DNA from: Sinorhizobium medicae | GTDB lineage: Bacteria; Pseudomonadota; Alphaproteobacteria; Rhizobiales; Rhizobiaceae | DNA length: 64,000 nt | Reading direction: 5' to 3' | Assembly (NCBI RefSeq): GCF_007827695.1 | Contig: NZ_VITA01000021.1 | Location: 1 to 64,000, forward strand | In this document: piece after piece, positions 1-64,000 of the stretch | Layout: every line of letters begins with the position of its first letter | How positions within the stretch are numbered: position 1 is the first letter of the stretch | The notes under the pieces: model-generated | Databases searched by the model: none | What the model was told of the DNA's origin: nothing | What the model saw: only the letters and a program-made list of their open reading frames with translations | Position numbers and translations under genes: made by a program

Positions 1-158
1 GTCCCATAGTCGCCCCTGTTCATACCCCTCGGTAGGGAGCAAATTATGTGAGGCAACGGTTGAATATTCGGGAACAGTTTCGGCGAGGCAATGCGAATCT
101 CACCTTGATTGCCGCCGCGCAAGCAAGGTTCTGTTTCCGCTTGAACGATGAGCGGTAA

Positions 159-365
159 TCAGATGGTAGGGCTCGAGGTCTGCCCAGCCGACTGAGGGTT
201 TGGCGGCAAGGACGCGGCGAGCCGTGTCTCCTCGAGTACCTCAAAGCGCCGCGGCGTAAGAGCGCGGATGATGCCTGCTTGCTGCAACGCCAGGAGCAAA
301 TGCGCGAGGTTCGTTGTAGTGGTGCCGATGTGCACCGCCAAAGCAGTGCGATTTATCGTCACCAC
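159..365 (-). pseudogene. Crp/Fnr-type HTH fragment (C-terminal piece)
   Basis: A 68-residue frame resembles the C-terminal winged helix of Crp/Fnr regulators: a LAVHIGTTTTNLAHLL helix-turn-helix followed by LQQAGIIRAL and a short wing. The cyclic-nucleotide-like sensor domain is missing, and no matching upstream sequence is visible on the minus strand, so this is probably a remnant. The call rests on pattern only; it could be a chance frame. Confidence 0.3.
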
Positions 366-680
366 CGCAATTGAACTACGCTCTATTGAGACGACAGTTC
401 GATCCAGGTCGAACGGTCGATAGATGGCGCGCAGAAGGCATGCCGAGCCGTCGCATCAAGCGCTCGCCGGGCCGGCCGCCAGCGCTATGACCGAGCAGAC
501 CGATCTATCTTGACTGGAAAGGGCGATCCCTGCCTTGGTAAACGGGCCGATCAGAAGGTTGCGATTGTCTGTCGCGCGTATCGGATGGGTTTTGAAGTTT
601 AGCAATACTCAACGGTGCACGCCGCCTGTATTGCACCTTCGGGTACAAGTCAGGCGGCGTGAGCCGCAATACCGATCTCG
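366..680. other. No gene recognised
   Basis: No convincing coding sequence, repeat or RNA gene was seen here. The long plus-strand frame starting at 535 is antisense to the SDR gene and looks like a shadow except for its 3' tail. Confidence 0.5.
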
Positions 681-696
681 TTATCTCGATATCGTT

Positions 697-1587
697 TTAA
701 ACGCCGGTAGAAGGTCGCCGAATCCCAGCCTCTCGATGAAGCGCGATTGGACTTGCCCGACGACCTCGGCGATGGCATCGGCGCCCTTCGCTTGCCCAAT
801 CGATAAACACATGGGAGGGCCGTTCGCCGACCGGCTTTTCCAGCGCCTGCGCGAGCTGCTCGCCGACCGAACGGACCGCAAGCTCCAGACCTTCCTCCCG
901 GTCTATGGTCTCGATCCGCCCCGTCAGGGCAGGCAGACGATCCGTCAGAGCGCCATAGGAGATGGTTCGCTCCGGATCATCGCCGCTTTGGGCGTCGGCG
1001 AAATGATCGGTTCCTTCGGGAAAAGCGCCCGGGACAAGAAACAGGCTTTCTATCCCGAATGGCCGGATCTCAAGCGCCATGGCTCTTGCAAGCGCGTCCC
1101 CTGCAGCCTTGCTGGCCTGATACAGACCGATGAAGGGTTCGGGGACGTAGGTCGTTGTGCTGCCGACATAGACAATCGTTCCTCGGCCCTGCGCACGCAG
1201 AACGGCGCGATTCACGCGCAGCCAGGAAACCGCATTGGTATCGAGGATCGACAGGAACTGGCGCGGAGTGAAGCTTTCCGCCATGCCGTTCATCAGCATC
1301 CCGGCATTGTTCACCACCACATCGAGCCTGCCGCTCGCGTGACAGAGCTGCTCCACCGCCGCCTGGCAGCTTTCCTCCGAAAGGACATCCATCTCGATGC
1401 GATGCACGCGGTTCTCGCCTTGCGCCTTCAGCGACTGGGCGGCCTCTGCGTTCCGGCCCTCCACCCCACGCATGCTGGCATAGACAACGTAGCCAGCGTC
1501 GCGAAGGGCTTCGACGATCGCCCGTCCGATGCCCAAAGCGGAGCCCGTCACCAGCGCCACCGGGTGGTCATCGCCCAAGGCGCTCAT
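697..1587 (-). CDS. Short-chain dehydrogenase/reductase, probable C-terminal frameshift
   Basis: Classical SDR oxidoreductase, cytoplasmic, NAD(P)-dependent; the substrate is not predictable. Visible motifs are the TGSALGIG nucleotide-binding loop near the N terminus, NNAG, an active-site Ser in YVGSTTTY and YQASK. The ATG at 1587 overlaps the stop of the upstream SDR fragment (ATGA), which suggests a former operon. The last residues (RRCHRRGRRASP) do not look like an SDR tail. Shifting frame near 800 gives a natural ending, ADAIAEVVGQVQSRF to a stop at 681, so a one-base frameshift is likely. It may be a recent pseudogene or a sequence error. Confidence 0.7.
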   Translation of the reverse strand: MSALGDDHPVALVTGSALGIGRAIVEALRDAGYVVYASMRGVEGRNAEAAQSLKAQGENRVHRIEMDVLSEESCQAAVEQLCHASGRLDVVVNNAGMLMNGMAESFTPRQFLSILDTNAVSWLRVNRAVLRAQGRGTIVYVGSTTTYVPEPFIGLYQASKAAGDALARAMALEIRPFGIESLFLVPGAFPEGTDHFADAQSGDDPERTISYGALTDRLPALTGRIETIDREEGLELAVRSVGEQLAQALEKPVGERPSHVFIDWASEGRRCHRRGRRASPIALHREAGIRRPSTGV

Positions 1588-1826
1588 GCCATACCTCCAT
1601 TGGCGCGAAGTGTCTGGCCACTGATCCATTGCGCCTTTCGGGACACCAGTAGCTCAATGGCATCGGCAATATCCTCCTGCCGCCCCAGGCGACCAGCGGG
1701 CGCGCCTGCTGCGCGGGCGGCGATCTCCTCCCTGGTCTTGCCCTTGAGGAAGAAGTCGGTTTCGACGGGGCCGGGCGCGACGCAGTCTACGCGGTGGTCA
1801 ATCTGGCGCAGAAGGAGCGGCTGCCA
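1584..1826 (-). pseudogene. SDR, C-terminal fragment only
   Basis: The frame encodes only the last third of an SDR: VDCVAPGPVETDFF, a GRLGRQEDIADAIELL segment and the ISGQTLRANGG ending typical of the family. The Rossmann fold and catalytic Tyr/Lys are absent. At its 5' side it abuts an integrase remnant on the opposite strand at about 1826, so it was probably cut by a recombination event. Its stop codon overlaps the start of the next SDR gene. Confidence 0.7.
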
Positions 1827-1827
1827 C

Positions 1828-2091
1828 TGGAGCCGTTTACAGTCCACGACTTACGACGGCTCAACGTTGCTGAATGAACTCGGCTTAACAGCGACTGGAT
1901 CGAGAAATGCCTTGCCACGAGGACTGGCGATCTTCGCGCGGCGTCTACAACAAGGCGGAAACGAGGTTCAGCGCCGCCATATGCTCCAGGAATGGTCGGA
2001 CGTCGTTGACGCGTGGGTGGAAGGCCGCAAGCGGCCAGTCACCCTGCTCCCCCCGACCATGCCTATGCTTGAGCCCGACCCTGCCCTTTGA
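1828..2091 (+). pseudogene. Tyrosine integrase, C-terminal remnant with several frameshifts
   Basis: Read across all three plus frames, the stretch spells the end of a P4-type tyrosine integrase: LEPFTVHDLRR (with the catalytic H-x-L-R), then TLLNELG, SDWIEKCLA, HEDWRSSRGVYNKAE (with the catalytic Tyr) and RRHMLQEWSDVVDAWVEG. At least three frameshifts separate the pieces, so no functional product is possible. With AlpA and ArdC pieces next door it marks a decayed integrative element. Confidence 0.8.
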
Positions 2092-2341
2092 CCGGCCGGA
2101 ACTTCCGCTGGGTGACGTCGGGGTGTTTGGCGCGCGGGATTGGCCGCGTGCGCGGGCTTTCGAGCCACGCCTCGAGCTCGGCAAGATCCCAGACGACGCA
2201 TCTGGGTGAAAGGCCAAAGCGGCGTGGAAATTCTCCGCGCTGCTCCATCTCGTAAATGGTGCTGTCCGCCAGAGGAACGATTTCTCGCAGCTCGTTCCTC
2301 CGGATCGAACGTTTGACGGGCCTTTCGCTAACGGATGGCAT
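2063..2341 (-). CDS. AlpA-family excisionase/regulator
   Basis: A 92-residue DNA-binding protein. The core reads RRNELREIVPLADSTIYEMEQRGEFPRRFGLSPRCVVWDLAELEAWLESPR, the winged-helix pattern of AlpA/MerR-like regulators that control integrase or excision genes in P4-type elements. The ATG at 2341 is chosen because AGGAG lies seven bases upstream; an in-frame ATG farther upstream has no such site. It converges on the integrase remnant and overlaps its tail. It appears intact, but its target integrase is dead. Confidence 0.8.
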   Translation of the reverse strand: MPSVSERPVKRSIRRNELREIVPLADSTIYEMEQRGEFPRRFGLSPRCVVWDLAELEAWLESPRTRPIPRAKHPDVTQRKFRPVKGQGRAQA

Positions 2342-2602
2342 CTGAGGCTCCTGATCGTGGTGCGATGATGCAATTGGAGCCGATATATGCCGATAAGGGC
2401 CAGCAGAAATTGGCCGCCGCGAATGGTCGCCGGCCATGGCGTGCAAATCGGACAGTCCCGATGTCGATCGCGGTGTCTTCTCGGGAGCGTGGCCTATCCC
2501 AGCGACGCGCCGCGGCTCCTAGAGTGAGAGTGCGGACGGGGCTTGCCGTGACGGTTGAGGTCGGGAGAGAGGCTTCCGGCGCCCGTCGCGGAGGCAATCC
2601 CG

Positions 2603-2727
2603 ATGGACAGACAGAACCGCGCCGCACGCGACGGCGGCGCCCGCACCAATCTCTATGACGAGATCACCGCGAAAATCATCAACGAGCTGGAGCAAGGGCG
2701 GTTGCCCTGGGTCCAGCCCTGGGGCCA
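2603..2727 (+). pseudogene. ArdC-like antirestriction protein, N-terminal stub
   Basis: An ATG preceded by GGAGGC opens a frame with NLYDEITAKIINELEQGRLP and WVQPWG, the start of the ArdC/DUF1738 N-terminal ssDNA-binding domain found on conjugative elements. After about 41 residues the similarity stops abruptly, about 30 bases before the end of the convergent hipA gene, so the rest was deleted. ArdC proteins usually have about 300 residues and a metalloprotease domain, absent here. Confidence 0.75.
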
Positions 2728-2757
2728 TTTCTCTGCCAGGCGCACCCAGAACGGCGC

Positions 2758-4005
2758 TCAATCCGAGAGGACAGGCATCATGGCCCTCACATGGGCGTCG
2801 ATCCGCTCCAGAACGATCGAAGGGACAGCATCACGTTCCGGCAGTTTCCACCAATGCGCATCGATTTGCTTGACCGTCTCGCGGACAGTTTTGAGGACGG
2901 CGGGTTCTGGAAGCCGCGCCCGATTGGCGAAAGCCTTCCACCGTGGCAGCGTCAGTGCCTTGAACGCGCGCTCGCCGCCAAGTGACAAAGCCAGATTGTC
3001 AGCCGGAATATAGGGGACCGTCGAAAGCACGTCGTAGATCGGCGCCATGGCGGGCGAATTACCGTCACCGGGATAGATCAGTGACCAGTTTTTCAGGTGC
3101 ATGTCGCCATTGCCCATGACCACCGACAGGGTCAGGCGGCGGACGAACTCCAGCGCCGCTACCGGCGAGATCGCCACATTCAGCGCCGCGGCTATGTCAT
3201 GATAGGCCGCGCCTTCGTATTTTCGTGCCGGATAGATGCCGAAGACCTGAGCGAAATCCTCGATATGGATTCGTCGCGCGCCGTCGGCGCGATCGAACCG
3301 CCTGATAAGAAGGACCAGCCCCTCGGCCAGGGTCTCGAACTCTTCGGGAATGCCTTCGAACTGGTCTTTGCCGACCAGCTCGCGTTCGGGCACGTCCATG
3401 CCGATCGCTTCCGCCAGCGCGAGATTGGCGAACTCGTTCTCCGACACGCCTGGAAAGGCGGTCGAAGGAAATTTGGCGATGTACTGACCGTCGCTGTCCC
3501 CGAGCGGCACTGTCAATCCGCCCCCCTTGCCGGTGTTCTTCATCACCGAAAGCTTCATCTGCACGCCAGCGAGCGAGAAGCGCGCTTTCGGCTCACCCTC
3601 AACTGCAGCCGTTGCGGCGACGATATCCCCGTTACTCGGGACAACCCGCACAGCGCCTGGCAGGTCGGCGCCCAACGCGGCCAGCAGATCGAAATCATTG
3701 CCGGGCCGGACGGTCCGGGCGTGATGCTTTTCCATCGCCTCGCGCAGTTTGTCCTCGGGCAGGAGGTTGGCGAAGAAGGCCGGCAAAGCTCCCGCCACCG
3801 GGCGTGGATCCTTGCGCAATCCTCCCGTCGCCGCGCGGAAGGACAAGCTCAACACAGGATGCCCTCCGCTCGCGCGGTAGGCAGGATCGAAGCTGAAGGC
3901 GTTGAAGTCGCCCGGTGTCCTGACGATCGTGCCGACCTTCACCTCATTGAGGAGAACATCGAGAGACATGACGGTTTCGGCGGGGCGGGCATTATTCATC
4001 ATCAC
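2758..4005 (-). CDS. hipA: HipA-family Ser/Thr kinase toxin
   Basis: A 415-residue HipA kinase, the toxin of a type II toxin-antitoxin pair; family members phosphorylate translation factors or tRNA synthetases and can induce persistence. The N-terminal HipA domain covers about residues 10-115, with FDPAYRA and LLPEDKLREAM. The kinase part has a GVQMKLSV loop, the catalytic GNGDMHLKN motif and the metal-binding IYDVLS motif. It overlaps the upstream antitoxin by several codons (ATGATGATG start cluster), so the two are translationally coupled. It looks intact and is the best-preserved cargo of the eroded element. Confidence 0.9.
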   Translation of the reverse strand: MMMNNARPAETVMSLDVLLNEVKVGTIVRTPGDFNAFSFDPAYRASGGHPVLSLSFRAATGGLRKDPRPVAGALPAFFANLLPEDKLREAMEKHHARTVRPGNDFDLLAALGADLPGAVRVVPSNGDIVAATAAVEGEPKARFSLAGVQMKLSVMKNTGKGGGLTVPLGDSDGQYIAKFPSTAFPGVSENEFANLALAEAIGMDVPERELVGKDQFEGIPEEFETLAEGLVLLIRRFDRADGARRIHIEDFAQVFGIYPARKYEGAAYHDIAAALNVAISPVAALEFVRRLTLSVVMGNGDMHLKNWSLIYPGDGNSPAMAPIYDVLSTVPYIPADNLALSLGGERAFKALTLPRWKAFANRARLPEPAVLKTVRETVKQIDAHWWKLPERDAVPSIVLERIDAHVRAMMPVLSD

Positions 4006-4297
4006 CCTCCGCTTGTGGGCTGAAAGCCGGCCGGTCGTCGTCGCCCTGCGGGCTGAGTAGCGCCTGGATGGCCGGAACCATCGCCTGAGGAACCAGCATC
4101 ATCTCCAGGCCAAGCGCCCTGGCAATATTGATCAGAGTCGTGGCGCGTGCCGCTGCGGCTCCGGTTTCGACATCGCGATAGCGGGGACGGGATATGCCGG
4201 CGAGATCGGCGACCTGTTCCTGCGTCAGGCCCGCCGCCAGCCGTGCGCGCCGAAAATGGTCGCCGATCATGTCCAGAGCTTCTGCCTCGGCTTTCAT
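3992..4297 (-). CDS. hipB: HipB-like XRE antitoxin
   Basis: A 101-residue helix-turn-helix protein, RARLAAGLTQEQVADLAGISRPRYRDVETG, in the XRE/Cro fold used by HipB antitoxins. The C-terminal tail (SPQAEGDDE) is acidic and probably disordered. The ATG at 4297 has AAGGA five bases upstream. As in other hipBA pairs, the antitoxin gene comes first and overlaps the toxin start. It probably binds the toxin and represses its own promoter through the inverted repeat just upstream. Confidence 0.88.
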   Translation of the reverse strand: MKAEAEALDMIGDHFRRARLAAGLTQEQVADLAGISRPRYRDVETGAAAARATTLINIARALGLEMMLVPQAMVPAIQALLSPQGDDDRPAFSPQAEGDDE

Positions 4298-4310
4298 ATG
4301 AATCCTTTAC

Positions 4311-4334
4311 AGATCAATTTGCTCGATTTGATCT
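4311..4334. promoter_or_regulatory. Candidate HipB operator
   Basis: AGATCAA at 4311-4317 and TTGATCT at 4328-4334 form a perfect inverted repeat with a ten-base spacer, starting 14 bases upstream of the hipB start. Related GATCT sequences recur around 4352. The position and symmetry fit an autoregulatory operator; binding is inferred. Confidence 0.55.
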
Positions 4335-4469
4335 GAATACATATTACGGTGAGATCTGGGAGGCAAGGTAATGATCTGCAAACATATCTCGGTAAGATAA
4401 GGTGTTACGTCCGAGGATCATTCGGCAGGTGTTCAATGGTCAATCCCATCAGCCTTCGGCGGCCGAATC

Positions 4470-4774
4470 AGTTGTCGATGGGCGACGAATTTTAACAGCA
4501 GCGCTTCCGGCGCCGGCCAGGGGAGGGGGGCGCCCGTCGCCAGCTGGCACCAGGCCTCGAGTTAGCCGAGGTCGGAGGCCAGCGCGCGCAGCGTATTCTC
4601 GCCCATGCCCTCCTGCGCCAGGTGCTTGAGTGTGGCGACGTCGTCGTCGGTCAGCAAGGCGGCGAGTTGATCGCGCCGGTCGAAGGGCAGGATGGCGTCG
4701 AGCGCGTTTAGATGTTCGGCACGGCGGTGGACCGCTTGGCTGTCTGAGCCCGCCGCTCTAGGATTATCGACCAT
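4470..4774 (-). pseudogene. Tyrosine-type integrase, N-terminal fragment with in-frame stop
   Basis: The frame begins MVDNPRAAGSDSQAVHRRAE and continues DAILPFDRRDQLAALLTDDDVATLKHL, the SAM-like N-terminal region of a site-specific integrase seen in alphaproteobacteria. After ALASDLG a TAA stop (4562-4564) replaces what is normally a Tyr codon; the same frame then resumes LEAWCQLATGAPLPWPAPEALLLKFVA before breaking off near 4470. It has therefore both a nonsense mutation and a 3' truncation. The catalytic domain is absent. Confidence 0.75.
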
Positions 4775-4805
4775 GGTGCGTAGCCTTCGGTGCTCTTGCG
4801 GAAGT

Positions 4806-4830
4806 TACGGAAAATCCGTATATTCCGGAA
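4806..4830. promoter_or_regulatory. Candidate Phd-type operator
   Basis: TACGGAAAATCCGTA at 4806-4820 is a perfect palindrome around AAA, followed directly by the palindrome TTCCGGAA at 4823-4830. Both lie just upstream of the antitoxin start at 4845 and its AAGGAG site. Phd/YefM antitoxins usually repress their own promoters at such paired palindromes. Confidence 0.55.
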
Positions 4831-4844
4831 AAAGGAGTGTTGAA

Positions 4845-5123
4845 ATGACGTCGACCGTGACCGCCGCGGCGGTTTCCAAGAATTTCGGGGCCTACCAGGA
4901 TGCCGCTGTGCGCGAGCCGGTGATCATCACCAAGAATGGTCGCCCGCGTACCGTGCTCCTTGCCTATGAGGACTATCTGCGGCTGTCGCGCCGCGACCGT
5001 CCCGTCGAGGCGACGGCGGATCTGAGCGACAACGATCTTGCCGCGGTCGAAAAATCCGAAATGAAGCCGGGCTTCGATCATCTCAATGCCGAACTACTGA
5101 CGGACAAGCATGCTGCCGACTGA
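4845..5123 (+). CDS. Phd/YefM-family antitoxin
   Basis: A 92-residue antitoxin. The N-terminal DNA-binding fold reads TAAAVSKNFGAYQDAAVREPVIITKNGRPRTVLLAYEDYLRL, the standard Phd/YefM signature; the C-terminal tail, rich in Asp and Glu, should wrap the toxin. The ATG at 4845 is chosen because AAGGAG precedes it and the conserved fold begins there. The stop overlaps the toxin start by 14 bases, indicating coupling. The partner toxin is truncated, so this gene may now be an orphan. Confidence 0.85.
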   Translation: MTSTVTAAAVSKNFGAYQDAAVREPVIITKNGRPRTVLLAYEDYLRLSRRDRPVEATADLSDNDLAAVEKSEMKPGFDHLNAELLTDKHAAD

Positions 5124-5466
5124 AATCAAGGTCGGCCACGTCTTCCGGTATTCGTATCTCTGGCACTGGCAACACCTCGAAGGCCGCGAAGAGGGCGACA
5201 AGGATCGGCCCTGCCTGGTGCTGGCGTTGGTCACCACGCTTGAGGACGGCACGCCGGTCGTGCGCGTGCTGCCGATCACCCATACGCCGCCGGTCCGCGC
5301 TGACGAGGCGATCGAGATCCCGCCGGCGATCAAGCGGGTCGACGCCAAACGACTCCACTATGGCCCTGCCTCCGTGAGCCATCCACCGCATCGTCGGAGC
5401 TCGGTTCAAATCTCCCTCGAGAAAGTCCAAGAGCCCTTGTTCGCGATAGCTCATAATGATCGCTGA
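5110..5466 (+). pseudogene. PemK/MazF-like toxin, 3'-truncated
   Basis: The first 77 or so residues look genuine: EIKVGHVFRYSYLWHWQ, GDKDRPCLVLALV and VRVLPITHTPP match the start of PemK/MazF-type ribonuclease toxins encoded after Phd-type antitoxins. After IPPAIKR (about 5340) the reading becomes unrelated; that DNA is the antisense of a decayed phosphoesterase gene. The C-terminal part of the toxin fold is lost, so activity is unlikely. Confidence 0.7.
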
Positions 5467-5675
5467 TCCAGGGAGGGCGTCGAGTACGTGATACACTTCG
5501 TCCATGATCACTTTGTCTCATTTCCACGTACAACCCCGCCAAGGAAGACGACACGGGCCTCGGCATTCCTCTCAGCAGCGGCCTGCTCCAGCCATTTTAT
5601 TAATGCGCGAAGTTCGAAGGCCAGGCCGTCACAACGACCGATGACATAGGTGGTGGAATTTGCGTCGAATTGCAT
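5344..5675 (-). pseudogene. Metallophosphoesterase (Ser/Thr phosphatase family), decayed fragment
   Basis: From the ATG at 5675 the frame reads TTYVIGRCDGLAFELRALIKWLEQAAAERNAEARVVFLGG, which lines up with the GDIHG and GDYVDRG region of calcineurin-like phosphatases. A frameshift near 5515 leads into DEVYHVLDALPGSAIIMSYREQGLLDFLEGDL. Metal ligands are lost: GDIHG has become GRCDG, GDYVDRG has become GGVVRG, and GNHE has become SYRE. The 3' end is cut at the PemK junction. Loss of all three motifs shows long inactivity. Confidence 0.65.
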
Positions 5676-6670
5676 TTCGCGTCTCTCTGAGTGCTTCGTA
5701 CGAGACGTCTACAATTCATGGGTTGAGAAATGGCTAGGGGACTTCCTAAATGAACGGTTCCCATGCGCTTTATAATCCGGCTTCGCGCTCGTGCCGGCGG
5801 CAGGCGAATTGTTGCAATCAGCTCTGGGTGAAACCCGTTCCGAACGTCTTCCGCCAGGTGTTTCCAGTCGGGTTTTAGAGCCAAGCCTGAGCCAGTGCCG
5901 CCTAAAAACACTCCACCGTAAAAAAGGGGCCAAAGCGTTGAAACTCCCGATTTCGCGAGTTGCGGAAGAATTGGGGTTCTCGTTGCGGATGCTATCGGTT
6001 CGTTTGGGAAAAGTTGGAGTTCGTTTTGCAATAGCGCTTGACCTCAAGACGCCGAATAGAGAAGTTCCATAATAAGCCTTATCTGATCCGATCATCTCAA
6101 AGTTGCAGCGCTATCTCTATACAACTGATGGCATGATCGGCTGTCCCGCCTTGCACAGGCCTCCATTCTCAAGCTACAAGTTGTAACAGGCTCGGCCCGC
6201 GCCTCTCCCTCCTATTGGGGAAGTATCGTTCATACGGGGCATTGAGATCATCGAACCATGTTCGAGCGCCGCATAAGGAGGGATTGCGTTTCATGCTCGG
6301 AATGAGGGTTCTCCCAGATCGACCGTTCATACGATCCTGAGACACAGCCTTTGCCGGATATGCACGACATACGCTTGCCCAACAAAGTGGATATTGGCCT
6401 TTTCTCTAAAGCCTGCTTCTTGCATGAAGGTCAGACGCAGTTTCAAGCGATAGCCTGATTTGCTGACCTGCCAGGGCGCATTCTTTGGTAACGGCAGGTC
6501 ACCCTTGCCGCGCAACTCCTTAGTTTTCGATAGAGCGGGATGCGGGGGGGAAACCGCGCACACTTCTCCTCATCCCGCTCCAGGACGCCGGCTGCGACAC
6601 ATCACGAATCTGAATCGATAGACGGTTATGGATTCAAAACTCTCATTGGACGGGACGGGCATCTCCGGCG
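5676..6670. other. About 1 kb without a recognisable gene
   Basis: Short frames occur on both strands (for example a 93-codon plus frame from 5791 and a 143-codon minus frame from 6031), but none shows a family motif, a good ribosome site or a plausible composition. The stretch is AT-richer than its neighbours and probably holds decayed sequence. Confidence 0.4.
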
Positions 6671-6942
6671 ATGATTCATCGCATGAGCCCAACGTCTTTT
6701 CACCTCTATTGTCAGCGTATCGACGCCAGCCGCAACATGGCGCGATACTATATGCTTGCGATCCGGCCGACCTTGTTCGGTGAGATTGCAGTTGTGCGAA
6801 GCTGGGGACGGATCGGCAGGCGTGGCGGCGAGAGGACCGACGTGTTCGGAACCGAACGGAGGCCGTGGCGCATTTTCTCGATCTCGCGCGCCGGAAGCAT
6901 CGGAAGGGCTATAGGCCGACCCGCGGCGGCGATCCGACCTGA
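6671..6942 (+). pseudogene. WGR-domain protein, frameshifted
   Basis: The frame FHLYCQRIDASRNMARYYMLAIRPTLFGEIAVVRSWGRIGRRGG is a clear WGR domain, a small nucleic-acid-associated module often encoded alone in rhizobia. Near 6850 the frame breaks; a neighbouring frame continues TEAVAHFLDLARRKHRKGYRPTRGG to a TGA at 6940-6942, exactly how these proteins end. One small indel therefore separates two halves of an otherwise complete gene of about 90 codons. Confidence 0.75.
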
Positions 6943-6978
6943 TCGCTGCCCCGCAGGAAATCGGACGGCAAACCGGCC

Positions 6979-7734
6979 TCAGAGCGACGCGGTGATGCCG
7001 CCGTCCACATAGAGCACGTGTCCATTTACAAATGAGGAGGCGTCCGACGAGAGGAAGATGCAGGCGCCGACCAATTCCTCGACCCTGCCCCAGCGGCCAG
7101 CCGGAGTGCGGCTTTCGAGCCAGGCGGAAAAGGCCGGGTCGGCGACAAGAGCGGCGTTCAGCGGCGTGTCGAAATAGCCGGGCGCGATCGCGTTGCATTG
7201 CAGGCCGTGTTTGGCCCAATCCGCCGCCATACCCTTGGTGAGATTGCCCACCGCACCCTTGGTTGCGGTATAGGGCGCAATACCGGGGCGGGCGAGTGCC
7301 GTCTGGACACTTGCGATATTGATGATCTTGCCGGCGCCGCGCCTGATCATATGGCGGGCCACGGCCTGGCCGACATTGAAGACGGTCGATATGTTTGTCT
7401 TCAGGATTTGCTCGAAAGCATCGGCGGGGAAGTCCTCCAGCGGCGTACGGTGCTGCATGCCGGCATTATTGACGAGGATGTCGATCGCACCGGTCTCCGC
7501 CTCGAAGGCGTCGATAGCCTTGCGCACGGCCGCGTGATCCGTCGCGTCGAAGGCGAGTGTATGCCCTGCCCCAAGACTCTCGGCTGCCGCCCTCAACCTT
7601 GCCTCGTCGCGGCCGTTCAGGATGACCGCGGCGCCGGCCGCAGCAAGCCCCTTTGCCAAGGCATAACCAATCCCTTGCGAGGAGCCGGTGATGAGGGCGC
7701 GCTTGCCCGTCAGGTCAAAAAGTCGAGTGCTCAT
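6979..7734 (-). CDS. SDR, gluconate 5-dehydrogenase-like
   Basis: A 251-residue classical SDR, closest in pattern to gluconate/keto-gluconate 5-dehydrogenases. It has TGSSQGIG (NADP loop), NNAGMQHRTPLEDFP, INIASVQTALARPGIAPYTATKG (catalytic Ser, Tyr, Lys), and VNGHVLYVDGGITASL at the end. The ATG at 7734 follows AAGAGGA. It lies downstream of the minus-strand amidohydrolase at 7931-9406 and may belong to the same transcript despite a 197-base gap. The true substrate in this locus is unknown. Confidence 0.85.
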   Translation of the reverse strand: MSTRLFDLTGKRALITGSSQGIGYALAKGLAAAGAAVILNGRDEARLRAAAESLGAGHTLAFDATDHAAVRKAIDAFEAETGAIDILVNNAGMQHRTPLEDFPADAFEQILKTNISTVFNVGQAVARHMIRRGAGKIINIASVQTALARPGIAPYTATKGAVGNLTKGMAADWAKHGLQCNAIAPGYFDTPLNAALVADPAFSAWLESRTPAGRWGRVEELVGACIFLSSDASSFVNGHVLYVDGGITASL

Positions 7735-7768
7735 GGGTCCTCTTATGCGAATGCGGGCTGGCCAGCCT

Positions 7769-7880
7769 TTATCCGAGGCTGTCTCGAGGGATGAAGCCGT
7801 GCCCGATCTCGACAGTGCCCGAGGCCAGATGCGGCTGCAAGAGCACGTTGCCAGGAAGAAGCATGGCCTGCGGCTCGGCG
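7769..7880 (-). pseudogene. Possible 2-hydroxyacid dehydrogenase C-terminal remnant
   Basis: A minus-strand frame reads MLLPGNVLLQPHLASGTVE before running to a TAA at 7769-7771. The PHLASGTVE string resembles the catalytic-His region of D-2-hydroxyacid dehydrogenases (usually PHIASATVET). Nothing upstream supports a longer gene, so this is a weak call. Confidence 0.25.
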
Positions 7881-7930
7881 CGCCTCGAAGCCATTGAGCA
7901 AAAGGTCTCTCGTGCTGCTCCCGGCCGGGT

Positions 7931-9406
7931 TCAACAATCCGGCGGTGTCGGGAGCGGAACAGGTCTTTCAAAGGTCCGATGTAATTGCCCCCAGCCGGGA
8001 TCGTGCATGTGGGCCTGCAAACCGGCCCGTTCCACAAGGGCCTTCGCTTCGGCCTCCCCGAATGCAAGCGCCTCGTACATGTCGGCCGTCAGGACCTTGC
8101 CTTCCTCCATGATGATCCTGCCGTCGACGATCACCGTGTCGACGTCGCTTCCGAGCACCTGATGGATCAGCCGGTGCACGGGCATCCAGTTGGGCGTCAG
8201 ATGCGGCTTGCGCATGTCTATGACGGCGATGTCCGCCTTCTTGCCCACCTCGAGCGAACCGATCTCGTGACCCATGCCGATGGCGCGGGCCGCGTCGATG
8301 GTGATCATCTCGAAGATTTTGCCCGGCGGCAGGATGTAGCGGTCATGATTATGCAGGATGTGCTGGGTGGCCTGCGCGGTACGCGCGATCTGGAACATAT
8401 CGAAATGGCGACTCGGAGCCGCGCCGTCCGACGTGATTGCGACCGACACACCCCGGGCCATCATCTGCATGACCGGGGTGCTGCGTCCCGGCGGCGCATG
8501 GGTGACATGGGTGCCGGTTTCGGCCAGGATGTCGATCTCTTCGTGGGAAATTCCCCAGCAATGCTGCAGGTGCACATCCGGACCGAGCAGCGCATTCTCC
8601 CTGTCCTGCCAGGCCATGCGTATCTGTCCGGCGAAAGCATCGGAATGAATGCGCACGCCCCACTTGCGTGCGGTTTCGCGGATGCGGCGCGCCTGCATCC
8701 GGTCGTCTTCCGTCAGATTGACGGCGAAATCCGGTGTCGAGGCGTTCGACGGTTCCACGGAAGGCACGATGGTGAATGGCGTCAAAAAGACCTTGATGCG
8801 CCCTTCGGACGTTCCGTTCAGGCTTTCGATGACGGCTTCCGCGCCCTCCATCATTGCCTCGAAGGAAACGCTGCGCCGCTCCGGCTTGCCGCTTTCCCAG
8901 CGTGTGACCGATTGCGGCCAGGGCAGGCCCGCAGGGCCGACGCAGATGATCTCGCGCAGGCCCAGTTCCGAATAGGCGCGTGCGTGATTAATCGCAAAAA
9001 CCGGGTCGTCGCTGCGCGGCATCGACGTGACGATGCTGGCCGAGGTGGTCACACCCGCTCGAAGCCGTTCCAGGCCGGAAACCAGGCCGTCCGCATACCA
9101 GTAATCGCGGGTGACATAGTGATAATAGGTCGGGGTGACGATACGCATCCAGAGCGCATTGGTGTCGGCACCAATGCTGCGGATCAGAGCGTGACCGGCA
9201 TGTCCATGAGCATCAATCAATCCGGGAATGATAATCTTTCCCCGGCAGTCGATCACCTTCTTTCCGGCATGGCGCGGAGCCAACGCTTGCGATGTGCCGA
9301 TGTCGACGATTTTGTCGTTCTCGACCGCCAGCGCTCCGTCCTCGATGATCCGCCGTTTGTCGTCGACGGTCACGATCGTCCCGTGAAGCAGCAGGAGCCC
9401 ATCCAT
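7931..9406 (-). CDS. Metal-dependent amidohydrolase (Trz/Atz chlorohydrolase type)
   Basis: A 491-residue cyclic amidohydrolase that probably hydrolyses an N-heterocycle or deaminates a ring. Metal ligands are in place: DAHGH (His67 and His69), RIHSDAFAG, HLQHCWGIS and TSDGAAPS. The C-terminal beta-sandwich part has SLEVGKKADIAVIDMRKPHLTP. Unlike the two amidohydrolases at 11.2 and 17.8 kb it keeps the canonical HxH. It is transcribed divergently from the first binding-protein gene, and the shared intergenic region carries two copies of the locus operator, so it is likely a member of the same regulon. Confidence 0.85.
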   Translation of the reverse strand: MDGLLLLHGTIVTVDDKRRIIEDGALAVENDKIVDIGTSQALAPRHAGKKVIDCRGKIIIPGLIDAHGHAGHALIRSIGADTNALWMRIVTPTYYHYVTRDYWYADGLVSGLERLRAGVTTSASIVTSMPRSDDPVFAINHARAYSELGLREIICVGPAGLPWPQSVTRWESGKPERRSVSFEAMMEGAEAVIESLNGTSEGRIKVFLTPFTIVPSVEPSNASTPDFAVNLTEDDRMQARRIRETARKWGVRIHSDAFAGQIRMAWQDRENALLGPDVHLQHCWGISHEEIDILAETGTHVTHAPPGRSTPVMQMMARGVSVAITSDGAAPSRHFDMFQIARTAQATQHILHNHDRYILPPGKIFEMITIDAARAIGMGHEIGSLEVGKKADIAVIDMRKPHLTPNWMPVHRLIHQVLGSDVDTVIVDGRIIMEEGKVLTADMYEALAFGEAEAKALVERAGLQAHMHDPGWGQLHRTFERPVPLPTPPDC

Positions 9407-9480
9407 TTCTTACTTCCCCTCACATCGGCGGTGAATCGATGCCCGATTTACGGAGCGCATCGGGTCTCTTATGAATCATA

Positions 9481-9525
9481 ATTGCTGACAATATCGTTGA
9501 CAATATCACAACGGATTATGATACT
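9481..9525 (+). promoter_or_regulatory. GntR operator pair overlapping a sigma-70-type promoter
   Basis: Two 12-mers lie back to back: ATTGCTGACAAT (9481-9492) and ATCGTTGACAAT (9493-9504), each one base off the ATTGTNNACAAT consensus seen elsewhere in this locus. The second contains a consensus -35, TTGACA (9497-9502); 17 bases on is GATACT (9520-9525) as a -10. A repressor bound here would block RNA polymerase. The site can also serve the divergent amidohydrolase gene. Confidence 0.6.
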
Positions 9526-9575
9526 GCCCAAAAAATCGGATCAACGAACCTATCGTCATTCATAAGGGGAAGAGC

Positions 9576-11156
9576 ATGTCGCGTTTAAACAGGTTTCTCA
9601 TTTCGGCGCTGACGGTAGCGGCGATTACCGCGCCGGCGCTGTCCACCTCCGCAAGTGCCGCCACGCTTCGCTGGGGCAGCCGCGCAGACATCTATTCGCT
9701 CGATCCGGATTCCGTTCCCTCGACATCCAACCTTGCGTTCCTGAACCACATCTATGAAGGTCTGATCCGGTATGGACCGAACTTCGAGATCGAGCCGGCG
9801 CTCGCCACCGAGTGGAAGCTGATCGACGACAAGCACTGGCGTTTCACGCTGCGCAAAGGCGTGAAGTTCCACAACGGCGCAGACTTCACCGCAGACGACG
9901 TTGTCGCCTCCATGAACCGCGTGTCGGACCCGGCCTCGCCTCTGCGCGGCAACATCCCGCTCTATGTCGGCGTAAAGAAGGTGGACGATTTCACGGTCGA
10001 CATCGAGGTTTCGGCGCCGACTGCGCTGTTCCTGAACGACATGACCAATATCTTCATGTTCAACGCGAAATGGCTGACGGATAACAAGGCAGAAAAACCG
10101 ACCGATATCGCGTCCAATACCGAGAACTACGCGACGCACAACACGAACGGTACGGGCCCGTTCAAGCTTGAGAGCCGCGTTCCGGACAGCAAGACCGTTC
10201 TCATCGTCAACGACCTGTGGTGGGATCAGAAGAAGCACAATCTGGACCGGATCGAGTATGTTCCGATCGCATCGGCGGCGACGCGTGTCGCAGCGCTTCT
10301 TTCCAACGAAATCGATCTGGTCGATTCCGCACCCATTCAGGACCTTCCTCGCCTGGAATCCTCGCCTGGTATCAAAGTAAGCAAGCGCACGGAGCTGCGC
10401 ACCGTGTTCATCGGCTTCAACGGCAAGGCGAAGCTTGAAGATGGGCGTGCGAACCCGTTCCTCGACGTTCGCGTTCGTCAGGCCGTTGACGCAAGCATTG
10501 ATCGCGATCTCATCAACAAGAAGATCATGCGCGGTCTGGCGCGGCCCTCCGGCTCGCTCATTGCACCGGAAATCGCCGGCTATGCGAAATCGCTTGATAC
10601 CTATCAGCCCGTCGACACCGAGCTTGCCCAGAAGCTGCTCGCGGAAGCCGGCCAGGAGGGTCTTGCCTTCACCTATCTTTGCATGAACGACGAGAGCATC
10701 AACGAGGAAGACTTCTGCTCGGGCATCGCGAACATGCTGAAGCGTGCCGGCTTTCAGCCCACAATCGACATGGGACCGCGCGCCGTGCAGCAGCCTAAGC
10801 GCACCAATGGCAAGGCCGACATTTTCAACCTGAGCTGGGCAAACGAACCGACGCTCGATGCCTATTCGCTGCTCTCTCAAGTCCTCTCCACGCGCAGCGG
10901 TTCGACGGGCGTTTCCAACTATGGCGGCTGGTCCTACCCGGAGCTCGACGAGCTGGTGAAGAAGGCGGCACAGGAACCTGACACCGCAAAGCGGCTCGCA
11001 CTCGAAGAACAGGCCCTGAAAATCGCCAAGGACAAGGCGATCCTGATCCCGCTCCACCAGCAGCCGATTGCCTGGGGCATGCTGGACACGGTCAAGAGCG
11101 TGGATTTCCGCGCCGACAACAAGCCGCGCCACTGGCACACGCAAATGGCCGAATAA
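9576..11156 (+). CDS. ABC transporter substrate-binding protein 1 (SBP family 5)
   Basis: A 526-residue periplasmic binding protein of the peptide/nickel/opine class. A signal peptide of about 29 residues ends near ASAATLRW; the mature part has LRWGSRADIYSLDPD, NHIYEGLIRY, WRFTLRKGVKFHNGADFTADD and NTNGTGPFKLE, all typical of family 5. The start has GGGGAAG upstream. It is a clear paralogue of the binding protein at 12991-14556, which alone sits beside the permease genes. The two may feed one transporter with different ligands. A terminator hairpin follows the stop codon. Confidence 0.9.
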   Translation: MSRLNRFLISALTVAAITAPALSTSASAATLRWGSRADIYSLDPDSVPSTSNLAFLNHIYEGLIRYGPNFEIEPALATEWKLIDDKHWRFTLRKGVKFHNGADFTADDVVASMNRVSDPASPLRGNIPLYVGVKKVDDFTVDIEVSAPTALFLNDMTNIFMFNAKWLTDNKAEKPTDIASNTENYATHNTNGTGPFKLESRVPDSKTVLIVNDLWWDQKKHNLDRIEYVPIASAATRVAALLSNEIDLVDSAPIQDLPRLESSPGIKVSKRTELRTVFIGFNGKAKLEDGRANPFLDVRVRQAVDASIDRDLINKKIMRGLARPSGSLIAPEIAGYAKSLDTYQPVDTELAQKLLAEAGQEGLAFTYLCMNDESINEEDFCSGIANMLKRAGFQPTIDMGPRAVQQPKRTNGKADIFNLSWANEPTLDAYSLLSQVLSTRSGSTGVSNYGGWSYPELDELVKKAAQEPDTAKRLALEEQALKIAKDKAILIPLHQQPIAWGMLDTVKSVDFRADNKPRHWHTQMAE

Positions 11157-11184
11157 GGCATTACACCTTACCATCCCGCAATCA

Positions 11185-11216
11185 GAGCGTTTCACCCCCG
11201 GTGAGACGCTCTTTTT
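11185..11216 (+). terminator. Rho-independent terminator after SBP 1
   Basis: GAGCGTTTCACC (11185-11196) pairs with GGTGAGACGCTC (11200-11211) with a single G-U-type mismatch and a three-base loop, followed by TTTTT. It lies between the binding-protein stop and the start of the next gene 20 bases later, so it should reduce read-through into the amidohydrolase. Confidence 0.8.
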
Positions 11217-11235
11217 ACAGCCGGATCGCAACGCC

Positions 11236-12726
11236 ATGAAATCTGATCTTTCGAGCCAGCTCGTTCTCGGTCAGCGGCCTGAGGGACGGACCCTGATGAC
11301 CTCCCAATGCGTGCTTGCCTGGCGCGATGGCGGCCACTCTCTAATCCCTGATGGGGAAATCGTGGTCGAGGGCAACAAGGTGCTTTATGCGGGACCGCGT
11401 TTCGGGGGAGAAGTGGCGCGCCGTATCGATTTCGGTCGCGCGCTGCTCAGCCCCGGCCTGATCGACCTCGATGCCCTGTCGGATCTGGACACCTACCTGC
11501 TCGTCCATGACAACCAGCCGGGTTGGGCGAAAGGGCGCATCTGGCCGCGCTCCTACGTAGAGCGCGGGCCCTACGAAATGTATTCCGCCGAGGAGCTGGC
11601 GTTCCAGAAGCGTTTCGCTTTCGGCCTGCTGCTGCTGAACGGCATCACTACCGCCGCGCCCATCGCATCGCTCTACTATCGCCAATGGGCCGAAACGGTC
11701 GCTGAATTCGAGGCCGCGGCCGATGCGGCGGGCGATCTGGGGCTCAGGGTCTTTCTGAGCCCCGCCTATCGTTCCGGCGGTCTTATCCTTGAGGAGCCGG
11801 GGCGCATCGCGCCCATGTTCGATGAGGCGCGGGGCGTGCAGGGCCTTGAGGAAGCGGTCGATTTCATCGAGCGCAACCATGGCCGTCATAACGGCCTCGT
11901 CAATGGAATGCTGGCACCGGACCGGATCGAAACCTGCACATTGCCCTTGTTGCAGCGCACCGTGGCGGCGGCGCGCGATCTCGACTGTCGCGTCAGGCTT
12001 CACATGGCGCAGGGCAATCTGGAACGCGACATCATGCTCAAGCTGCATGGCGTTTCCGGGCCGCAATGGCTGGCGGATCACGGGCTGATGGACGAAAGGC
12101 TGATCGCCCCGCACGGGACCCACGCCTCGGCGCAGGATCTGCAGCTATACGCGCATTATGGTGTCTCGATTGCGCATTCGCCGCTCGTGTCGGCGCGCAT
12201 GGGCAGCATTCTCAATTCCTTCGCCGCCTGCCATAATCTCGGCATCAATATAGGCATGGCTACAGATACGGCACCGCCCGACATGCTGATGAACCTGCTG
12301 GTCGGGTTGATGGCATGCCGTATCAGCGAAAAGGCCTCGGATGCCATATTCTCGAAGGATCTGTTCGATGCCGCCACGATCGGCGGCGCGAAAGCACTGG
12401 GGGCCAGCGATCTCGGGCGGCTCGCCGCCGGCGCGAAGGCGGATATTGCCGTCTTCCGCCTCGACGATATCCATATGACCCCGAGCGTCGATCCCATCAC
12501 CACGCTGGTCGTCGGCGGTTCCGGCAAGGTGACGCAGGCCGTCTTTGTCGACGGGCGGCTTTCGATGCTGAACGGCAAGGTTGCCGGCATTGACATGATT
12601 GCGGCGCGCGAACAGGCGCAGGCACAGTATGACGGCCTGATCGCCAGATATCCTGATCGGAGCTGGCAGCATCCGCCTGTCGGAAAAATCTTCTCTCCGA
12701 GCTATCCGATATGGACCGCCGATTAG
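11236..12726 (+). CDS. Amidohydrolase-like protein A lacking the HxH motif
   Basis: A 496-residue member of the amidohydrolase superfamily, paralogous over its full length to the protein at 17769-19262. The ATG at 11236 is chosen because QLVLGQRPEGRTLMTS aligns with the paralogue start. Where the family normally has PGLIDAHTH, it reads PGLIDLDALSDLD, so the two N-terminal metal-binding His are replaced by Asp79 and Leu81. Later ligands remain: RLHMAQG, IAPHGTHAS and MATDTAPPDM. It may use one metal or a different site. It directly follows the terminator after the first binding protein. Confidence 0.82.
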   Translation: MKSDLSSQLVLGQRPEGRTLMTSQCVLAWRDGGHSLIPDGEIVVEGNKVLYAGPRFGGEVARRIDFGRALLSPGLIDLDALSDLDTYLLVHDNQPGWAKGRIWPRSYVERGPYEMYSAEELAFQKRFAFGLLLLNGITTAAPIASLYYRQWAETVAEFEAAADAAGDLGLRVFLSPAYRSGGLILEEPGRIAPMFDEARGVQGLEEAVDFIERNHGRHNGLVNGMLAPDRIETCTLPLLQRTVAAARDLDCRVRLHMAQGNLERDIMLKLHGVSGPQWLADHGLMDERLIAPHGTHASAQDLQLYAHYGVSIAHSPLVSARMGSILNSFAACHNLGINIGMATDTAPPDMLMNLLVGLMACRISEKASDAIFSKDLFDAATIGGAKALGASDLGRLAAGAKADIAVFRLDDIHMTPSVDPITTLVVGGSGKVTQAVFVDGRLSMLNGKVAGIDMIAAREQAQAQYDGLIARYPDRSWQHPPVGKIFSPSYPIWTAD

Positions 12727-12785
12727 AGGTTCCCGCATCTGCCGGGCACTTTTGTCGACATAACGACGGAGAAGATTGAACAAAT

Positions 12786-12830
12786 ATTGTCGACAATCAC
12801 GTTGACAACTTTTCGCTGATCGCCATACTG
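12786..12830 (+). promoter_or_regulatory. GntR operator and promoter for the transporter operon
   Basis: ATTGTCGACAAT (12786-12797) is a perfect palindrome. It is followed without a gap by the weaker CACGTTGACAAC (12798-12809), the same tandem layout as at 9481. TTGACA (12802-12807) and, 16 bases on, CATACT (12824-12829) make a likely promoter, with the -35 inside the second box. A small GACCTG/CAGGTC hairpin (12838-12853) lies in the leader. It precedes the second binding protein by about 160 bases. Confidence 0.65.
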
Positions 12831-12990
12831 TTCCCATGACCTGGAGGCAGGTCGCGTTACAGGGAGGTAATCCACACTCGATCCGACACGCGCCTATCCG
12901 GCGCAGTTCTTTGAAAAGACCGTGCCGGCGACGGATGCGGCGATGACAACAGACCTCCGATAAGGAGGCAAATTTCCAGAAGCGGAGCAA

Positions 12991-14556
12991 ATGATGTTGA
13001 AGAAACTGGGCCTCGCGGCCACGATACTGGTTGGCCTGACCGTGTCCGGCCACGCCGAAACGCTTAAATGGGGCGCTGCGCGCGATATCTACTCGCTTGA
13101 CCCCTATTCCTATGGCGACAGCTATACGCTGTCCTTCCTCAATCATATCTACGAAGGCCTGGTGCGTTACGACGCCAATCTCAAGATCGAACCGGCCCTC
13201 GCCGAATCCTGGGAAACGGTCTCCGATACCGTCTGGCGCTTTCACCTGCGCAAGGGCGTAAAATTTCACGATGGAGCAGAATTCACTGCCGACGACGTGC
13301 TCGCATCGCTGAAGCGCGTCAGTGATCCGGATTCTCCGCTGCGCGGCAACCTGCCGGCTTACAAGTCCTCCAAGAAGGTGGACGACTATACCATCGACGT
13401 CGAGCTGAGCGGGCCCTATCCGCTGCTTCTCAACGACCTCACCAATATCCATGTTTTCGATGCCGGTTGGCTGAAGACCAACAATTCGGAAAAGCCGACC
13501 GATGTCGGCGCGAAGATCGAAGGCTACGCCACCTATCACACCAACGGCACCGGCCCGTTCAAGCTGGAAAGCCGGATGCCGGATTCGAAGACGATCCTCG
13601 TGAAAAACCCGGACTGGTGGGACAAGACCTCCAAGTCGAACATCGACCGCATCGAGTTCACGCCCATCACCTCGGCGGCGACGCGCGTGGCCGCGCTCCT
13701 TTCCGGCGAAATCAATTTCACCGAAAACGCGCCGTCGCAGGACCTGCCGCGTCTGTTGGCGCAGCCTGAGCTGAAGGTCATGGAACGCACCGATCTGCGT
13801 ACCGTAATGGTCGGCTTCAACCGCAAGCCCAAACTCGCCAACGGCTCGGAGAACAAGTTCAACGATCTGCGTGTGCGCCAGGCTTTCGCCCATGGGCTCG
13901 ACCGGGAACTGATCCAGAAGCGCGTCATGCGCGGCAAGTCGCGCACCGCAGGAGCGGTGGTCGCGCCGGAGATTCCGGGATACGCGCCCGAGTTGGACAC
14001 CACGCTCCCCTACGATCCGGCCCTGTCGAAAAAGCTCCTGACCGAGGCAGGCGCTGCGGAATATCCGTTCACGCTGGTCTGCACGACCGATGCCTATGTG
14101 AACGAGGAGGAGCTGTGCCAGGGGCTGGTGAATATGCTGAGCCGCGCCGGCTTCAAGCCGCAGCTCGACATTGCGCCCACCGCCGCACAGGCGCCGAAGC
14201 GTACCAGCGGCAAGTCCGACGTTTATCTGATCGGCTGGGCCACTGAACCGATGCTCGACAGCTATTCGATCCTTCTCCAGATGATGCAGACCAAGACGGC
14301 CAATGCCGGCGTCTTCAACTGGGGCGGCTGGAGCTATCCGGAGATCGACGAGCTGATCGTCCAGGCATCGACCGAAATGGATCGCGCCAAGCGTCTGGCG
14401 CTGCAGACCAAAGCGCTGCAGATGGTGAAGGAAGAGATCGTGATGCTGCCCCTGCACCAGCAGCCGATGGCCTGGGTCATGTCGAACAAGATCGACAAGA
14501 TCGTGCAGTTGGCGGACAACAAGCCGCGTCACTGGCTGACGCAGTTTTCCGAGTAA
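12991..14556 (+). CDS. ABC transporter substrate-binding protein 2 (SBP family 5)
   Basis: A 521-residue periplasmic binding protein with a signal peptide ending near SGHAETLKW. Family 5 landmarks are LKWGAARDIYSLDP, NHIYEGLVRYD, WRFHLRKGVKFHDGAEFTADD and NTNGTGPFKLE. It closely resembles binding protein 1 across its length, including the shared ending DNKPRHW. It heads the operon with two permeases, two hydrolases and two ATPases, so it is the cognate receptor. GGAG precedes the ATG. The hairpin after its stop probably raises its level relative to the permeases. Confidence 0.92.
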   Translation: MMLKKLGLAATILVGLTVSGHAETLKWGAARDIYSLDPYSYGDSYTLSFLNHIYEGLVRYDANLKIEPALAESWETVSDTVWRFHLRKGVKFHDGAEFTADDVLASLKRVSDPDSPLRGNLPAYKSSKKVDDYTIDVELSGPYPLLLNDLTNIHVFDAGWLKTNNSEKPTDVGAKIEGYATYHTNGTGPFKLESRMPDSKTILVKNPDWWDKTSKSNIDRIEFTPITSAATRVAALLSGEINFTENAPSQDLPRLLAQPELKVMERTDLRTVMVGFNRKPKLANGSENKFNDLRVRQAFAHGLDRELIQKRVMRGKSRTAGAVVAPEIPGYAPELDTTLPYDPALSKKLLTEAGAAEYPFTLVCTTDAYVNEEELCQGLVNMLSRAGFKPQLDIAPTAAQAPKRTSGKSDVYLIGWATEPMLDSYSILLQMMQTKTANAGVFNWGGWSYPEIDELIVQASTEMDRAKRLALQTKALQMVKEEIVMLPLHQQPMAWVMSNKIDKIVQLADNKPRHWLTQFSE

Positions 14557-14565
14557 ATCAATCAC

Positions 14566-14597
14566 GACGCTCCGGGAGGAGGATTCCCCGGAGCGTC
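14566..14597 (+). other. Intercistronic hairpin between SBP 2 and permease
   Basis: GACGCTCCGGG (14566-14576) and CCCGGAGCGTC (14587-14597) form a perfect 11-bp stem with a ten-base loop. No T-run follows, so it is more likely an mRNA-stabilising or processing element than a terminator. Such hairpins are known downstream of binding-protein genes, where they keep that cistron more abundant. Confidence 0.65.
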
Positions 14598-14616
14598 CCG
14601 TGACCGAGGAATTCCA

Positions 14617-15585
14617 ATGCTGGTTTTTATCATAAAGCGCCTGGCAAACGCCGTCATGGTGATGTTGGCCGTCGCCTTACTTGCCTTTCTGATTTTCCGG
14701 CTTGCGGGCGATCCCGTCGAGATGATGGCCAACGAGCAGATGACGCAGGCCGACCGCGACAATCTGCGCGAACGGCTGGGTCTCAATGACAGCCTGATGA
14801 CGCAATATACCCGTTTCGTGGTCAATGCTGCACAGGGCAGTTTCGGCATCTCCTACCGCAACGGTCAAGACGTGCTGAGCCTGATCGCCGAACGATTTCC
14901 GGCGACGCTGGAGCTGGTACTGGTCGCCACGCTTATCTCGCTGCTGCTCGGCCTTCCCCTCGGCGTGCTGACGGCGATCAAGCGCGGCAAATGGTACACG
15001 GAGGGTCTGCAGTTTCTCTCGATCGTCGGCGTGTCGCTGCCGAGCTTCGTGGTAGGCATTCTGCTGATCCTCGTCTTCTCGGTTACGCTCGCCTGGTTTC
15101 CGGCTTTCGGGCGCGGCGACGTCGTGCAGCTTGGCTGGTGGTCGACGGGCCTCCTGACGCCTTCAGGCCGCGCGGCGATCCTGCTGCCGTCCATCGCGCT
15201 TTCGCTCTATCAGGTCACGCTGGTCATGCGTCTGGTCCGCGCTGAAATGCTGGAAGTTCTGCGCTCGGATTACGTCAAGTTTGCCCGGGCCCGCGGCATT
15301 CCGCGCTGGCGCATCTATTTCGTCCATGCGCTGCGCAACTGTCTGATGCCGGTGGTGACCATGACCGCCATGAATGTCGGTTCGCTGATCGCCTTCGCGC
15401 TCATTACTGAAACCGTGTTCCAGTGGCCGGGCATGGGCATGCTGTTCATCCAGGCCGTCACCTTCCTCGATATCCCCGTGATGGCGGCTTATCTCTGCAT
15501 CATTTCCTTCATTTTCGTCGTGCTCAACACGCTGGTGGACATCGCCTATGCGGTCATTGATCCCCGCCTGCGTACAGCCCGCTGA
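14617..15585 (+). CDS. ABC transporter permease (DppB/OppB type)
   Basis: A 322-residue inner-membrane permease of the dipeptide/oligopeptide class. An N-terminal membrane segment (VMLAVALLAFLIFRLAGDP) is followed by the periplasmic part with LGLNDSLMTQYTRFV, four or five further segments, and the ATPase-contacting EAA loop around DYVKFARARGIPRWRIYFVHALRNCLMPVV. It pairs with the next gene to form the channel. The start at 14617 lies 60 bases after the binding protein, beyond the hairpin. Confidence 0.92.
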   Translation: MLVFIIKRLANAVMVMLAVALLAFLIFRLAGDPVEMMANEQMTQADRDNLRERLGLNDSLMTQYTRFVVNAAQGSFGISYRNGQDVLSLIAERFPATLELVLVATLISLLLGLPLGVLTAIKRGKWYTEGLQFLSIVGVSLPSFVVGILLILVFSVTLAWFPAFGRGDVVQLGWWSTGLLTPSGRAAILLPSIALSLYQVTLVMRLVRAEMLEVLRSDYVKFARARGIPRWRIYFVHALRNCLMPVVTMTAMNVGSLIAFALITETVFQWPGMGMLFIQAVTFLDIPVMAAYLCIISFIFVVLNTLVDIAYAVIDPRLRTAR

Positions 15586-15619
15586 AACGCCCGTCGAACC
15601 GAGTGTGGAACCAAGACCG

Positions 15620-16570
15620 ATGAGCACCCAGACTTCCCGAACTCCGCCGATCACGCGTCCCTCGCTTCTCCAGCGCATCCGCAAAAGCGATCTGTGGTGG
15701 TCGTTCACGCACAGCAAGACCGCGATGTTCAGCGCCGCGCTCCTGGGGATCCTGATCCTGACCGCCCTCTTCGCCCCGCTGATCGCGCCGCAGAATCCCT
15801 ATGACGGGGCAGCGCTCGACATGTGGAAGGCGGAACTGCCGCCCCTATGGGAAGAAGGCGGCGAATGGCCTTTTCTTCTCGGCACCGACACGCAAGGGCG
15901 AGACATGCTGTCTGCCATTCTCTATGGGACGCGCATCTCTATCATCATCGGTATAGCCTCGGTCGCGCTCTCCCTCCTGATCGGCATGAGCGCGGGGCTG
16001 ATCTCCGGCTTCTTCGGCGGCTTCATCGACAATCTGCTGATGCGCATCGGCGACATCACTCTCTCCATTCCGACCATTCTCGTCGCCATTCTCGTCTCGA
16101 CCGTCGTGCGTCAGATGCTGCCCGTCAGCCTGCGTGAGGTTGGCGCGTCGGCGGTGCTCATCCTGGCCATCGCGCTATCGGCATGGGTGCAATATGCCCG
16201 AACGGTGCGCGCGCAGGCCATTGTCGAAACCGGCAAGGACTACGTTTCGGCAGCGCGGCTGATCGGCGTGCCTGCCCGGCGCATCATGGCCAGTCACATC
16301 CTGCCCAATACGTTGACGCCGATCATGGTAGCGGCCACCCTCAACTTCGGCATGGCGATCCTCACGGAAGCCACGCTTTCGTTCCTTGGCATCGGCATGC
16401 CACCGAGCCAGCCGTCTCTGGGAACGCTGATCCGCATCGGCAACCAGTTCCTGTTCTCGGGTTCCTGGTGGATCGTCCTCTTCCCCGTCCTGCAGCTCTG
16501 CATGCTGGTCGTGGCCGTCAACATGCTCGGCGACTGGCTGCGCGATGCTCTCAATCCGAAACTGAGGTAA
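15620..16570 (+). CDS. ABC transporter permease (DppC/OppC type)
   Basis: A 316-residue inner-membrane permease with the DppC-type N-terminal segment (TAMFSAALLGILILTALFAPLIAP), LGTDTQGRDMLSAILYGTRISI, and an EAA loop around GKDYVSAARLIGVPARRIMASHILPN, then LSFLGIGMPPSQPSLGTLI near the C terminus. The ATG at 15620 is preferred over an upstream in-frame codon because that would overlap the previous gene and add an unconserved tail. It forms the membrane heterodimer with the preceding gene product. Confidence 0.92.
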   Translation: MSTQTSRTPPITRPSLLQRIRKSDLWWSFTHSKTAMFSAALLGILILTALFAPLIAPQNPYDGAALDMWKAELPPLWEEGGEWPFLLGTDTQGRDMLSAILYGTRISIIIGIASVALSLLIGMSAGLISGFFGGFIDNLLMRIGDITLSIPTILVAILVSTVVRQMLPVSLREVGASAVLILAIALSAWVQYARTVRAQAIVETGKDYVSAARLIGVPARRIMASHILPNTLTPIMVAATLNFGMAILTEATLSFLGIGMPPSQPSLGTLIRIGNQFLFSGSWWIVLFPVLQLCMLVVAVNMLGDWLRDALNPKLR

Positions 16571-16575
16571 GTCCC

Positions 16576-17769
16576 ATGAACGACCTTTTGCTCCGCAACG
16601 TCAGGCCCATGGCAGGCGAAAGCTGCGATATCCTGATTAGGGACGGAAAGATCGCCGGTTTCGGGCGTTTTGAAGCGGAACCAGGCATGGCCGTGGAAGA
16701 TGGCGGCAACGCCATCGCCGCCCCCGGGCTGATCGATGCGCATACCCATCTCGACAAGACGACCTGGGGCATGCCGTGGCATGTCAACAACCGCGCCGCA
16801 GTCCTGCGTGAGCGTATCGATTTCGAACGCGAGCATCGTCTGGAGATCGGCATCGATCCGCACCGCCAGTCGATGCGTCATGCGATCGGTCTGGCCGCGC
16901 ATGGCGCAACGCATATCCGAAGCCATGTCGATATCGATCCGGTTCATCGCCTGTCGCTGGTCGAGGGCGTCTGGGAAACGCGCGAGAAGCTCAGGGGCAT
17001 CATCGACATCGAAATCGTCGCGTTTCCCCAATCAGGCCTGATGGTCATGCCCGGCACGAAGGAGTTGCTCGACGAGGCGCTGCGTCAGGGCTGCGAAGTG
17101 CTGGGCGGCATCGATCCGTGCGGGATAGACCGCGATCCGAAGGGCCAGCTCGACATTCTGTTTGCACTCGCCACCAAGCATGGCGTTCCGATCGACATTC
17201 ACCTGCATGAGACGGGCGATCTCGGCGCCTTCACCATGGAACTCATCTTCGAGCGGATCCGCGCCAACGGCATGGAAGGCAAGGTGGCAATCAGCCACGC
17301 CTTTGCGCTCGGCATGAACGACTATCTGCGCGTCGGCCAGCTGATCGAGCAGCTCGCTATTCTCGACGTCGCGATCCTCACCACCGGCGCGCCTTCGGCC
17401 ACGGTGCCCTCGATCAAGCGCCTGAAGGAAGCGGCCGTGCGCGTCGGCGGCGGCTGTGACGGTATCCGTGACACCTGGGGACCATGGGGCCAGCCGGACA
17501 TGCTGGACCGCGCCAAGGTTATCGGCATGAAGAACGGCGTGCGCTCGGATCACGATCTGGAGCATTTGCTGCACATCGTCTCGCAAGGCGGTGCGGATAT
17601 CATGCGGCTTGAAAATTACGGCCTTGAAGTCGGCCGCGATGCGGACTTCACCCTGTTGACCGGCGAGACGCTGGCGCATGCCGTGGTCGATGTCGCCCCG
17701 CGTCCGCTGGTCGTCAAAGGGGGTCGCGTCACGGCCCGTCAGGGTGTCGCCGTCGTGGAGATGCCGTAA
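16576..17769 (+). CDS. Cytosine deaminase-like amidohydrolase
   Basis: A 397-residue amidohydrolase of the CodA type, cytoplasmic, expected to deaminate or hydrolyse a cyclic nitrogen compound. It has GLIDAHTHLDKTTWG (metal ligands His56 and His58), DIHLHETGD (metal His and proton-shuttle Glu), AISHAFALG and CDGIRDTWGPWG (metal Asp). These match cytosine deaminase and its isoguanine, creatinine and atrazine-active relatives. The ATG at 16576 follows the permease by five bases. Its stop overlaps the next gene by one base. Substrate cannot be fixed from sequence. Confidence 0.85.
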   Translation: MNDLLLRNVRPMAGESCDILIRDGKIAGFGRFEAEPGMAVEDGGNAIAAPGLIDAHTHLDKTTWGMPWHVNNRAAVLRERIDFEREHRLEIGIDPHRQSMRHAIGLAAHGATHIRSHVDIDPVHRLSLVEGVWETREKLRGIIDIEIVAFPQSGLMVMPGTKELLDEALRQGCEVLGGIDPCGIDRDPKGQLDILFALATKHGVPIDIHLHETGDLGAFTMELIFERIRANGMEGKVAISHAFALGMNDYLRVGQLIEQLAILDVAILTTGAPSATVPSIKRLKEAAVRVGGGCDGIRDTWGPWGQPDMLDRAKVIGMKNGVRSDHDLEHLLHIVSQGGADIMRLENYGLEVGRDADFTLLTGETLAHAVVDVAPRPLVVKGGRVTARQGVAVVEMP

Positions 17770-19262
17770 TGAGCGGAGCGTTCGATACCCTTCCGCTCGG
17801 GCGCCGGCCGGAAGGCCGCACACTGATCACCGCAAGCTGGGTCGTCGGGCATAAGGACGGCAGACACCGGCTTCTCCGCAATGGCGAGGTGGTTTTCGAG
17901 AACGGCGAGATTCTGTTCGTCGGGCACCGTTTCGCCGGTGAAACGGCGCGCCGGATCGACTTCGGCGACGCCTTGATCAGCCCCGGCCTGATCGATCTCG
18001 ACGCGCTGTCCGATCTCGATACGACCATCCTCGGCATCGACAATCATCCCGGCTGGGCCAAGGGCCGCGTCTGGCCGCGCTCCTATGTCGAGGCCGGTCC
18101 TTATGAAATGTACACGCAGGAGGAGCTTGCTTTTCAGAAGCGGTTCGCCTTCGCCCAGCTGTTGTTGAACGGCATTACCACGGCCGCTCCCATCGCCTCG
18201 TTGTTTTATCGAGAATGGGGTGAAACGGTCGCCGAATTCGACGCCGCTGCGGAGGCCGCGGGGGAACTTGGCTTGCGTGTCTATCTGAGCCCCGCCTATC
18301 GTTCGGGCGGAATGGTGCTGGAAGCGCCTGGCAAGATCGTGCCGGTCTTCGACGAGGAGCGCGGTATTCAGGGTCTGAAAGACGCCATTGCCTACATTGA
18401 ACGCCAGAATGGCCGCCATGGCGACCTGGTGCGCGGCATGCTGGCGCCGGACCGAGTGGAGACCTCGACGATCGGGCTCTTACAGCGCACCGATGCCGCC
18501 GCTCGCGATCTAGGCTGCAAATTCCGGCTGCATATGGCGCAGGGTGCGATGGAAGTCGACACTGTGCGCATGCTGCACGGCTCGACAGCACCGGTCTGGC
18601 TTTCAAACCACGGCCTGCTGAGCGACCGCCTGATCGCGCCGCATGCCACCAATGCCACGGACGAAGACCTCGGCCATTACGCGGCGAACGGCGTTTCCAT
18701 CGTCCATTGTCCGCTCGTCTCGGGCCGTGGCGGTTCGATCCTAAACTCCTTCTCCTCCTGCGTGAAACGCGGGATCAATATTGCCATGGGCACCGACACG
18801 ACCCCGCCCGACATGCTGATGAACCTGCTGGCGGGCCTCATCACGGGCCGCATCGCCGACGGCGCACCGGACCGCCTGCGTTCAGCCGACCTGTTCGATG
18901 CGGCGACGATCGGCGGCGCTAAGGCGCTGGGCCGTTCCGATCTCGGCCATCTGTCACCGGGAGCGCGCGCCGATATTGCGATCTTCCGACTCGACGACGT
19001 CTTCATGGCTCCGTCAATCGACCCGATCACCACGATCGTCACCGGCGGTTCGGGAAAGATCACCCATGCGGTCTTCGTCGACGGCCGCGTCTCCATGCTT
19101 GATCGCCGGTTGGCCGGCTTCGACATGCAGGAGGCGCGCATTCGGGCGCAGATACAATATGACGGGCTGGTCGCCCGATATCCCGAGCGGAGCTGGAACA
19201 ATCCTCCGGTCGCCGAAATCTTCCCGCCCAGCTATCCGATAGAGGGGAACGTCAATGGGTGA
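17769..19262 (+). CDS. Amidohydrolase-like protein B lacking the HxH motif
   Basis: A 497-residue paralogue of the protein at 11236-12726. It shares the LGRRPEGRTL start, the PGLIDLDALSDLD string in place of the metal-binding HxH, GPYEMYTQEELAFQKRFAF, RLHMAQG, MGTDTTPPDM and the C-terminal SYPI. Two independent copies retain the same substitution, which argues for a genuine subfamily rather than decay. It is coupled to the deaminase (TAATG overlap) and overlaps the following ATPase gene by eight bases, so it belongs to the transporter operon. Confidence 0.85.
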   Translation: MSGAFDTLPLGRRPEGRTLITASWVVGHKDGRHRLLRNGEVVFENGEILFVGHRFAGETARRIDFGDALISPGLIDLDALSDLDTTILGIDNHPGWAKGRVWPRSYVEAGPYEMYTQEELAFQKRFAFAQLLLNGITTAAPIASLFYREWGETVAEFDAAAEAAGELGLRVYLSPAYRSGGMVLEAPGKIVPVFDEERGIQGLKDAIAYIERQNGRHGDLVRGMLAPDRVETSTIGLLQRTDAAARDLGCKFRLHMAQGAMEVDTVRMLHGSTAPVWLSNHGLLSDRLIAPHATNATDEDLGHYAANGVSIVHCPLVSGRGGSILNSFSSCVKRGINIAMGTDTTPPDMLMNLLAGLITGRIADGAPDRLRSADLFDAATIGGAKALGRSDLGHLSPGARADIAIFRLDDVFMAPSIDPITTIVTGGSGKITHAVFVDGRVSMLDRRLAGFDMQEARIRAQIQYDGLVARYPERSWNNPPVAEIFPPSYPIEGNVNG

Positions 19263-20238
19263 CATGCAGGAACCAGTCGTCGAAGTCCGCAATCTGCGTG
19301 TGGATTTTCCCGGCCGCCACGGCACCGTAACGGCGCTGTCGGGTATCAGCCTGTCGATTCGGCCGGGCGAAATACTCGGTGTCGTGGGCGAATCCGGCGC
19401 AGGGAAATCCATGACGGGGCTTGCCATTCAGGGTCTGCTCGAAGCGCCGGGCCATATTGCCGGCGGCGAGGTCTGGCTCGGTGAGAGCCGCATCGATACG
19501 CTCGACGACCGCGCCATGGAAAAGATCCGCGGCCGCGAGATCGGCGCGATCTTTCAGGACCCCCTCACCTCGCTCAATCCGCTGTTCACGGTCGGCGCTC
19601 AGCTCGTCGAAACCATTCGCCGGCATCTCGGTCTTGGTAAGGCCGAAGCCCGTGCCCGCGCCGTGCAACTGCTGCGCGATGTCGGCATTCCTTCGCCTGA
19701 GGACCGGGTCAACCAGTATCCGCATCAGTTCTCGGGCGGCATGCGCCAGCGTGTCGTGATCGCACTTGCGCTTGCGGCGTCGCCGAAACTCGTCATCGCC
19801 GACGAACCTACCACGGCGCTCGACGTGTCGATCCAGGCGCAGATCATTTCGCTCCTTCGCAAATTGTGCAAGGAGAAGCAGACCGCCGTCATGCTCGTCA
19901 CGCACGATATGGGCGTGATCGCGGAAGCTGCCGACCGCATTGCGGTCCTGTATGCCGGACGGCTAGTCGAGATCGGGCCCGTCGAGCAGGTGCTGCACCA
20001 GCCGCGCCATCCCTATACGCAAGGTCTTATGGCTTCGATTCCGTCGCTGGGTGCGCGGGTCGAGAGGCTCAACCAGATCGACGGCTCCATGCCGCGCCTG
20101 GACGCCATACCCGACGGCTGCGCCTTCAATCCGCGCTGCAGCATGGCAGGTCCGCGCTGCCGGCGCGAGCAGCCGGAGCTTGTTTTTGCAGGCCATAGTG
20201 CAAGCGCATGCTGGCTGAACGCAGGAGGCACCGCATGA
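19255..20238 (+). CDS. ABC transporter ATP-binding protein (DppD/OppD type)
   Basis: A 327-residue ATPase. Walker A is GESGAGKS (about residues 45-52), the signature is FSGGMRQRV, Walker B is LVIADEPTTALDV and the switch His is in LVTHDMG. The C-terminal oligopeptide/dipeptide domain with GCAFNPRCSMAGPRCR carries Cys residues that in some relatives bind an iron-sulphur cluster. It overlaps its neighbours on both sides (eight bases upstream, ATGA downstream), consistent with tight stoichiometry. Confidence 0.92.
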   Translation: MGDMQEPVVEVRNLRVDFPGRHGTVTALSGISLSIRPGEILGVVGESGAGKSMTGLAIQGLLEAPGHIAGGEVWLGESRIDTLDDRAMEKIRGREIGAIFQDPLTSLNPLFTVGAQLVETIRRHLGLGKAEARARAVQLLRDVGIPSPEDRVNQYPHQFSGGMRQRVVIALALAASPKLVIADEPTTALDVSIQAQIISLLRKLCKEKQTAVMLVTHDMGVIAEAADRIAVLYAGRLVEIGPVEQVLHQPRHPYTQGLMASIPSLGARVERLNQIDGSMPRLDAIPDGCAFNPRCSMAGPRCRREQPELVFAGHSASACWLNAGGTA

Positions 20239-21221
20239 CGAAACCGCTGCAAAAGACGCCGGCATTGACCGTTGACCACCTGGTCAAGACATTCGATGTG
20301 TCCGCTCCCTGGCTCAACCGTGTGGTGGAGCGCAAGCCCCGGCAGTATCTGCAAGCCGTGAACGATATCAGCTTCACCGTGCCCGCCGGGGGCTGCCTCA
20401 GCATCGTCGGCGAGAGCGGCTGCGGAAAATCCACCGTTGCCCGCCTTGTCACCGGCCTGCACCGTCCGACCAGCGGCGCAATGCGCTTCGCGCCCGGAAA
20501 GAGCGGCGCGGCCCTTTCGGCGCAGATGATCTTTCAGGACCCCTACGCCTCGCTCAACCCGCGATGGCGGGTGAAGAATATCGTTGCCGAACCGCTGCGC
20601 GAAATGAAGCTGCGCAAGACCGCCGCCGAAGTCACCGAGCGTGTGGAAGAGCTTCTGCACACGGTCGGGCTATCGCCATCCGACGGTGAGAAGTTCCCGC
20701 ACGAATTTTCCGGTGGTCAGCGCCAGCGCATCTCGATCGCGCGCGCGCTGGCAAGCGAGCCGGAATTCCTGGTCTGCGACGAGCCGACCTCGGCGCTCGA
20801 CGTGTCGGTGCAGGCACAGGTGCTTAACCTGATGCGCCGTTTGCAGGACGAACTGGGGCTGACCTATCTCTTCATCAGCCATGATATGAGCGTCGTTCGC
20901 CAGATGTCGGACCGCATCGCGGTGATGTATCTGGGCCGCATCGTGGAGGAGGGCGACACGGAGCAGCTGTTTGCCGAGCCGCGTCATCCCTACACGCAGC
21001 TCCTGCTGCAGACGATTCCGAACATCGCGGCGCCGAACCGCAACCGGGAGCCCGCCAGCGGCGAAGTGCCGAGCCCGCTGAAGCCGCCGTCCGGCTGTGC
21101 CTTCCACCCGCGTTGCCCGGTGGCCATCGGGCGCTGCTCCAAGGAAGTGCCTGAGGTGCGGGTCTTGCCCAACGGTACCCGTGTGACCTGTCATCTGGTT
21201 GAGGACGGGTTAGCGAAATGA
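20235..21221 (+). CDS. ABC transporter ATP-binding protein (DppF/OppF type)
   Basis: A 328-residue ATPase, partner of the preceding one. Walker A is GESGCGKST, the signature is FSGGQRQRI, Walker B is [13 protein letters not shown] and the switch region is FISHDMS. The C-terminal domain has [18 protein letters not shown]. The start at 20235 gives an ATGA overlap with the stop of the first ATPase; an in-frame codon 27 bases upstream is less likely. It is the last gene of the operon, and a hairpin follows the stop. Confidence 0.92.
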
Positions 21222-21228
21222 TGAGGAG

Positions 21229-21259
21229 TGGCGGAAAGCCGCTTACCAGCTCTCCGCCA
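21229..21259. terminator. Hairpin between convergent dppF-like and gntR genes
   Basis: TGGCGGA (21229-21235) pairs with TCCGCCA (21253-21259). It lies between two convergent genes, eight bases after one stop and three before the other, so it could end both transcripts. No strong T-run follows, so the efficiency is uncertain. Confidence 0.5.
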
Positions 21260-21261
21260 TT

Positions 21262-21939
21262 TCATCCCAAGGCTGCGCGCAGATCATGCGAAAAGTCCCT
21301 GATCTCGCTCAAGTCCAGCTCGGCTTCCACATGCTCCAGATGATGCGCCATGAGATGAACGGCTTTTTTGGCCTCCTTCTCCGAAATTGCCTTGACGATA
21401 TCGGCATGTTCGTCCGGGCCGCAATTGAAGCGCGTGGTGTTTCGGTAAACGGCGGTAATCAAAGAACTGCGAGCGATGAGGTCGCGCATGGTCGTAAACA
21501 GGAAATCCGACCCGGTCAGTTCCGCCAGGAGAAGATGGAAGCCGCCGGAAAGTTTGATGATGTCCGTGGTGCTGTCTTCCGCATTGGCGATCCGCTCCTT
21601 CTTGACGTGGTCGCGAAGCCGCTTCACGCTCTCTTTCGACATCGACGTGCATAGGCGTTCCACAATGCACCGTTCCACCGCCTGGCGAACGGAAAACACA
21701 TCGCGGGCCTCTTCCACGGAGGGCTTGCAGACAAAAGCACCACGATTGGGGATGATCGTAACCAGACCGTCGCGTGCGAGAACGGTCAGCGCCTGACGAA
21801 TACGTGCGCGGCTGACGTAAAAAATCGAGGCCAGTTGTTCTTCTTTGAGCTGCACGCCTGGACGCAATCGCCGCTGGGCAATGGAAAGCCATACCTTCTC
21901 GACGATCTGCTCGACCGACATCGCCGCTTGTTCGCTCAT
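21262..21939 (-). CDS. GntR-family (FadR/FCD) transcriptional regulator
   Basis: A 225-residue repressor-type regulator. The N-terminal winged helix reads RLRPGVQLKEEQLASIFYVSRARIRQALTVLARDGLVTIIPNRGAFV; the C-terminal FCD ligand domain begins near VFSVRQAVERCIVE and includes His residues in HLLLAELTGS and MAHHLEHVEAE that could bind a metal. The operator ATTGTCTACAAT lies between this gene and the divergent flavin reductase gene, so it probably regulates itself. The same motif precedes both binding-protein genes, making this the likely controller of the catabolic locus. Confidence 0.9.
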   Translation of the reverse strand: MSEQAAMSVEQIVEKVWLSIAQRRLRPGVQLKEEQLASIFYVSRARIRQALTVLARDGLVTIIPNRGAFVCKPSVEEARDVFSVRQAVERCIVERLCTSMSKESVKRLRDHVKKERIANAEDSTTDIIKLSGGFHLLLAELTGSDFLFTTMRDLIARSSLITAVYRNTTRFNCGPDEHADIVKAISEKEAKKAVHLMAHHLEHVEAELDLSEIRDFSHDLRAALG

Positions 21940-22016
21940 ACTCTGATCTCCTTGCTGAAGCAGACAATCGCGAAGCGCGTGAAAAAGTCAACTCGCGGAT
22001 TCAAATAGCTTGCAAT

Positions 22017-22050
22017 ATTGTCTACAATATGAAAGCTTATTGTAGATCAT
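22017..22050. promoter_or_regulatory. GntR operator in the gntR/flavin reductase divergent region
   Basis: ATTGTCTACAAT (22017-22028) is a perfect match to ATTGTNNACAAT and lies within a longer palindrome, ATATTGT-CT-ACAATAT. A second partial copy, ATTGTAGATCAT, lies at 22039-22050, 22 bases away or two helical turns. The position between divergent genes fits control of both. Confidence 0.65.
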
Positions 22051-22075
22051 ACAGTCGATATTTTTTGGAACCCTG

Positions 22076-22702
22076 ATGGAATTCGATTTTGAAGAGCTCG
22101 AACCGCAAAGCCGCTACAGGCTGCTGACGAATTTCATCGGTCCGCGCCCGATCGCGTTGGTGACGACCCGCTCCGGGAGCGGGCATAGCAATGCTGCGCC
22201 GATGAGCTTTTTCAACGTATTCTCACACGATCCGGCCATCGTCGTGCTGGGTATCCAGCCGCGTCTGACCGGAGAGCCGAAGGATACGATGGTCAATATT
22301 CGCCGCTCCGGTGAATTCGCCATCAGCATGGTCGATATGGCTTTGTCTCAGCAGATGCTGGTCTGCGGGCTCGGCTTCGAGAGCGAGGTCGACGAGCTGG
22401 AAATGGCGGGAATGAAAGCGACCCCGTGCCGCAAGATAGATGTTGCCTATGCCGAGGAGGCACCGTGCGTCTTCGAATGCCGAGTCGAGCGCCTGATCGA
22501 CTATCCACGCCGCACGCTGGTTTTGGGCGAGGTGGTCCACATGCATGTACGGCGCGATTGCCTCGATGCCGCAGGTCATTATGTGAACCCGGAACAATAC
22601 CAGCCCATCGCCCGGCTCCACGCTGACAATTACATCACGTCAGACCGCCAATTCGTTTTGAAGGCCCCGCCGATCGCCGATTTCATAAAGCCGAAGAAAT
22701 AG
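22076..22702 (+). CDS. Flavin reductase-like FMN-binding protein
   Basis: A 208-residue protein of the flavin reductase-like (DIM6/NTAB) fold, cytoplasmic, expected to bind FMN. It starts FDFEELEPQSRYRLLTNFIGPRPIALVTTRSG and has SFFNVFSHDPAIVVLGIQP and KDTMVNIRRSGEFAISMVD, the conserved FMN-contact segments. It may supply reduced flavin or reduce a ring directly. It starts 48 bases after the GntR operator and is followed by the racemase gene 28 bases later, so the pair is likely one transcript. Confidence 0.85.
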   Translation: MEFDFEELEPQSRYRLLTNFIGPRPIALVTTRSGSGHSNAAPMSFFNVFSHDPAIVVLGIQPRLTGEPKDTMVNIRRSGEFAISMVDMALSQQMLVCGLGFESEVDELEMAGMKATPCRKIDVAYAEEAPCVFECRVERLIDYPRRTLVLGEVVHMHVRRDCLDAAGHYVNPEQYQPIARLHADNYITSDRQFVLKAPPIADFIKPKK

Positions 22703-22730
22703 GCTCCAACGACAGGCACCGAATTTCCCC

Positions 22731-23456
22731 ATGCATATTCATCTGATCAATCCCAATTCGACAGCTTCCATGACGACGCAGGCGCTGGAAAGTGCCTTGC
22801 TGGTCAAGCACGCTCACACCCGCGTCTCTGCCTCCAATCCGACGGATACGCCGGTTAGTATCGAGGGTGGCGCCGACGAGGCAATGGCGGTGCCGGGAAT
22901 GCTGGCGGAAATCCGCCAAGGCGAGGCGCAGGGCGTCGACGCCTATGTCATTGCCTGTTTCGATGATCCCGGACTGCACGCAGCGCGCGAAGTCGCCAAG
23001 GGGCCCGTGATCGGCATCTGCCAGGCCGCGGTCCAGGTAGCCATGACGATCAGCCGCCGCTTCTCGGTCATAACCACCCTCCCCCGCTCGGTTCCGATCA
23101 TCGAAGATCTGATAAGTGATTACGGTGCGGAGCGTCACTGCCGAAAAGTACGTGCCATCGATCTTCCGGTCCTTGCCCTCGAGGAAGATCCGCAAAAGGC
23201 CGAGCGGCTCCTGCTGCAGGAAATCGAGCTGGCCAAGGCAGAAGATGGCGCCGAAGCGATTGTGCTCGGCTGTGCGGGAATGTCGTCGCTATGCGACCGT
23301 CTCAAGGAGGCGACAGGCGTGCCGGTGATCGATGGTGTGACTGCCGCAGTCAAAATGGCGGAAGCGCTAATCGGAGCAGGATATACGACCTCCAAGGTCA
23401 ACACTTACGCCTATCCGCGGATCAAAGCCGCAGTCGGTCACAAGGTTTGCGCTTAG
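22731..23456 (+). CDS. Hydantoin/Asp-Glu racemase family protein
   Basis: A 241-residue racemase: MHIHLINPNSTASMT at the start, AYVIACFDDPGL with the first catalytic Cys and IVLGCAGMSSL with the second. The two-Cys arrangement is that of hydantoin and aspartate racemases. A hydantoin-type racemase beside ring-opening amidohydrolases fits a pathway that makes a chiral ring or carbamoyl intermediate usable. An operator copy lies just after the stop. Confidence 0.87.
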   Translation: MHIHLINPNSTASMTTQALESALLVKHAHTRVSASNPTDTPVSIEGGADEAMAVPGMLAEIRQGEAQGVDAYVIACFDDPGLHAAREVAKGPVIGICQAAVQVAMTISRRFSVITTLPRSVPIIEDLISDYGAERHCRKVRAIDLPVLALEEDPQKAERLLLQEIELAKAEDGAEAIVLGCAGMSSLCDRLKEATGVPVIDGVTAAVKMAEALIGAGYTTSKVNTYAYPRIKAAVGHKVCA

Positions 23457-23468
23457 AGAATAGCGGCT

Positions 23469-23480
23469 ATTGTCGACAAT
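23469..23480. promoter_or_regulatory. Fourth GntR operator copy
   Basis: ATTGTCGACAAT is identical to the copy at 12786. It lies 13 bases after the racemase stop and upstream of a run of decayed genes, suggesting that those genes were once part of the regulon. Confidence 0.55.
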
Positions 23481-23501
23481 TTTGTCGTTTGCCAAACTCT
23501 T

Positions 23502-23645
23502 CCGATCCGGGACAATGCGCACCGGGTTATCGCACTGGCGGGCGGAGAATCCAAAACCCAGGCCATTGCCGGCGCTATGAAGCTGGGCATCATCGATGTG
23601 CTTGTCACCGAAAAGTTCACTGCAGCTCGGCTTGCGCTACGTCAA
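23502..23645 (+). pseudogene. SorC/DeoR-type sugar-binding regulator, C-terminal fragment
   Basis: The frame reads NAHRVIALAGGESKTQAIAGAMKLGIIDVLVTEKFTAARLA, the effector-domain ending of SorC-family regulators (usually VIAVAGG..K..AI..AL..GL..VLVTDE.TA). The DNA-binding domain and most of the effector domain are missing. It is the first of several remnants downstream of the operator at 23469. Confidence 0.6.
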
Positions 23646-23734
23646 CCTCGACGTGATCACGAAGGTGGCTCTTCTGCCCGGAGGCCGTCCGCCGATTTCC
23701 GACCAGCGGCACCAAAGCGCGCCAGGCCCGCCAG

Positions 23735-24032
23735 GGCTTCATCTACACTGTGCATTGCGCGGTCTCGAAATTCGGTGTTGTCGGCCTAACGCAGAGCCTT
23801 GCCAAAAGAGCTCGCTCGCCTGGCCATTACGGTGAATGCAATTTGCCCCGGTATCAAGATGTGGCACTACAACGGTGAGTACGGTCCAGGCGAACTCAGG
23901 GGTGAGTGGGTCGACGGCTTTCCCCCGGACCGTGCCGGGACGCCCGCTGAAGTCGGTTCACTTGTCGCCTTTCTTGCGTCTGAGCATGCAAGCTACAGCA
24001 CCGACCCGACCATCAATGTCGATGCGGCTTAA
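23735..24032 (+). pseudogene. SDR, C-terminal half, frameshifted
   Basis: One frame has TVHCAVSKFGVVGLTQSLAK, where HCAVSK replaces the catalytic YxASK (the Tyr is His). After a frameshift near 23803 the next frame continues LARLAITVNAICPGIKM, DRAGTPAEVGSLVAFLASEHASY and TINVDAA to a stop at 24032. The N-terminal Rossmann motif is not found. Loss of the Tyr and the frameshift show an inactive gene. Confidence 0.65.
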
Positions 24033-24189
24033 TCATGTCGTAGTTCAGCCAGTCCGAATGAAACGAAGCGTGCGCAAGCGGTGTGCGCACGCATTGAACC
24101 TGGCATTCTTCTCCAGGCCAAATGGGTTCGGGGAGACTGCCACCAATACGGACCCGAAGGATACAGCCGATCAACCGCCTTCTTCTGCA

Positions 24190-24480
24190 AAGGGCCATCC
24201 GGCGCCAGATCATTACCACTTCCAAGGTCATCAAGCGTTTCTAGCTGGAGCTGGGCGGCAAATCCCCGGAGATCCTCGTTTGATGCGGATTTGGCTCGGG
24301 TTGCCCGGCGCCGCAACGGGCATTTCCGATCGGATTCACGCGGGCGCCGTGGTGGTCAACTGCCATGGGCGAATCGATCCTTTAGTGGGCTTTAGCGGCG
24401 GCAAGGGCGGACTGCCCACCTCGACACGATTTATATGCTGCCTGACGGCCGCTCCGCTGCCGTGGAGCTGCGAGCCAGCG
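24190..24480 (+). pseudogene. Aldehyde dehydrogenase remnant
   Basis: Pieces in different frames match aldehyde dehydrogenase: SKVIKRF, a stop, LELGGKSPEIL and FDADLARVA (the conserved ELGGKSP segment), then RIHAGAVVVNCHGRIDPLVGFSGGK (the C-terminal VNCHG..D...PFGG.K segment). The catalytic Cys region lies in a deletion between them. The 250 bases that follow hold no recognisable gene. Confidence 0.6.
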
Positions 24481-24733
24481 CCGGGTAGTGCAACTTCTTG
24501 AGGATCTTCGATCAGAAGATCGATGCCGAATTCCTTGCCGGCGATGTGCGAGCGCCTCGCCGGCCTGTTGGCCAGGTGCGAACAAAACAGCATCCATCGA
24601 GCTTCCGCGCGGCCCGCCTACTTGCCGGGTTGGCCCTCGTACTTCCTACAGTATCGCAAGCCGACAGCCGCCATTATGATACGAATTTCTGATTTGAAAC
24701 ACAGTGCGAAATGGCAAGCAGGCATTACTCCCG

Positions 24734-25465
24734 ATGGTCAACCACCGTAGACTGTCAGCGTCGTTAAGGACGCTTCAGGCAGCGAAGCATCGCGCGGACC
24801 TTCAGTCCGCATTGGGCGAACTTTGCGAGCACTACGGCGTGTCGCACATGACAATTCTTGTGGTTTGCAGCGGTGGCAGATCGGGCTCGTACCCCTATTG
24901 TTGCACGACGTATCCGGAACGGTGGACGGAAAAATACGTCGGCAAGTGCTTTTTCGAAATAGACCCGGTGATCGACGTGATTCGGTGGGGGTTCCTCCCG
25001 GTGGACTGGTCCTCTCTCGATCGGCGATCAGAACAGGCCCACCGCTTGTTTAAGGAAGCTCGTTTGTACGATATCGGCCCTCATGGCCTGACGATCCCAA
25101 TCCGGGGTCCTAAAGGCGAACGATGTCTCCTCTCCGTGACGTCGAACCTACCCGGGCGCCATTGGTCACGGCTACGCGCTTCGAGTATTCACGAACTTCA
25201 GATCCTTTCCCACTATCTTCATGAGACCGTGCTTTCTGCCAGCGGTCTGCGAGGGACCGACCGTTATCGGAACCTCTCCAGGCGCGAAAGTCAGTGCTTC
25301 CAGTTGCTTGCAACAGGTCGGATTTCTAAGCAGATAGCAGCGGACCTCGGCATCTCGGAGAACGCCGTGAAATTGTACCTGCGTTCGGCAAGGATGAAGC
25401 TGGGAGCTGCTACAAGTCATCAGGCCGTTGCCCGGGCGAGCTTCCTCGAGTTGATCAAGATCTGA
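24734..25465 (+). CDS. LuxR-family regulator with acyl-homoserine-lactone-type binding domain
   Basis: A 243-residue regulator with an N-terminal autoinducer-binding domain and a C-terminal LuxR HTH. Residues that contact the lactone signal in TraR appear conserved: Trp and Tyr in YPERWTEKYVG, Asp in FEIDPV, Trp in PVDWSSL and Gly in GPHGLTIPIRG. The HTH reads LSRRESQCFQLLATGRISKQIAADLGISENAVKLYL. No LuxI synthase is in the window, so it looks like a solo receptor. The ATG at 24734 has no strong ribosome site; a GTG at 24704 is possible. Its target may be the palindrome 57 bases downstream. Confidence 0.87.
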   Translation: MVNHRRLSASLRTLQAAKHRADLQSALGELCEHYGVSHMTILVVCSGGRSGSYPYCCTTYPERWTEKYVGKCFFEIDPVIDVIRWGFLPVDWSSLDRRSEQAHRLFKEARLYDIGPHGLTIPIRGPKGERCLLSVTSNLPGRHWSRLRASSIHELQILSHYLHETVLSASGLRGTDRYRNLSRRESQCFQLLATGRISKQIAADLGISENAVKLYLRSARMKLGAATSHQAVARASFLELIKI

Positions 25466-25521
25466 GCGCTCGATCGCAGATTCCAGGTCTGTATGTCTCC
25501 ATCGGGCCTTCTCAACAACAT

Positions 25522-25545
25522 CAATCTACCGAATTCGGTAGATTG
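25522..25545. promoter_or_regulatory. Perfect 24-bp palindrome, candidate lux-type box
   Basis: The half-site CAATCTACCGAA is followed immediately by its exact reverse complement, giving a perfect 24-bp dyad with no spacer. It lies between the LuxR gene and the methyltransferase gene, 125 bases before the latter's ATG. Length and lack of spacer fit the 18-20 bp lux/tra boxes bound by LuxR dimers, though the base sequence is not a known box. Confidence 0.6.
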
Positions 25546-25670
25546 GCTGCGCCCTCCCAAGGGTCCACACATGGCACCCACAAACTCACGCACGGAAGAT
25601 GCCGACGCAGCCGAAACACGCTCAATGAACCTGAGGTGAAGCGCCCGCCGGCGTTATTCGGGAGGTGGCT

Positions 25671-26741
25671 ATGGTGGATCGACTAACGATTGAACATTGG
25701 CGAAACGCTCCCAGGCTTACATGCTTGGCCGCGTTCTTCGAAACGACCGCAAGCGGACAGGGTGGAGCGCCGGACCTTGCCCAGCCGCAGCTCGACATGA
25801 GTCTGCTCGACTTCGATCTTGAGGTCTCAGTTTTCTCCGATACGCACCGGCGTCTATGGGGACCCTTCGACAGCCATTATTTCGCGAGCATCCCCTACAG
25901 GCTCGAAGAGGAATGCCGCCTGGGTGCTGCGATACTATCCTTTGCATCGAGGGCCTGGGCACGCAGCGCTTCCCCAACAACAATATACACACTTGGGACG
26001 GGCACCGGTTGCCTTGCGCGCACGCTTGCCACGCTTGGCAATGGTCGCATCGAGGCGCTCTGCTGCAGTCCAACGGCTGCCAACCGCACATCATTCTTTG
26101 CGAAACGGGCAAGCGAGCACGCTCACTTCTTTCACGGCCCGTTCTTCGAATTGGATGACGAACGATACGCGACCGATGACGATCTCCTCCCGTTTCGGGG
26201 CGGATTCGACGTGCTATTAGAGGATACGACGTTTCAGATGTACGACCGTGATCGTTTAAAGCAGCTCGAGTTCGTCGTCCCTCGCATACGGCCTGGCGGT
26301 CTCCTCGTGCAGGTGCAGAAGCTCGCGCATGAAGATCGCGACATCTATGAGGAACGCGAGCGGCAGAAGGACGAGGTTTTCAAGTCCCGGTTCTTCTCGA
26401 CAGGTCACATATCCAAGAAAAAAGATGAAGTCCTCAACACGATGACGGACCTTCAAGTCGATCTGGCGACCACGGTAGCCGCTCTGAGAGCGTTTTTCCG
26501 TTACTCGGTACTGACCTGGAACAGCGGGAACTTCTACACCATCGTCTCATCTAACTCCCGGTCTTCCGTGTTGGAACTGATTTCGCTGATGGTGAAGCCG
26601 GCAATTCCACCAGGCTATTGCCACGAACGCCTGCCAGCCACGATCGTCGATACTGAGGTAGAGGCGTTGGCTCCTGATCTGACGTGGCGCAGCGCGAACA
26701 CAATGGTGCCGCTCGCGCCGAAGCTCGGCATCATGAAATGA
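25671..26741 (+). CDS. Class I SAM-dependent methyltransferase-like protein
   Basis: A 356-residue protein. Motif I of the SAM-binding Rossmann fold is visible in TIYTLGTGTGCLARTLATLGNGRIEALCCSP (about residues 105-135); FDVLLEDTTFQMYDRDRLKQLEFVVPRIRPGGLLVQVQ matches the motif IV to VI region. The C-terminal third is family-specific. The substrate is unknown. GGAGG precedes the ATG at 25671. It ends in an ATGA overlap with the next gene, so the two are co-expressed, probably from the palindrome-bearing promoter. Confidence 0.75.
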   Translation: MVDRLTIEHWRNAPRLTCLAAFFETTASGQGGAPDLAQPQLDMSLLDFDLEVSVFSDTHRRLWGPFDSHYFASIPYRLEEECRLGAAILSFASRAWARSASPTTIYTLGTGTGCLARTLATLGNGRIEALCCSPTAANRTSFFAKRASEHAHFFHGPFFELDDERYATDDDLLPFRGGFDVLLEDTTFQMYDRDRLKQLEFVVPRIRPGGLLVQVQKLAHEDRDIYEERERQKDEVFKSRFFSTGHISKKKDEVLNTMTDLQVDLATTVAALRAFFRYSVLTWNSGNFYTIVSSNSRSSVLELISLMVKPAIPPGYCHERLPATIVDTEVEALAPDLTWRSANTMVPLAPKLGIMK

Positions 26742-28147
26742 CGGCCATCCGAAAGGCCGGCGAGCATTGCAGCACAGCCGACGTGCGCCGCGCGTTGTCT
26801 GCCTTGATGCCGCATCTCACCTCTTATTGGGAGCGCCCCCTTCGGGACTATGCGTCGGTTGCCCACGACGTCAAGAACTTCCATTCCGAGAGTAGCGCGC
26901 GTCGTCATGCAATGGAGCTGCTCTGCCGCTGCGTCAAACGAGCGGCACGCAGGTCCGGTTACGACCATGACGAAGCTCAAAGCGCCAGCCTGCAGTTGAT
27001 GGCGTCGCCGGTGCTGCAGACCGGCCCGCACTGCCTGCTGCTTATCGAACCGGATGCGTTCTACACGCACCTGTTCAGCCTGTTGGGCCTGAACGCCAAT
27101 AGCCGCGAATGGTACATCACCTATCACGCCTCGACCGTCAGTTTCGCGGAAAAGGCAAAGAAGGGTCCCGGATGGCTCTGGCTTGAGGGCGAGCCGCTGA
27201 ACGTCTTCGGCCTGCCTCGAGGCCAGATGGATTCATTCAGCATCTGCGGCTCGAATGGACCCTATCGTTTCGCTTTCTCGAATGCCAAAGGTGATCCAGC
27301 ACCGAATGACTCTGCCGCCTATCTCCTCTCCGAACTGCCTTCCGATGAATTTTCCTCCGCGGCCGACGCAATCAGGGCGGCCAATCAAACTCTCTGGCGC
27401 GGCAACCTCCCCTCCCCGATCAAGCTGCTCCAGCTCGACGATTTCGACATCGCAGACCTGGTCGCCGACCATTTCGACGACGCTGGATCCTGGATGTCGG
27501 CTCGTTTTATCGGAGGCGGCAAGGTTGCTGAGAGCATCCTGGACGCCATGGATCGCCTGAACATTGGGTCGTGGCAGGGTTGGGTACGCAGAACGACCGA
27601 TCTCTTCTGGCGCTTGGAGAAAGGCAGGATTGTTCCGCTCCGCCTCCAGGGCAATACCCTCAGGGCCCGTACCCCGTCCAGTTTCGCCGTGAGCTTCCGG
27701 CCGGACAGGATCGCTGCGGCGCTCCGCCAGCGAGCGATCGTGCCCAGTCTGTATACTGTGTTCCTGGTGCTTTCCATCTTGCCGGGCGTGAGAGCGCTCG
27801 GGGGATGTCGCCAGACCATTTACTACCCCCTCATGCGCTATCTTACAGCGATTGGCCTTGAGCGATCGGGTAATTTCGATCTCTTGTCCGACCTGCGTGG
27901 GGACGACCGACCCGGGCTTTGGGGCCACCGTGTCTTGAAGCCTGCTGACGGCTATCCATTCCAGGACATCGGGTTTTTCGGCGAGGCCCCGCGACCCCTT
28001 TCAGAATACGCCGAAATGCCTTTGGTGAAGTCGAGCGGTGATCTCGCAAGGTTCACCGGGGATCCCATCTGGGCAAACTTGTCGGAGCAAATCGCCAACG
28101 GGGTCATCACTTCAGGGTCAACCGAGTGGCAATTGTCTGGTTCGTGA
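26738..28147 (+). CDS. Hypothetical protein, coupled to the methyltransferase
   Basis: A 469-residue protein that I do not recognise. It starts with the ATGA overlap at 26738. No signal peptide or membrane segment is convincing, although PSLYTVFLVLSILPGVRAL is hydrophobic. Notable strings are YWERPLRDYASVAHDVKNF, CLLLIEPDAFYTHLFSLLGL, WLWLEGEPLNVFGLPRG, GGCRQTIYYPLMRYL and a Trp-rich middle. The organisation suggests an enzyme that works with the methyltransferase, possibly on a metabolite made in response to the LuxR signal. No function is claimed. Confidence 0.7.
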   Translation: MTAIRKAGEHCSTADVRRALSALMPHLTSYWERPLRDYASVAHDVKNFHSESSARRHAMELLCRCVKRAARRSGYDHDEAQSASLQLMASPVLQTGPHCLLLIEPDAFYTHLFSLLGLNANSREWYITYHASTVSFAEKAKKGPGWLWLEGEPLNVFGLPRGQMDSFSICGSNGPYRFAFSNAKGDPAPNDSAAYLLSELPSDEFSSAADAIRAANQTLWRGNLPSPIKLLQLDDFDIADLVADHFDDAGSWMSARFIGGGKVAESILDAMDRLNIGSWQGWVRRTTDLFWRLEKGRIVPLRLQGNTLRARTPSSFAVSFRPDRIAAALRQRAIVPSLYTVFLVLSILPGVRALGGCRQTIYYPLMRYLTAIGLERSGNFDLLSDLRGDDRPGLWGHRVLKPADGYPFQDIGFFGEAPRPLSEYAEMPLVKSSGDLARFTGDPIWANLSEQIANGVITSGSTEWQLSGS

Positions 28148-28257
28148 TCGAGGAAGGATGCTGAGCAGCTTCGATGCTGGGCGTCGTCGTACCATTTGAT
28201 CAGAGGGTGGCAGCACACGGTGTTTTCAGCGCAGCCTGGGAACTGGTGGAGGTCGAT

Positions 28258-28776
28258 GTGTCGATTGAAGAAGGGTCGATAATCAGGCGGTTATCAGTCG
28301 ATGACATCGACGTTTTTCGCCGCATACGTCTGGAGGCGCTTTCACACGAACCCTTTTCGTTTGCGAGCGTATTTGGTGATTGGGTCCATCTCTCCGACCG
28401 CGAATGGCGCCAGCATCTGGATCAGCCAGTGTTTGTCGCGTTCCTGAGTGGGCAGCCCGTTGGCATGATGGGGCTCAGGTTTGAGCGTGCGAGGAAGATG
28501 GCGCATCGCACGAGGCTTGTCAGCGTCTATGTGCGGAAAGACAATCGAAGGACCGGGATCGCGGCAAAGCTTTTGCATGACGTTACGGAGCATGCACGAG
28601 ACCGCGGAGTTCTGCAGGTGGAGCTTGCGGTGAGTGCGGACAATTCGGCCGCGATACGGTTCTATCAACGCCACGGTTTCGTAGAGGTTGGCCGCATCCC
28701 AAACGGCTTCCTGGGCCACGGCACCGAGAACGACGAGTTGATCATGGTACTGCGCTTGGCTCGCGAGAGGGGATGA
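28258..28776 (+). CDS. GNAT N-acetyltransferase
   Basis: A GNAT-fold acetyltransferase of about 172 residues. The acetyl-CoA loop is TRLVSVYVRKDNRRTGIAAKLLHDVTEHARDRG (the RxxGxA-type P-loop), followed by LAVSADNSAAIRFYQRHGFVEVGRIP, both standard. The GTG at 28258 is preferred because GGAGG lies five bases upstream; an upstream start at 28174 would add an unconserved extension. The substrate is unknown; it resembles RimI/phosphinothricin-type enzymes. It follows the unknown protein by 110 bases and may or may not be co-transcribed. Confidence 0.8.
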   Translation: MSIEEGSIIRRLSVDDIDVFRRIRLEALSHEPFSFASVFGDWVHLSDREWRQHLDQPVFVAFLSGQPVGMMGLRFERARKMAHRTRLVSVYVRKDNRRTGIAAKLLHDVTEHARDRGVLQVELAVSADNSAAIRFYQRHGFVEVGRIPNGFLGHGTENDELIMVLRLARERG

Positions 28777-29019
28777 GCTTCGAGCAGAAGAATGCCCGCA
28801 TGCTGGGACGCACTGAGCAGTAATCGGTTACCGCGTCCTGGTCGAAGGACCAAGGTTGCCGGCGGTTTCTGCGCCTATTGTGGGCTTCCATATTGCCACG
28901 TGCAGCAGCTCACGAGGTCGTTCCAATCGATGCATGCGGCGACATGCTAATACACAGGCTGCGCTACCAGCTACTTTCCGAAGATACTCTCCGCCGGAGC
29001 AAGTTGCCGTCATGGAAAC

Positions 29020-29430
29020 TTACGAGGGGGAAATCGGCATGCTCGAGGCCATAAGCACTTCCACGGCCTTCCCAACAATATCCTGCTGCATGGCGGGCTT
29101 TACCATGACGACGGCGCCGTTGCTTTTCTTTCGCATCTCGTCGGGTAGGGTTTGGCCACTATAGAAGAAGAATGGAATGCCCCGCTCGTTGAGGAGATCG
29201 ATGACTCTCTCGGTGGTTGCCGTTCCCAAGCGAATGTCGAGCACCGCGAGCGCAAGCGCTTCATTCTTCGCTGCCACCAATGCGGTCTCAAGGGTCCCGC
29301 ACGGTCCCACCACCTGAGCTCCAACATCGACAAATGCTGCTTCCAAATCGAGAGCGATCCAAACCTCATCCTCGACGACCAAGACTCTGAGGCCCTCAAG
29401 AAACCTGCCATCGTCACTTTTCCCCACCAT
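29020..29430 (-). CDS. Single-domain response regulator
   Basis: A 136-residue receiver domain: LRVLVVEDEVWIALDLE (acidic pocket), LALAVLDIRLGT with phosphoacceptor Asp65, FFFYSGQT and the conserved Lys in VMVKPA. There is no output domain. It starts inside the last codons of the kinase gene (stop at 29414), so it is translationally coupled and is the likely phosphorylation target of that HWE kinase. The ATG at 29430 is favoured because the receiver fold begins soon after it. Confidence 0.88.
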   Translation of the reverse strand: MVGKSDDGRFLEGLRVLVVEDEVWIALDLEAAFVDVGAQVVGPCGTLETALVAAKNEALALAVLDIRLGTATTERVIDLLNERGIPFFFYSGQTLPDEMRKKSNGAVVMVKPAMQQDIVGKAVEVLMASSMPISPS

Positions 29431-32400
29431 CTGGCCGGATCTCCGGAAGCTCGATGTCGATCGTGCAGACGACGCCATCCGGTTGGAAATCGCGATGAAC
29501 CGTAGATCCTGGCAAACTCTTCTCGATCAGAACGCCGCCGAAACCCTGCTCGCTCGGCGGCTCGACCGGCGGGCCACCGCGTTCTTGCCAGATAACCCCG
29601 AGGCTTCGGCCGTTGTTCCCGAGTTTCCAACTGAGCTTGATCTGTCCGTTTCCTGTAGAAAATGCGCCGTATTTCGCGGCATTGGTCGCGAGCTCGTGGA
29701 GCACGAGACCGAACGGCGTAGCGAGGTCCGGCGGCAACGTCACTGGCTCGCCCTCGATCTGCAGCCGGCGCCGATCGCTGGCGGCGTAGGCATCGAGTTG
29801 CCGTCGCGCGAGTTCGTTGAGCTCAGCGCCGCTCCATTCAGAGTCGACAAGCAGCTTGTGGGCGCTCGCAAGCGCTGCGAGGCGCCCTTCAAAGCGCTCG
29901 ACGAAGTCCTCGCTCGATCGGGTTGTGCGGAGAGTCTGTCGCGCCAGCGACTGGACGACAGCGAGCGTGTTCTTCACGCGATGGCTTAGCTCGTTCAGCA
30001 AGAGCTGCCCGCGCCGCTCCCAGCGCTTGCGGTCGGTAATGTCGCGGGTGCTTTCCAGCACAAGGCGGCGCTCGCCAAACGGCACGAGCTCTATTTGGCT
30101 CTCTACCGTCAGCACGCGACCGTCCTTCGTGGTATGGTTCAGTTCGCCGCTCCAACGGCCCTTTTGGCTGAGTGTTCGCCTGAGCTTGTCAAAGGACGAG
30201 CCGGGAACGCCGGTCTTGAGCAGTTCTTCCTTGCGTCTTCCGAGCGCCTCCTCACGCGAATAACCATAGAGTTCCTCGCTGCCGCGATTCCACTGCATTA
30301 CGCCATCGTCAAAGTCCCACACGAATATCGGTGAGCGCGAAAGCTCGACAAGCCGCATTTCCTGCTCAAGGCGTTGCCCGCTCTCCTTCGCCGCCTCTTC
30401 GGCATGGCGCCGCTCGCTGATGTCGACGAACGTGACCACAACGCCGTCTATCTTGTCTTCGATTGTTCGGTAGGGGCGCATCCGCACCAGATACCAGCCG
30501 TCGTTGCGGCCCTTCACCTCGTGTTCGACTGGCTTGAGTGTCTCCAGCACCGCCCGCGCGTCATCAGAAAGTCTCTTATATTGGAGGCGATGCGTGAAAT
30601 CAGTGATCGGCCGGCCTTCGTCGTTCGAAGTGACGTTAAATATTTCCGTCAAACGCGGGGTAAACCGCTTGATACGCAGGGAGGGGTCAAGGAAAAGCGT
30701 CGCGATGTCGGTCGCGGCCATCAAGTTCTGTAGGTCGCTGTTAGCGCGCGATATGCTTTCCAGCTTCAGCTTGAGCTCATTGTTGACAGTTTGCAGCTCC
30801 TCGTTGATGGATTGTAGCTCTTCCTTGCTCGTTTCCAGTTCCTCGGCCGTCGAACGGTATTCCTCGTTCATCGACTGCAGCTCTTCGTTGGCAGCCCGCA
30901 ACTCCTCAGTAGCAGTGTCCGACTCCTCGCTCGTCAGGCGAAGCCGGTTTTGCGCGAGCTGCAATTCCTCCTGCAATCGGCGGATCGCCTCGTCAATCGT
31001 CGGGCGCCCGTCAAGCGTATCGAGCACGACCTCCTGGGTCTTGTCGATGGCTTCACCTTCGATAAAGAGCACAAGAGCATGCCTCGTACGCTCCGTCCCC
31101 CGGACCACAGGCTTCACTTGCAGGTAGACCCGGTGCGGCTGCCCATCGAGGTCAGCAAGAATGGGCATGCTCAACGTGGGTTCATTCCGCCCAAAGGCCC
31201 GGTGCAGCGCTGCTCTTAGATCGAAGCGAAATTCCTCACGCACGAGATCCGTGGCGGCGGTACTAACAGGGCCTCCCGACGGCTTGAGAAACCGTCCGGC
31301 ATTTTCCGAAAGATGAATTGCGTGGTGGCTTTCATCAACCAGCATGCTTGGAGGCGCGATTTTCTCGAGCATCTGGCGGTGTACCGCTGCGTCGCTGCCG
31401 TGCCCTGCCGGCGGCGTCCGAATAATGGTCGATTTCATTTCCGGCTTATGTGGCCCAAGCAGCGCCGGCAGCACCATGGGTCGAGCACCGGCGCCCGCTA
31501 GTGCCCTGTAGATACGCGCCTCGCGATCCACAGGGCGGAAGAGTCCGGGGCAGTCAGCACTTTCCGACGATCCGAGGAAGAGGAAACCACCTGCGTTGAG
31601 CGCGTAATGAAACGTGTTGCACACCTGCTGCTGCAGCTGCCGATCGAGGTAGATCAGCAGGTTTCGGCAGGAAATCATGTCGAGATGGGAGAAGGGCGGG
31701 TCTCTAAGTAGACTGTGGCTGGCAAACAGAACCGCGTCTCGCAAATCGCGGCGCACTCGATAATGATCTCCCTCACGCTGGAAGAAACGGCGAAGTCGTT
31801 CCTCCGAGAGATCGCCTTCGACCGTCGACGGGTATCGTCCCTCGCGCGCGATGCGAAGTGCCTGTTCGTCGAGGTCCGAGCCGAAGACCTGGATTTCCGG
31901 CGAGAGGTCGCGGCGTGCCGCCTCCTCGAGCAGAAGGATGCCAATTGTGTAGGCCTCCTCACCGGTAGCGCAGCCCGGAACCCAAACCCTGATCTTGTCG
32001 GCAACTTCTTTTCCGTCAAACAGGTGTGGGATGACTCTTTCGGCCAGTACCTCGAAAGCCGAAGGATCGCGAAAGAACGTTGTAACCGAAATCAAAAAGT
32101 CGCTGAACAGCGCCTGAGCTTCCTCTGGATTCTCGCGCAGGTAGTTGTAGTAGTCCGCAAAGGTCTCCCTCCTGGCAACCTGCGCTCGCCGTCCGATACG
32201 CCGCAAAATCGTAGCCCGCTTGTATTGGGAGAAATCGTGTCCGGTTCGGCCGCGCACATGGGCCACAATTCGCCCGATCATCTCATCATCGTTTACGCGG
32301 AACTGGTGGGACGGAAGCTGATCACGGCGGGCGAGCAACTCAGCCACCCGATGAGGAAGCTCTCGGATAGGCAGCACGAAGTCTGCAACCTCAGTGGCGA

Positions 32401-32902
32401 TGGCGTTGCGCGGCATGGAGGCATATTCTGCCTCATCGGGATCCTGGACGAGCACGATTCCGTCCGCCTCCTTGATAGCCTTGACCCCAATCGCACCGTC
32501 CGCCCCGGCACCAGTGAGAATAATCGCAAATTCGCTCCGATGCTCCTCGGCAAGCGATCGAAAGAAAAAATCAATGGGCGCGCGGAGGGCATGCGGCTCT
32601 TCGAAGGGGAGCGCGGCTATCGTACCGTCGGCAATCTTAAGCCGACGGTTTGGCGCGATGACGTAAACGTGGTTGCTTTCAAGACGCGCCTGGTCCTCGA
32701 CCTGCGTAACCGGCATGCGCGTCCGTGCCGCCAAAATGTTCGCAAGCTCGCTTCTGGCGTGCGGATCGAGATGGACAATGACGACGAAAGTCGCGCCAGT
32801 GTCAATCGGCATAAGATCAAAAAAGGTCTGAAGTGCCTGGACGCCCCCGGCGGAAGCCCCAATCGCGACAATCGGAGGATCAGCTTTTTGAACCATGGCC
32901 AA
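29414..32902 (-). CDS. CheB-CheR-PAS-HWE histidine kinase fusion
   Basis: A 1162-residue soluble signalling protein. Residues 10-190 are a CheB methylesterase with Ser17 (GASAGG), His44 (VHLDP) and Asp135 (GAGADGA). Residues 210-480 are a CheR methyltransferase with VPGCATGEEAYTIG and ISCRNLLIYLD. A long coiled coil (EELRAANEELQSMNEEY and following) leads to PAS domains, then an HWE kinase with LNELSHRVKNTLAVVQSLARQ and the W-x-E of VIWQERGG. Such fusions may integrate methylation chemistry with phosphorelay, but receptor substrates are not evident nearby. It is coupled to the response regulator downstream. Confidence 0.9.
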   Translation of the reverse strand: MAMVQKADPPIVAIGASAGGVQALQTFFDLMPIDTGATFVVIVHLDPHARSELANILAARTRMPVTQVEDQARLESNHVYVIAPNRRLKIADGTIAALPFEEPHALRAPIDFFFRSLAEEHRSEFAIILTGAGADGAIGVKAIKEADGIVLVQDPDEAEYASMPRNAIATEVADFVLPIRELPHRVAELLARRDQLPSHQFRVNDDEMIGRIVAHVRGRTGHDFSQYKRATILRRIGRRAQVARRETFADYYNYLRENPEEAQALFSDFLISVTTFFRDPSAFEVLAERVIPHLFDGKEVADKIRVWVPGCATGEEAYTIGILLLEEAARRDLSPEIQVFGSDLDEQALRIAREGRYPSTVEGDLSEERLRRFFQREGDHYRVRRDLRDAVLFASHSLLRDPPFSHLDMISCRNLLIYLDRQLQQQVCNTFHYALNAGGFLFLGSSESADCPGLFRPVDREARIYRALAGAGARPMVLPALLGPHKPEMKSTIIRTPPAGHGSDAAVHRQMLEKIAPPSMLVDESHHAIHLSENAGRFLKPSGGPVSTAATDLVREEFRFDLRAALHRAFGRNEPTLSMPILADLDGQPHRVYLQVKPVVRGTERTRHALVLFIEGEAIDKTQEVVLDTLDGRPTIDEAIRRLQEELQLAQNRLRLTSEESDTATEELRAANEELQSMNEEYRSTAEELETSKEELQSINEELQTVNNELKLKLESISRANSDLQNLMAATDIATLFLDPSLRIKRFTPRLTEIFNVTSNDEGRPITDFTHRLQYKRLSDDARAVLETLKPVEHEVKGRNDGWYLVRMRPYRTIEDKIDGVVVTFVDISERRHAEEAAKESGQRLEQEMRLVELSRSPIFVWDFDDGVMQWNRGSEELYGYSREEALGRRKEELLKTGVPGSSFDKLRRTLSQKGRWSGELNHTTKDGRVLTVESQIELVPFGERRLVLESTRDITDRKRWERRGQLLLNELSHRVKNTLAVVQSLARQTLRTTRSSEDFVERFEGRLAALASAHKLLVDSEWSGAELNELARRQLDAYAASDRRRLQIEGEPVTLPPDLATPFGLVLHELATNAAKYGAFSTGNGQIKLSWKLGNNGRSLGVIWQERGGPPVEPPSEQGFGGVLIEKSLPGSTVHRDFQPDGVVCTIDIELPEIRPDGGEK

Positions 32903-33094
32903 GTTCCCCGGAACATCGCAGAACGCACCGCCTGCCCGACTGCGGCGTCTGCCGGAATTATCAAGACCACTTCAAAGCCGGGACTCGGCCACCATTTTAC
33001 GCTTTCTGCACGATCCTCATATATCAGCTGTAATATTGGCGCGGATAGTGTCGGCTGGGAAAATCTTCTCCCCGACTAAGATTTACGCGCGGTC

Positions 33095-33118
33095 GAACTT
33101 ATCCTTTCGCCGGGCGTT
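33095..33118 (+). promoter_or_regulatory. Weak EcfG-type promoter candidate for cheB-like gene
   Basis: GAAC (33095-33098), 16 bases, then CGTT (33115-33118) resembles the alphaproteobacterial general-stress promoter GGAAC-N16/17-CGTT with a missing first G. It lies 20 bases before the preferred start at 33139. This is a weak match. Confidence 0.25.
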
Positions 33119-33138
33119 TTTGACCGATGGAGCACGCG

Positions 33139-34194
33139 ATGCGAGACGTCATAGCCATAGGAGGTTCGCTCGGCGCGGTGGCAGCTTTGAAGCACCTGCT
33201 TGGCAAACTTCCGGGCGACTTCGCCGCCGCTGTATTCGTCGTCATACATGTCGGCGCAGGCGGCAATGACCTACTCGCAGATATATTCGATGCGCATGCC
33301 GAAATTCCAGTCACCACCGCTGTCGACGGGGAGCACGTCGAACCTGGACACGTCTATGTTGCGCCCGCGGACCACCATCTCCTCGTCATCGACGGTATCA
33401 TCAGGCTTGGCCGAGGACCCCGCGAGAACCTGGCCCGACCGGCGGTCGACCCTCTCTTTCGATCGGTCGGTTTGAACTACGGACCGCGCGCCATCGCGGT
33501 CGTACTCACGGGGATGTTGAATGACGGGGCCGCCGGCCTTGCCGATGTCAAGCGGTGCGGTGGACTGACCGTCGTCCAGAACCCTAGCGACGCAGTTGCA
33601 CCGGACATGCCGATGGGGGCCCTGAGGGCAAGCGACGTCGATCATCGCGCGCCCCTCGACGGTCTCGCCGCACTCCTCATCGAGCTCACCCACGAAGAGG
33701 CCGGTCCGCCAATTCCCGTCCCGACCGACATCAAGCTCGAGGTCGATATCGCGCTCGGCCGGCAGATCGGTTCCGAGAAAATGCTAAACATCGCGGACCC
33801 GGTTCCGATCTCGTGCCCCGCCTGCGGCGGCGTGCTTTCGCAGATCAAGAGTTGGCCGCCGCTGCGGTTTCGGTGTCAAGTCGGGCATGCCTATACGTCC
33901 GAGGCTTTGGTTGCGGAGTCGGAGGGCGCCGTCGACGAGGCGCTGAGAGTTGCCCTTCGTATAATCGAGGAGAGGGTGACTCTCAGCGAAAAAATGGCAG
34001 ACGATGCAGATCATAGCGGTTTCGCCGCCGCCGCCGCCGCATACAGAAGGCGGGCCGATGAGGGACGGGAGCACGCGGAGACACTTCGCTACGCCATAAT
34101 CGGCGTTGCCTCGGAGGCAACTGCAGGCGAATTGGAGCACGACGGTAGGGCCGCCGCCAAAAATCCGGGTCACATCGACCCGGAATCATCTTGA
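33139..34194 (+). CDS. CheB-type protein-glutamate methylesterase
   Basis: A CheB catalytic domain without the usual receiver: IAIGGSLGAVAALKHLL (catalytic Ser), VFVVIHVGAGGND (catalytic His), AVVLTGMLNDGAAGL (catalytic Asp). A C-terminal extension has CPACGGVLSQI...FRCQVGHAYT, a possible zinc-binding module seen in stand-alone CheB proteins of rhizobia, followed by an alpha-helical tail. The ATG at 33139 is chosen over 33127 because GGAG lies six bases upstream. It is divergent from the CheB-CheR kinase, so both may belong to one signalling module. Confidence 0.85.
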   Translation: MRDVIAIGGSLGAVAALKHLLGKLPGDFAAAVFVVIHVGAGGNDLLADIFDAHAEIPVTTAVDGEHVEPGHVYVAPADHHLLVIDGIIRLGRGPRENLARPAVDPLFRSVGLNYGPRAIAVVLTGMLNDGAAGLADVKRCGGLTVVQNPSDAVAPDMPMGALRASDVDHRAPLDGLAALLIELTHEEAGPPIPVPTDIKLEVDIALGRQIGSEKMLNIADPVPISCPACGGVLSQIKSWPPLRFRCQVGHAYTSEALVAESEGAVDEALRVALRIIEERVTLSEKMADDADHSGFAAAAAAYRRRADEGREHAETLRYAIIGVASEATAGELEHDGRAAAKNPGHIDPESS

Positions 34195-34928
34195 CGAGAA
34201 GCTTCCTTCGACAGCCGCCCCGGCAATAGATTTCCGCCAATGAAATTCAGGCGCTTGCAGGTTGAAGGGGCGACACCTCAGAAATTGCAGACATTATGAC
34301 CGCTTGATCTCGCTGTCGCTACAATGGGTATCCGCGACGTTCTCAATTTTGGACCCAACTGAGTGATGCTGTTCACGTCGCGCTCGGAGCTGCAGTAAAT
34401 CCAGACTCCGGTGGCAGTTTCCAGTTTTCGATACGTGCTTGGGAGGGCCTCCCATTGCTCAGGGCCGCCCCAGAGTTTCTGTGCTGGAGAAGGGCAGCGC
34501 GAAGGTTCGTTGTTTCTCTGCAGCCAGGTTCGTCTCCTCGCAGGGCTTGTCGTCGGAGATTGCGCGTTGGTAACTCGCCCGGCTGGAGCATAACCACCAG
34601 GCGGCGTCGCGTTCCCGCCTTTCTGCTTCGATGATCAAGTTTGTACCTGGGCGATCCTTGAATAGACTGCGGACCGCAGGATGTCATTCTCGCGCCCACG
34701 TTCAACGATGAGAAGGGCCCTTGGCTCGCATCCCTGTGCTCATAACCAGTAAAACGGCAAATTACGCAAACGCGGCTGGCCCTCTCATGAAATGAGAATT
34801 CAACGCGCTGACGCTACTCTCTAGAGTGACACAGCAAGGATGTGACCGACACCGCATAAACCCATAATTGTCGGCGGTTTCAGTTGCCAGTATCCTCGGA
34901 GGTAAGACGAGGCGGAGGATGTGTCCCT
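34195..34928. other. About 730 bases without a recognisable gene
   Basis: Short frames on both strands lack family motifs. A small inverted repeat (TCTCAT/ATGAGA at about 34784-34798) and a near-palindrome CTACTCTCTAGAGTGAC near 34813 precede the protease gene and could be regulatory. Nothing else was seen. Confidence 0.4.
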
Positions 34929-36464
34929 ATGGGGCCTTTGTTTAGGAATTCGGGGTTTCCCCTTTACCACGAGGCAATGTTGTTCGTGCGGATGCGGCCC
35001 CAGCAACGCCAAGCAAGCTTCGAGGCGACGTTTACCGCAGCGCGTTCTCCGTTGAGCAGTGGTCTCCAGGCGTTGGCCTTCTATGAACGGGCCGGATTGG
35101 TGAAACGCATTACACCTCTCTCGGAGGAGGCACCGCACTATGCCAGCCGAATGCTCGTCAGGTCCGCCCGCAACGCCCGAGTCAAGCCGGAACTTCTTGG
35201 CGCTCCGGGAAACGGCGCGGAGGGATGGTCTGCGTCCGCCCTTAATTTGAGTGCTGCGGTGGACGAACGAACGCCGGGCGGCGCTGCCAGCCTTGTCGAA
35301 TTGGCGAGCGACGCCGACCTGCGAGAGCTTCAGCTCGCGCTTGCTGGAGATCCAAGCGTCGCGTCCGTTTCACGGGTTCCGCGGCGCTATCTGACAGCGA
35401 AAATGTCCCGGAAATCGTCCAAACCATCAGCCGTCGGCAGGGAGCGAACTGCCACGGCGCCGCCACCGGCTTACACAATGTGGAATCTTCGAAAAATTAA
35501 CTGGCAAGAAGCGCGCGACCTGAACGGTTTCAATGACGCGAGCGAGATCAAGGTCGCGGTCCTCGATACGGGAATCGATGCTGGTCACCCTGACCTCAAA
35601 GACCAGATCGCCGGATACATATATGAGCACCCGGACCTCCCGGGGGCCAGTTCAGATCAAGATCTGATAGGACACGGTACTCATGTGGCAGGTACGATTG
35701 GCGCGACGATCAACAACGATGTTGGCATTAACGGCATTTCGCAAGCGAGAATCCATGCCTGGAAGATATTCGACGATCGCCCCGACCTGCTAACGCATCC
35801 GGACGGAACAGCGGAGTTTGCGTATTTCGTTGATCCGGTGATGTATCTCCGTGCGCTGCTCGACTGCGTGGATGCGGGCATCGATGTCATTAATCTTTCT
35901 ATCGGTGGCGGCGGGGCGCCGGATCCGACCGAAAGTGCGGCTTTCGAGGCTTTGCTGGCCGGTGGAACGAGCATTATTGCGGCAATGGGGAATGAGCGGC
36001 GCGAAGGCAGCCCGATATCCTACCCTGCCGCAATGCCAGGCGTCACAGCTGTGGGGGCGACAAACCTCCAGGACCGCATTACGAGTTTTTCCAACAGGGG
36101 CAACCACGTAGCGATTGCGGCGCCGGGCGATGCGATCTGGTCAACGCTCCCGACCTACCCGGGTCAAACAGCCTGGAGAGCGGAAAAGGGCCCCGATGGT
36201 CATTGGTGGCAAGGAAAGGCCGCGATCCGCGAGACAGACTATGACGCCTGGCCCGGCACATCGATGGCGGCTCCGCATGTTGCAGCCGCTGCGGCGCTTT
36301 TCATCGCAAACGGAGGCGACAGAGATCCGGCAGCGATCCGAGACGCCCTTTTGGCGAGTGCAGACAAGGTGCCGGCAATGGGCGGACAAGACTTTACCCC
36401 CGATTTCGGGTATGGTCGTTTAAACTTGAAACGATTGATTGCCTGCATTGGGACCAATGACTGA
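34929..36464 (+). CDS. Subtilisin-like serine protease (peptidase S8)
   Basis: A protease of about 511 residues. The triad is clear: AVLDTGID (Asp213), GHGTHVAG (His249) and GTSMAAPHVA (Ser445), with the oxyanion Asn in AMGNE. The first 170 residues form an N-terminal region with ASLVELASDADLRELQLAL and DPSVASVSRVPRRYL, like a propeptide. No signal peptide is seen, so it may act in the cytoplasm or be exported by another route. The ATG at 34929 follows GGAGG; other starts (TTG 34884) are possible. It overlaps the next gene by eight bases. Confidence 0.85.
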   Translation: MGPLFRNSGFPLYHEAMLFVRMRPQQRQASFEATFTAARSPLSSGLQALAFYERAGLVKRITPLSEEAPHYASRMLVRSARNARVKPELLGAPGNGAEGWSASALNLSAAVDERTPGGAASLVELASDADLRELQLALAGDPSVASVSRVPRRYLTAKMSRKSSKPSAVGRERTATAPPPAYTMWNLRKINWQEARDLNGFNDASEIKVAVLDTGIDAGHPDLKDQIAGYIYEHPDLPGASSDQDLIGHGTHVAGTIGATINNDVGINGISQARIHAWKIFDDRPDLLTHPDGTAEFAYFVDPVMYLRALLDCVDAGIDVINLSIGGGGAPDPTESAAFEALLAGGTSIIAAMGNERREGSPISYPAAMPGVTAVGATNLQDRITSFSNRGNHVAIAAPGDAIWSTLPTYPGQTAWRAEKGPDGHWWQGKAAIRETDYDAWPGTSMAAPHVAAAAALFIANGGDRDPAAIRDALLASADKVPAMGGQDFTPDFGYGRLNLKRLIACIGTND

Positions 36465-36720
36465 TATCATTTTCACGATCCGTATTGGCGTGAGTGTTGA
36501 CGACCGCGAGCGCCTGTTGAATAGGATTCAGGCTCTCCCGGGGGTGGATCTGGCGGCTCCTGTCAAGGGCGACAGCACCAGTGATAGTTTGAGGCGAATA
36601 CACTTCGCTCGACTGAGTGGAGAGTCGACCGTGCCCGATTGCCTGTCAGCCATAAGAGACATGCCGGAGGTGGAGCAGGTCACCATACCTGCGCGACGAG
36701 GGCTGCAGCCTTGGGCATAG
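36457..36720 (+). CDS. Small protein resembling the protease N-terminal region
   Basis: An 87-residue protein starting inside the last codons of the protease. It reads MTDIIFTIRIGVSVDDRERLLNRIQALPGV, then IHFARLSGESTVPDCLSAIRDMPEVEQVTIPARRGL. The second half parallels ASLVELASDADLRELQLALAGDPSVASVSRVPRRYL of the protease N-terminal region: a strand, a helix, a D-P/M-P turn, V..V and a basic end. That pattern is like inhibitor I9/propeptide folds. It may inhibit or help fold its neighbour in trans. The overlap argues for equal synthesis. The gene is inferred from position and composition. Confidence 0.7.
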   Translation: MTDIIFTIRIGVSVDDRERLLNRIQALPGVDLAAPVKGDSTSDSLRRIHFARLSGESTVPDCLSAIRDMPEVEQVTIPARRGLQPWA

Positions 36721-36752
36721 TGCCACATTGCCCACAGTACAGTTGGCATAAA

Positions 36753-36788
36753 CTGCGTCCCCCGCCATATGCTCGCGGGCAGACGCAG
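36753..36788 (+). terminator. Possible terminator after the protease operon
   Basis: CTGCGTC (from 36753) pairs with GACGCAG (to 36788), extended by an imperfect CCCCGC/GCGGGC stem. It lies 33 bases after the stop of the small gene. No T-run follows, so it may be a factor-dependent or weak terminator. Confidence 0.4.
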
Positions 36789-37172
36789 CTGGCATTTCAC
36801 CGCCATCGAATCGCTAATTTTCTGTTTTTCAACCTGGCCCCTCTTGCGTGGCAATGCTGATTCGCCTCCGCCATCGCCGCCATGCTCAGCACTTCTTTGC
36901 CCATAGCTTGACACTCGGCCTGAGCGAGAATCGGCATTTTCCTATTGATTACTGCGGCGTTAGGAATTGAACTTAAACGTATTTGAGAGGCGGGACGTGA
37001 CTTGGTGGCCTGCCGGAGCGATCCCCATCACGTTGGCACGGTTGTCAGCTCCCTCGGTTACGGCCGGCATGCCTGGCGAATTACGCCGCCGAACGGGCAC
37101 TGGGGTTTCGCTCTTGGCAAAATCGCGGCTTTCGCCGGCTCCGATCGTGGTGCCGATTTATGAAAAAGCTGG

Positions 37173-37210
37173 AAAAAGCAGCGCTCCGACAGATTGAATT
37201 GGAGCGCTGC
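37173..37210 (-). terminator. Rho-independent terminator on the minus strand
   Basis: A perfect 10-bp stem, GCAGCGCTCC with GGAGCGCTGC, is followed by TTTTT when read on the minus strand. It lies more than 600 bases downstream of the mscS stop, too far to be that gene's own terminator, which is why a separate transcript is suggested. Confidence 0.75.
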
Positions 37211-37254
37211 AATTGCCGACCCGTTCTTGGGAGAGCACCGTCATGAAGAGGATA
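37173..37254 (-). ncRNA. Candidate small RNA with EcfG-type promoter
   Basis: On the minus strand GGAAC (37287-37283), 17 bases, then GTT (37265-37263) matches the general-stress sigma factor promoter of alphaproteobacteria. A transcript from about 37254 would end at a strong terminator: GCAGCGCTCC (37210-37201 on this strand), a 13-base loop, GGAGCGCTGC and TTTTT. That gives an RNA of about 82 nucleotides with no plausible reading frame. It is a prediction from promoter and terminator alone; the start is uncertain by several bases. Confidence 0.5.
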
Positions 37255-37826
37255 GCACCCCAAACAACCGGGCCGGCGGAATGTTCCGCCACATTCTGAT
37301 CACTCCAAAGATTTCCTTCGGCGAAGGTTTACACCGCCATCGTCATCCGGGTCAATGCCAGGCGTTCCATAGTGGCTCTCGCCTAAGTTGAAGATAGCCG
37401 CTGTAGTATCCAGTATTACGGGCAAGAGCAGGATCGTTGGTGAAAGATCCACGCCTCAGTCTATTGGGCGCGTTTGCAACATCAGACGGAACAATAGTCC
37501 TCTGTGACGCCCCCGGGCGCAATCTGCGACTCCTGTGCCCAGCCACACTTTGATAACGAGGATTCCCCGGTTCGACGAGTCAGACCTTCTCACCTTACAT
37601 AGATACGGGGAATTTGAAGCTATCATCCGTCAGTCGGGAGATGGAGCGACTATCTGGGCTGTCAAGTTGTAAGATAAATCAAATGCACGTAAAGCCTGCT
37701 TTGCGCTAAGGACGTCGGGCAGTTCCGGCCAACCCCATGTGGATGACCACAGGGTGCAAACGAGCGTTTGCTCGACAAGACCTATACACAAGCGTTTATC
37801 GCCTCCACGATGCTGCCTAGTCCAGG

Positions 37827-39944
37827 CTACTCGGCCGCCGCCTCACCTCCCTGTTGGGCAGCCAAGGCAGCGTTCTTCTTGGCGATGGTATCGCGCGTCA
37901 TGGCTGCAGCCGCCATTGACGATTGCGCCTCGTCGCCGGCGACCTGGACTGTCGGCGAAGCGAAGTGAATGCCATGTGTCTTGAACGCATCTTTAATCAG
38001 GGCCTGCGCACGGCGCCGAACCTGGGTCTGATGACCAGGCTTAGTGGTCATGGCGAAGCCCAGCGTAATGCCATAGTCACCGAACTGCTCGACGCCCTTC
38101 ATCTTCACCGTTTCGATGATCAGCGGCCCGAGTTCGGGGTCTTCTAGCAATGCGGCCCCTACGCCCTTCACTACCTTCTTCACTTTGGCGACATCGGAGT
38201 CGTAGGCGACGTTGATAGTGAACTTGTCGATCACCCAGTCGCGACTCATGTTCTGCACCGCGCCGAGCGAACCGAAGGGTACGGTGAACACCGGTCCGCG
38301 GTGATGACGCAGCCTGACAGAGCGAATGCTGAAGGATTCGACCGTCCCCATATAGCTGCCGCTCTGGATGTATTCGCCGACGCGGAAAGCATCGTCCATC
38401 ATGTAGAAGATGCCGCTTATGATGTCCTTGACCAAGCTCTGTGAGCCGAACCCAATTGCCACGCCGAAAACGCCTGCGCCCGCGATCAGCGGGCCGATAT
38501 GGACTCCGAGGCTGGAGAGAATCATCATGCCGGCGACGATCGCGATAAAGACTGCGAGAAAATTGCGCAGGATCGGCAGCAGTGTGCGCACCCGCATGTT
38601 GCGGGCGATTTGTGCAGAGTCCCCACTTTCCATTGTGGCCCGTTTCAGTTGAAGATTGATGAACTCCTTCATCAATTGCCAGACGAAATCTGCCACCAGC
38701 AGGATGATCACCCCGGCGAGAACGCCGCGAAAAATGTGCTTGGCGACATCACCTTGAATCACCGGGCTGCCGTGGAGCTTGAAAACCATGGCGAGCCAGG
38801 CGGCCGCCAGCGCAACTATCAAGAGCCGTATACCGCGGTCAATCAAGACGTTGCGCATTATAGGAATGTAGTCGGCCGCTTCGGTGTCCAGCATCGACCG
38901 GGTCGCGACAGTCGTGAAACGCAATAGCGGCGGCAGAATGAGTGCGAAGACGCCGACCCAGAAGAGCACCTTCATCCCAGCGGCCCAAAGGAGCCACAAC
39001 AGCGCGAGCAAACCGATGATGAGCGCATCGCGTAATACACGCCGTCCGGCTGTCATTTCAACCAATGGCCGGCGCACCACCGCGTCGATCGCCATGCCAA
39101 GCACGACAAGGCCAAGCACGGCGGCCGTCAGATCTCGGACATCGGCGGGGAGAGCTAGAGCCTGCATCATATCGACGACGGCCCAGGTGAAAGCCATAGC
39201 ATAAATGAAGGGCACGGAACGTTTGTACCAGAATAGCATCACTTCCGGCCCTGGCGCGCCCGCCCGGCCCTCTGCCGCGCCACTGCCCGTGTATCGCGGT
39301 TCCGTCACCGCCGAAGCGACGGCGCTTAGCAAACGAGCGCCGATCCATGCGACGAGCAGCGGCGCAACCGCCGCCTCCAGGCGGCTCGGCCAACCGGTGT
39401 GCGCAAAAGCGGCGACCGCTGCGATCGCGAAGACGACGAGCGGCGCAATGCGGATAAGAGCGGCCAGTCCCGGCCCAGGCTCGGCTGCGCTTCGGCGCGC
39501 ACTCCGCCTCAGAGCATAACGCACGAGAAACTCGGCGGCGTTTCCTGCGATGAGCACCAATGAGAGGCCCCACACGATCGCCGTCGTCGCTCCGTTCTGA
39601 AGTTCATGTGCTATGCGCTCTCTCGCTGCGATCCATTCGGGGACCAGTCGTGGTATGGCCTGGCCCATGCCGATGAGATGTCGCCGAATTCCTGTGACCA
39701 AACGAGATGCATATCCCGCCGGGGGGATCACGGCTGCCGTCGCAGTCGTCTGTTTGGCCGCAAGCCATTGCCGAACGTCCGGGTCGTCCAACAACTCGAT
39801 GAGTTGCTGGACCTTGGCCGGCGGCGCTTGTGTCGCCACCTCCTGAGCCGCCAAGGGAGCGGCTAGCCCGAAAACGAACTGGACAAACAGCAGGATCGAG
39901 GCGTGAACGAGCCCCCTATATCCATGCGTGAAGACTATGCACAT
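37827..39944 (-). CDS. MscS-family mechanosensitive channel, large form
   Basis: An inner-membrane channel of about 705 residues that opens on membrane tension during osmotic downshock. An N-terminal signal-like segment ends near PLAAQEV; about ten hydrophobic segments follow. The pore-lining helix is LIAGAGVFGVAIGFGSQSLVKDIISGIF, and the beta domain has FRVGEYIQSGSYMGTVESFSIRSVRLRHHRGPVFTVPFGSL. The ATG at 39944 is chosen because AGGAGG lies seven bases upstream. It is the last gene of the leftward cluster; the intact upstream partner is the octaheme gene, with a broken gene between. Confidence 0.9.
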   Translation of the reverse strand: MCIVFTHGYRGLVHASILLFVQFVFGLAAPLAAQEVATQAPPAKVQQLIELLDDPDVRQWLAAKQTTATAAVIPPAGYASRLVTGIRRHLIGMGQAIPRLVPEWIAARERIAHELQNGATTAIVWGLSLVLIAGNAAEFLVRYALRRSARRSAAEPGPGLAALIRIAPLVVFAIAAVAAFAHTGWPSRLEAAVAPLLVAWIGARLLSAVASAVTEPRYTGSGAAEGRAGAPGPEVMLFWYKRSVPFIYAMAFTWAVVDMMQALALPADVRDLTAAVLGLVVLGMAIDAVVRRPLVEMTAGRRVLRDALIIGLLALLWLLWAAGMKVLFWVGVFALILPPLLRFTTVATRSMLDTEAADYIPIMRNVLIDRGIRLLIVALAAAWLAMVFKLHGSPVIQGDVAKHIFRGVLAGVIILLVADFVWQLMKEFINLQLKRATMESGDSAQIARNMRVRTLLPILRNFLAVFIAIVAGMMILSSLGVHIGPLIAGAGVFGVAIGFGSQSLVKDIISGIFYMMDDAFRVGEYIQSGSYMGTVESFSIRSVRLRHHRGPVFTVPFGSLGAVQNMSRDWVIDKFTINVAYDSDVAKVKKVVKGVGAALLEDPELGPLIIETVKMKGVEQFGDYGITLGFAMTTKPGHQTQVRRRAQALIKDAFKTHGIHFASPTVQVAGDEAQSSMAAAAMTRDTIAKKNAALAAQQGGEAAAE

Positions 39945-39991
39945 CCGGTTGCCTCCTATCGAAGCGCAGAAGACCGACGGCCGCTCGACGT

Positions 39992-40713
39992 TCAAACTTT
40001 ATAGCGACCCCGAGAATGGGTCCTTGCTGGGCGGCATCGAGAATGAAAACGTCGTCGCTGTAGTCGATCCCGAGCGCATGATAGAAAGCGATCGCCGATA
40101 TTCGCTCGTTGAACTCGTAACCGATGCAAGTGCGACATCCCAGTCGATGTCGGCTCCGCCGCCGCCGACCAGATCTCCCCTCCTGTCAGGTAGATCTCAG
40201 GCGTTAAGGGATATCTCCCGTGCAAGCCGACTATTCCGCCCACCCAAATGGCGCTGTCCTCTCTCGATCCCGCCCTGGAGACCGCCGCTGAACGAAAGCG
40301 TGGTTTCGACCGACCACACCTTGACCCGCCAACCAGGTCCAGGTGTCCTTGCGGGCTGTCCAGAACCGCATATGCCATGCCGAACAAGCCCGAAAAGCTC
40401 TCGGACTTCACGTCGATGTCCGTTGCCAGCACACCGAAGGGGGTCTCACCATGCGCGGACAGCTTCGTGTAGATGAAGTTGCCGATGCCGCTGAAATCAG
40501 CCTCCATGTGTGCAGTCGGCAACCCGAACTGCGCCGTATCGCCGGACGCGCGGCCATCCAGAAATACAGAGCCACCGAGAACGTCCAGCCAAGCTTGGAT
40601 GCGGCCGGCTGAGAAAGCGACGTCATCAGTGGCGAGACGTCGGCCGCCTGAACACCCGTAGAGATCATCGCCGCGACAGCGACGAAAAGCCCAAGTCTGA
40701 TGAAGGTTGTCAT
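39992..40713 (-). pseudogene. Outer-membrane beta-barrel protein with several frameshifts
   Basis: The start MTTFIRLGLFVAVAAMISTGVQAAD is a clean signal peptide. The mature part begins GWTFSVALYFWMA, then changes frame near 40555 to GDTAQFGLPTAHMEADFSGIGNFIYTKLSAHGETPFG and LLGMAYAVLDSPQGHLDLVGG-like strands, shifts again near 40300, and ends YEFNERISAIAFYHALGIDY and QQGPILGVAIKFER in a third frame. The pattern of amphipathic strands is that of a small outer-membrane barrel. At least three indels make it non-functional. Confidence 0.7.
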
Positions 40714-40998
40714 TGCCTGCTCCTCGTCATTAGGCCGGCGTTTGGACTGCGCGGTAATTGCCGCGAGAAATCGGATGCAGCTTCCCGCATCGCTGGTCTG
40801 TTAGCAATGCACTTTCCCGCTGCTTGCCTTTCGTTCCACCGCGCCATCGGCGCGCAAGGAATACAAAAATGGAAGATGATCGCCCAAGCCGGCTACAATG
40901 TTCACGGTATTTCCTTCTCCCTAGGCAGACGTCCTTGACCAAGGCATTGCTCGTCAGCCCGAAAATTTCATTCCCGCAGCCACAGTGCAAACTCACGC
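40714..40998. other. No gene recognised
   Basis: A 285-base spacer between the broken outer-membrane gene and the cytochrome gene. No coding motif or strong hairpin was seen. Confidence 0.5.
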
Positions 40999-43416
40999 TT
41001 ATCTGCCATGTTGAACAGCATCCTGTAATTGCCTGACAAGTTCTTCGATCTGTGGATCGTTCGGCTGCAGACGAGCGAGCGCCTCCGCAAACCTAAGCGT
41101 GTCGGCATAGCGACCAAGTTTAAGTCCGAGCTGAATGGCAGTGCCGAGCAGAGTGGCGTCAACAGTTGCACCACCGGCGGTGGTGGGGCCGAACAGAGCG
41201 AACGCATCATCCGTTCGGCCCACGGAATCAAGCGCGATCGCTGCGGTCGTCCTGTAACGGGAGTTGGCAGGATCCAAGCGCAGGGCCGCCGTTAGTTCTT
41301 CAATTGCGTCCGGCATGGCCTTGAGGCGAACGAGAGACAAGCCGTGTCCGTAGCGAAGATCTGCCCGCTCCGGATTTGCGGCGACCGCTTCGGCGTAAGT
41401 CTGCTCGGATCGCTCATTGTCACCGCTGGCGCGATAGAACTCGGCAAGATTGATGTGCGCACCAGAAAGCGTCGGATCAAGAACGATCGCTTGGCGGAAA
41501 GCCTTTTCCGCCTCGTCCGTTCGCCCTTGGCCGAAAAGGAGGGATCCGTAGCTGCTCTGCGCCTCGGCGACGTCCGCGTTGGCCTCCATATAGGTACGCA
41601 GATCGTCGACCGCGGCGTCGAAGGCGCGGCGTTGATCGCCGAGAACGTCCAGTGACGGCGTGGCGCCAAGAACCCTGGCGGCGGCCACTCGGACGGCCCG
41701 GGTCTCGTCCGTAAGCAGGCCGCCGATCGCGTCCAATCGCAAGTCGGCTGACAAGTTGGCAGCCGCCTCCGCCGCCCCTATCCTGACGAGCGGATCGGGA
41801 TCGCCCGCGGCCACTCTGACATCCGCTGCGGTGGCTGGTCCATCGAGCCTTGTCATTTCACCGATCGCGCTGCCCCTGACGATGCCCGGCTGTTCCGGAT
41901 CGGTCAGAAACCTGCGCAGCTTCTCAATCGCGGCAACATCGTTCTGCGCGGCTCGCGCGAATGCGTGCGCAATCGTCGGGCGTTCACGCCAAGCCTTGCC
42001 ATACCACCCGTCCAGGTGCTCGGACGCCCAAGCGTTCGTTTGGCCCGCATGGCACGAGGTGCAGGCATTCGGCGTGCCGTAGAGCGCGGAAAGGTCAGGC
42101 CGGGGGACAACGAAAGAATGGTCGCGCCGGGGATCGACCTTCATGTAGGTCCGTTCCGGCATGTGACAATTGGCGCACGAACCGCCGGGGGAACCTTGAG
42201 GGTGATGCGTGTGTGCCGGGGTGTCGAACGCGCCGCTCGGGTCGTTGCCTGCAAAACGTTGCGGGGCAGTCTCAGCGTGGCACTGCGTGCATAACGCATT
42301 GCCCTCAGCCTTGACGGTACCCTCGTGCGGCCGGTGGCAGTCGAAACAGGTGACGCCTGCCATTGCCATCTTGCTTTGCTGGAAGGAACCGTATTCGAAA
42401 ACCTCGTCCAGGATCTGCCCGTCCGGAAAATAGAGGTCGCTGCGAAGCAATGCAGGGGAAAACTGATCGAGAAAGTGTCCCCCCGGTTGATACCGATCGA
42501 CCAGCCTAGTGCGGCGGGCATGACAGGCGAAGCAGGTGTTCGAGTCGACCTTTGCGAGGCCGGGATCTGCCGCCGCCGTTGAAGCATTTGCCGCTTTGGC
42601 TCTCGCCCATTCGACATGCTTCGCACCGCCCCCATGGCAGGACTGGCAGCCAATGCTGGTGGCCACATAAGACGAATTATATTCATTCGTCTGCGGCTCG
42701 AAATTGGTCCTCGGATCGGTGGAATGGCAGTCGATGCAGGTGCGGTTCCAGCGGTAGAAGGGCCCCGTCCAGTGGAACGTTGAGCCCGGCCTTGCCGCAC
42801 TGCCTTCGCCCAGCCAGAACCATTCCTGTTTTTGGGTGTCCCAGGCGATGTCGAGCGCCTGCAACCTGCCGCCGCCGAGATCGACTAGATACTGCTGCAG
42901 AGGCTCATAGGCGAACGTATATTTGACTTCGTAGTCCGCCTGCTTACCGTCCGGCCCTTCGGTGCGGACAAAGAAGCGGCCGTCCCGGCGGAAAAACAAT
43001 GCGGCAACGCCATCGCGATCGAACTGGATGTTGTTGAAGTTGCCCAGCACCGACCTGTCGTCGGCGACACCCATCGCCTTGGCGTGATGCGACTTGGCGA
43101 AGGCCGCTGCCTGATCGGCGTGACATGCCGCGCAGGTTTTTTCGTCCACGAAACCGTCATGGACGGCAATGAGCGGATCAGACGCCGATACTTCGGAGTT
43201 TTCTGCCGCAGCCGCAGACACGGCGAGCGCATTTAGCCAACAGAGTGCAGAGACCGTCCAAAGAACCGGCTTTCGTCTGAGGCACAAATGCGACCGAACT
43301 CTGCCCAGCCACGGTCCGGACAGACTCCGGACGTCAAGCGAGAAGGCGCGAGCAAAGTCTTCGGCGAGAGACTTAGCCAAAAGCCATCTCGGTCTCGTTG
43401 AACCTACTTTCACCAA
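40999..43416 (-). CDS. Octaheme c-type cytochrome with HEAT/TPR C-terminal repeats
   Basis: An 805-residue exported protein. After a long N-terminal stretch and a hydrophobic signal segment (VLWTVSALCWLNALAVSAAAA) come eight CxxCH heme sites: CAACH, CIDCH, CQSCH, CFACH, CFDCH, CTQCH, CANCH and CTSCH. The C-terminal half has HEAT-like repeats (RIGAAEAAANLSADLRLDAIGGLL) and TPRs (AEKAFRQAIVLDPTLSGAHINLAEFYRASG). It probably transfers electrons in the periplasm within a complex held by the repeats. The start is GTG or TTG after GGGGAG. It is in one orientation with the phosphatase and sulfatase. Confidence 0.87.
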   Translation of the reverse strand: MVKVGSTRPRWLLAKSLAEDFARAFSLDVRSLSGPWLGRVRSHLCLRRKPVLWTVSALCWLNALAVSAAAAENSEVSASDPLIAVHDGFVDEKTCAACHADQAAAFAKSHHAKAMGVADDRSVLGNFNNIQFDRDGVAALFFRRDGRFFVRTEGPDGKQADYEVKYTFAYEPLQQYLVDLGGGRLQALDIAWDTQKQEWFWLGEGSAARPGSTFHWTGPFYRWNRTCIDCHSTDPRTNFEPQTNEYNSSYVATSIGCQSCHGGGAKHVEWARAKAANASTAAADPGLAKVDSNTCFACHARRTRLVDRYQPGGHFLDQFSPALLRSDLYFPDGQILDEVFEYGSFQQSKMAMAGVTCFDCHRPHEGTVKAEGNALCTQCHAETAPQRFAGNDPSGAFDTPAHTHHPQGSPGGSCANCHMPERTYMKVDPRRDHSFVVPRPDLSALYGTPNACTSCHAGQTNAWASEHLDGWYGKAWRERPTIAHAFARAAQNDVAAIEKLRRFLTDPEQPGIVRGSAIGEMTRLDGPATAADVRVAAGDPDPLVRIGAAEAAANLSADLRLDAIGGLLTDETRAVRVAAARVLGATPSLDVLGDQRRAFDAAVDDLRTYMEANADVAEAQSSYGSLLFGQGRTDEAEKAFRQAIVLDPTLSGAHINLAEFYRASGDNERSEQTYAEAVAANPERADLRYGHGLSLVRLKAMPDAIEELTAALRLDPANSRYRTTAAIALDSVGRTDDAFALFGPTTAGGATVDATLLGTAIQLGLKLGRYADTLRFAEALARLQPNDPQIEELVRQLQDAVQHGR

Positions 43417-43458
43417 TGCTCCCCTCGTGAAAGCGCTGAGCGTGTCGGATACGCAGTC

Positions 43459-44472
43459 TTACTTCTCCGGAAAGATCTGCTTCCAGTCCGCCTTCATGTC
43501 GACCACGGTCCATTTGTTCAGCGCCGCCGCATCCAGCGCCTTGTCAAGGCGGCCGAATTCGGTGGCTCGGTCGTAGGCGTATTCGCGCTCTGCATCCGTG
43601 TGGTGGATGAGCATACCGAAACGGGCCGTCCCACCCGTCATTGTCGTCCATTGCAGCATTTCCAGATCACCGTCGGAATTGCCGAATGCGGCGATCGGTC
43701 GGCGGCCAATATGCGCATTGATCCCCACAGGTTTGCCTGCCTTGTCATCGATGAAGTCGACTTGCGGCAGGCGGAATAGGGTGGGCGTTCCGTCACGCAT
43801 CTCGAACTGCGTCTTGATCGACGAGCCGACGACCTGTTCGGGTGGAATGCCGTAGACCTTTTCGGCCCAGGGCCGCACAAACTCGATGCCACCGCCGGAA
43901 ACGATGAAGGTCTTGAAGCCATTGGCGCGCAGATAGGCGAGCAGTTCAAGCATCGGCTGGTAGACGAGCTCGGTGTAGGGTTTCTTAAACTTCGGGTCGC
44001 GCGCAGTGGCGATCCATTCGGAAACGATCTTCTGGAACTCGTCACTAGTCATCCCGGCGTGGGTCGCCATGATGAGCTCCACGAGCCCCTTTTCGCCGGC
44101 TGCTGCGAGCGCCTTCATGTCACTTTCGAGTACCGCCTTGAAGGGCTGCGTGTCCTTCCACTCCGGATGAGACGGTGCCTCGGCCTTCACACGGTCGAGC
44201 GCGAAGGCGAGCTGAACGTACATCGGATGCTCTACCCACAACGTACCGTCGTTGTCGAAGACGGCGATGCGCTCCGATTCCGGAACGAAGTCGGGCGAAC
44301 CCTCCTTGGTGACCTTTTCGACGAAAGAGACGATAGCCGCTTTTGGGGCAGTGTCATTCCACGAAGGAAGCGGGTCGGTTTGGGCAAGCGCTGAAACGGC
44401 AAAGATAAGGCCCGCTGCAACTGCCAGCGCCGCGTCACGGACCAATTTAAGGGAATTACGAATGGCGAACAT
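43459..44472 (-). CDS. Exported HAD-superfamily phosphatase
   Basis: A 337-residue HAD hydrolase with a signal peptide (LAVAAGLIFAVSALAQ). Motif I is VFDNDGTLW with nucleophile Asp73 and acid/base Asp75; FIVSGGGIEFVRPWAEKVYG covers motif II; IAAFGNSDGDLEML is motif IV. The fold resembles phosphoserine phosphatase-like periplasmic phosphatases found beside sulfatases. GGAG precedes the ATG. It lies 42 bases upstream of the octaheme gene and 88 downstream of the sulfatase, so an operon is likely. The substrate is unknown. Confidence 0.85.
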   Translation of the reverse strand: MFAIRNSLKLVRDAALAVAAGLIFAVSALAQTDPLPSWNDTAPKAAIVSFVEKVTKEGSPDFVPESERIAVFDNDGTLWVEHPMYVQLAFALDRVKAEAPSHPEWKDTQPFKAVLESDMKALAAAGEKGLVELIMATHAGMTSDEFQKIVSEWIATARDPKFKKPYTELVYQPMLELLAYLRANGFKTFIVSGGGIEFVRPWAEKVYGIPPEQVVGSSIKTQFEMRDGTPTLFRLPQVDFIDDKAGKPVGINAHIGRRPIAAFGNSDGDLEMLQWTTMTGGTARFGMLIHHTDAEREYAYDRATEFGRLDKALDAAALNKWTVVDMKADWKQIFPEK

Positions 44473-44560
44473 TGGGCGTTCTCCAGAGAGTTGGGGTGCG
44501 GAGGTTTGATGGTCAAGCTGGCGGCGGCCTCCGGTGTGATCCGTGGCCGCCGCATGAAGG

Positions 44561-46228
44561 TCAGTTGCCGGTCGGGAGAGATATACTGACGCCCTCCTTC
44601 GCCAGCGAGTCCCGGACCCACTGGAAGCGTTCGTAATCCGAAAGCGTAATGGGACCGTTGTAGGTCAGGCTCTGCGGCTTCCGCGGTGGATACTGCACGT
44701 ATGTGGCCATGATCTTCTTCAGCTCCTCGCCCATCACCACGCCCATCCAGGTCCGCTCCGTGAAGTTGTTCATGAAAATGTCGTAGCGTTCCTGCGGGTC
44801 TTGCCACAAATCAAACACCTGGGGCACCGTGGCGACATACTTCTCCGCGCCCTTCCAGCCGAGATTCGTGTCCACGGCCAGCCCACCAGTCGAGGCCCCG
44901 TCATCGCCGCGGATGTTGAACGCGAACTTGTAGTTGTTGACTCGAATGGCACCCGGTGAGAGCTCGTTCTCGGTAAAGTAGAACCACGATTCGCGGGCCG
45001 ACTTTCCCGTGCCGAGCAGGATCGGCGACATGTCGTAGCTGTCGAAGACGATGGGCTTGTCTTCGCGGTCCTTGTCCGGCAGCGGCACCGCGCCGACTGC
45101 GGCGAATGTCGCCATCAGATCGAGGCCGCCAACGATGTCATGGTTTTTCGAACGCGCTTTGATCTTTCCAGGCCACTTGGCAATGGCGGGAACGCGATTG
45201 CCGCCCTCGCGCAAAGTGCCCTTGGTGCCGCGAAAGGGCGTGTACCCTGCATCCGGATAGACGTCCTGCCAAGCCCCGTTGTCTGTCGTGTAGAAGACGA
45301 GGGTGTTCTTGTCCATGCCGGTTTCACGCAGCTTATCCAGGATCCTACCGATGCGCGTGTCGAGTTCCACGACGGAGTCGGCGTATTTGGACTTAGAAAG
45401 CGACTTGTGCTGAAATTCGGGGGCCGGAAGGTTGGGCTGGTGCACTTTCATGAAGTTTACGTTGATGAAGAATGGTTGGTCCGGCTTCTTGGCCGCGGAA
45501 TCCAGGAATTCTATTGCCGCTTTCTCGACGTACCCATCGAAGAACGGGATGCCGACAACGCCTTCCTTGCCGTCGATCACGGGCGTATCGACGTATTGGC
45601 CGTTGATCTTAAAGTCTTCCTTGACCTCGCCACCGGCTTTGCCGGAAAGCGAGCCCTTGGTCACCTTCTGGAACATGGCCCTAAGTTCAGGATCCATGTC
45701 GGGGAACCAGGTCGGATCGGCATAGGTGTAGGCGTTGAGGTGATAGAGGCCAACATGTTTCATTTCGTCATAGCCCTGCGCGATCGGCAGTGCATAATCT
45801 GCCTCGCCAAGGTGCCACTTGCCGGTGAAATAGGTCTGATAGCCGCCTCGCTTCAAAACCGACGCCAGCGTCCATTCGGCTGCCGGCAACCCACCGCCTT
45901 GGCCCTGGAAGGCAACCGTCGTCATGCCGCTGCGGTTTGGAATGCGTCCGGTCTGCATCGCGGCGCGGCCCGGCGTGCAACTCGGCTGAGCGTAGAAGGA
46001 AAAAAAGGTCATGCCTTCGTCCGCCAGCCTGTCGATATTCGGGGTCGGCATGCCACGACCTTCGCCGCCGCCATAGGGCCCGAGATCTCCATAACCGGTG
46101 TCGTCGGATACGATAAAGAGAATGTTGGGCTTCGGTTGCGCCTCCTGGGCATTAAGGCTGGATGCGGTACACCAAAGAACGGTTGAAGCAGCAAACGCTC
46201 CAACGCCGCGCATGATCCTGCGATTCAT
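44561..46228 (-). CDS. Arylsulfatase (type I, Cys-type)
   Basis: A 555-residue exported sulfatase that cleaves sulfate esters. The signal peptide ends near SSLNAQEA. NILFIVSDDTGYGDLGPYGG supplies metal-binding Asp residues; SCTPGRAAMQTGR is the formylglycine motif C-x-P-x-R with Cys84, which needs a formylglycine-generating enzyme; FTGKWHLGE and VFYTTDNGAW add further active-site residues. The ATG at 46228 is chosen because GGAGGAC lies upstream and the signal peptide then starts MNRRIMRG. It begins the leftward group, so sulfate scavenging and periplasmic phosphatase activity may be linked. Confidence 0.9.
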   Translation of the reverse strand: MNRRIMRGVGAFAASTVLWCTASSLNAQEAQPKPNILFIVSDDTGYGDLGPYGGGEGRGMPTPNIDRLADEGMTFFSFYAQPSCTPGRAAMQTGRIPNRSGMTTVAFQGQGGGLPAAEWTLASVLKRGGYQTYFTGKWHLGEADYALPIAQGYDEMKHVGLYHLNAYTYADPTWFPDMDPELRAMFQKVTKGSLSGKAGGEVKEDFKINGQYVDTPVIDGKEGVVGIPFFDGYVEKAAIEFLDSAAKKPDQPFFINVNFMKVHQPNLPAPEFQHKSLSKSKYADSVVELDTRIGRILDKLRETGMDKNTLVFYTTDNGAWQDVYPDAGYTPFRGTKGTLREGGNRVPAIAKWPGKIKARSKNHDIVGGLDLMATFAAVGAVPLPDKDREDKPIVFDSYDMSPILLGTGKSARESWFYFTENELSPGAIRVNNYKFAFNIRGDDGASTGGLAVDTNLGWKGAEKYVATVPQVFDLWQDPQERYDIFMNNFTERTWMGVVMGEELKKIMATYVQYPPRKPQSLTYNGPITLSDYERFQWVRDSLAKEGVSISLPTGN

Positions 46229-46820
46229 TACGAGTCCTCCGTTGAGATCTCCGGTTGAACGGTGATTCACCCAGGCGCACGCGGAATTTAACAAGCGCCG
46301 CCGGTCGCGTATTCAAATTGAAATCAATCGAAACAACTGGAGTAACTTGAAAATCCGGACGCCTTCGATCGGGGGCGGCATCCGACCAGAGTGTCCGCCG
46401 CGGGTTGCGGACGACACTCATGGAAAGCGTCACTCTACCTCACGGCGAGTTGCTGCGATATTGTACCTTGGGGCAACTATTTCAGATTTTGGTCTTCTCG
46501 AACCGCTGTAAGGGCGCGGCCGCTATGTTCGGTTTGCTGGCTGAAACGGCGTCGGTCGCGGACAGACTATGCTCGTCGACCCAGCGGCCGTTCAAATCCA
46601 ACAATAGCTACGTCGGACAGCCCGCTTCACCAAAGGACGATAGCCAGCCCCTGATGTTTGGTCATGCCGAGGTCATGATCAGGGGCTGGTCATGCTTTTC
46701 GGATTGGCTCCAGAAAGGCGTCAATTGGCAAGTCCGCCGCGCATAAAGGCTGCCGTTGAAGTCGATGCGAGCGTGCGCAGGAGCGTCGAGCGCCTGGCGA
46801 CACTCGCCGCCGCCACAATC
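46229..46820. other. About 590 bases without a recognised gene
   Basis: The region holds the upstream sequence of the sulfatase gene and the decayed end of the cyclase remnant. Short plus-strand frames (for example from 46405) show no motifs. Promoter sequences were not identified with confidence. Confidence 0.4.
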
Positions 46821-47331
46821 CTACCGATGCAGTCCGAAGCAGCGCTGTCGGGCCCATCCGGTTGGATCGTAAATTTGCTTGGCTTTCTCGAGCATGTCGA
46901 TACCCAGCCGCAGAAGTGCTGCGGCGTGATCCTGCCTTGCAACGGGCACCCCGCTGACCACCATATAGTTGCTCCCGGGGGCGTCTTAATCTTCTCTAAC
47001 CCATGGCGCTCCACAAGACGATCGGATGCCGTGAAAACCTCGTTCAAGAATCTCACGAGATCAGCTGGTCTCGCCGGCTGCTGCCGTGAAGCCGGCCATG
47101 CCTGCAAAAAGGACTGAAGCCTCGTCGTGCCGGTCTGCACTCACCTTCTCTGTTTGCGAATTCAGCCGGTCGGCGACAGCTCGTGGGAGAATGTTGCACA
47201 GCAGGACTCCGGTCGTTCATACTCAAACTCGGCAAAGCTTCGGCTTTTTCGGTTTCGCCGATGGCGTAGAGCACGATCGCTACAATGATAACGGCCGCCG
47301 CGCTCACCGACCCTATTAAGCCACCGATCAT
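46821..47331 (-). pseudogene. Adenylate/guanylate cyclase remnant
   Basis: A minus-strand start gives MIGGLIGSVSAAAVIIVAIVLYAIGE, a membrane segment. In other frames the class III cyclase core follows: ASVLFAGMAGFTAAAGE, DLVRFLNEVFTASDRLVERHGLEKIKT, YMVVSGVPVARQDHAAALLRLGIDMLEKAKQIYDPTG, to a TAG at 46821. The first metal-binding Asp (FADMVGFT in active enzymes) is Gly here. At least two frameshifts and a 5' boundary at an insertion element show a dead gene. Confidence 0.75.
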
Positions 47332-47351
47332 ACCGTTCCACTAAGCAAATT

Positions 47352-47366
47352 GCCGTCGTTTGGAGC
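47352..47366 (+). repeat. 15-bp direct repeat, left copy
   Basis: GCCGTCGTTTGGAGC directly abuts the left inverted repeat of the IS3-type element and is repeated exactly at its right end (48222-48236). It is much longer than the 3-5 bp duplications normal for this IS family. Confidence 0.7.
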
Positions 47367-47412
47367 TGAATTAGCCCCCGAAAGGCCCGGACATGCTCCC
47401 CCACTTAGCTAA

Positions 47413-47829
47413 GTGGGTAGGAGTAATGTTGGTAATATGACTAGCAGCAATTTTAAGATGGAAGTCCTCTCCGGGCCGGAACGTCGGCGGCGCTGGAGCA
47501 CGGCAGAGAAGCTGGCGATCATCCACGAGACCTATGAGGCGGACGCGACGGTGAGCATCGTCGCGCGTCGGCACGGCATCCAGCCGAACCAGTTGTTCGC
47601 CTGGCGCAAGCTGGCGTCCCAAGGGGCACTGACGGCGACGGCCGCCGAAGAGGAGGTCGTTCCGGCTTCCGAATACCGGGCGCTCCAGGCCCAGGTGAAG
47701 GAGTTGCAACGCCTGTTGGGCAAGAAGACGATGGAGAGCGAAATCCTGAAGGAAGCCCTCGAAATCGCCGGTGGCCCAAAAAAACATCTGTTGCGCTCGC
47801 TCTCTCTTCCGAGGGGGATTTTGGAATGA
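47413..47829 (+). CDS. IS3-family transposase OrfA
   Basis: A 138-residue DNA-binding subunit of an IS3-type transposase: GPERRRRWSTAEKLAIIHETYEADATVSIVARRHGIQPNQLFAWRKL is the helix-turn-helix and ALQAQVKELQRLLGKKTMESEILKEAL is the leucine zipper. The stop overlaps the start of orfB, the usual arrangement for programmed frameshifting between the two. It seems intact while its partner is not, so it might act only as a repressor or target-binding protein. Confidence 0.87.
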   Translation: MGRSNVGNMTSSNFKMEVLSGPERRRRWSTAEKLAIIHETYEADATVSIVARRHGIQPNQLFAWRKLASQGALTATAAEEEVVPASEYRALQAQVKELQRLLGKKTMESEILKEALEIAGGPKKHLLRSLSLPRGILE

Positions 47830-48192
47830 AGACCGTCTGCGAAACTCTAGGTGTCGCCCGCTCGAATATCGCTGCGCGTGCCACAGGCTCCCTTTCCAGA
47901 GCCAGAGGACGCCCACCACTCCCGGATCGGGAACTGGTGGAGAATATCAAGGCCATCATCGCCGACATGCCCACCTACGGCTATCGGCGTGTCCATGCCA
48001 TCCAACGGCATGGCCGAGGCCTTCGTCAAAACCTTCAAGCGCGATTACGTCGCGGTGAACCCCACCCCGGATGCCGAAACCGTCATGGCGCAACTGCCGT
48101 TCTGGTTCGAGCATTACAATAATCTTCACCCGCACAGCGCCTTAGGATATCAATCGCCGCGCGAGTTCATCAGCTCGCAATCTCAAACCTGA
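47826..48192 (+). pseudogene. IS3-family transposase OrfB, internally deleted
   Basis: The N terminus ([22 protein letters not shown] to [13 protein letters not shown]) is joined at about 48000 to the C terminus in another frame ([26 protein letters not shown] to [15 protein letters not shown]). The integrase core with two of the three DDE residues is missing; [11 protein letters not shown] carries the final Glu. The junction lies in an inverted repeat, CCATGCC/GGCATGG, which may have promoted the deletion. Confidence 0.85.
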
Positions 48193-48221
48193 GCATGTCC
48201 GGTCTTTTGGGGGCAACTCCA

Positions 48222-48236
48222 GCCGTCGTTTGGAGC
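48222..48236 (+). repeat. 15-bp direct repeat, right copy
   Basis: Exact copy of GCCGTCGTTTGGAGC found at 47352. It also lies at the upstream edge of a second IS3-type orfA remnant, which suggests that the first element sits at the end of an older element. Confidence 0.7.
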
Positions 48237-48249
48237 AAAAAAATCTCTA

Positions 48250-48554
48250 TCCAGCGACTATCGACGCATCGAGGTGATCACGGGAAGTGTCCGCCGGCGG
48301 TGGACCGAGAAAAGCTGCAGATCATCGAGCGGAGTTTCGAAGCTGGCGAGACGGTGTCCTCGACCGCTCGCCGTCACGGTGTTACGCCCAATCTCCTTTA
48401 TCGATGGCGCAGGTTCTTGAGCACGGGAGGCGCTGCTGCCGTGGATTCAGACGAGCCGATCGTCGGCAATTCGCAAGTGATGAAGCTGGAAGGCCGCGTG
48501 CGCGAACTGGAGCGCATGCTCGGCCGCAAGACGGAGCAGCGAGACGCGTTCTGA
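48250..48554 (+). pseudogene. Second IS3-family OrfA remnant
   Basis: Read across one frameshift near 48307, this encodes SSDYRRIEVITGSVRRRWT then EKLQIIERSFEAGETVSSTARRHGVTPNLLYRWRRFL and RVRELERMLGRKTEQ, an OrfA of another IS3 group. It stops just after the zipper and no orfB follows, so it is a truncated older insertion. Confidence 0.75.
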
Positions 48555-48785
48555 GCGGGGGGTCGAAAGCGTGACACTAGCAATTGTAGACACCCGCAGC
48601 ACAGCGCCGGGTCGTTCGTCGAGCGACACCGGCCACACTAACTGGGGTCAGCGGACGACCAACCTTGGCAACGGCAGAAGAGACGAAGCTGGGGATCGAA
48701 ACAATTGACTGGTCCCGCGCAAGATCGCCGATGCAAAGTCCTGCCGCCCAGGTGAGAGAGATGATTATCGTGCGTTTACAAAAGG

Positions 48786-50048
48786 TCATTTCCCCTGTCC
48801 TCCCACAAAATTCTCCGGCAATTCGCCTAGGCTACCCTTCAGATCGTTCACATCGATCTTTTCGGCATTCGTCGAGTTCTTGAAGCTAAAATCACCCGGC
48901 ATAACCCCATCCCCAGACTTCCAATTCCTGATCTGGACGCTGTATTCCGGTCCACCCTTGACCAATCTGGAAGTAATGACCAAGCGGCAGGGGTGAGGTT
49001 GTGCTCCTTGGGCGACCCAGATCTGGAAATCCACATCGTCCTTGCGGAAGGCGAGCGAATCACACTCGGCACCATTGATGACGCCGCTCCCCAGGTCTTT
49101 CGAATCGTAAACACCCTGGACCAGCTCGTCATATGCATTGGTCAACAACAAGTCGGCGGCAGGCAAGGGCAATCCATACTTGTCCTTCAACTCGTCTACA
49201 AGATGATCGACCGTGCCGGGGATTTCGACTTGTGTGTACTTATTGACGTTCTTTCCGAGAAGAGTGAGCGTCTTACCATCGAAAAGGGACTCAACATCGA
49301 CAAAGCCGCCGGAACGGGTCGTGTGCACCTTGTCCGGCCGGCTAAGGCTCACAGTCCCTGAACTCGCCAGCCCGAGTTTTTGATCACTGTTGGTGACAAC
49401 CTGTAGATTGGCATCGTACTCGAACGATATCGCCTTCTGGGCTGCTAGATAATCGGACATGGCCTTGAGCAGCTTCTTGGCTTCGGCCGAGTCGGTGAAC
49501 CTCATGAGCTCAACCCGCCGGTTGAGAGCTCTTCCTTCATCCGTCTCATTGCTGGCGATCGGCCGGTTTTGCCCAGCGCCCGCCGCCAATAACTTGCCGC
49601 CATCGATCCCTCGTTCGACCAGCGCCGCCTTGATCGTGTCGGCACGCTCAAGTGAAAGACGTTCGTTGCTTTCGGCACTGCCGCTTGCGTCGGTGTGGCC
49701 GACAATTCTCAAGCCCCAATCAGGGAAGTTCTTGAGCGCGGTCGCTATATCGTCGAGAAGCGGCTTCGCACTTGGTTGTAATGTTGACTGGCCGGTGTCG
49801 AAGCTCAGGCCATGGACATCGTACTGCTCCCTGGTCTGCAAGGCCTGCTGCATGGATTCCTTGCTGTACCGATTGACCGGGTCTGTCATACTTTGCGACC
49901 AAGACGGGGTATTTGTGCCTGCCAAAAGGGCGCCCGCCATGAGCAGTTTTCGAACAACGCCCCCATGTAGCGATGCATTTCGACCAATCTTTCGCCAGCG
50001 CAGGTCGTATTTTTTGTCTCCGAGCACCGCAATTTGTGTGTTTGACAT
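48786..50048 (-). CDS. OmpA-domain protein fused to DUF2092
   Basis: A 420-residue envelope protein. A hydrophobic stretch (VRKLLMAGALLAGTNTPSWSQ) near residue 33 may be a signal peptide or anchor. Residues 80-185 form an OmpA-like peptidoglycan-binding domain: HTDASGSAESNERLSLERADTIKAALVERG and NRRVELMRF. The C-terminal 230 residues match DUF2092, a periplasmic domain of unknown role (FEYDANLQVVTNSDQKLGLASSGTVSLSRPDK). It is flanked by insertion remnants but looks intact. Confidence 0.82.
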   Translation of the reverse strand: MSNTQIAVLGDKKYDLRWRKIGRNASLHGGVVRKLLMAGALLAGTNTPSWSQSMTDPVNRYSKESMQQALQTREQYDVHGLSFDTGQSTLQPSAKPLLDDIATALKNFPDWGLRIVGHTDASGSAESNERLSLERADTIKAALVERGIDGGKLLAAGAGQNRPIASNETDEGRALNRRVELMRFTDSAEAKKLLKAMSDYLAAQKAISFEYDANLQVVTNSDQKLGLASSGTVSLSRPDKVHTTRSGGFVDVESLFDGKTLTLLGKNVNKYTQVEIPGTVDHLVDELKDKYGLPLPAADLLLTNAYDELVQGVYDSKDLGSGVINGAECDSLAFRKDDVDFQIWVAQGAQPHPCRLVITSRLVKGGPEYSVQIRNWKSGDGVMPGDFSFKNSTNAEKIDVNDLKGSLGELPENFVGGQGK

Positions 50049-50434
50049 CGGCTAAATCCTTCTCACGACTTGTGAATCTGGCTAGCGAGCACTGGTTTAT
50101 TTATGATTCAAAAAACGACACTAGGGAGGGGAAGTAATTTTAGCAGGCGTGGGGCAAGAAGTGTAGTACAAAATTCAAGTCGGTGGGGTTCGCGCGGTGT
50201 GAACCGCGCCAGGTTGCCCGGAACTTTCTCATCGTTCTCCGCCTCGTTGGGGCGAACGAGACCAAGATAGTAAACGCAGCTGCTGGGGACCTGAAACATG
50301 TAATGGTTTTTTTCGGGGGCCACCGCTGAGGGATGTCCCCTATGGATATTATGTCCGACTCGTAGCAAAGCGCAATTCGGCCTCGCCACAGGATGCCATC
50401 TCACTCTCAGGCCGGTTGTGGTAATCTTTTCCAT
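50049..50434. other. No gene recognised
   Basis: The stretch holds the upstream region of the OmpA gene and no clear coding sequence. Minus-strand frames lack motifs. Confidence 0.4.
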
Positions 50435-50755
50435 GCGAACGGCTCCTTACTATTTTATGGTGAGGGGCATCACCACGATAGGCACTATTGATGTGCCCTG
50501 AGCAGCTCCGGTCCAGCTCTTCCATACATTGCACGTTTGACTATGTTCAGACGGCTGATGGGCCTTCCGTTTGGCCGTTGCTCCACTGCAGTCCGATGGC
50601 GTTGTAGACGGCGTCAAGATTGCTGTGCAGGACGCGTGCGAACCGCTCCTGCGCATCAAAGCGAACTCAGGCGAGCCCTGTTCCAGGGCATCGACCTTTC
50701 TCGCCTGACTGATCGCGGCCGTCGTTGCCAGTGCAGCGTGGTTGATCAACATTCC
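50435..50755 (-). pseudogene. ISL3-family transposase, C-terminal remnant
   Basis: In shifting minus-strand frames the sequence reads FARVLHSNLDAVYNAIGLQWSNGQTEGP, then ISRLNIVKRAMYGRAGPELLRAH, the ending of ISL3-type transposases (WSNGQ.EG...RLK..KR.MYGRA...LLR.R). Two or more frameshifts are present and the N-terminal part is missing. Confidence 0.65.
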
Positions 50756-51012
50756 GACCCATATCGATCCCTGGCATTTCAGCGGATCGCCGTGAATCGC
50801 TTGCTTGCCTTCTACGAAACGGCTCTCGGTGTCACGAACTGGGGCCGCTGCTGCTATGCTTTTTCGTCGAATGGCGGTAGGCGGGTTAGCAAGGCGAGCC
50901 GCGAATTTTAGCGCCTCGCCTTCGTTCTGCTCTGTTCAAGAACTCGAAATCATTCTTGGGCGCCCTAACTTCGATTCTCGTCTTCAATGTTGAACATCAT
51001 CGAGAGGTGAAC

Positions 51013-52452
51013 GTGGCAGAGCGAAAAAAGCAGACAGTGGTGAGCTCTGGTGTCTCCGGGCTAGACGAAATCATCCGCGGCGGCTTGCCAGCATCAAATC
51101 TCTACATTATCCAAGGCGCACCGGGGTCGGGCAAGACGACCGCGGCGCTTCAATTCCTCCGCGCCGGTGTCGAGCTGGGCGAGCGCTGCATCTATGTCAG
51201 CCTGTCTCAGACCAAGGCCGAGTTGGAGGCGATCGCGCTGTCACACGGCTGGACCCTCGATGGGATCCGCGTGGAGGAACTTTCCGCTTCCGATTCGATA
51301 AACCGGGCCGCCGACCAGACCATCTTTCAAACGACTGAACTCCGTCTCGACGAGACGAGAAAGACGATCGAAAGCGCAATCGAAGAGCATAAGCCGAGCC
51401 GATTGGTTTATGACTCGCTATTGGAAATCCGGCTGATTACTGGAGACTCGCCCCGCTTCCGGCGCGAACTGATCGCCTTTAAAGCATTTCTCGCCCAGCG
51501 CAACATCGTCGCACTGCTGCTCGACACGCAAACATATGAGACGGATCGAACTGGCGAAGAAGTCGATGGTCTCGCCCACGGCGTCATTCGCCTGGACAAG
51601 TCGCTCGAAGAATATGGGGGTGTCCGCCGCCGCATCGAGGTGAGCAAGATGCGTGGCGTTCCTGTTGCCGACGGTTATCACGACATGGCGATCCGCGAGG
51701 GTGAAGGCGTCGTCGTGTTCCCTCGAATCGTACCGGGTGCGGCGGCGAGAACCGTTAAGCCACAGCTGATCAAGTCGGGTGTCGATACTCTCGACGAAAT
51801 GTTCGGCGGCGGTCAGGAATCCGGAACGACGACGCTCGTCATAGGCCAGGCAGGCACAGGCAAGTCGACGATGGCTTCGCTCTATGCGACCGCAGCCCTC
51901 AAGCGCGGCGAAAGTGTCGGGTTGTTCCTTTTCGAGGAGCGCATCGAGACATTCTTCCGACGCTCGGAAGGGCTAGGAATGGCTCTGCGTCAGTTCCATG
52001 AGGATGGTCAGCTGATCATCCGTGACTTCAATCCCAACGAGATCTCGCCGGGAGAGTTCGGCCAGATTGTCCAGCAGGCGGTGAAGAGTGCGAAGGTGAA
52101 GGTCGTCGTAATCGACAGCTTCACCGGTTATTTGAATTCACTGCCACACCGTGAGAAGGCAGTTCGCGACATACAGTCGCTTCTCAAATATCTCGCCCGG
52201 GCCGGGGTGCTCACTATGCTCATCGTCGCTCAGCACGGCCTGCTTGGCCAGGGCGTTGGCATCGACGTCGATGTGAGCTTTCTGGGTGACACCGTGCTTC
52301 TACTGCGAATTGCGGAACACGAGGGCAGGCTCCGGCGCAGTATCACGGTCGTGAAGAAGCGGCATGGCCCGCACGATCTCGACGTACGCGAATTGTTCAT
52401 TCAAAGCTCAGGCGTCACGGTGATCCCGTATAATCCGCTCCCGGAGGCGTAA
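51013..52452 (+). CDS. KaiC-like two-domain RecA-fold ATPase
   Basis: A protein of about 479 residues with two KaiC/RadA modules. The first has GAPGSGKTT and VYDSLLEIRL; the second has GQAGTGKST, FEERIETFFRR and VVVIDSFTGYLNSL. In cyanobacteria KaiC is the clock ATPase; alphaproteobacterial relatives are linked to stress or light signalling. No kaiB was found. GTG at 51013 is preferred over the upstream ATG because AGAGG lies close by and conserved sequence begins AERKKQTVVSSGV. The downstream kinase and receiver form a probable operon. Confidence 0.88.
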   Translation: MAERKKQTVVSSGVSGLDEIIRGGLPASNLYIIQGAPGSGKTTAALQFLRAGVELGERCIYVSLSQTKAELEAIALSHGWTLDGIRVEELSASDSINRAADQTIFQTTELRLDETRKTIESAIEEHKPSRLVYDSLLEIRLITGDSPRFRRELIAFKAFLAQRNIVALLLDTQTYETDRTGEEVDGLAHGVIRLDKSLEEYGGVRRRIEVSKMRGVPVADGYHDMAIREGEGVVVFPRIVPGAAARTVKPQLIKSGVDTLDEMFGGGQESGTTTLVIGQAGTGKSTMASLYATAALKRGESVGLFLFEERIETFFRRSEGLGMALRQFHEDGQLIIRDFNPNEISPGEFGQIVQQAVKSAKVKVVVIDSFTGYLNSLPHREKAVRDIQSLLKYLARAGVLTMLIVAQHGLLGQGVGIDVDVSFLGDTVLLLRIAEHEGRLRRSITVVKKRHGPHDLDVRELFIQSSGVTVIPYNPLPEA

Positions 52453-52458
52453 TCTCTC

Positions 52459-53502
52459 GTGGACGCGACCGACAGCCCTCTCGACTGGGTGTTGACGATG
52501 GCACCTTATCGGCGTGACGCCGAACATCTGGAAACGCTCCTGACCCATAATGGCTTGCCCGTCCGGCGCGCGGAGGGAGTGCAAGAGCTGACGGCGCTGT
52601 TGGAACAGGGCCCAGGTGTTCTTGTCGCGACCCACGAGGCGCTCAATCCGCAGGTGCTGGAAGTTATCCGCCGGCATTTGATCGATCAGCCCGAATGGTC
52701 CGAGATGCCCCTTGTCATTCTGCTCGACCGCGCCGTGCCTCAGGCCCGCATCCGCGCCGAGCTGTCGGTAGCCTGGCCGCGTTCGCGCCAACTCTATTAT
52801 CAGCGCCCTGTCACGACGCTGGAACTGCTTAGCGGCATCCAGTCCATTCTGCTGGCACGTCTGCGCCAACGGGACATACGCGATCGCATCGAGCGTGAAA
52901 TAGAACTTCGACGCGAACTCAATCACCGCGTAAAGAACATTCTGGCCAGCATCTCCTCCATCTTTCAGATGACCCGGCGGCGAGCTGTTTCGCTCGATGA
53001 GTTCGCGGACGACTTCGCCGGCCGGCTCGCGGCGCTTGCCAACGTACACTCGGCCGTCTTTCAGGCGGACGGTGAAGCGGTAGAACTCTCCAGCGTTGTT
53101 GAACTGACCTTCAGTCCTTACCGGGTAAAAGACACTGATCGCCTTGTCTTCACAGGTCCAACGGTCCTGCTACGTCAGGATGCCGCGACCACGCTTGCGC
53201 TTTGCCTTCACGAGCTGGCAACCAACGCGCTTAAATATGGCGCGCTCTCGACACCAGAAGGACGGGTCAGCTTGCAATGGTCCACTTCGCACGAAGCCGA
53301 TCTGCTGAGCCTCGAATGGGTCGAGAGTGGAGGGCCGCCAGTATCTGAACCGTCGAGGAGCGGATATGGAACGCGGTACATCCGCTCGGCGTTGTCCAGT
53401 CTGTTTAGCACGCCGCCGCTCATACTGTTTCATCCACAGGGATTGCGTTGCAGCGTATCGGGCCCGCTTTCGCACCTGTCGTCGAGGCAGCCGGAGGCAT
53501 AG
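52459..53502 (+). CDS. HWE/HisKA_2-type histidine kinase
   Basis: A 347-residue soluble sensor kinase. The N-terminal 140 residues look like a degenerate receiver (LVILLDRAVPQ, YQRPVTTLELLSGI). The dimerisation/phosphoacceptor part is ELNHRVKNILASISSIFQM with His156, and the ATPase part has LCLHELATNALKYGAL and LEWVESGGPPV with the W-x-E signature. The GTG start is six bases after the KaiC-like stop. It lacks membrane segments, so it probably senses an internal cue relayed by the KaiC-like protein. Confidence 0.87.
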   Translation: MDATDSPLDWVLTMAPYRRDAEHLETLLTHNGLPVRRAEGVQELTALLEQGPGVLVATHEALNPQVLEVIRRHLIDQPEWSEMPLVILLDRAVPQARIRAELSVAWPRSRQLYYQRPVTTLELLSGIQSILLARLRQRDIRDRIEREIELRRELNHRVKNILASISSIFQMTRRRAVSLDEFADDFAGRLAALANVHSAVFQADGEAVELSSVVELTFSPYRVKDTDRLVFTGPTVLLRQDAATTLALCLHELATNALKYGALSTPEGRVSLQWSTSHEADLLSLEWVESGGPPVSEPSRSGYGTRYIRSALSSLFSTPPLILFHPQGLRCSVSGPLSHLSSRQPEA

Positions 53503-53514
53503 GAGATTGGTCAC

Positions 53515-53904
53515 ATGAATTCTTCCGCCCCACCGTTGCGGATATTCTATCTTGAAGACAATCCCCTGATAGTCTTCCACATTGAGGCGATCATCGAGGA
53601 TCTGGGGCACGTCTTTGCAGGCTCCGCTAACAGCTTCGCCAAACTCGTTGGCAACTTTGATGCGATCGACGTCGACGGAGTGCTGGTAGATATCGATCTG
53701 GCCGATGGCCGTACTGGTCCGGTTGCCGCAAAGTGGCTTCGCGATCGCGGCATTCCAAGCATCTTCGTGACCGGCCAGGAAGCGATTGCCGCTGAGCATC
53801 CGGAGACGGCGCTTGCAACGATCGGCAAACCAGTATCGGATACAGAACTCGCTGAGAAACTGGAATTGTTCCGGCGCACCAAGGCCACCAGCAAGACGAC
53901 CTGA
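53515..53904 (+). CDS. Single-domain response regulator
   Basis: A 129-residue receiver: IFYLEDNPLIVFHIE (acidic pocket), GVLVDIDLADG with phosphoacceptor Asp59, SIFVTGQEAI and IGKPVSD with the conserved Lys. There is no output domain, so it probably signals by protein contact, as in HWE-linked stress pathways. It starts 12 bases after the kinase stop in the same operon. Confidence 0.88.
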   Translation: MNSSAPPLRIFYLEDNPLIVFHIEAIIEDLGHVFAGSANSFAKLVGNFDAIDVDGVLVDIDLADGRTGPVAAKWLRDRGIPSIFVTGQEAIAAEHPETALATIGKPVSDTELAEKLELFRRTKATSKTT

Positions 53905-54334
53905 CAAATCACTGTCATCTAGCGTAAGCGCCGCATGTCGCGATCAGCAGGGTGCGCAGCTCTGCTCCAAATGCGAAGCGTGCCGAGCCCCCTTCCCCGT
54001 CACCACGGAACAGTTGCGATCCAGGGTTCTCGGCACATCATTCCAGATCTCGATAGTGTCCTCGCTACGGAACGGACCTGCCTACTCCAGCAAGTCCCAT
54101 CCTGCCGCTGCATCTGCGACCGGCTCTGCTTGCCAGAGTAGCCATCGTCGAGCTCTCTAGAGATGCTCAAAATGCTGCGGGCGAAAATGATGGGCCAGAA
54201 TCAAGCACGATTTAGCAGCGCTATTGGGGAGATCCTGACCCGTACATGCCGTTCGGTGGCGTCTTCGCAGCTGCAGTTAAATTGCCACATCCGGCTGAAA
54301 CAGCCGCATTCTCACTTTTACGTGCAAAGCGACA
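53905..54334. other. No gene recognised
   Basis: The stretch after the receiver gene holds no convincing reading frame; it grades into insertion-sequence remnants. Confidence 0.4.
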
Positions 54335-54425
54335 AATCCATCCGCCTGAAGACAATCAATGGCAGAGCAGGCACTGAGCTCCTCAGAGCACGCATGCTGC
54401 CGCTTGGCCACTCCATGGAGAAGAA
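54335..54425 (+). pseudogene. ISL3-family transposase, C-terminal remnant (second copy)
   Basis: The frame reads SIRLKTINGRAGTELLRARMLPLGHSMEK, matching the last residues of ISL3 transposases (RLK..K..NGRAG.ELLRARMLPL). Only this tail is present. It resembles the minus-strand remnant at 50435-50755. Confidence 0.6.
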
Positions 54426-54439
54426 TACTACAATCCTCC

Positions 54440-55255
54440 CCAACCTGACCAAGGCGACCTTTCAAGTGCATGCCATTGCCGAGCACGAAAGTGTTGTAGC
54501 GCGCCGCGGTTTACCGCGATCGCAGGTGCTGGAATTCTTTCGCAAGCTGGAGCCTTGCCTTGTCGGCCCCGAGGCCTATGCCAGAGGCCACTCTCGGGCG
54601 AACTCAATCAGCTTGGAGGTGCGAATGATGCCGGCTGGCTATGTGAAGGCCTCACGTCAAGCGCAACAAGACAGGCGCGGAAGCAATCTGAGAGGCGGTC
54701 ACGCGACCGACGATGGATTGGGCCAAGACGTATGACGAGCAGGCTACCTGCATCGTTTTGAAGACGTGCCAGCTGTTCGTACGCCAGCGCAGCCGGACAG
54801 CGAACGCTCTGCGTGCGTACATAGCATAGATGGGCATCATCGCAGCAGCAGGAATGGCCAGGTCGCCAAGATGATCCTCATCCTTCGCGACTACGAGGAT
54901 CATTGACCCAAACGCGGCTCGTGCGGCCTTGATTGAGATGGCTGATCAGATCGAGATGCTCACTGTCCGCATTAAGAAACGCGATGCGACAATCGCGGCG
55001 GCCGTAAAGGCTGATGCTGTTGCCCGCCTTGGCAGGTTATCAAAGCAAGGCAACAAGCGGTTAAGAACATTGCTCATCGTCGGCGCGACATCAATCCTGA
55101 AGCTAGCGTGCCGTGGGGGCAAAGCTGCCAGCCTGGCTGGCGTCTCTGATGGCGCGAAGACCTTACAAGGTTGCCGCCGTTGCGCTGGCAACAAAATCGC
55201 GCGGAGAACCTGCGCACTCTCGTCAAGGGCGGTACCTATGAAATGCCGGCGATGT
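54440..55255 (+). pseudogene. IS110-family transposase, decayed
   Basis: Pieces in several frames spell an IS110 transposase: NLTKATFQVHAIAEHESVVARRGLPRSQVLEFF, EPCLVGPEAYARGHSRAN, VRMMPAGYVKASRQAQQD, then QLFVRQRSRTANALRAYIA and, after a deletion, RLSKQGNKRLRTLLIVGATSILK and WLASLMARRPYKVAAVALA. The central catalytic part is partly missing and many stops occur. Confidence 0.75.
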
Positions 55256-55539
55256 CCTAAGAGCATAGGAACAGAAGAGGTTCCGGCGCTCTGCCGCCGG
55301 ATCAAGTGGCAAGGCGCTAAGTGCGCGATGATCCCAATGGGCGAAATCTCGATACTGATCAGATCGTCTATGCGGCTCGAGCGCGACAAAGGAATAAGGC
55401 GATCGGCATCGCGGATCTCATCTTGGCAAGCGGTCATCGACCGCGTTAGACAGGCCGGACATATGACTGCACCGTCGGACGGGAACTTCCGCAATAAATG
55501 CTCTCACTAGCCGGGCCGTTCCACATGTGAAAAGGAACG

Positions 55540-56547
55540 TCAATTTTCGGGAATGTTCTCGCGGAATATAACTTGCAACCTCGGCGGATGATATTCAAGT
55601 GGCTCACCTCGCACGGAACGCGCCAACATTGACAGAGCCTCGCGCGCCTCCACACGCGGGTTCTGGTCGATGACTGCGTCCAGTGTACCATTGAGCAGAA
55701 GTTGTTTGCTGTTTTCAGTCAATTCGTGTCCGACAAAGATGACGTTGCGGGCGCCGCCAGATTCCATTAGTGCCTCGCCGATACCTGAATTGCCCGCGCC
55801 GATATTATAAATGCCAGCCAGGTCGGGATGACGCTGAAGAAGCGAGCGCGTTTCGGTGAGCGCGCGCGCTCGATCATCGCGGATCTCGCGCAGCTCTACC
55901 ACCTCCAGATGAGGGAATTCCTCGGAAACGACATGACGAAAGCCCATCTCCCGCTCCTCGTGGCCCCGATAGGACAGCGAACCGGCAAAGAGGGCGATTT
56001 TGCGCCTGCCTCCCGGCCCCAGCAGTCGTCCCAAAAGGTAGCCGGCTAGCCGGCCCGCCGCACGGTTGTCGATGCCGATATACCCAAGCCTTGGGACATG
56101 TAGGATATCGGAGACAAGCGTGATGATCGGCACGCCAAGTGCAGCGAGTGACCGCATGGCCTCGCGAACCGCCGGGTGGTCGAGCGCGATCACCCCCGCC
56201 CCCATGGTCCTGCCATGCAGTTCGTTAAGCTTCGTCGCCAACGTGTACGGATTGAAGCCTTCAACAGAATGCACGCGGACATCCAGATCGTCACGTCCGC
56301 TCGCCTGCATCTCTATCTGTTGTTGAAGATTAGCGATGAATGTGTTGGTACCAGCGGGCAGCACGAAGTCCAACTGCACGCACCCACCGCCTTCCTGTAA
56401 CGCGCCGAAATAGCCTAGCCGCCGGGCTGTTTCGATGACGATATCGCGGGTTCGCGCCTTCACGCCGCTGCGATTGTTCAACACCCGATCCACCGTGGCG
56501 CTAGATACTCCAGCCTCTCGGGCAATGTCAGCCAATGTTGATCGCAC
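55540..56547 (-). CDS. LacI-family transcriptional regulator
   Basis: A regulator of about 335 residues. The LacI helix-turn-helix is TLADIAREAGVSSATVDRVLNNRSGVKARTRDIV; the periplasmic-binding-protein-like effector domain follows with GVIALDHPAVREAM, LGYIGIDNRAAGRLAGYLLGRLL and NPRVEAREALSML. The GTG at 56547 is chosen because GGAG lies six bases upstream and the HTH begins two residues later. It is divergent from the sugar operon; a repeated 14-bp box lies on both sides of the intergenic region, suggesting that it controls itself and the operon. Confidence 0.88.
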   Translation of the reverse strand: MRSTLADIAREAGVSSATVDRVLNNRSGVKARTRDIVIETARRLGYFGALQEGGGCVQLDFVLPAGTNTFIANLQQQIEMQASGRDDLDVRVHSVEGFNPYTLATKLNELHGRTMGAGVIALDHPAVREAMRSLAALGVPIITLVSDILHVPRLGYIGIDNRAAGRLAGYLLGRLLGPGGRRKIALFAGSLSYRGHEEREMGFRHVVSEEFPHLEVVELREIRDDRARALTETRSLLQRHPDLAGIYNIGAGNSGIGEALMESGGARNVIFVGHELTENSKQLLLNGTLDAVIDQNPRVEAREALSMLARSVRGEPLEYHPPRLQVIFRENIPEN

Positions 56548-56559
56548 GAAAACTCCACC

Positions 56560-56573
56560 AAATGATTGCTTTT
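56560..56573. promoter_or_regulatory. LacI-type operator candidate, copy 1
   Basis: AAATGATTGCTTTT differs at one position from copy 2 (56688-56701). It lies 13 bases upstream of the LacI start, so a bound repressor would block that gene's transcription or translation. Confidence 0.5.
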
Positions 56574-56660
56574 GATGTACCGGTGTTTTGCGATTTTGCA
56601 AGAGATAGCCTCGTCAAATGTCTTGATCCGCCTGAATCTCCCCCAGTTTTTTTGTCTTGG

Positions 56661-56701
56661 TATAATTCTGCGCTATTTTGACGAAAAAAATGATTGCATT
56701 T
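56661..56701 (+). promoter_or_regulatory. Sugar operon promoter and LacI-type operator, copy 2
   Basis: TATAAT at 56661-56666 is a consensus -10. Downstream, AAATGATTGCATTT (56688-56701) is an inverted repeat (AAATG/CATTT around ATTG), nearly identical to copy 1 in front of lacI. An operator just after the start site fits repression of the plus-strand operon. The -35 is not clear. Confidence 0.5.
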
Positions 56702-56840
56702 GATGTTGACTTTGATTGGCTGTCGGAACAGTATCCGGCCGAACCGGCAGTGAGGAGCTCGTCTGACGGGAAGCCGGAGGATCGATCCAGGGGCCCTTCG
56801 AGCCCAAGATCGAGATGGATGACAGATCTGGGAGGACAGC

Positions 56841-57929
56841 ATGCACACGGCCAATGGCTTCACGCCCGACCCGCCGGTAAGGGTAAATAACTACCGGATC
56901 GGCTGCATCGGCGCCGGCATGATCATGGCTGAGTGCCACCTTGCGGCTTACAGAGAGGCCGGTTTTCTGGTTGCCGCGATCGCATCGCGTACCGAGGCCA
57001 AGGCAAGGGAAGTGGCCCTGCGCTGGGACATTCCGACCGTCCACGCAACGCCATCCGCCCTAATTTCCGACACCCAGTGCGAGATCATCGACATCGCGTT
57101 TCCGCCGGACCAACAGCCGGCCCTGATCCGCCAGGCGCTTCGCGCGCCGCATGTCAAGGCGATCCTGGCGCAGAAGCCACTGGCGCTGACTCTTGAGGAG
57201 GCAAAGGCCTTGCGCGACGAGGCGGCCGCGGCCGGCAAGATCCTCTCGGTCAACCAGAACATGCGCTACGACCAATCGATGCGGGTGCTGAAGCAGATCC
57301 TCGATCGCCGCGAACTGGGAACCATCGTAATGGCGACCATCGAGATGCGAGCCATTCCGCACTGGCAGAGCTTCCTCGAGGGGTATGACCGGCTGACGCT
57401 GTCCAACATGAGCGTGCACCATCTCGACGTTCTGCGCTTCCTGTTCGGCGATCCCGAAACCATCACCACCGTCACCCGCACGGACCCACGCACGACCTTT
57501 GACCACAAGGACGGCATAACCGTCTCGACGCTGACCTTCCCGAACGGCGTTCTTGCCGTGTCTATGGAAGACGTCTGGGCAGGGCCGCGCGAAGATGGCT
57601 TTGACAGCGACTTCTACATCAAGTGGCGCGTCGAGGGCACCGATGGCGTTGCCCAAGGATCGATTGGCTGGCCGGACGGCTCGCCCTCGACCCTCACCTA
57701 TGCATCGAAGAAGACTACAGGCGGCAAGTGGGTGACGCCAGAATGGCAGACGATGTGGTTCCCCCACGCCTTCATCGGCGTGATGGAACAGCTGCAATAC
57801 GCGGTGAACTCGGGCGAGCCCCCGGCTCTCTCAGTCGCCGACAACGTGAAGACCGTTGCGCTGGTGGAAGCAGGTTACCGCTCCATCGCGGAGGCGCGCA
57901 CGGTAAGGCTTTCCGAAATCGCAATCTGA
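56841..57929 (+). CDS. Gfo/Idh/MocA-family oxidoreductase
   Basis: A 362-residue NAD(P)-dependent sugar or inositol dehydrogenase. The Rossmann motif is GCIGAGMIMAECHL; the normal EKP motif reads LAQKPLALT, with Gln in place of Glu but the catalytic Lys kept. The C-terminal substrate domain has VHHLDVLRFLFGDP. GGGAGGA precedes the ATG. It begins the operon of four sugar-type genes and probably oxidises a hydroxyl of a sugar derivative. Confidence 0.88.
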   Translation: MHTANGFTPDPPVRVNNYRIGCIGAGMIMAECHLAAYREAGFLVAAIASRTEAKAREVALRWDIPTVHATPSALISDTQCEIIDIAFPPDQQPALIRQALRAPHVKAILAQKPLALTLEEAKALRDEAAAAGKILSVNQNMRYDQSMRVLKQILDRRELGTIVMATIEMRAIPHWQSFLEGYDRLTLSNMSVHHLDVLRFLFGDPETITTVTRTDPRTTFDHKDGITVSTLTFPNGVLAVSMEDVWAGPREDGFDSDFYIKWRVEGTDGVAQGSIGWPDGSPSTLTYASKKTTGGKWVTPEWQTMWFPHAFIGVMEQLQYAVNSGEPPALSVADNVKTVALVEAGYRSIAEARTVRLSEIAI

Positions 57930-57951
57930 ATTTCATGGGAGGAATTTGATT

Positions 57952-58866
57952 ATGATGCAAACTGGTATTTTCTCGGGCTACTTCCCCTACGGTCTGGAGG
58001 AGACCGCAAGGAAGATCCGCGCGCTCGACTTCAATACCGTGCAGCTCGACATGCATTTCAAGGACATGGAGCTGTCGGCCGGGCAGATCACCAAGGAAAA
58101 GTGCGTCCGCATCCGCGAGGCCTTCCGTGACAATAACCTGCCTATTTCCTGCATTTCTGGCTACACAAATATTATCCATCCGGACAAGGCCGAGCGTGAG
58201 CGCCGCGTTGGCTACCTCAAGGAAATCATCAGCCACGCGCAATATCTCGGCACGCCCTACGTGATCTCCGAAACCGGTACCTACAACACCGAGTCCGACT
58301 GGGTACATCACCCCAAGAACAAGACGGAGGAAGGTTTCGAAGAATGTCGTAAGGTCATCGCAGACCTGTCGCAGCATGCTTATGACCACGGCGCCGTCTT
58401 CCTCCTGGAGACCTACGTGAACAACGTCGTTGGCTCGGTCGAAGAGACGGTAAAGATGTTCGCGCAGGTTGATCATCCCGGTCTCGGCCTGTTGATGGAC
58501 CCGACCAACTACTTCGAGACCCACAACATCGACCGCATGGACGATATCCTGAATCAGGTCTTCGACACGCTGTCGGACAAGATCAAGATCGCCCATGCCA
58601 AGGACGTCAAGCGATCTGGCGACGACAAGACGGAAAAGCACGCCGATATTGGCGACGAAGATGCGCTGGAGAGCCATACCTTCCGTGGCGTCGGCGAGAT
58701 CGAGCTTCCGGCCCCCGGCCTAGGTTCGCTGAACTACGATCTGTACTTGAGACGCCTCGCGAAGAAACATCCGAACATTCCTATGATCATTGAACATTTG
58801 GACGAGGGCGACGTGCTGCGGGCGAAGAAGTTCCTCGACGGCAAGCTGCGCGCATTGGGTCTTTGA
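57952..58866 (+). CDS. Sugar phosphate isomerase/epimerase (xylose isomerase-like TIM barrel)
   Basis: A 304-residue TIM-barrel protein: GIFSGYFPYGLEETARKIRALDFNTVQLDM at the start, GTPYVISETGTYN, FLLETYVNN and GLGLLMDPTNYFE, KIKIAHAKDVK, and MIIEHLDEGDV near the end. The Glu, Asp, His and Glu residues in these strings are the usual metal ligands of IolE/IolI-type enzymes. GGAGG lies nine bases before the ATG. It follows the dehydrogenase by 22 bases and likely acts on its ketone product. Confidence 0.87.
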   Translation: MMQTGIFSGYFPYGLEETARKIRALDFNTVQLDMHFKDMELSAGQITKEKCVRIREAFRDNNLPISCISGYTNIIHPDKAERERRVGYLKEIISHAQYLGTPYVISETGTYNTESDWVHHPKNKTEEGFEECRKVIADLSQHAYDHGAVFLLETYVNNVVGSVEETVKMFAQVDHPGLGLLMDPTNYFETHNIDRMDDILNQVFDTLSDKIKIAHAKDVKRSGDDKTEKHADIGDEDALESHTFRGVGEIELPAPGLGSLNYDLYLRRLAKKHPNIPMIIEHLDEGDVLRAKKFLDGKLRALGL

Positions 58867-58961
58867 TCCGCCCATAGGGTGGTCGGGCCAGTATCTGCCA
58901 CCCACCGCCATCGGCATGACATCCGGCATCGCCAAACCCGGCACATAAGAGAGAAAAGAGT

Positions 58962-60140
58962 ATGGTAGAACTCTATGGAAAAGCGTTGTCGCGCCGCGAC
59001 ATCGCTGCCCACGCGGGAGCCTTTTCGCAATTTGCCGGCGTACGGCTGATGACGTTGGGCGATGGTGTCGAGCGCGGCATCCGGATGCTGGAATTTCGCA
59101 GTGGCACCGGCCTGCGTTTTACTGTGCTGGTCGACCGCGCCCTCGACATCGCCGACTGCGAATATCGTGGTATGGCGATCGGCTGGAATTCGCCCGCCGG
59201 CTTTAAGCATCCCGGCCTTGCCGAATACGAGGGTGAAGGCGGGCTTGCCTGGCTGCGCTCCTTCTCCGGCCTGATGGTAACCTGCGGTCTCGACCACATC
59301 CTGTTCATGAACGACGAGCCGGGCGACACCTATGTCTACGGCCCGCGCAAGACCATCAGCCATTCCCTGCATGGGCGCATCGGTACCATTCCCGGCAAGC
59401 TCTCCGGCTATGGCGAGGAATGGCGCGGCGACGACTGCGTTCTCTGGTGCGAAGGCGTCGTCACCCAGGGCACTGTGTTCGGCGAGCATCTGGAACTACT
59501 GCGCCGCATCGAGATAAAGGCCGGCACCAACGATATCCGGTTGACGGACCGGGTGATCAATCGCGGTTTCTACAAGACGCCGCACATGTATTGCTACCAC
59601 ATCAATATCGGCCATCCCGTGCTCGCGGAAAACGCGCGTTATCTCGCACCGGTGAAGGAAGTGGTTTGGGCCGCGCATGCCGGTGACAACTACCGGAAGC
59701 AGGACGTCGGCTATCGCACCATGCCGGCGCCGCAGTTGAACTTTCACGAGCAGGTCTGGCAGCACGAACTCGTGGCGCATGGGTCGGGAGAAGTGCCGGT
59801 CGCACTTGTCAACGACGAACTCGGCATTGGTTTGGAGATCGTCACCCGCAAGGATCAGTTCCCCTGCATGTATGAATGGCAGAACCTGCAGGCTGGCCAA
59901 TACGCGCTCGGCATAGAACCTTCGACAAACCACGTGCTCGGCCATACCGCCGCCCGCGAGCGCGACGAACTGATTTGGCTCGAGCACGGGGACGAGCGCC
60001 GCTACGACAGCCTCTTTCGCATCCTGACTGATGATGCCGCGATTGCCGCGAGCGAGAGGCGCATCCGTGCGCTCTGCGCCCAGCCTGATGAGGAATTCCC
60101 GCAGCCGACCGGCAATCACATTCCGATCAGAGGACGGTGA
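58962..60140 (+). CDS. DUF4432 aldose-1-epimerase-like protein
   Basis: A 392-residue protein of the galactose-mutarotase fold assigned to DUF4432: GVERGIRMLEFRSGTGLRFTVLVDRALDIADCEYRGMAIGWNSP at the start, ETVYGPRKTISHSLHGRIG-like and YHINIGHPVL segments, and LGIEPSTNHVLGHTAARERDEL. Family members occur in sugar-catabolic operons but no reaction is well established. Its stop overlaps the next start (TGATG), so it is coupled to the SDR. Confidence 0.82.
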   Translation: MVELYGKALSRRDIAAHAGAFSQFAGVRLMTLGDGVERGIRMLEFRSGTGLRFTVLVDRALDIADCEYRGMAIGWNSPAGFKHPGLAEYEGEGGLAWLRSFSGLMVTCGLDHILFMNDEPGDTYVYGPRKTISHSLHGRIGTIPGKLSGYGEEWRGDDCVLWCEGVVTQGTVFGEHLELLRRIEIKAGTNDIRLTDRVINRGFYKTPHMYCYHINIGHPVLAENARYLAPVKEVVWAAHAGDNYRKQDVGYRTMPAPQLNFHEQVWQHELVAHGSGEVPVALVNDELGIGLEIVTRKDQFPCMYEWQNLQAGQYALGIEPSTNHVLGHTAARERDELIWLEHGDERRYDSLFRILTDDAAIAASERRIRALCAQPDEEFPQPTGNHIPIRGR

Positions 60141-60934
60141 TGAACATGCAGATTTCGACAGGCAAGGGAATTCATCCGGCGATATGCATCGCAGGCAAGG
60201 TCATTCTTTACACGGGTGCGGCCGGTGGCCTCGGTACCGCCACGACACTGAGCTTCCTGAGGGCCGGCGCAAAAGTCGTGGCCATCGACAACAATCCGGA
60301 GAAGGTCGAGAGCCTTATCGCCGCCGCGGCGCGCGAAAACCTGCAGGGGCTCACTGTGCGCGCGCTCGACCTCTCAGATCTCAAGGGCCTTCGCGTCGAA
60401 CTTGATCGTGTCTCTGCCGAGGTCGGAGGTTTTGACATCGTCATCAACAATGCTGCGATCTATCCGTCAAAGAACTTCGAGGACTACACGATCGAGGAGT
60501 TCCAGGCGGTCCAGTGCGTTAATGTCGATGCCGGCATCGTCTGCGTCCAGGCAGCCCTTTCGCACATGCGTGCACAGGGCTGGGGCCGCATCGTTAATAT
60601 CGCCAGTGTAACGGTTTACGGCGGCTGGTCCCATTTGGCGCCCTATGTGCAGTCAAAAGGCGCCTTGGTCGGGCTCACGCGCGCCTGGGCGCGGGAATTC
60701 GGCGCCTATGGGGTCACCGTCAATGCGGTATCACCCGGCGCCTTCCCGACGGATGCCGAGAAGATCCATTCGGATCCGGAAAGCTACACGCGCTTCGTGC
60801 TGGACCACCAGGCCATCAAGCGCCGCGGCGATGCCTGCGACATCGCCAATGCCCTGACATTCCTGATTTCCGATGCCGCAGGCTTCATCACCGGCCAGAC
60901 ACTGAATGTCGATGGCGGCTGGGTCATGCATTGA
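60140..60934 (+). CDS. Short-chain dehydrogenase/reductase
   Basis: A 264-residue classical SDR: YTGAAGGLGTATTLSF (NAD loop), FDIVINNAAIYPSKNF, NIASVTVYGGWSHLAPYVQSKG (Ser, Tyr and Lys), and the ending ITGQTLNVDGGWVMH. An ATG three bases after an in-frame GTG overlaps the previous stop. It probably oxidises a sugar or sugar acid made by the upstream enzymes. It is followed by a CoA-transferase 32 bases later. Confidence 0.87.
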   Translation: MNMQISTGKGIHPAICIAGKVILYTGAAGGLGTATTLSFLRAGAKVVAIDNNPEKVESLIAAAARENLQGLTVRALDLSDLKGLRVELDRVSAEVGGFDIVINNAAIYPSKNFEDYTIEEFQAVQCVNVDAGIVCVQAALSHMRAQGWGRIVNIASVTVYGGWSHLAPYVQSKGALVGLTRAWAREFGAYGVTVNAVSPGAFPTDAEKIHSDPESYTRFVLDHQAIKRRGDACDIANALTFLISDAAGFITGQTLNVDGGWVMH

Positions 60935-60966
60935 CTGCGTCAATTATCACAAGGACCTGAAAATAA

Positions 60967-62160
60967 ATGGGTATTCTAAACGGAGTTCGCGTTCTCGACT
61001 GCTCGATCGCCATGGCTGGCCCGTTTGCGGCGCAACGCCTTGGCGACCTGGGAGCAGACGTGATCAAGGTCGAACCGGTGACAGGTGAATGGCAGCGCCA
61101 TGTCTCAGCCGGCGGCGCCGGCGGAAATAAGGTCAACGTCTCCTTTCTCTCGCTAAACCGCAACAAGCGCTCGCTCGCCGTCGACCTCAAATCGGCTGAT
61201 GGCAAGCAGGTTCTGCTCGACCTCGTCAAGACCGCCGACGTCTTCCTGCAGAACTATCGCCCTGGTGTCGCCAAGCGCCTCGGCGTCGACTACGAGACCC
61301 TATCGAAGATCAACCCTCGCCTCGTCTACGTATCAATGTCAGGCTACGGCGAAGATGGCCCCTATATTGACCGTCCCGGCCAGGACCTTGTCCTGCAGGG
61401 CATGTCCGGCGCCATGCTGTCGGCCGGGCGCCTCGGCGAGCCCCCGACTGCCGCCGGCCAGTACCTCGTCGATGCAGTCACCGCCTATACAGCATTCGAA
61501 GGTGCGCTTGCCGCCCTGTTCCACCGTGAGCGCACCGGCGAAGGGCAACTGGTGCAGGTCAACATGCTGGATGCGATCACCACACTACAGATGCAGGAAC
61601 TCTCCGTCTTCACCATTGGAAATAAGCCGCAGCAGCGTTCGGCCGAACCCCATGCGCACGTCTATATCCGCGCCCCCTACGGCGCGTTTGCCACCAGCGA
61701 CGGCTACATCATCGTCGCCTTCCCCAAGCTCAAGACGCTGGGCGAGGTGATCGGAGAGGAGAGTTTCCTCACCATGATGGACGAAGTCGATACATGGTCG
61801 AAGCGAGACGAAATCTTTGCCAAGACCCGCGAGAAGCTGGTGACGAGGACCTCGGCTGAATGGCTGGAACTGATGCGCGCCGCCGACATCTGGTGCGGAC
61901 CGGTCTATGGCTACGCCGATCTGGTCGAGGACGCGCAGATCAAGCATAACGGCACCTTCGTCGAATATGACCACCCGACCGAGGGCCGAGTTAAGACACC
62001 GGGCTTCCCGATCAAGTTCTCTAAGACGCCCTCCGTGATCGCGCGCGGCGCGCCACTGACCGGCGAGCACACACGCGAGGTCCTGAAGGATATCGGCTAC
62101 GACGAAGCCCGCATCGGCGCCTTGGAAAAGGCCGGTGCGGTCAAGGCCGGAGAGGCGTGA
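60967..62160 (+). CDS. CaiB/BaiF class III CoA-transferase
   Basis: A 397-residue CoA-transferase: GVRVLDCSIAMAGPFAAQRLGDLGADVIKVEP at the start, SLNRNKRSLAVDLKSADGKQVLLDLVKTADVFLQNYRPG, and the conserved Asp of GQDLVLQGMSGAML that forms the acyl-anhydride intermediate. It moves CoA from an acyl-CoA to a carboxylic acid. Its stop overlaps the GTG in front of the next gene. Its presence in a sugar operon implies that the product is activated as a CoA ester. Confidence 0.9.
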   Translation: MGILNGVRVLDCSIAMAGPFAAQRLGDLGADVIKVEPVTGEWQRHVSAGGAGGNKVNVSFLSLNRNKRSLAVDLKSADGKQVLLDLVKTADVFLQNYRPGVAKRLGVDYETLSKINPRLVYVSMSGYGEDGPYIDRPGQDLVLQGMSGAMLSAGRLGEPPTAAGQYLVDAVTAYTAFEGALAALFHRERTGEGQLVQVNMLDAITTLQMQELSVFTIGNKPQQRSAEPHAHVYIRAPYGAFATSDGYIIVAFPKLKTLGEVIGEESFLTMMDEVDTWSKRDEIFAKTREKLVTRTSAEWLELMRAADIWCGPVYGYADLVEDAQIKHNGTFVEYDHPTEGRVKTPGFPIKFSKTPSVIARGAPLTGEHTREVLKDIGYDEARIGALEKAGAVKAGEA

Positions 62161-62162
62161 CT

Positions 62163-63314
62163 ATGCAACGCTTAAAAGCGCTGACTTGGGACCATCCGCG
62201 CGGCTATAACGCGCTGGCCGCCGCGGCTCGCCGATTGGATTTGGCCGAAAGCGGCCTGGCAATCGACTGGGACAAGCAGCCGCTTGAAGGCTTCGAGTCC
62301 TATCCGATCGCCGATCTCTGCGCCCGTTACGACCTGGTCGTGCTCGATCATCCCCATGTCGGCGAGGCGGTGGATGGCGATTGCCTGCAGCCGCTGGAGA
62401 GCATCTTCGAGGAGGCGACGATCAACCTGCTGAGAGCCGAGAGCATCGGCCCCTCCTTGCGCAGTTACCACTTCACTGGCCAACACTGGGCCCTTCCGCT
62501 CGATGCGGCGACCCAGGTGATGGCTGCGCGCGCCGACCTGCTCGTCGGCCCCGCCCCCATTCTCTGGGACGAGGTGCTGTTGCTGTCGCAGAAAACCGGC
62601 AAGGTGGCGCTGTCGCTGGCCGGACCGCATGCCGCACTCTCCTTCCTGTCGATAGCCACGGCGCTCGGCGAGCCGCCGGCCGAGCGGGATCCAGACATTC
62701 TGGTCTCGGAGCAAGTCGGCACCGAAGTCTACGACCTAATGAACGAGCTTGCGGCTCGCAGCCCGCATGTGGTTCGCCAAAAGAACCCGATCAGTATCCT
62801 CGAGCACATGGCGGCCCACGACGACGTCGCCCTCGTGCCGCTGGTCTACGGCTACGTGAACTATGCCGCGCCGGTAAGCGGCCGGCCGATCACCTTCCAC
62901 AATGCGCCGCGGCTAGAACCTGGCGACCGTCCCGGCTCCACTCTCGGCGGCACCGGAATCGGCATATCCCGCCGCTGCGAGGTGACGCCGGCACTGAAGC
63001 GGCACCTGCTTTGGCTGATGAGCGCCGACGCGCAGATCGGCTTCATACCGTGCCATGAAGGTCAGCCGTCCCGGCGGGAAGCCTGGCATGATGCAGGCGT
63101 GAATGCCCGCTGGGGCAGGTTCTATTCGAACACCGTCGCCACGCTGGAGCAGGCCTATGTGCGTCCGCGCCACAACGGCTACATCGCGTTCCAAAGCAGG
63201 GCTTCCGCCCTGCTGCGCGAGTCATTCCTCGAGAAGGCGCCGGCCAGGGGCGTGATCAACCGACTCCAGACACTTTATGCAGATCATCGCGGCAGCAAGG
63301 GCGGCGAAAGGTAG
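62163..63314 (+). CDS. Substrate-binding-protein-like protein without signal peptide
   Basis: A 383-residue protein resembling extracellular solute-binding proteins of ABC sugar transporters: TWDHPRGYNALAAAARRL at the start, IADLCARYDLVVLDHPHVGEA, WALPLDAATQVMAARADLL, and GGTGIGISRRCEVTPALKRHLLWLMSADAQ. There is no signal peptide or hydrophobic start, and no permease or ATPase gene is nearby. The ATG at 62163 follows GGAGAGG. It lies between a CoA-transferase and a hydratase, so it may be a cytoplasmic accessory or ligand-binding protein. Confidence 0.75.
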   Translation: MQRLKALTWDHPRGYNALAAAARRLDLAESGLAIDWDKQPLEGFESYPIADLCARYDLVVLDHPHVGEAVDGDCLQPLESIFEEATINLLRAESIGPSLRSYHFTGQHWALPLDAATQVMAARADLLVGPAPILWDEVLLLSQKTGKVALSLAGPHAALSFLSIATALGEPPAERDPDILVSEQVGTEVYDLMNELAARSPHVVRQKNPISILEHMAAHDDVALVPLVYGYVNYAAPVSGRPITFHNAPRLEPGDRPGSTLGGTGIGISRRCEVTPALKRHLLWLMSADAQIGFIPCHEGQPSRREAWHDAGVNARWGRFYSNTVATLEQAYVRPRHNGYIAFQSRASALLRESFLEKAPARGVINRLQTLYADHRGSKGGER

Positions 63315-63321
63315 GATCACC

Positions 63322-64000
63322 ATGACGCAAGACATCCTGTTCAATGTGGACGGCGCCATCGCCACCATCACGCTCAATCGACCGCAGAAGCTGAACGCAG
63401 TCACGCCCGAAATGGCCGACGCAATCGTCGCCGCGGTCGACGAATGCAATGATAGCGACTCGATCCGCTGCGTCATTCTCACGGGTGCCGGCGAGCGGTC
63501 CTTCTGCGCCGGCTCTGATATCAAGGAGCTCGACACCTACAAGACCCCCTGGCAGTTCCGCAACCGGCCAGACTATTGCGACGCGTTTCGCGCGCTGCTG
63601 AAGCCCACGATTTGCGCGGTCAACGGATATGCCCTCGGCGGCGGCTTGGAAACCGCCATGTCATGCGACATCCGCATCTCCTCCGACAATGCCCAGTTCG
63701 CCGCTCCCGAGATCAAGCTCGGCTGGATCGGCGGCGGCGGCATGGCGGCGCATTTGATGCATTCGATCGGTGCCTCCAATGCGGCACTGATGCTGATGAC
63801 CGGCGATCCGATCACGGCGGAGAAGGCGCTGGCCTGGGGCCTCATCAGCGAGGTCGTGCCGCAGACCGAACTACTCGCCCGTGCCCGGGCCATTGCGGAT
63901 GCAATCGCCGCCCGCGCGCCGATCGCAGCCGAAACCGCAAAGGCGAATCTTAAAGCCGCGGTTTCCATGCCGCTCGATAAGGCGATCGAATACGAGCGTG
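63322..64000 (+). CDS. Enoyl-CoA hydratase/isomerase family protein (partial at window end)
   Basis: The frame runs off the window with at least 226 residues present. Crotonase-fold landmarks are IATITLNRPQKLNAVTPEMADAI, FCAGSDIKELDTY (oxyanion-hole region) and GYALGGGLETAMSCDIRISSDNAQFAAPEIKLGWIGGGG. The position of the catalytic Glu is not clear: AAPEIKLG keeps a Glu. It hydrates, isomerises or cleaves a CoA ester made by the CoA-transferase two genes upstream. ATG at 63322 lies seven bases after the previous stop. Confidence 0.88.
   Translation, partial: MTQDILFNVDGAIATITLNRPQKLNAVTPEMADAIVAAVDECNDSDSIRCVILTGAGERSFCAGSDIKELDTYKTPWQFRNRPDYCDAFRALLKPTICAVNGYALGGGLETAMSCDIRISSDNAQFAAPEIKLGWIGGGGMAAHLMHSIGASNAALMLMTGDPITAEKALAWGLISEVVPQTELLARARAIADAIAARAPIAAETAKANLKAAVSMPLDKAIEYER

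Follow-up and report, generated by a model that had tools for sequence, protein, structure and literature searches.

On a pSMED02-like megaplasmid of Sinorhizobium medicae, a nitrogen-fixing root bacterium, a luxR gene is followed in turn by a 24-bp dyad, a methyltransferase-like gene, a gene for a 469-aa orphan protein and a GNAT gene. This arrangement is probably a quorum-sensing output operon that answers to a RaiR-type LuxR through the dyad and whose enzymes act on a small amino-acid-like compound. In the proposed mechanism, an AHL from a different synthase in the cell, or from neighbouring cells, would load the LuxR, and the loaded receptor would bind the dyad and turn on the methyltransferase and orphan genes, perhaps with the GNAT gene, at high density. 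The methyltransferase-orphan pair would be an output of quorum sensing and not the maker of its signal, the enzymes most likely building or modifying the compound, and in more complete versions of the module an adjoining oligopeptide-type ABC transporter may import that compound or something related to it. The module would move with conjugative plasmids. In the window, that is, the whole 64,000-nucleotide stretch of DNA analysed, the features are as follows.

24734–25465, forward strand: LuxR-type AHL receptor/regulator of a RaiR-like clade, no luxI adjoining (Pfam domains, contact residues, tree).
25522–25545, no strand: predicted operator dyad, a rai-type lux box (perfect arms, recurrence, same motif before luxI).
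25671–26741, forward strand: SAM-methyltransferase-like gene, 356 aa from a conserved ATG (sub-threshold Methyltransf_24, CmoA similarity, homologue names).
26738–28147, forward strand: 469-aa orphan protein, ATGA-coupled to the methyltransferase-like gene (no family match; 35 invariant columns).
28174–28776, forward strand: GNAT acetyltransferase, possibly in the same unit (Acetyltransf_1, E 7.3e-19; 26 bp 3' of the orphan gene).

The LuxR reading frame starts at ATG 24734 and encodes 243 aa, its homologues in other trios having 241 to 250 aa. A Pfam search, which used the longer frame from GTG 24704, placed both Autoind_bind (E 3.2e-28, 98.6 bits) and GerE (E 3.4e-14, 52.6 bits) above cut-off. 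The residues that we take to contact the AHL (W57, Y61, D70, P71, W85 and G113 in TraR numbering) correspond to W64, Y68, D77, P78, W92 and G118 of the window LuxR and are identical in all 21 trio LuxRs aligned, which upholds the claim of the first-pass annotation that the lactone-contacting residues are kept and lets an AHL be predicted from sequence as the ligand. The DNA-binding domain has an F where 20 of the 21 trio LuxRs have an L. No luxI adjoins the receptor at the locus, and it thus counts as a solo; the earlier claim that no synthase is present stands for the neighbourhood and falls for the genome, which encodes two LuxI synthases elsewhere (one match each on contigs C3 and C11; contig C21 carries the trio). 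Counted in pair-bearing genomes alone, LuxI genes were found in all 17 of the others.

The trio of a LuxR gene and an ATGA-coupled gene pair, with a perfect 24-bp palindrome between them, was confirmed at 24734–28147, and its conservation in other genomes, set beforehand as one test on which the first-pass annotation could fail, was found as well, trio and site recurring on related plasmids. A LuxR of the same clade lies upstream of the methyltransferase-orphan pair in 24 of the 36 loci compared. This set includes repeats (L041 of L007, L045 of L009) and several near-duplicates (e.g., L052, L053 and L063), and lying outside it are L038, L039, the short loci L010 to L037 and the rows that have no methyltransferase gene (L055 to L062 and L074). 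The intact LuxR of L040 lies at a distance of 2.8 kb, and in the R. etli form both enzymes are retained beside an AraC gene, with no LuxR of this kind. Among the 60 plasmid records listed, the LuxR is split in two pieces in 4, indicating that it can be lost.

The dyad consists of two 12-bp arms, CAATCTACCGAA and TTCGGTAGATTG, with no spacer, and its centre lies 137 bp 5' of the methyltransferase-like gene start. By arithmetic, 12 complementary pairs at a given centre have a chance of about 4^-12, or about 0.004 expected per 64 kb, and the dyad is unique in the 6.53-Mb genome at up to 3 mismatches. Of the 30 loci examined, 24 have a matching site ahead of the methyltransferase gene, namely 21/21 of those with a clade LuxR upstream versus 3/9 of those without (hypergeometric 1.4e-4, a rough value as the rows are related). 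The perfect palindrome is not the conserved feature, 12 of 12 pairs occurring in just 3 of the 24 sites and 7 to 11 in the others. Across 294 Rhizobiaceae genomes, a degenerate form of the site with at most one mismatch matched 11 places in 10 genomes, 8 of them upstream of this methyltransferase gene, while the reversed-pattern control gave no match; since sites of this kind were the source of the pattern, the scan speaks to rarity elsewhere and is not an independent discovery. At up to 2 mismatches, 3 of 14 places found were not at this methyltransferase gene, and the site was missing from 7 of 18 genomes with the pair. No dyad-like site was found at the R. etli-type loci that carry the AraC gene. 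The dyad thus behaves as a predicted operator, and the first-pass proposal of an AHL-type receptor controlling a coupled two-gene operon through it gains support from the recurrence of trio and site in sequence comparison.

The same kind of site also occurs at luxI genes. A profile built from methyltransferase-promoter sites only found sites of 21.8 to 24.5 bits immediately 5' of the luxI gene at 4 of 32 luxI loci (30 of the 32 luxI places in the other genomes, plus the two of the S. medicae genome itself), versus a best score of 7.7 bits in the other 28, among which both luxI genes of the S. medicae genome are without the site. One of the four box-bearing genes is raiI (95.0% identical to the annotated gene of R. 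etli CIAT 652), with a site of 21.8 bits upstream in L118. The 21 trio LuxRs and the LuxRs beside these four luxI genes fall in one clade (SH-aLRT 97; 26 of the 41 rows of a tree made by a quick method with SH-aLRT and no bootstrap) that holds no further luxI-adjacent LuxR of the tree. L073_6208, the other LuxR of its plasmid, is not among the trio LuxRs counted. Because the site is shared with luxI promoters and the LuxRs share a clade, the window LuxR is, as judged by these comparisons, a RaiR-type AHL receptor with no neighbouring synthase; it shares 43% identity with the LuxR next to raiI. With no cognate raiI adjacent, it is better described as a RaiR-like solo than as a Rai system; RaiI/RaiR of R. 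etli and R. leguminosarum share with it the LuxR clade and the kind of site, found before both raiI and the methyltransferase gene, whereas the window locus has no adjacent luxI and a methyltransferase-orphan operon as its predicted target. A review reports altered nodulation or nitrogen fixation in R. etli rai mutants and ties no phenotype to Rai of R. leguminosarum bv. viciae beyond 3-OH-C8-HSL production (PMC5977203).

A plasmid of A. tumefaciens CFBP5499 shows a different arrangement, with luxI, methyltransferase, orphan and GNAT genes in a row, luxI first. No rai-type site lies upstream of this operon; in its place are two tra-box-like TGCAGATCTGCA cores (0 in 200 shuffles), and traI of that plasmid is likewise preceded by this core, which begins 73 bp ahead of the gene. 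The window system resembles TraR/TraI in having LuxR-type control on conjugative rhizobial plasmids, but its LuxR shares 28% identity with the LuxR next to trb and traM in L073, its site is distinct and its target is not a transfer gene. With the AHL-sensing solos ExpR, BisR and QscR it shares intact AHL-contact residues, the lack of an adjacent synthase and the presence of LuxI genes elsewhere; unlike them, it has one close match to its dyad in the S. medicae genome and belongs to a clade tied to one operon.

The methyltransferase-like gene is taken to start at ATG 25671, immediately 3' of GGGAGG, in preference to GTG 25665, as judged from the starts of relatives; its stop at 26741 overlaps the orphan gene in an ATGA (26738–26741). 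No curated Pfam or NCBIfam model matched the protein above cut-off, and its name comes from a sub-threshold Methyltransf_24 match (E 0.003, 18.8 bits against a Pfam cut-off of 26.3; E <=0.01 in 6 of 8 aligned proteins) and from the NCBI name of its homologues, class I SAM-dependent methyltransferase. Similarity to CmoA is weak (E ~0.003–0.01, 15.4 bits against a cut-off of 285), and the protein model is poor (pLDDT 50), with Foldseek matches that mix methyltransferases and aminotransferases. The first-pass view of the 469-aa protein as a member of no recognised family was borne out by Pfam and NCBIfam searches, neither of which gave a match; among 28 aligned orphan proteins, no family was common to more than one at E <=10, and 35 alignment columns are invariant. 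An AlphaFold2 prediction from 8 alignment rows reached a pLDDT of 46, and the best match of the 28-sequence profile to the PDB (E 0.16) is meaningless. Bacillithiol synthase BshC, the best Foldseek match in the PDB (E 0.39), was rejected, such a match on a model of that quality being no evidence; PF10079 is absent from the matches of the 28 proteins at E <=10, and no member of it was found in the S. medicae genome or in 398 genomes of the phylum. The orphan was found in 25 of 297 Rhizobiaceae genomes (copies distant, at ~25%, or fragmentary in 7 of the 25) and, among 385 genomes class-wide, in the S. medicae genome alone, in a search that scored no more than a few first-look candidates per genome and may miss distant members. 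In viral contigs, 14 stretches fit a pattern and none was a true relative. The pair was also compared with genes described before: RcgA/RcgR, which belong to the transfer genes of pLPU83a, were rejected as its identity, PMC9601222 and PMC13055273 describing a membrane protein with six helices and a protein that resembles alpha/beta-hydrolases, and the hypothetical genes of pRet42a are of other families in the part of PMC4294206 that was available. No description of the methyltransferase-orphan operon and its operator was found in the literature searched, a scope outside which most subscription papers fall.

The GNAT gene, absent from the first-pass description, comes next after the orphan gene in 22 of the 36 loci; alignments with many of its relatives begin only near residue 24, and its true start is perhaps later. 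Frequent neighbours of the pair are tra/trb genes and CapA (at least 15 of 36 loci), and an SBP_bac_5 transporter gene occurs in at least 14 of 36, both counts being lower bounds because many loci end 6–9 kb downstream. No SBP_bac_5-type importer lies beside the window trio, and no exporter gene beside it or the LuxR-type loci; an MFS gene occurs in R. etli-type loci. Relatives of the methyltransferase have LysE translocators as neighbours in E. coli and in a Streptococcus record. Their neighbours in Rhizobiaceae include MFS, AraC and alanine racemase genes, and in one genome an MFS gene occurs together with an adenylation gene and one for a flavoenzyme-like protein; the relative in S. medicae ml2 has a racemase and no exporter in view. 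An amino-acid-like product is hinted at by the LysE or MFS transporters and the racemase or adenylation genes found near several of these relatives.

These neighbourhoods bear on what the operon would make. An opine- or metallophore-like currency, exported and re-imported only by carriers of the module, would account for a SAM-type enzyme near the recurrent SBP_bac_5 importer, for the MFS gene of R. etli-type loci and for the racemase and amino-acid-type transporters near methyltransferase relatives. Staphylopine and other opine metallophore systems are defined by nicotianamine-synthase-like and opine-dehydrogenase domains; the likeness to them is one of working only (SAM-using enzyme, SBP_bac_5 importer, exporter and racemase in relatives), as neither domain is among the Pfam matches of the two proteins searched, methyltransferase and orphan. 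With neither importer nor exporter adjoining the window trio, this reading is possible but doubtful. Equally tentative is its wider form, in which the pair would found a new class of plasmid-borne, quorum-controlled pathway, the orphan being a new enzyme family that makes such an exported amino-acid derivative with the methyltransferase, and control being rewired among RaiR-, TraR- and AraC-type regulators while the enzymes stay constant. That the operon instead modifies a macromolecule under quorum control (tRNA, an envelope polymer or a conjugation component) would fit the resemblance to CmoA, a protein of tRNA modification, the frequent CapA and tra/trb neighbours and the missing exporter; it is unlikely, however, as that resemblance is faint and the transporter, alanine racemase and adenylation genes beside methyltransferase relatives speak against it.

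The first-pass suggestion of a non-LuxI route to a SAM-derived signal, sensed by the adjoining LuxR, was not supported by the comparison. The genes do adjoin a receptor, and LuxR solos for non-AHL signals are known (PauR and PluR, in PMC10134790), but the clade of this LuxR includes receptors with LuxI partners whose genes bear the same site, luxI heads the CFBP5499 run with its tra-box-like cores, the AHL-contact residues are invariant and the R. etli form retains the enzymes without the receptor, which together make such a signal very unlikely. Still more improbable is that the operon destroys or alters AHLs, as quenching or feedback, by methyl or acetyl transfer: it is quorum-linked and adjoins AHL genes in some plasmids, but Pfam and NCBIfam searches named no AHL-degrading domain, and 5.7-kb E. 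coli plasmids carry a methyltransferase relative with no annotated luxI. The reading that we favour remains a RaiR-type output operon acting on a small amino-acid-like compound.

For RaiR-type quorum sensing, the targets of which are poorly known, the operon is a conserved candidate target that comes with a predicted operator. An unannotated protein family is singled out by its coupling to a methyltransferase-like enzyme, which has relatives in plasmid records from E. coli and Streptococcus, and both families are tied to conjugative rhizobial plasmids. The recurrence of the package on related plasmids suggests that crowded cells jointly make a small compound. Should the product be a metabolite that cells share, it could account for some of the persistence of such plasmids, and if it is a private currency, the plasmid would pay its carriers at high density.

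The trio, consisting of the LuxR gene, the methyltransferase-like gene, and the orphan gene, is laid out with its predicted operator (the dyad) and the adjoining GNAT gene as follows:

24734 (start ATG): LuxR gene, 243 aa, clear family-search match
25522-25545: dyad, predicted operator, perfect, 12-bp arms
25671 (start ATG, a start common to relatives): methyltransferase-like gene, family match below the cut-off
26738-26741: ATGA, overlap of the methyltransferase stop and the orphan ATG
From 26738: orphan gene, 469 aa, given no name by family searches
From 26 bp past the orphan gene: GNAT gene, clear family-search match

The perfect 24-bp palindrome and the ATGA-coupled pair reported in the first-pass annotation were thus both recovered, the former with two flawless arms and the latter with a 469-residue protein that matched no family. 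The window is Sinorhizobium medicae DNA: a 12-kb segment with the trio aligns to pSMED02 (strain WSM419) at 100.0% over its full length, and the orphan proteins of the two are 100% identical. An alignment of 28 orphan sequences contains 35 invariant columns. Downstream of the GNAT gene, the minus strand encodes a CheB-CheR-PAS-HWE histidine kinase fusion protein (29414-32902), near which lies a second CheB gene (33127-34194).

Among 297 sampled Rhizobiaceae genomes, the orphan is present in 25, the methyltransferase in 23, and both together in 18; copies in the 7 orphan-only genomes are distant or fragmentary, and relatives in the 5 methyltransferase-only genomes are at most 45% identical. A search of 385 genomes of the class for the orphan returned only the genome under study. 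Among plasmid records, 145 carry the orphan, and conjugation is predicted for 121 of these. Conservation of the trio elsewhere, a check proposed at first pass, was borne out: in a comparison of 36 loci with both genes (two places being counted twice), a LuxR of the RaiR-like group that holds the window protein (clade LuxR) precedes the pair in 24, a GNAT gene follows it in 22, and the fetched flank includes tra or trb genes in 11 (five probe proteins). At one locus (L040) the clade LuxR is 2.8 kb from the pair, and at another (L069) the LuxR is in two pieces, as it is in 4 of 60 plasmid records among the matches listed, indicating that the link between LuxR and operon can decay.

Thirty loci were scanned for the best match no more than 420 bp from the methyltransferase start, with a threshold of at least 16 of 24 positions shared with the window dyad. 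A site was found at 24, centred 91-162 bp upstream. It was present in all 21 loci with an upstream clade LuxR and in 3 of the 9 without one (L009, L042, and, weakly, L051), being absent from the other six (four R. etli-like loci of the AraC type, L008, and L044); the hypergeometric value for this association is 1.4e-4, a rough figure given the relatedness of the loci. The sites do not keep perfect symmetry: 12 of 12 pairs are present in 3 of the 24 and 7-11 in the rest. At up to 3 mismatches, the window copy is the sole match to the dyad in its own genome, where a degenerate pattern finds four further places at 3 mismatches and none with fewer. Across 294 family genomes, this pattern at up to 1 mismatch occurs at 11 places in 10 genomes, 8 upstream of the methyltransferase gene and 3 elsewhere (reversed-pattern control, 0 places). 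At up to 2 mismatches in the 18 pair-holding genomes, it occurs at 14 places in 11 genomes, 11 of the places being at the methyltransferase gene, and nowhere in the remaining 7 genomes. Since the pattern was drawn from methyltransferase-promoter sites, both sets of counts express rarity elsewhere rather than independent discovery. In one genome (G260; L044 and L105), the pair lacks the site, and the start of the methyltransferase frame is possibly truncated; the site is retained by a luxI some 46 kb distant on that contig.

An independent test applied a profile built from methyltransferase-promoter sites alone to 32 luxI loci, namely the genome's own two and 30 of 32 places identified among 17 pair-holding genomes. 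A strong site (21.8-24.5 bits) lies directly upstream of luxI at four loci, one of them raiI, and the best score among the remaining 28 is 7.7. The LuxRs adjoining these four luxI genes share 41-46% identity with the window LuxR, versus 27-35% for those beside 13 others. In a tree of 41 LuxRs, built by a quick method, the four group with 21 trio LuxRs (SH-aLRT 97) and no further luxI-adjacent LuxR joins them. In one genome (G206) the pair has a site without an adjacent LuxR, and a clade LuxR-luxI pair with a site lies on another contig; in another (G175, L042) a luxI-luxR pair that has a site of its own starts 7.6 kb past the orphan gene. Most simply, the window LuxR can be read as having descended from a RaiR-type AHL receptor and as still working like one; the methyltransferase-orphan operon would then be its output.

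The regulator can apparently be exchanged. R. etli-type loci carry an AraC gene in the position of the LuxR, and on pAtCFBP5499a the gene order is luxI (PF00765, 85 bits), methyltransferase, then orphan and GNAT, the first two overlapping by 8 bp:

L151:7156-8008: luxI of the A. tumefaciens CFBP5499 pAt plasmid, preceded by two tra-box-like cores and overlapping the methyltransferase gene

This 17-kb locus lacks a rai-type site (top score 6.8) and instead has two TGCAGATCTGCA cores upstream of the luxI-methyltransferase run, so quorum control seems to have been kept and the receptor exchanged. The core, which we take to be the TraR box, also begins 73 bp before traI of this plasmid, lies between traC and traA at three related loci (and, with one mismatch, a fourth), and has 0 occurrences in 200 shuffles of the locus. 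The traI gene is a second luxI, about 15 kb beyond that of the methyltransferase run.

The earlier statement that no synthase is present holds for the surroundings of the window LuxR, which no luxI adjoins, and not for the genome, which holds two. One (contig C3) is accompanied by a trb operon and by a LuxR whose tree neighbour is the LuxR adjoining trb and traM in L073. Immediately upstream of the other (C11) is a LuxR, and a scan of both loci found the site in neither. RaiI of R. leguminosarum produces 3-OH-C8-HSL (PMC5977203), from which a short 3-hydroxy or 3-oxo AHL might be guessed as the ligand.

Neighbouring genes bear on the product. Many trios lie near a small HTH gene, 14 of 36 loci near an ABC transporter whose binding protein is of the SBP_bac_5 family, 15 of 36 near a CapA family gene, and some near a peptidase T gene; R. 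etli-type loci have an MFS gene before the orphan. Distant orphan relatives (~25% identity) have a PF12692 methyltransferase nearby in two settings: at L060 together with an SBP_bac_5 transporter, and in Mesorhizobium sp. WSM1497, where the methyltransferase is of that kind, together with ABC genes and a GNAT directly before; another distant group (L056) lies amid exporter-type ABC and glycosyltransferase genes. On small E. coli plasmids (5.7 kb, mobilizable; 24 of 5,426 genomes, plasmid-borne in every case), methyltransferase relatives that lack the orphan adjoin a LysE translocator, and a Streptococcus plasmid record (L149) has a similar pair. In other Rhizobiaceae such relatives accompany AraC, MFS, amino-acid-type ABC, and alanine racemase genes; the S. 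medicae ml2 relative adjoins an alanine racemase gene, with no exporter in view; and one genome has an apparent small biosynthetic cluster:

L148:3635-5164: methyltransferase relative (38.7%, annotated hypothetical) and LysE translocator gene, E. coli plasmid NZ_AP022820.1
L156:634-6676: methyltransferase relative flanked by AMP-binding and acyl-CoA-dehydrogenase-like genes, with MFS and YjgF/RidA-type genes nearby

These neighbours of trios, orphan relatives, and methyltransferase relatives favour a small, amino-acid-like product. Export at the window locus itself is not supported. Upstream of the trio (9576-21221) are two genes for oligopeptide-type ABC ATPases and two for SBP_bac_5 binding proteins; with no more than 26-27% identity to the binding protein of the conserved module, the latter are probably not its counterpart.

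A recent Rhizobium quorum-sensing survey defers LuxR solos (those without an adjacent luxI) to a later paper (PMC13133039), and the word "methyltransferase" is absent from the available text of two LuxR-solo surveys (PMC10134790, PMC4338825). On the regulatory side, the locus is best explained as a real and conserved arrangement in which a RaiR-like solo controls one operon.
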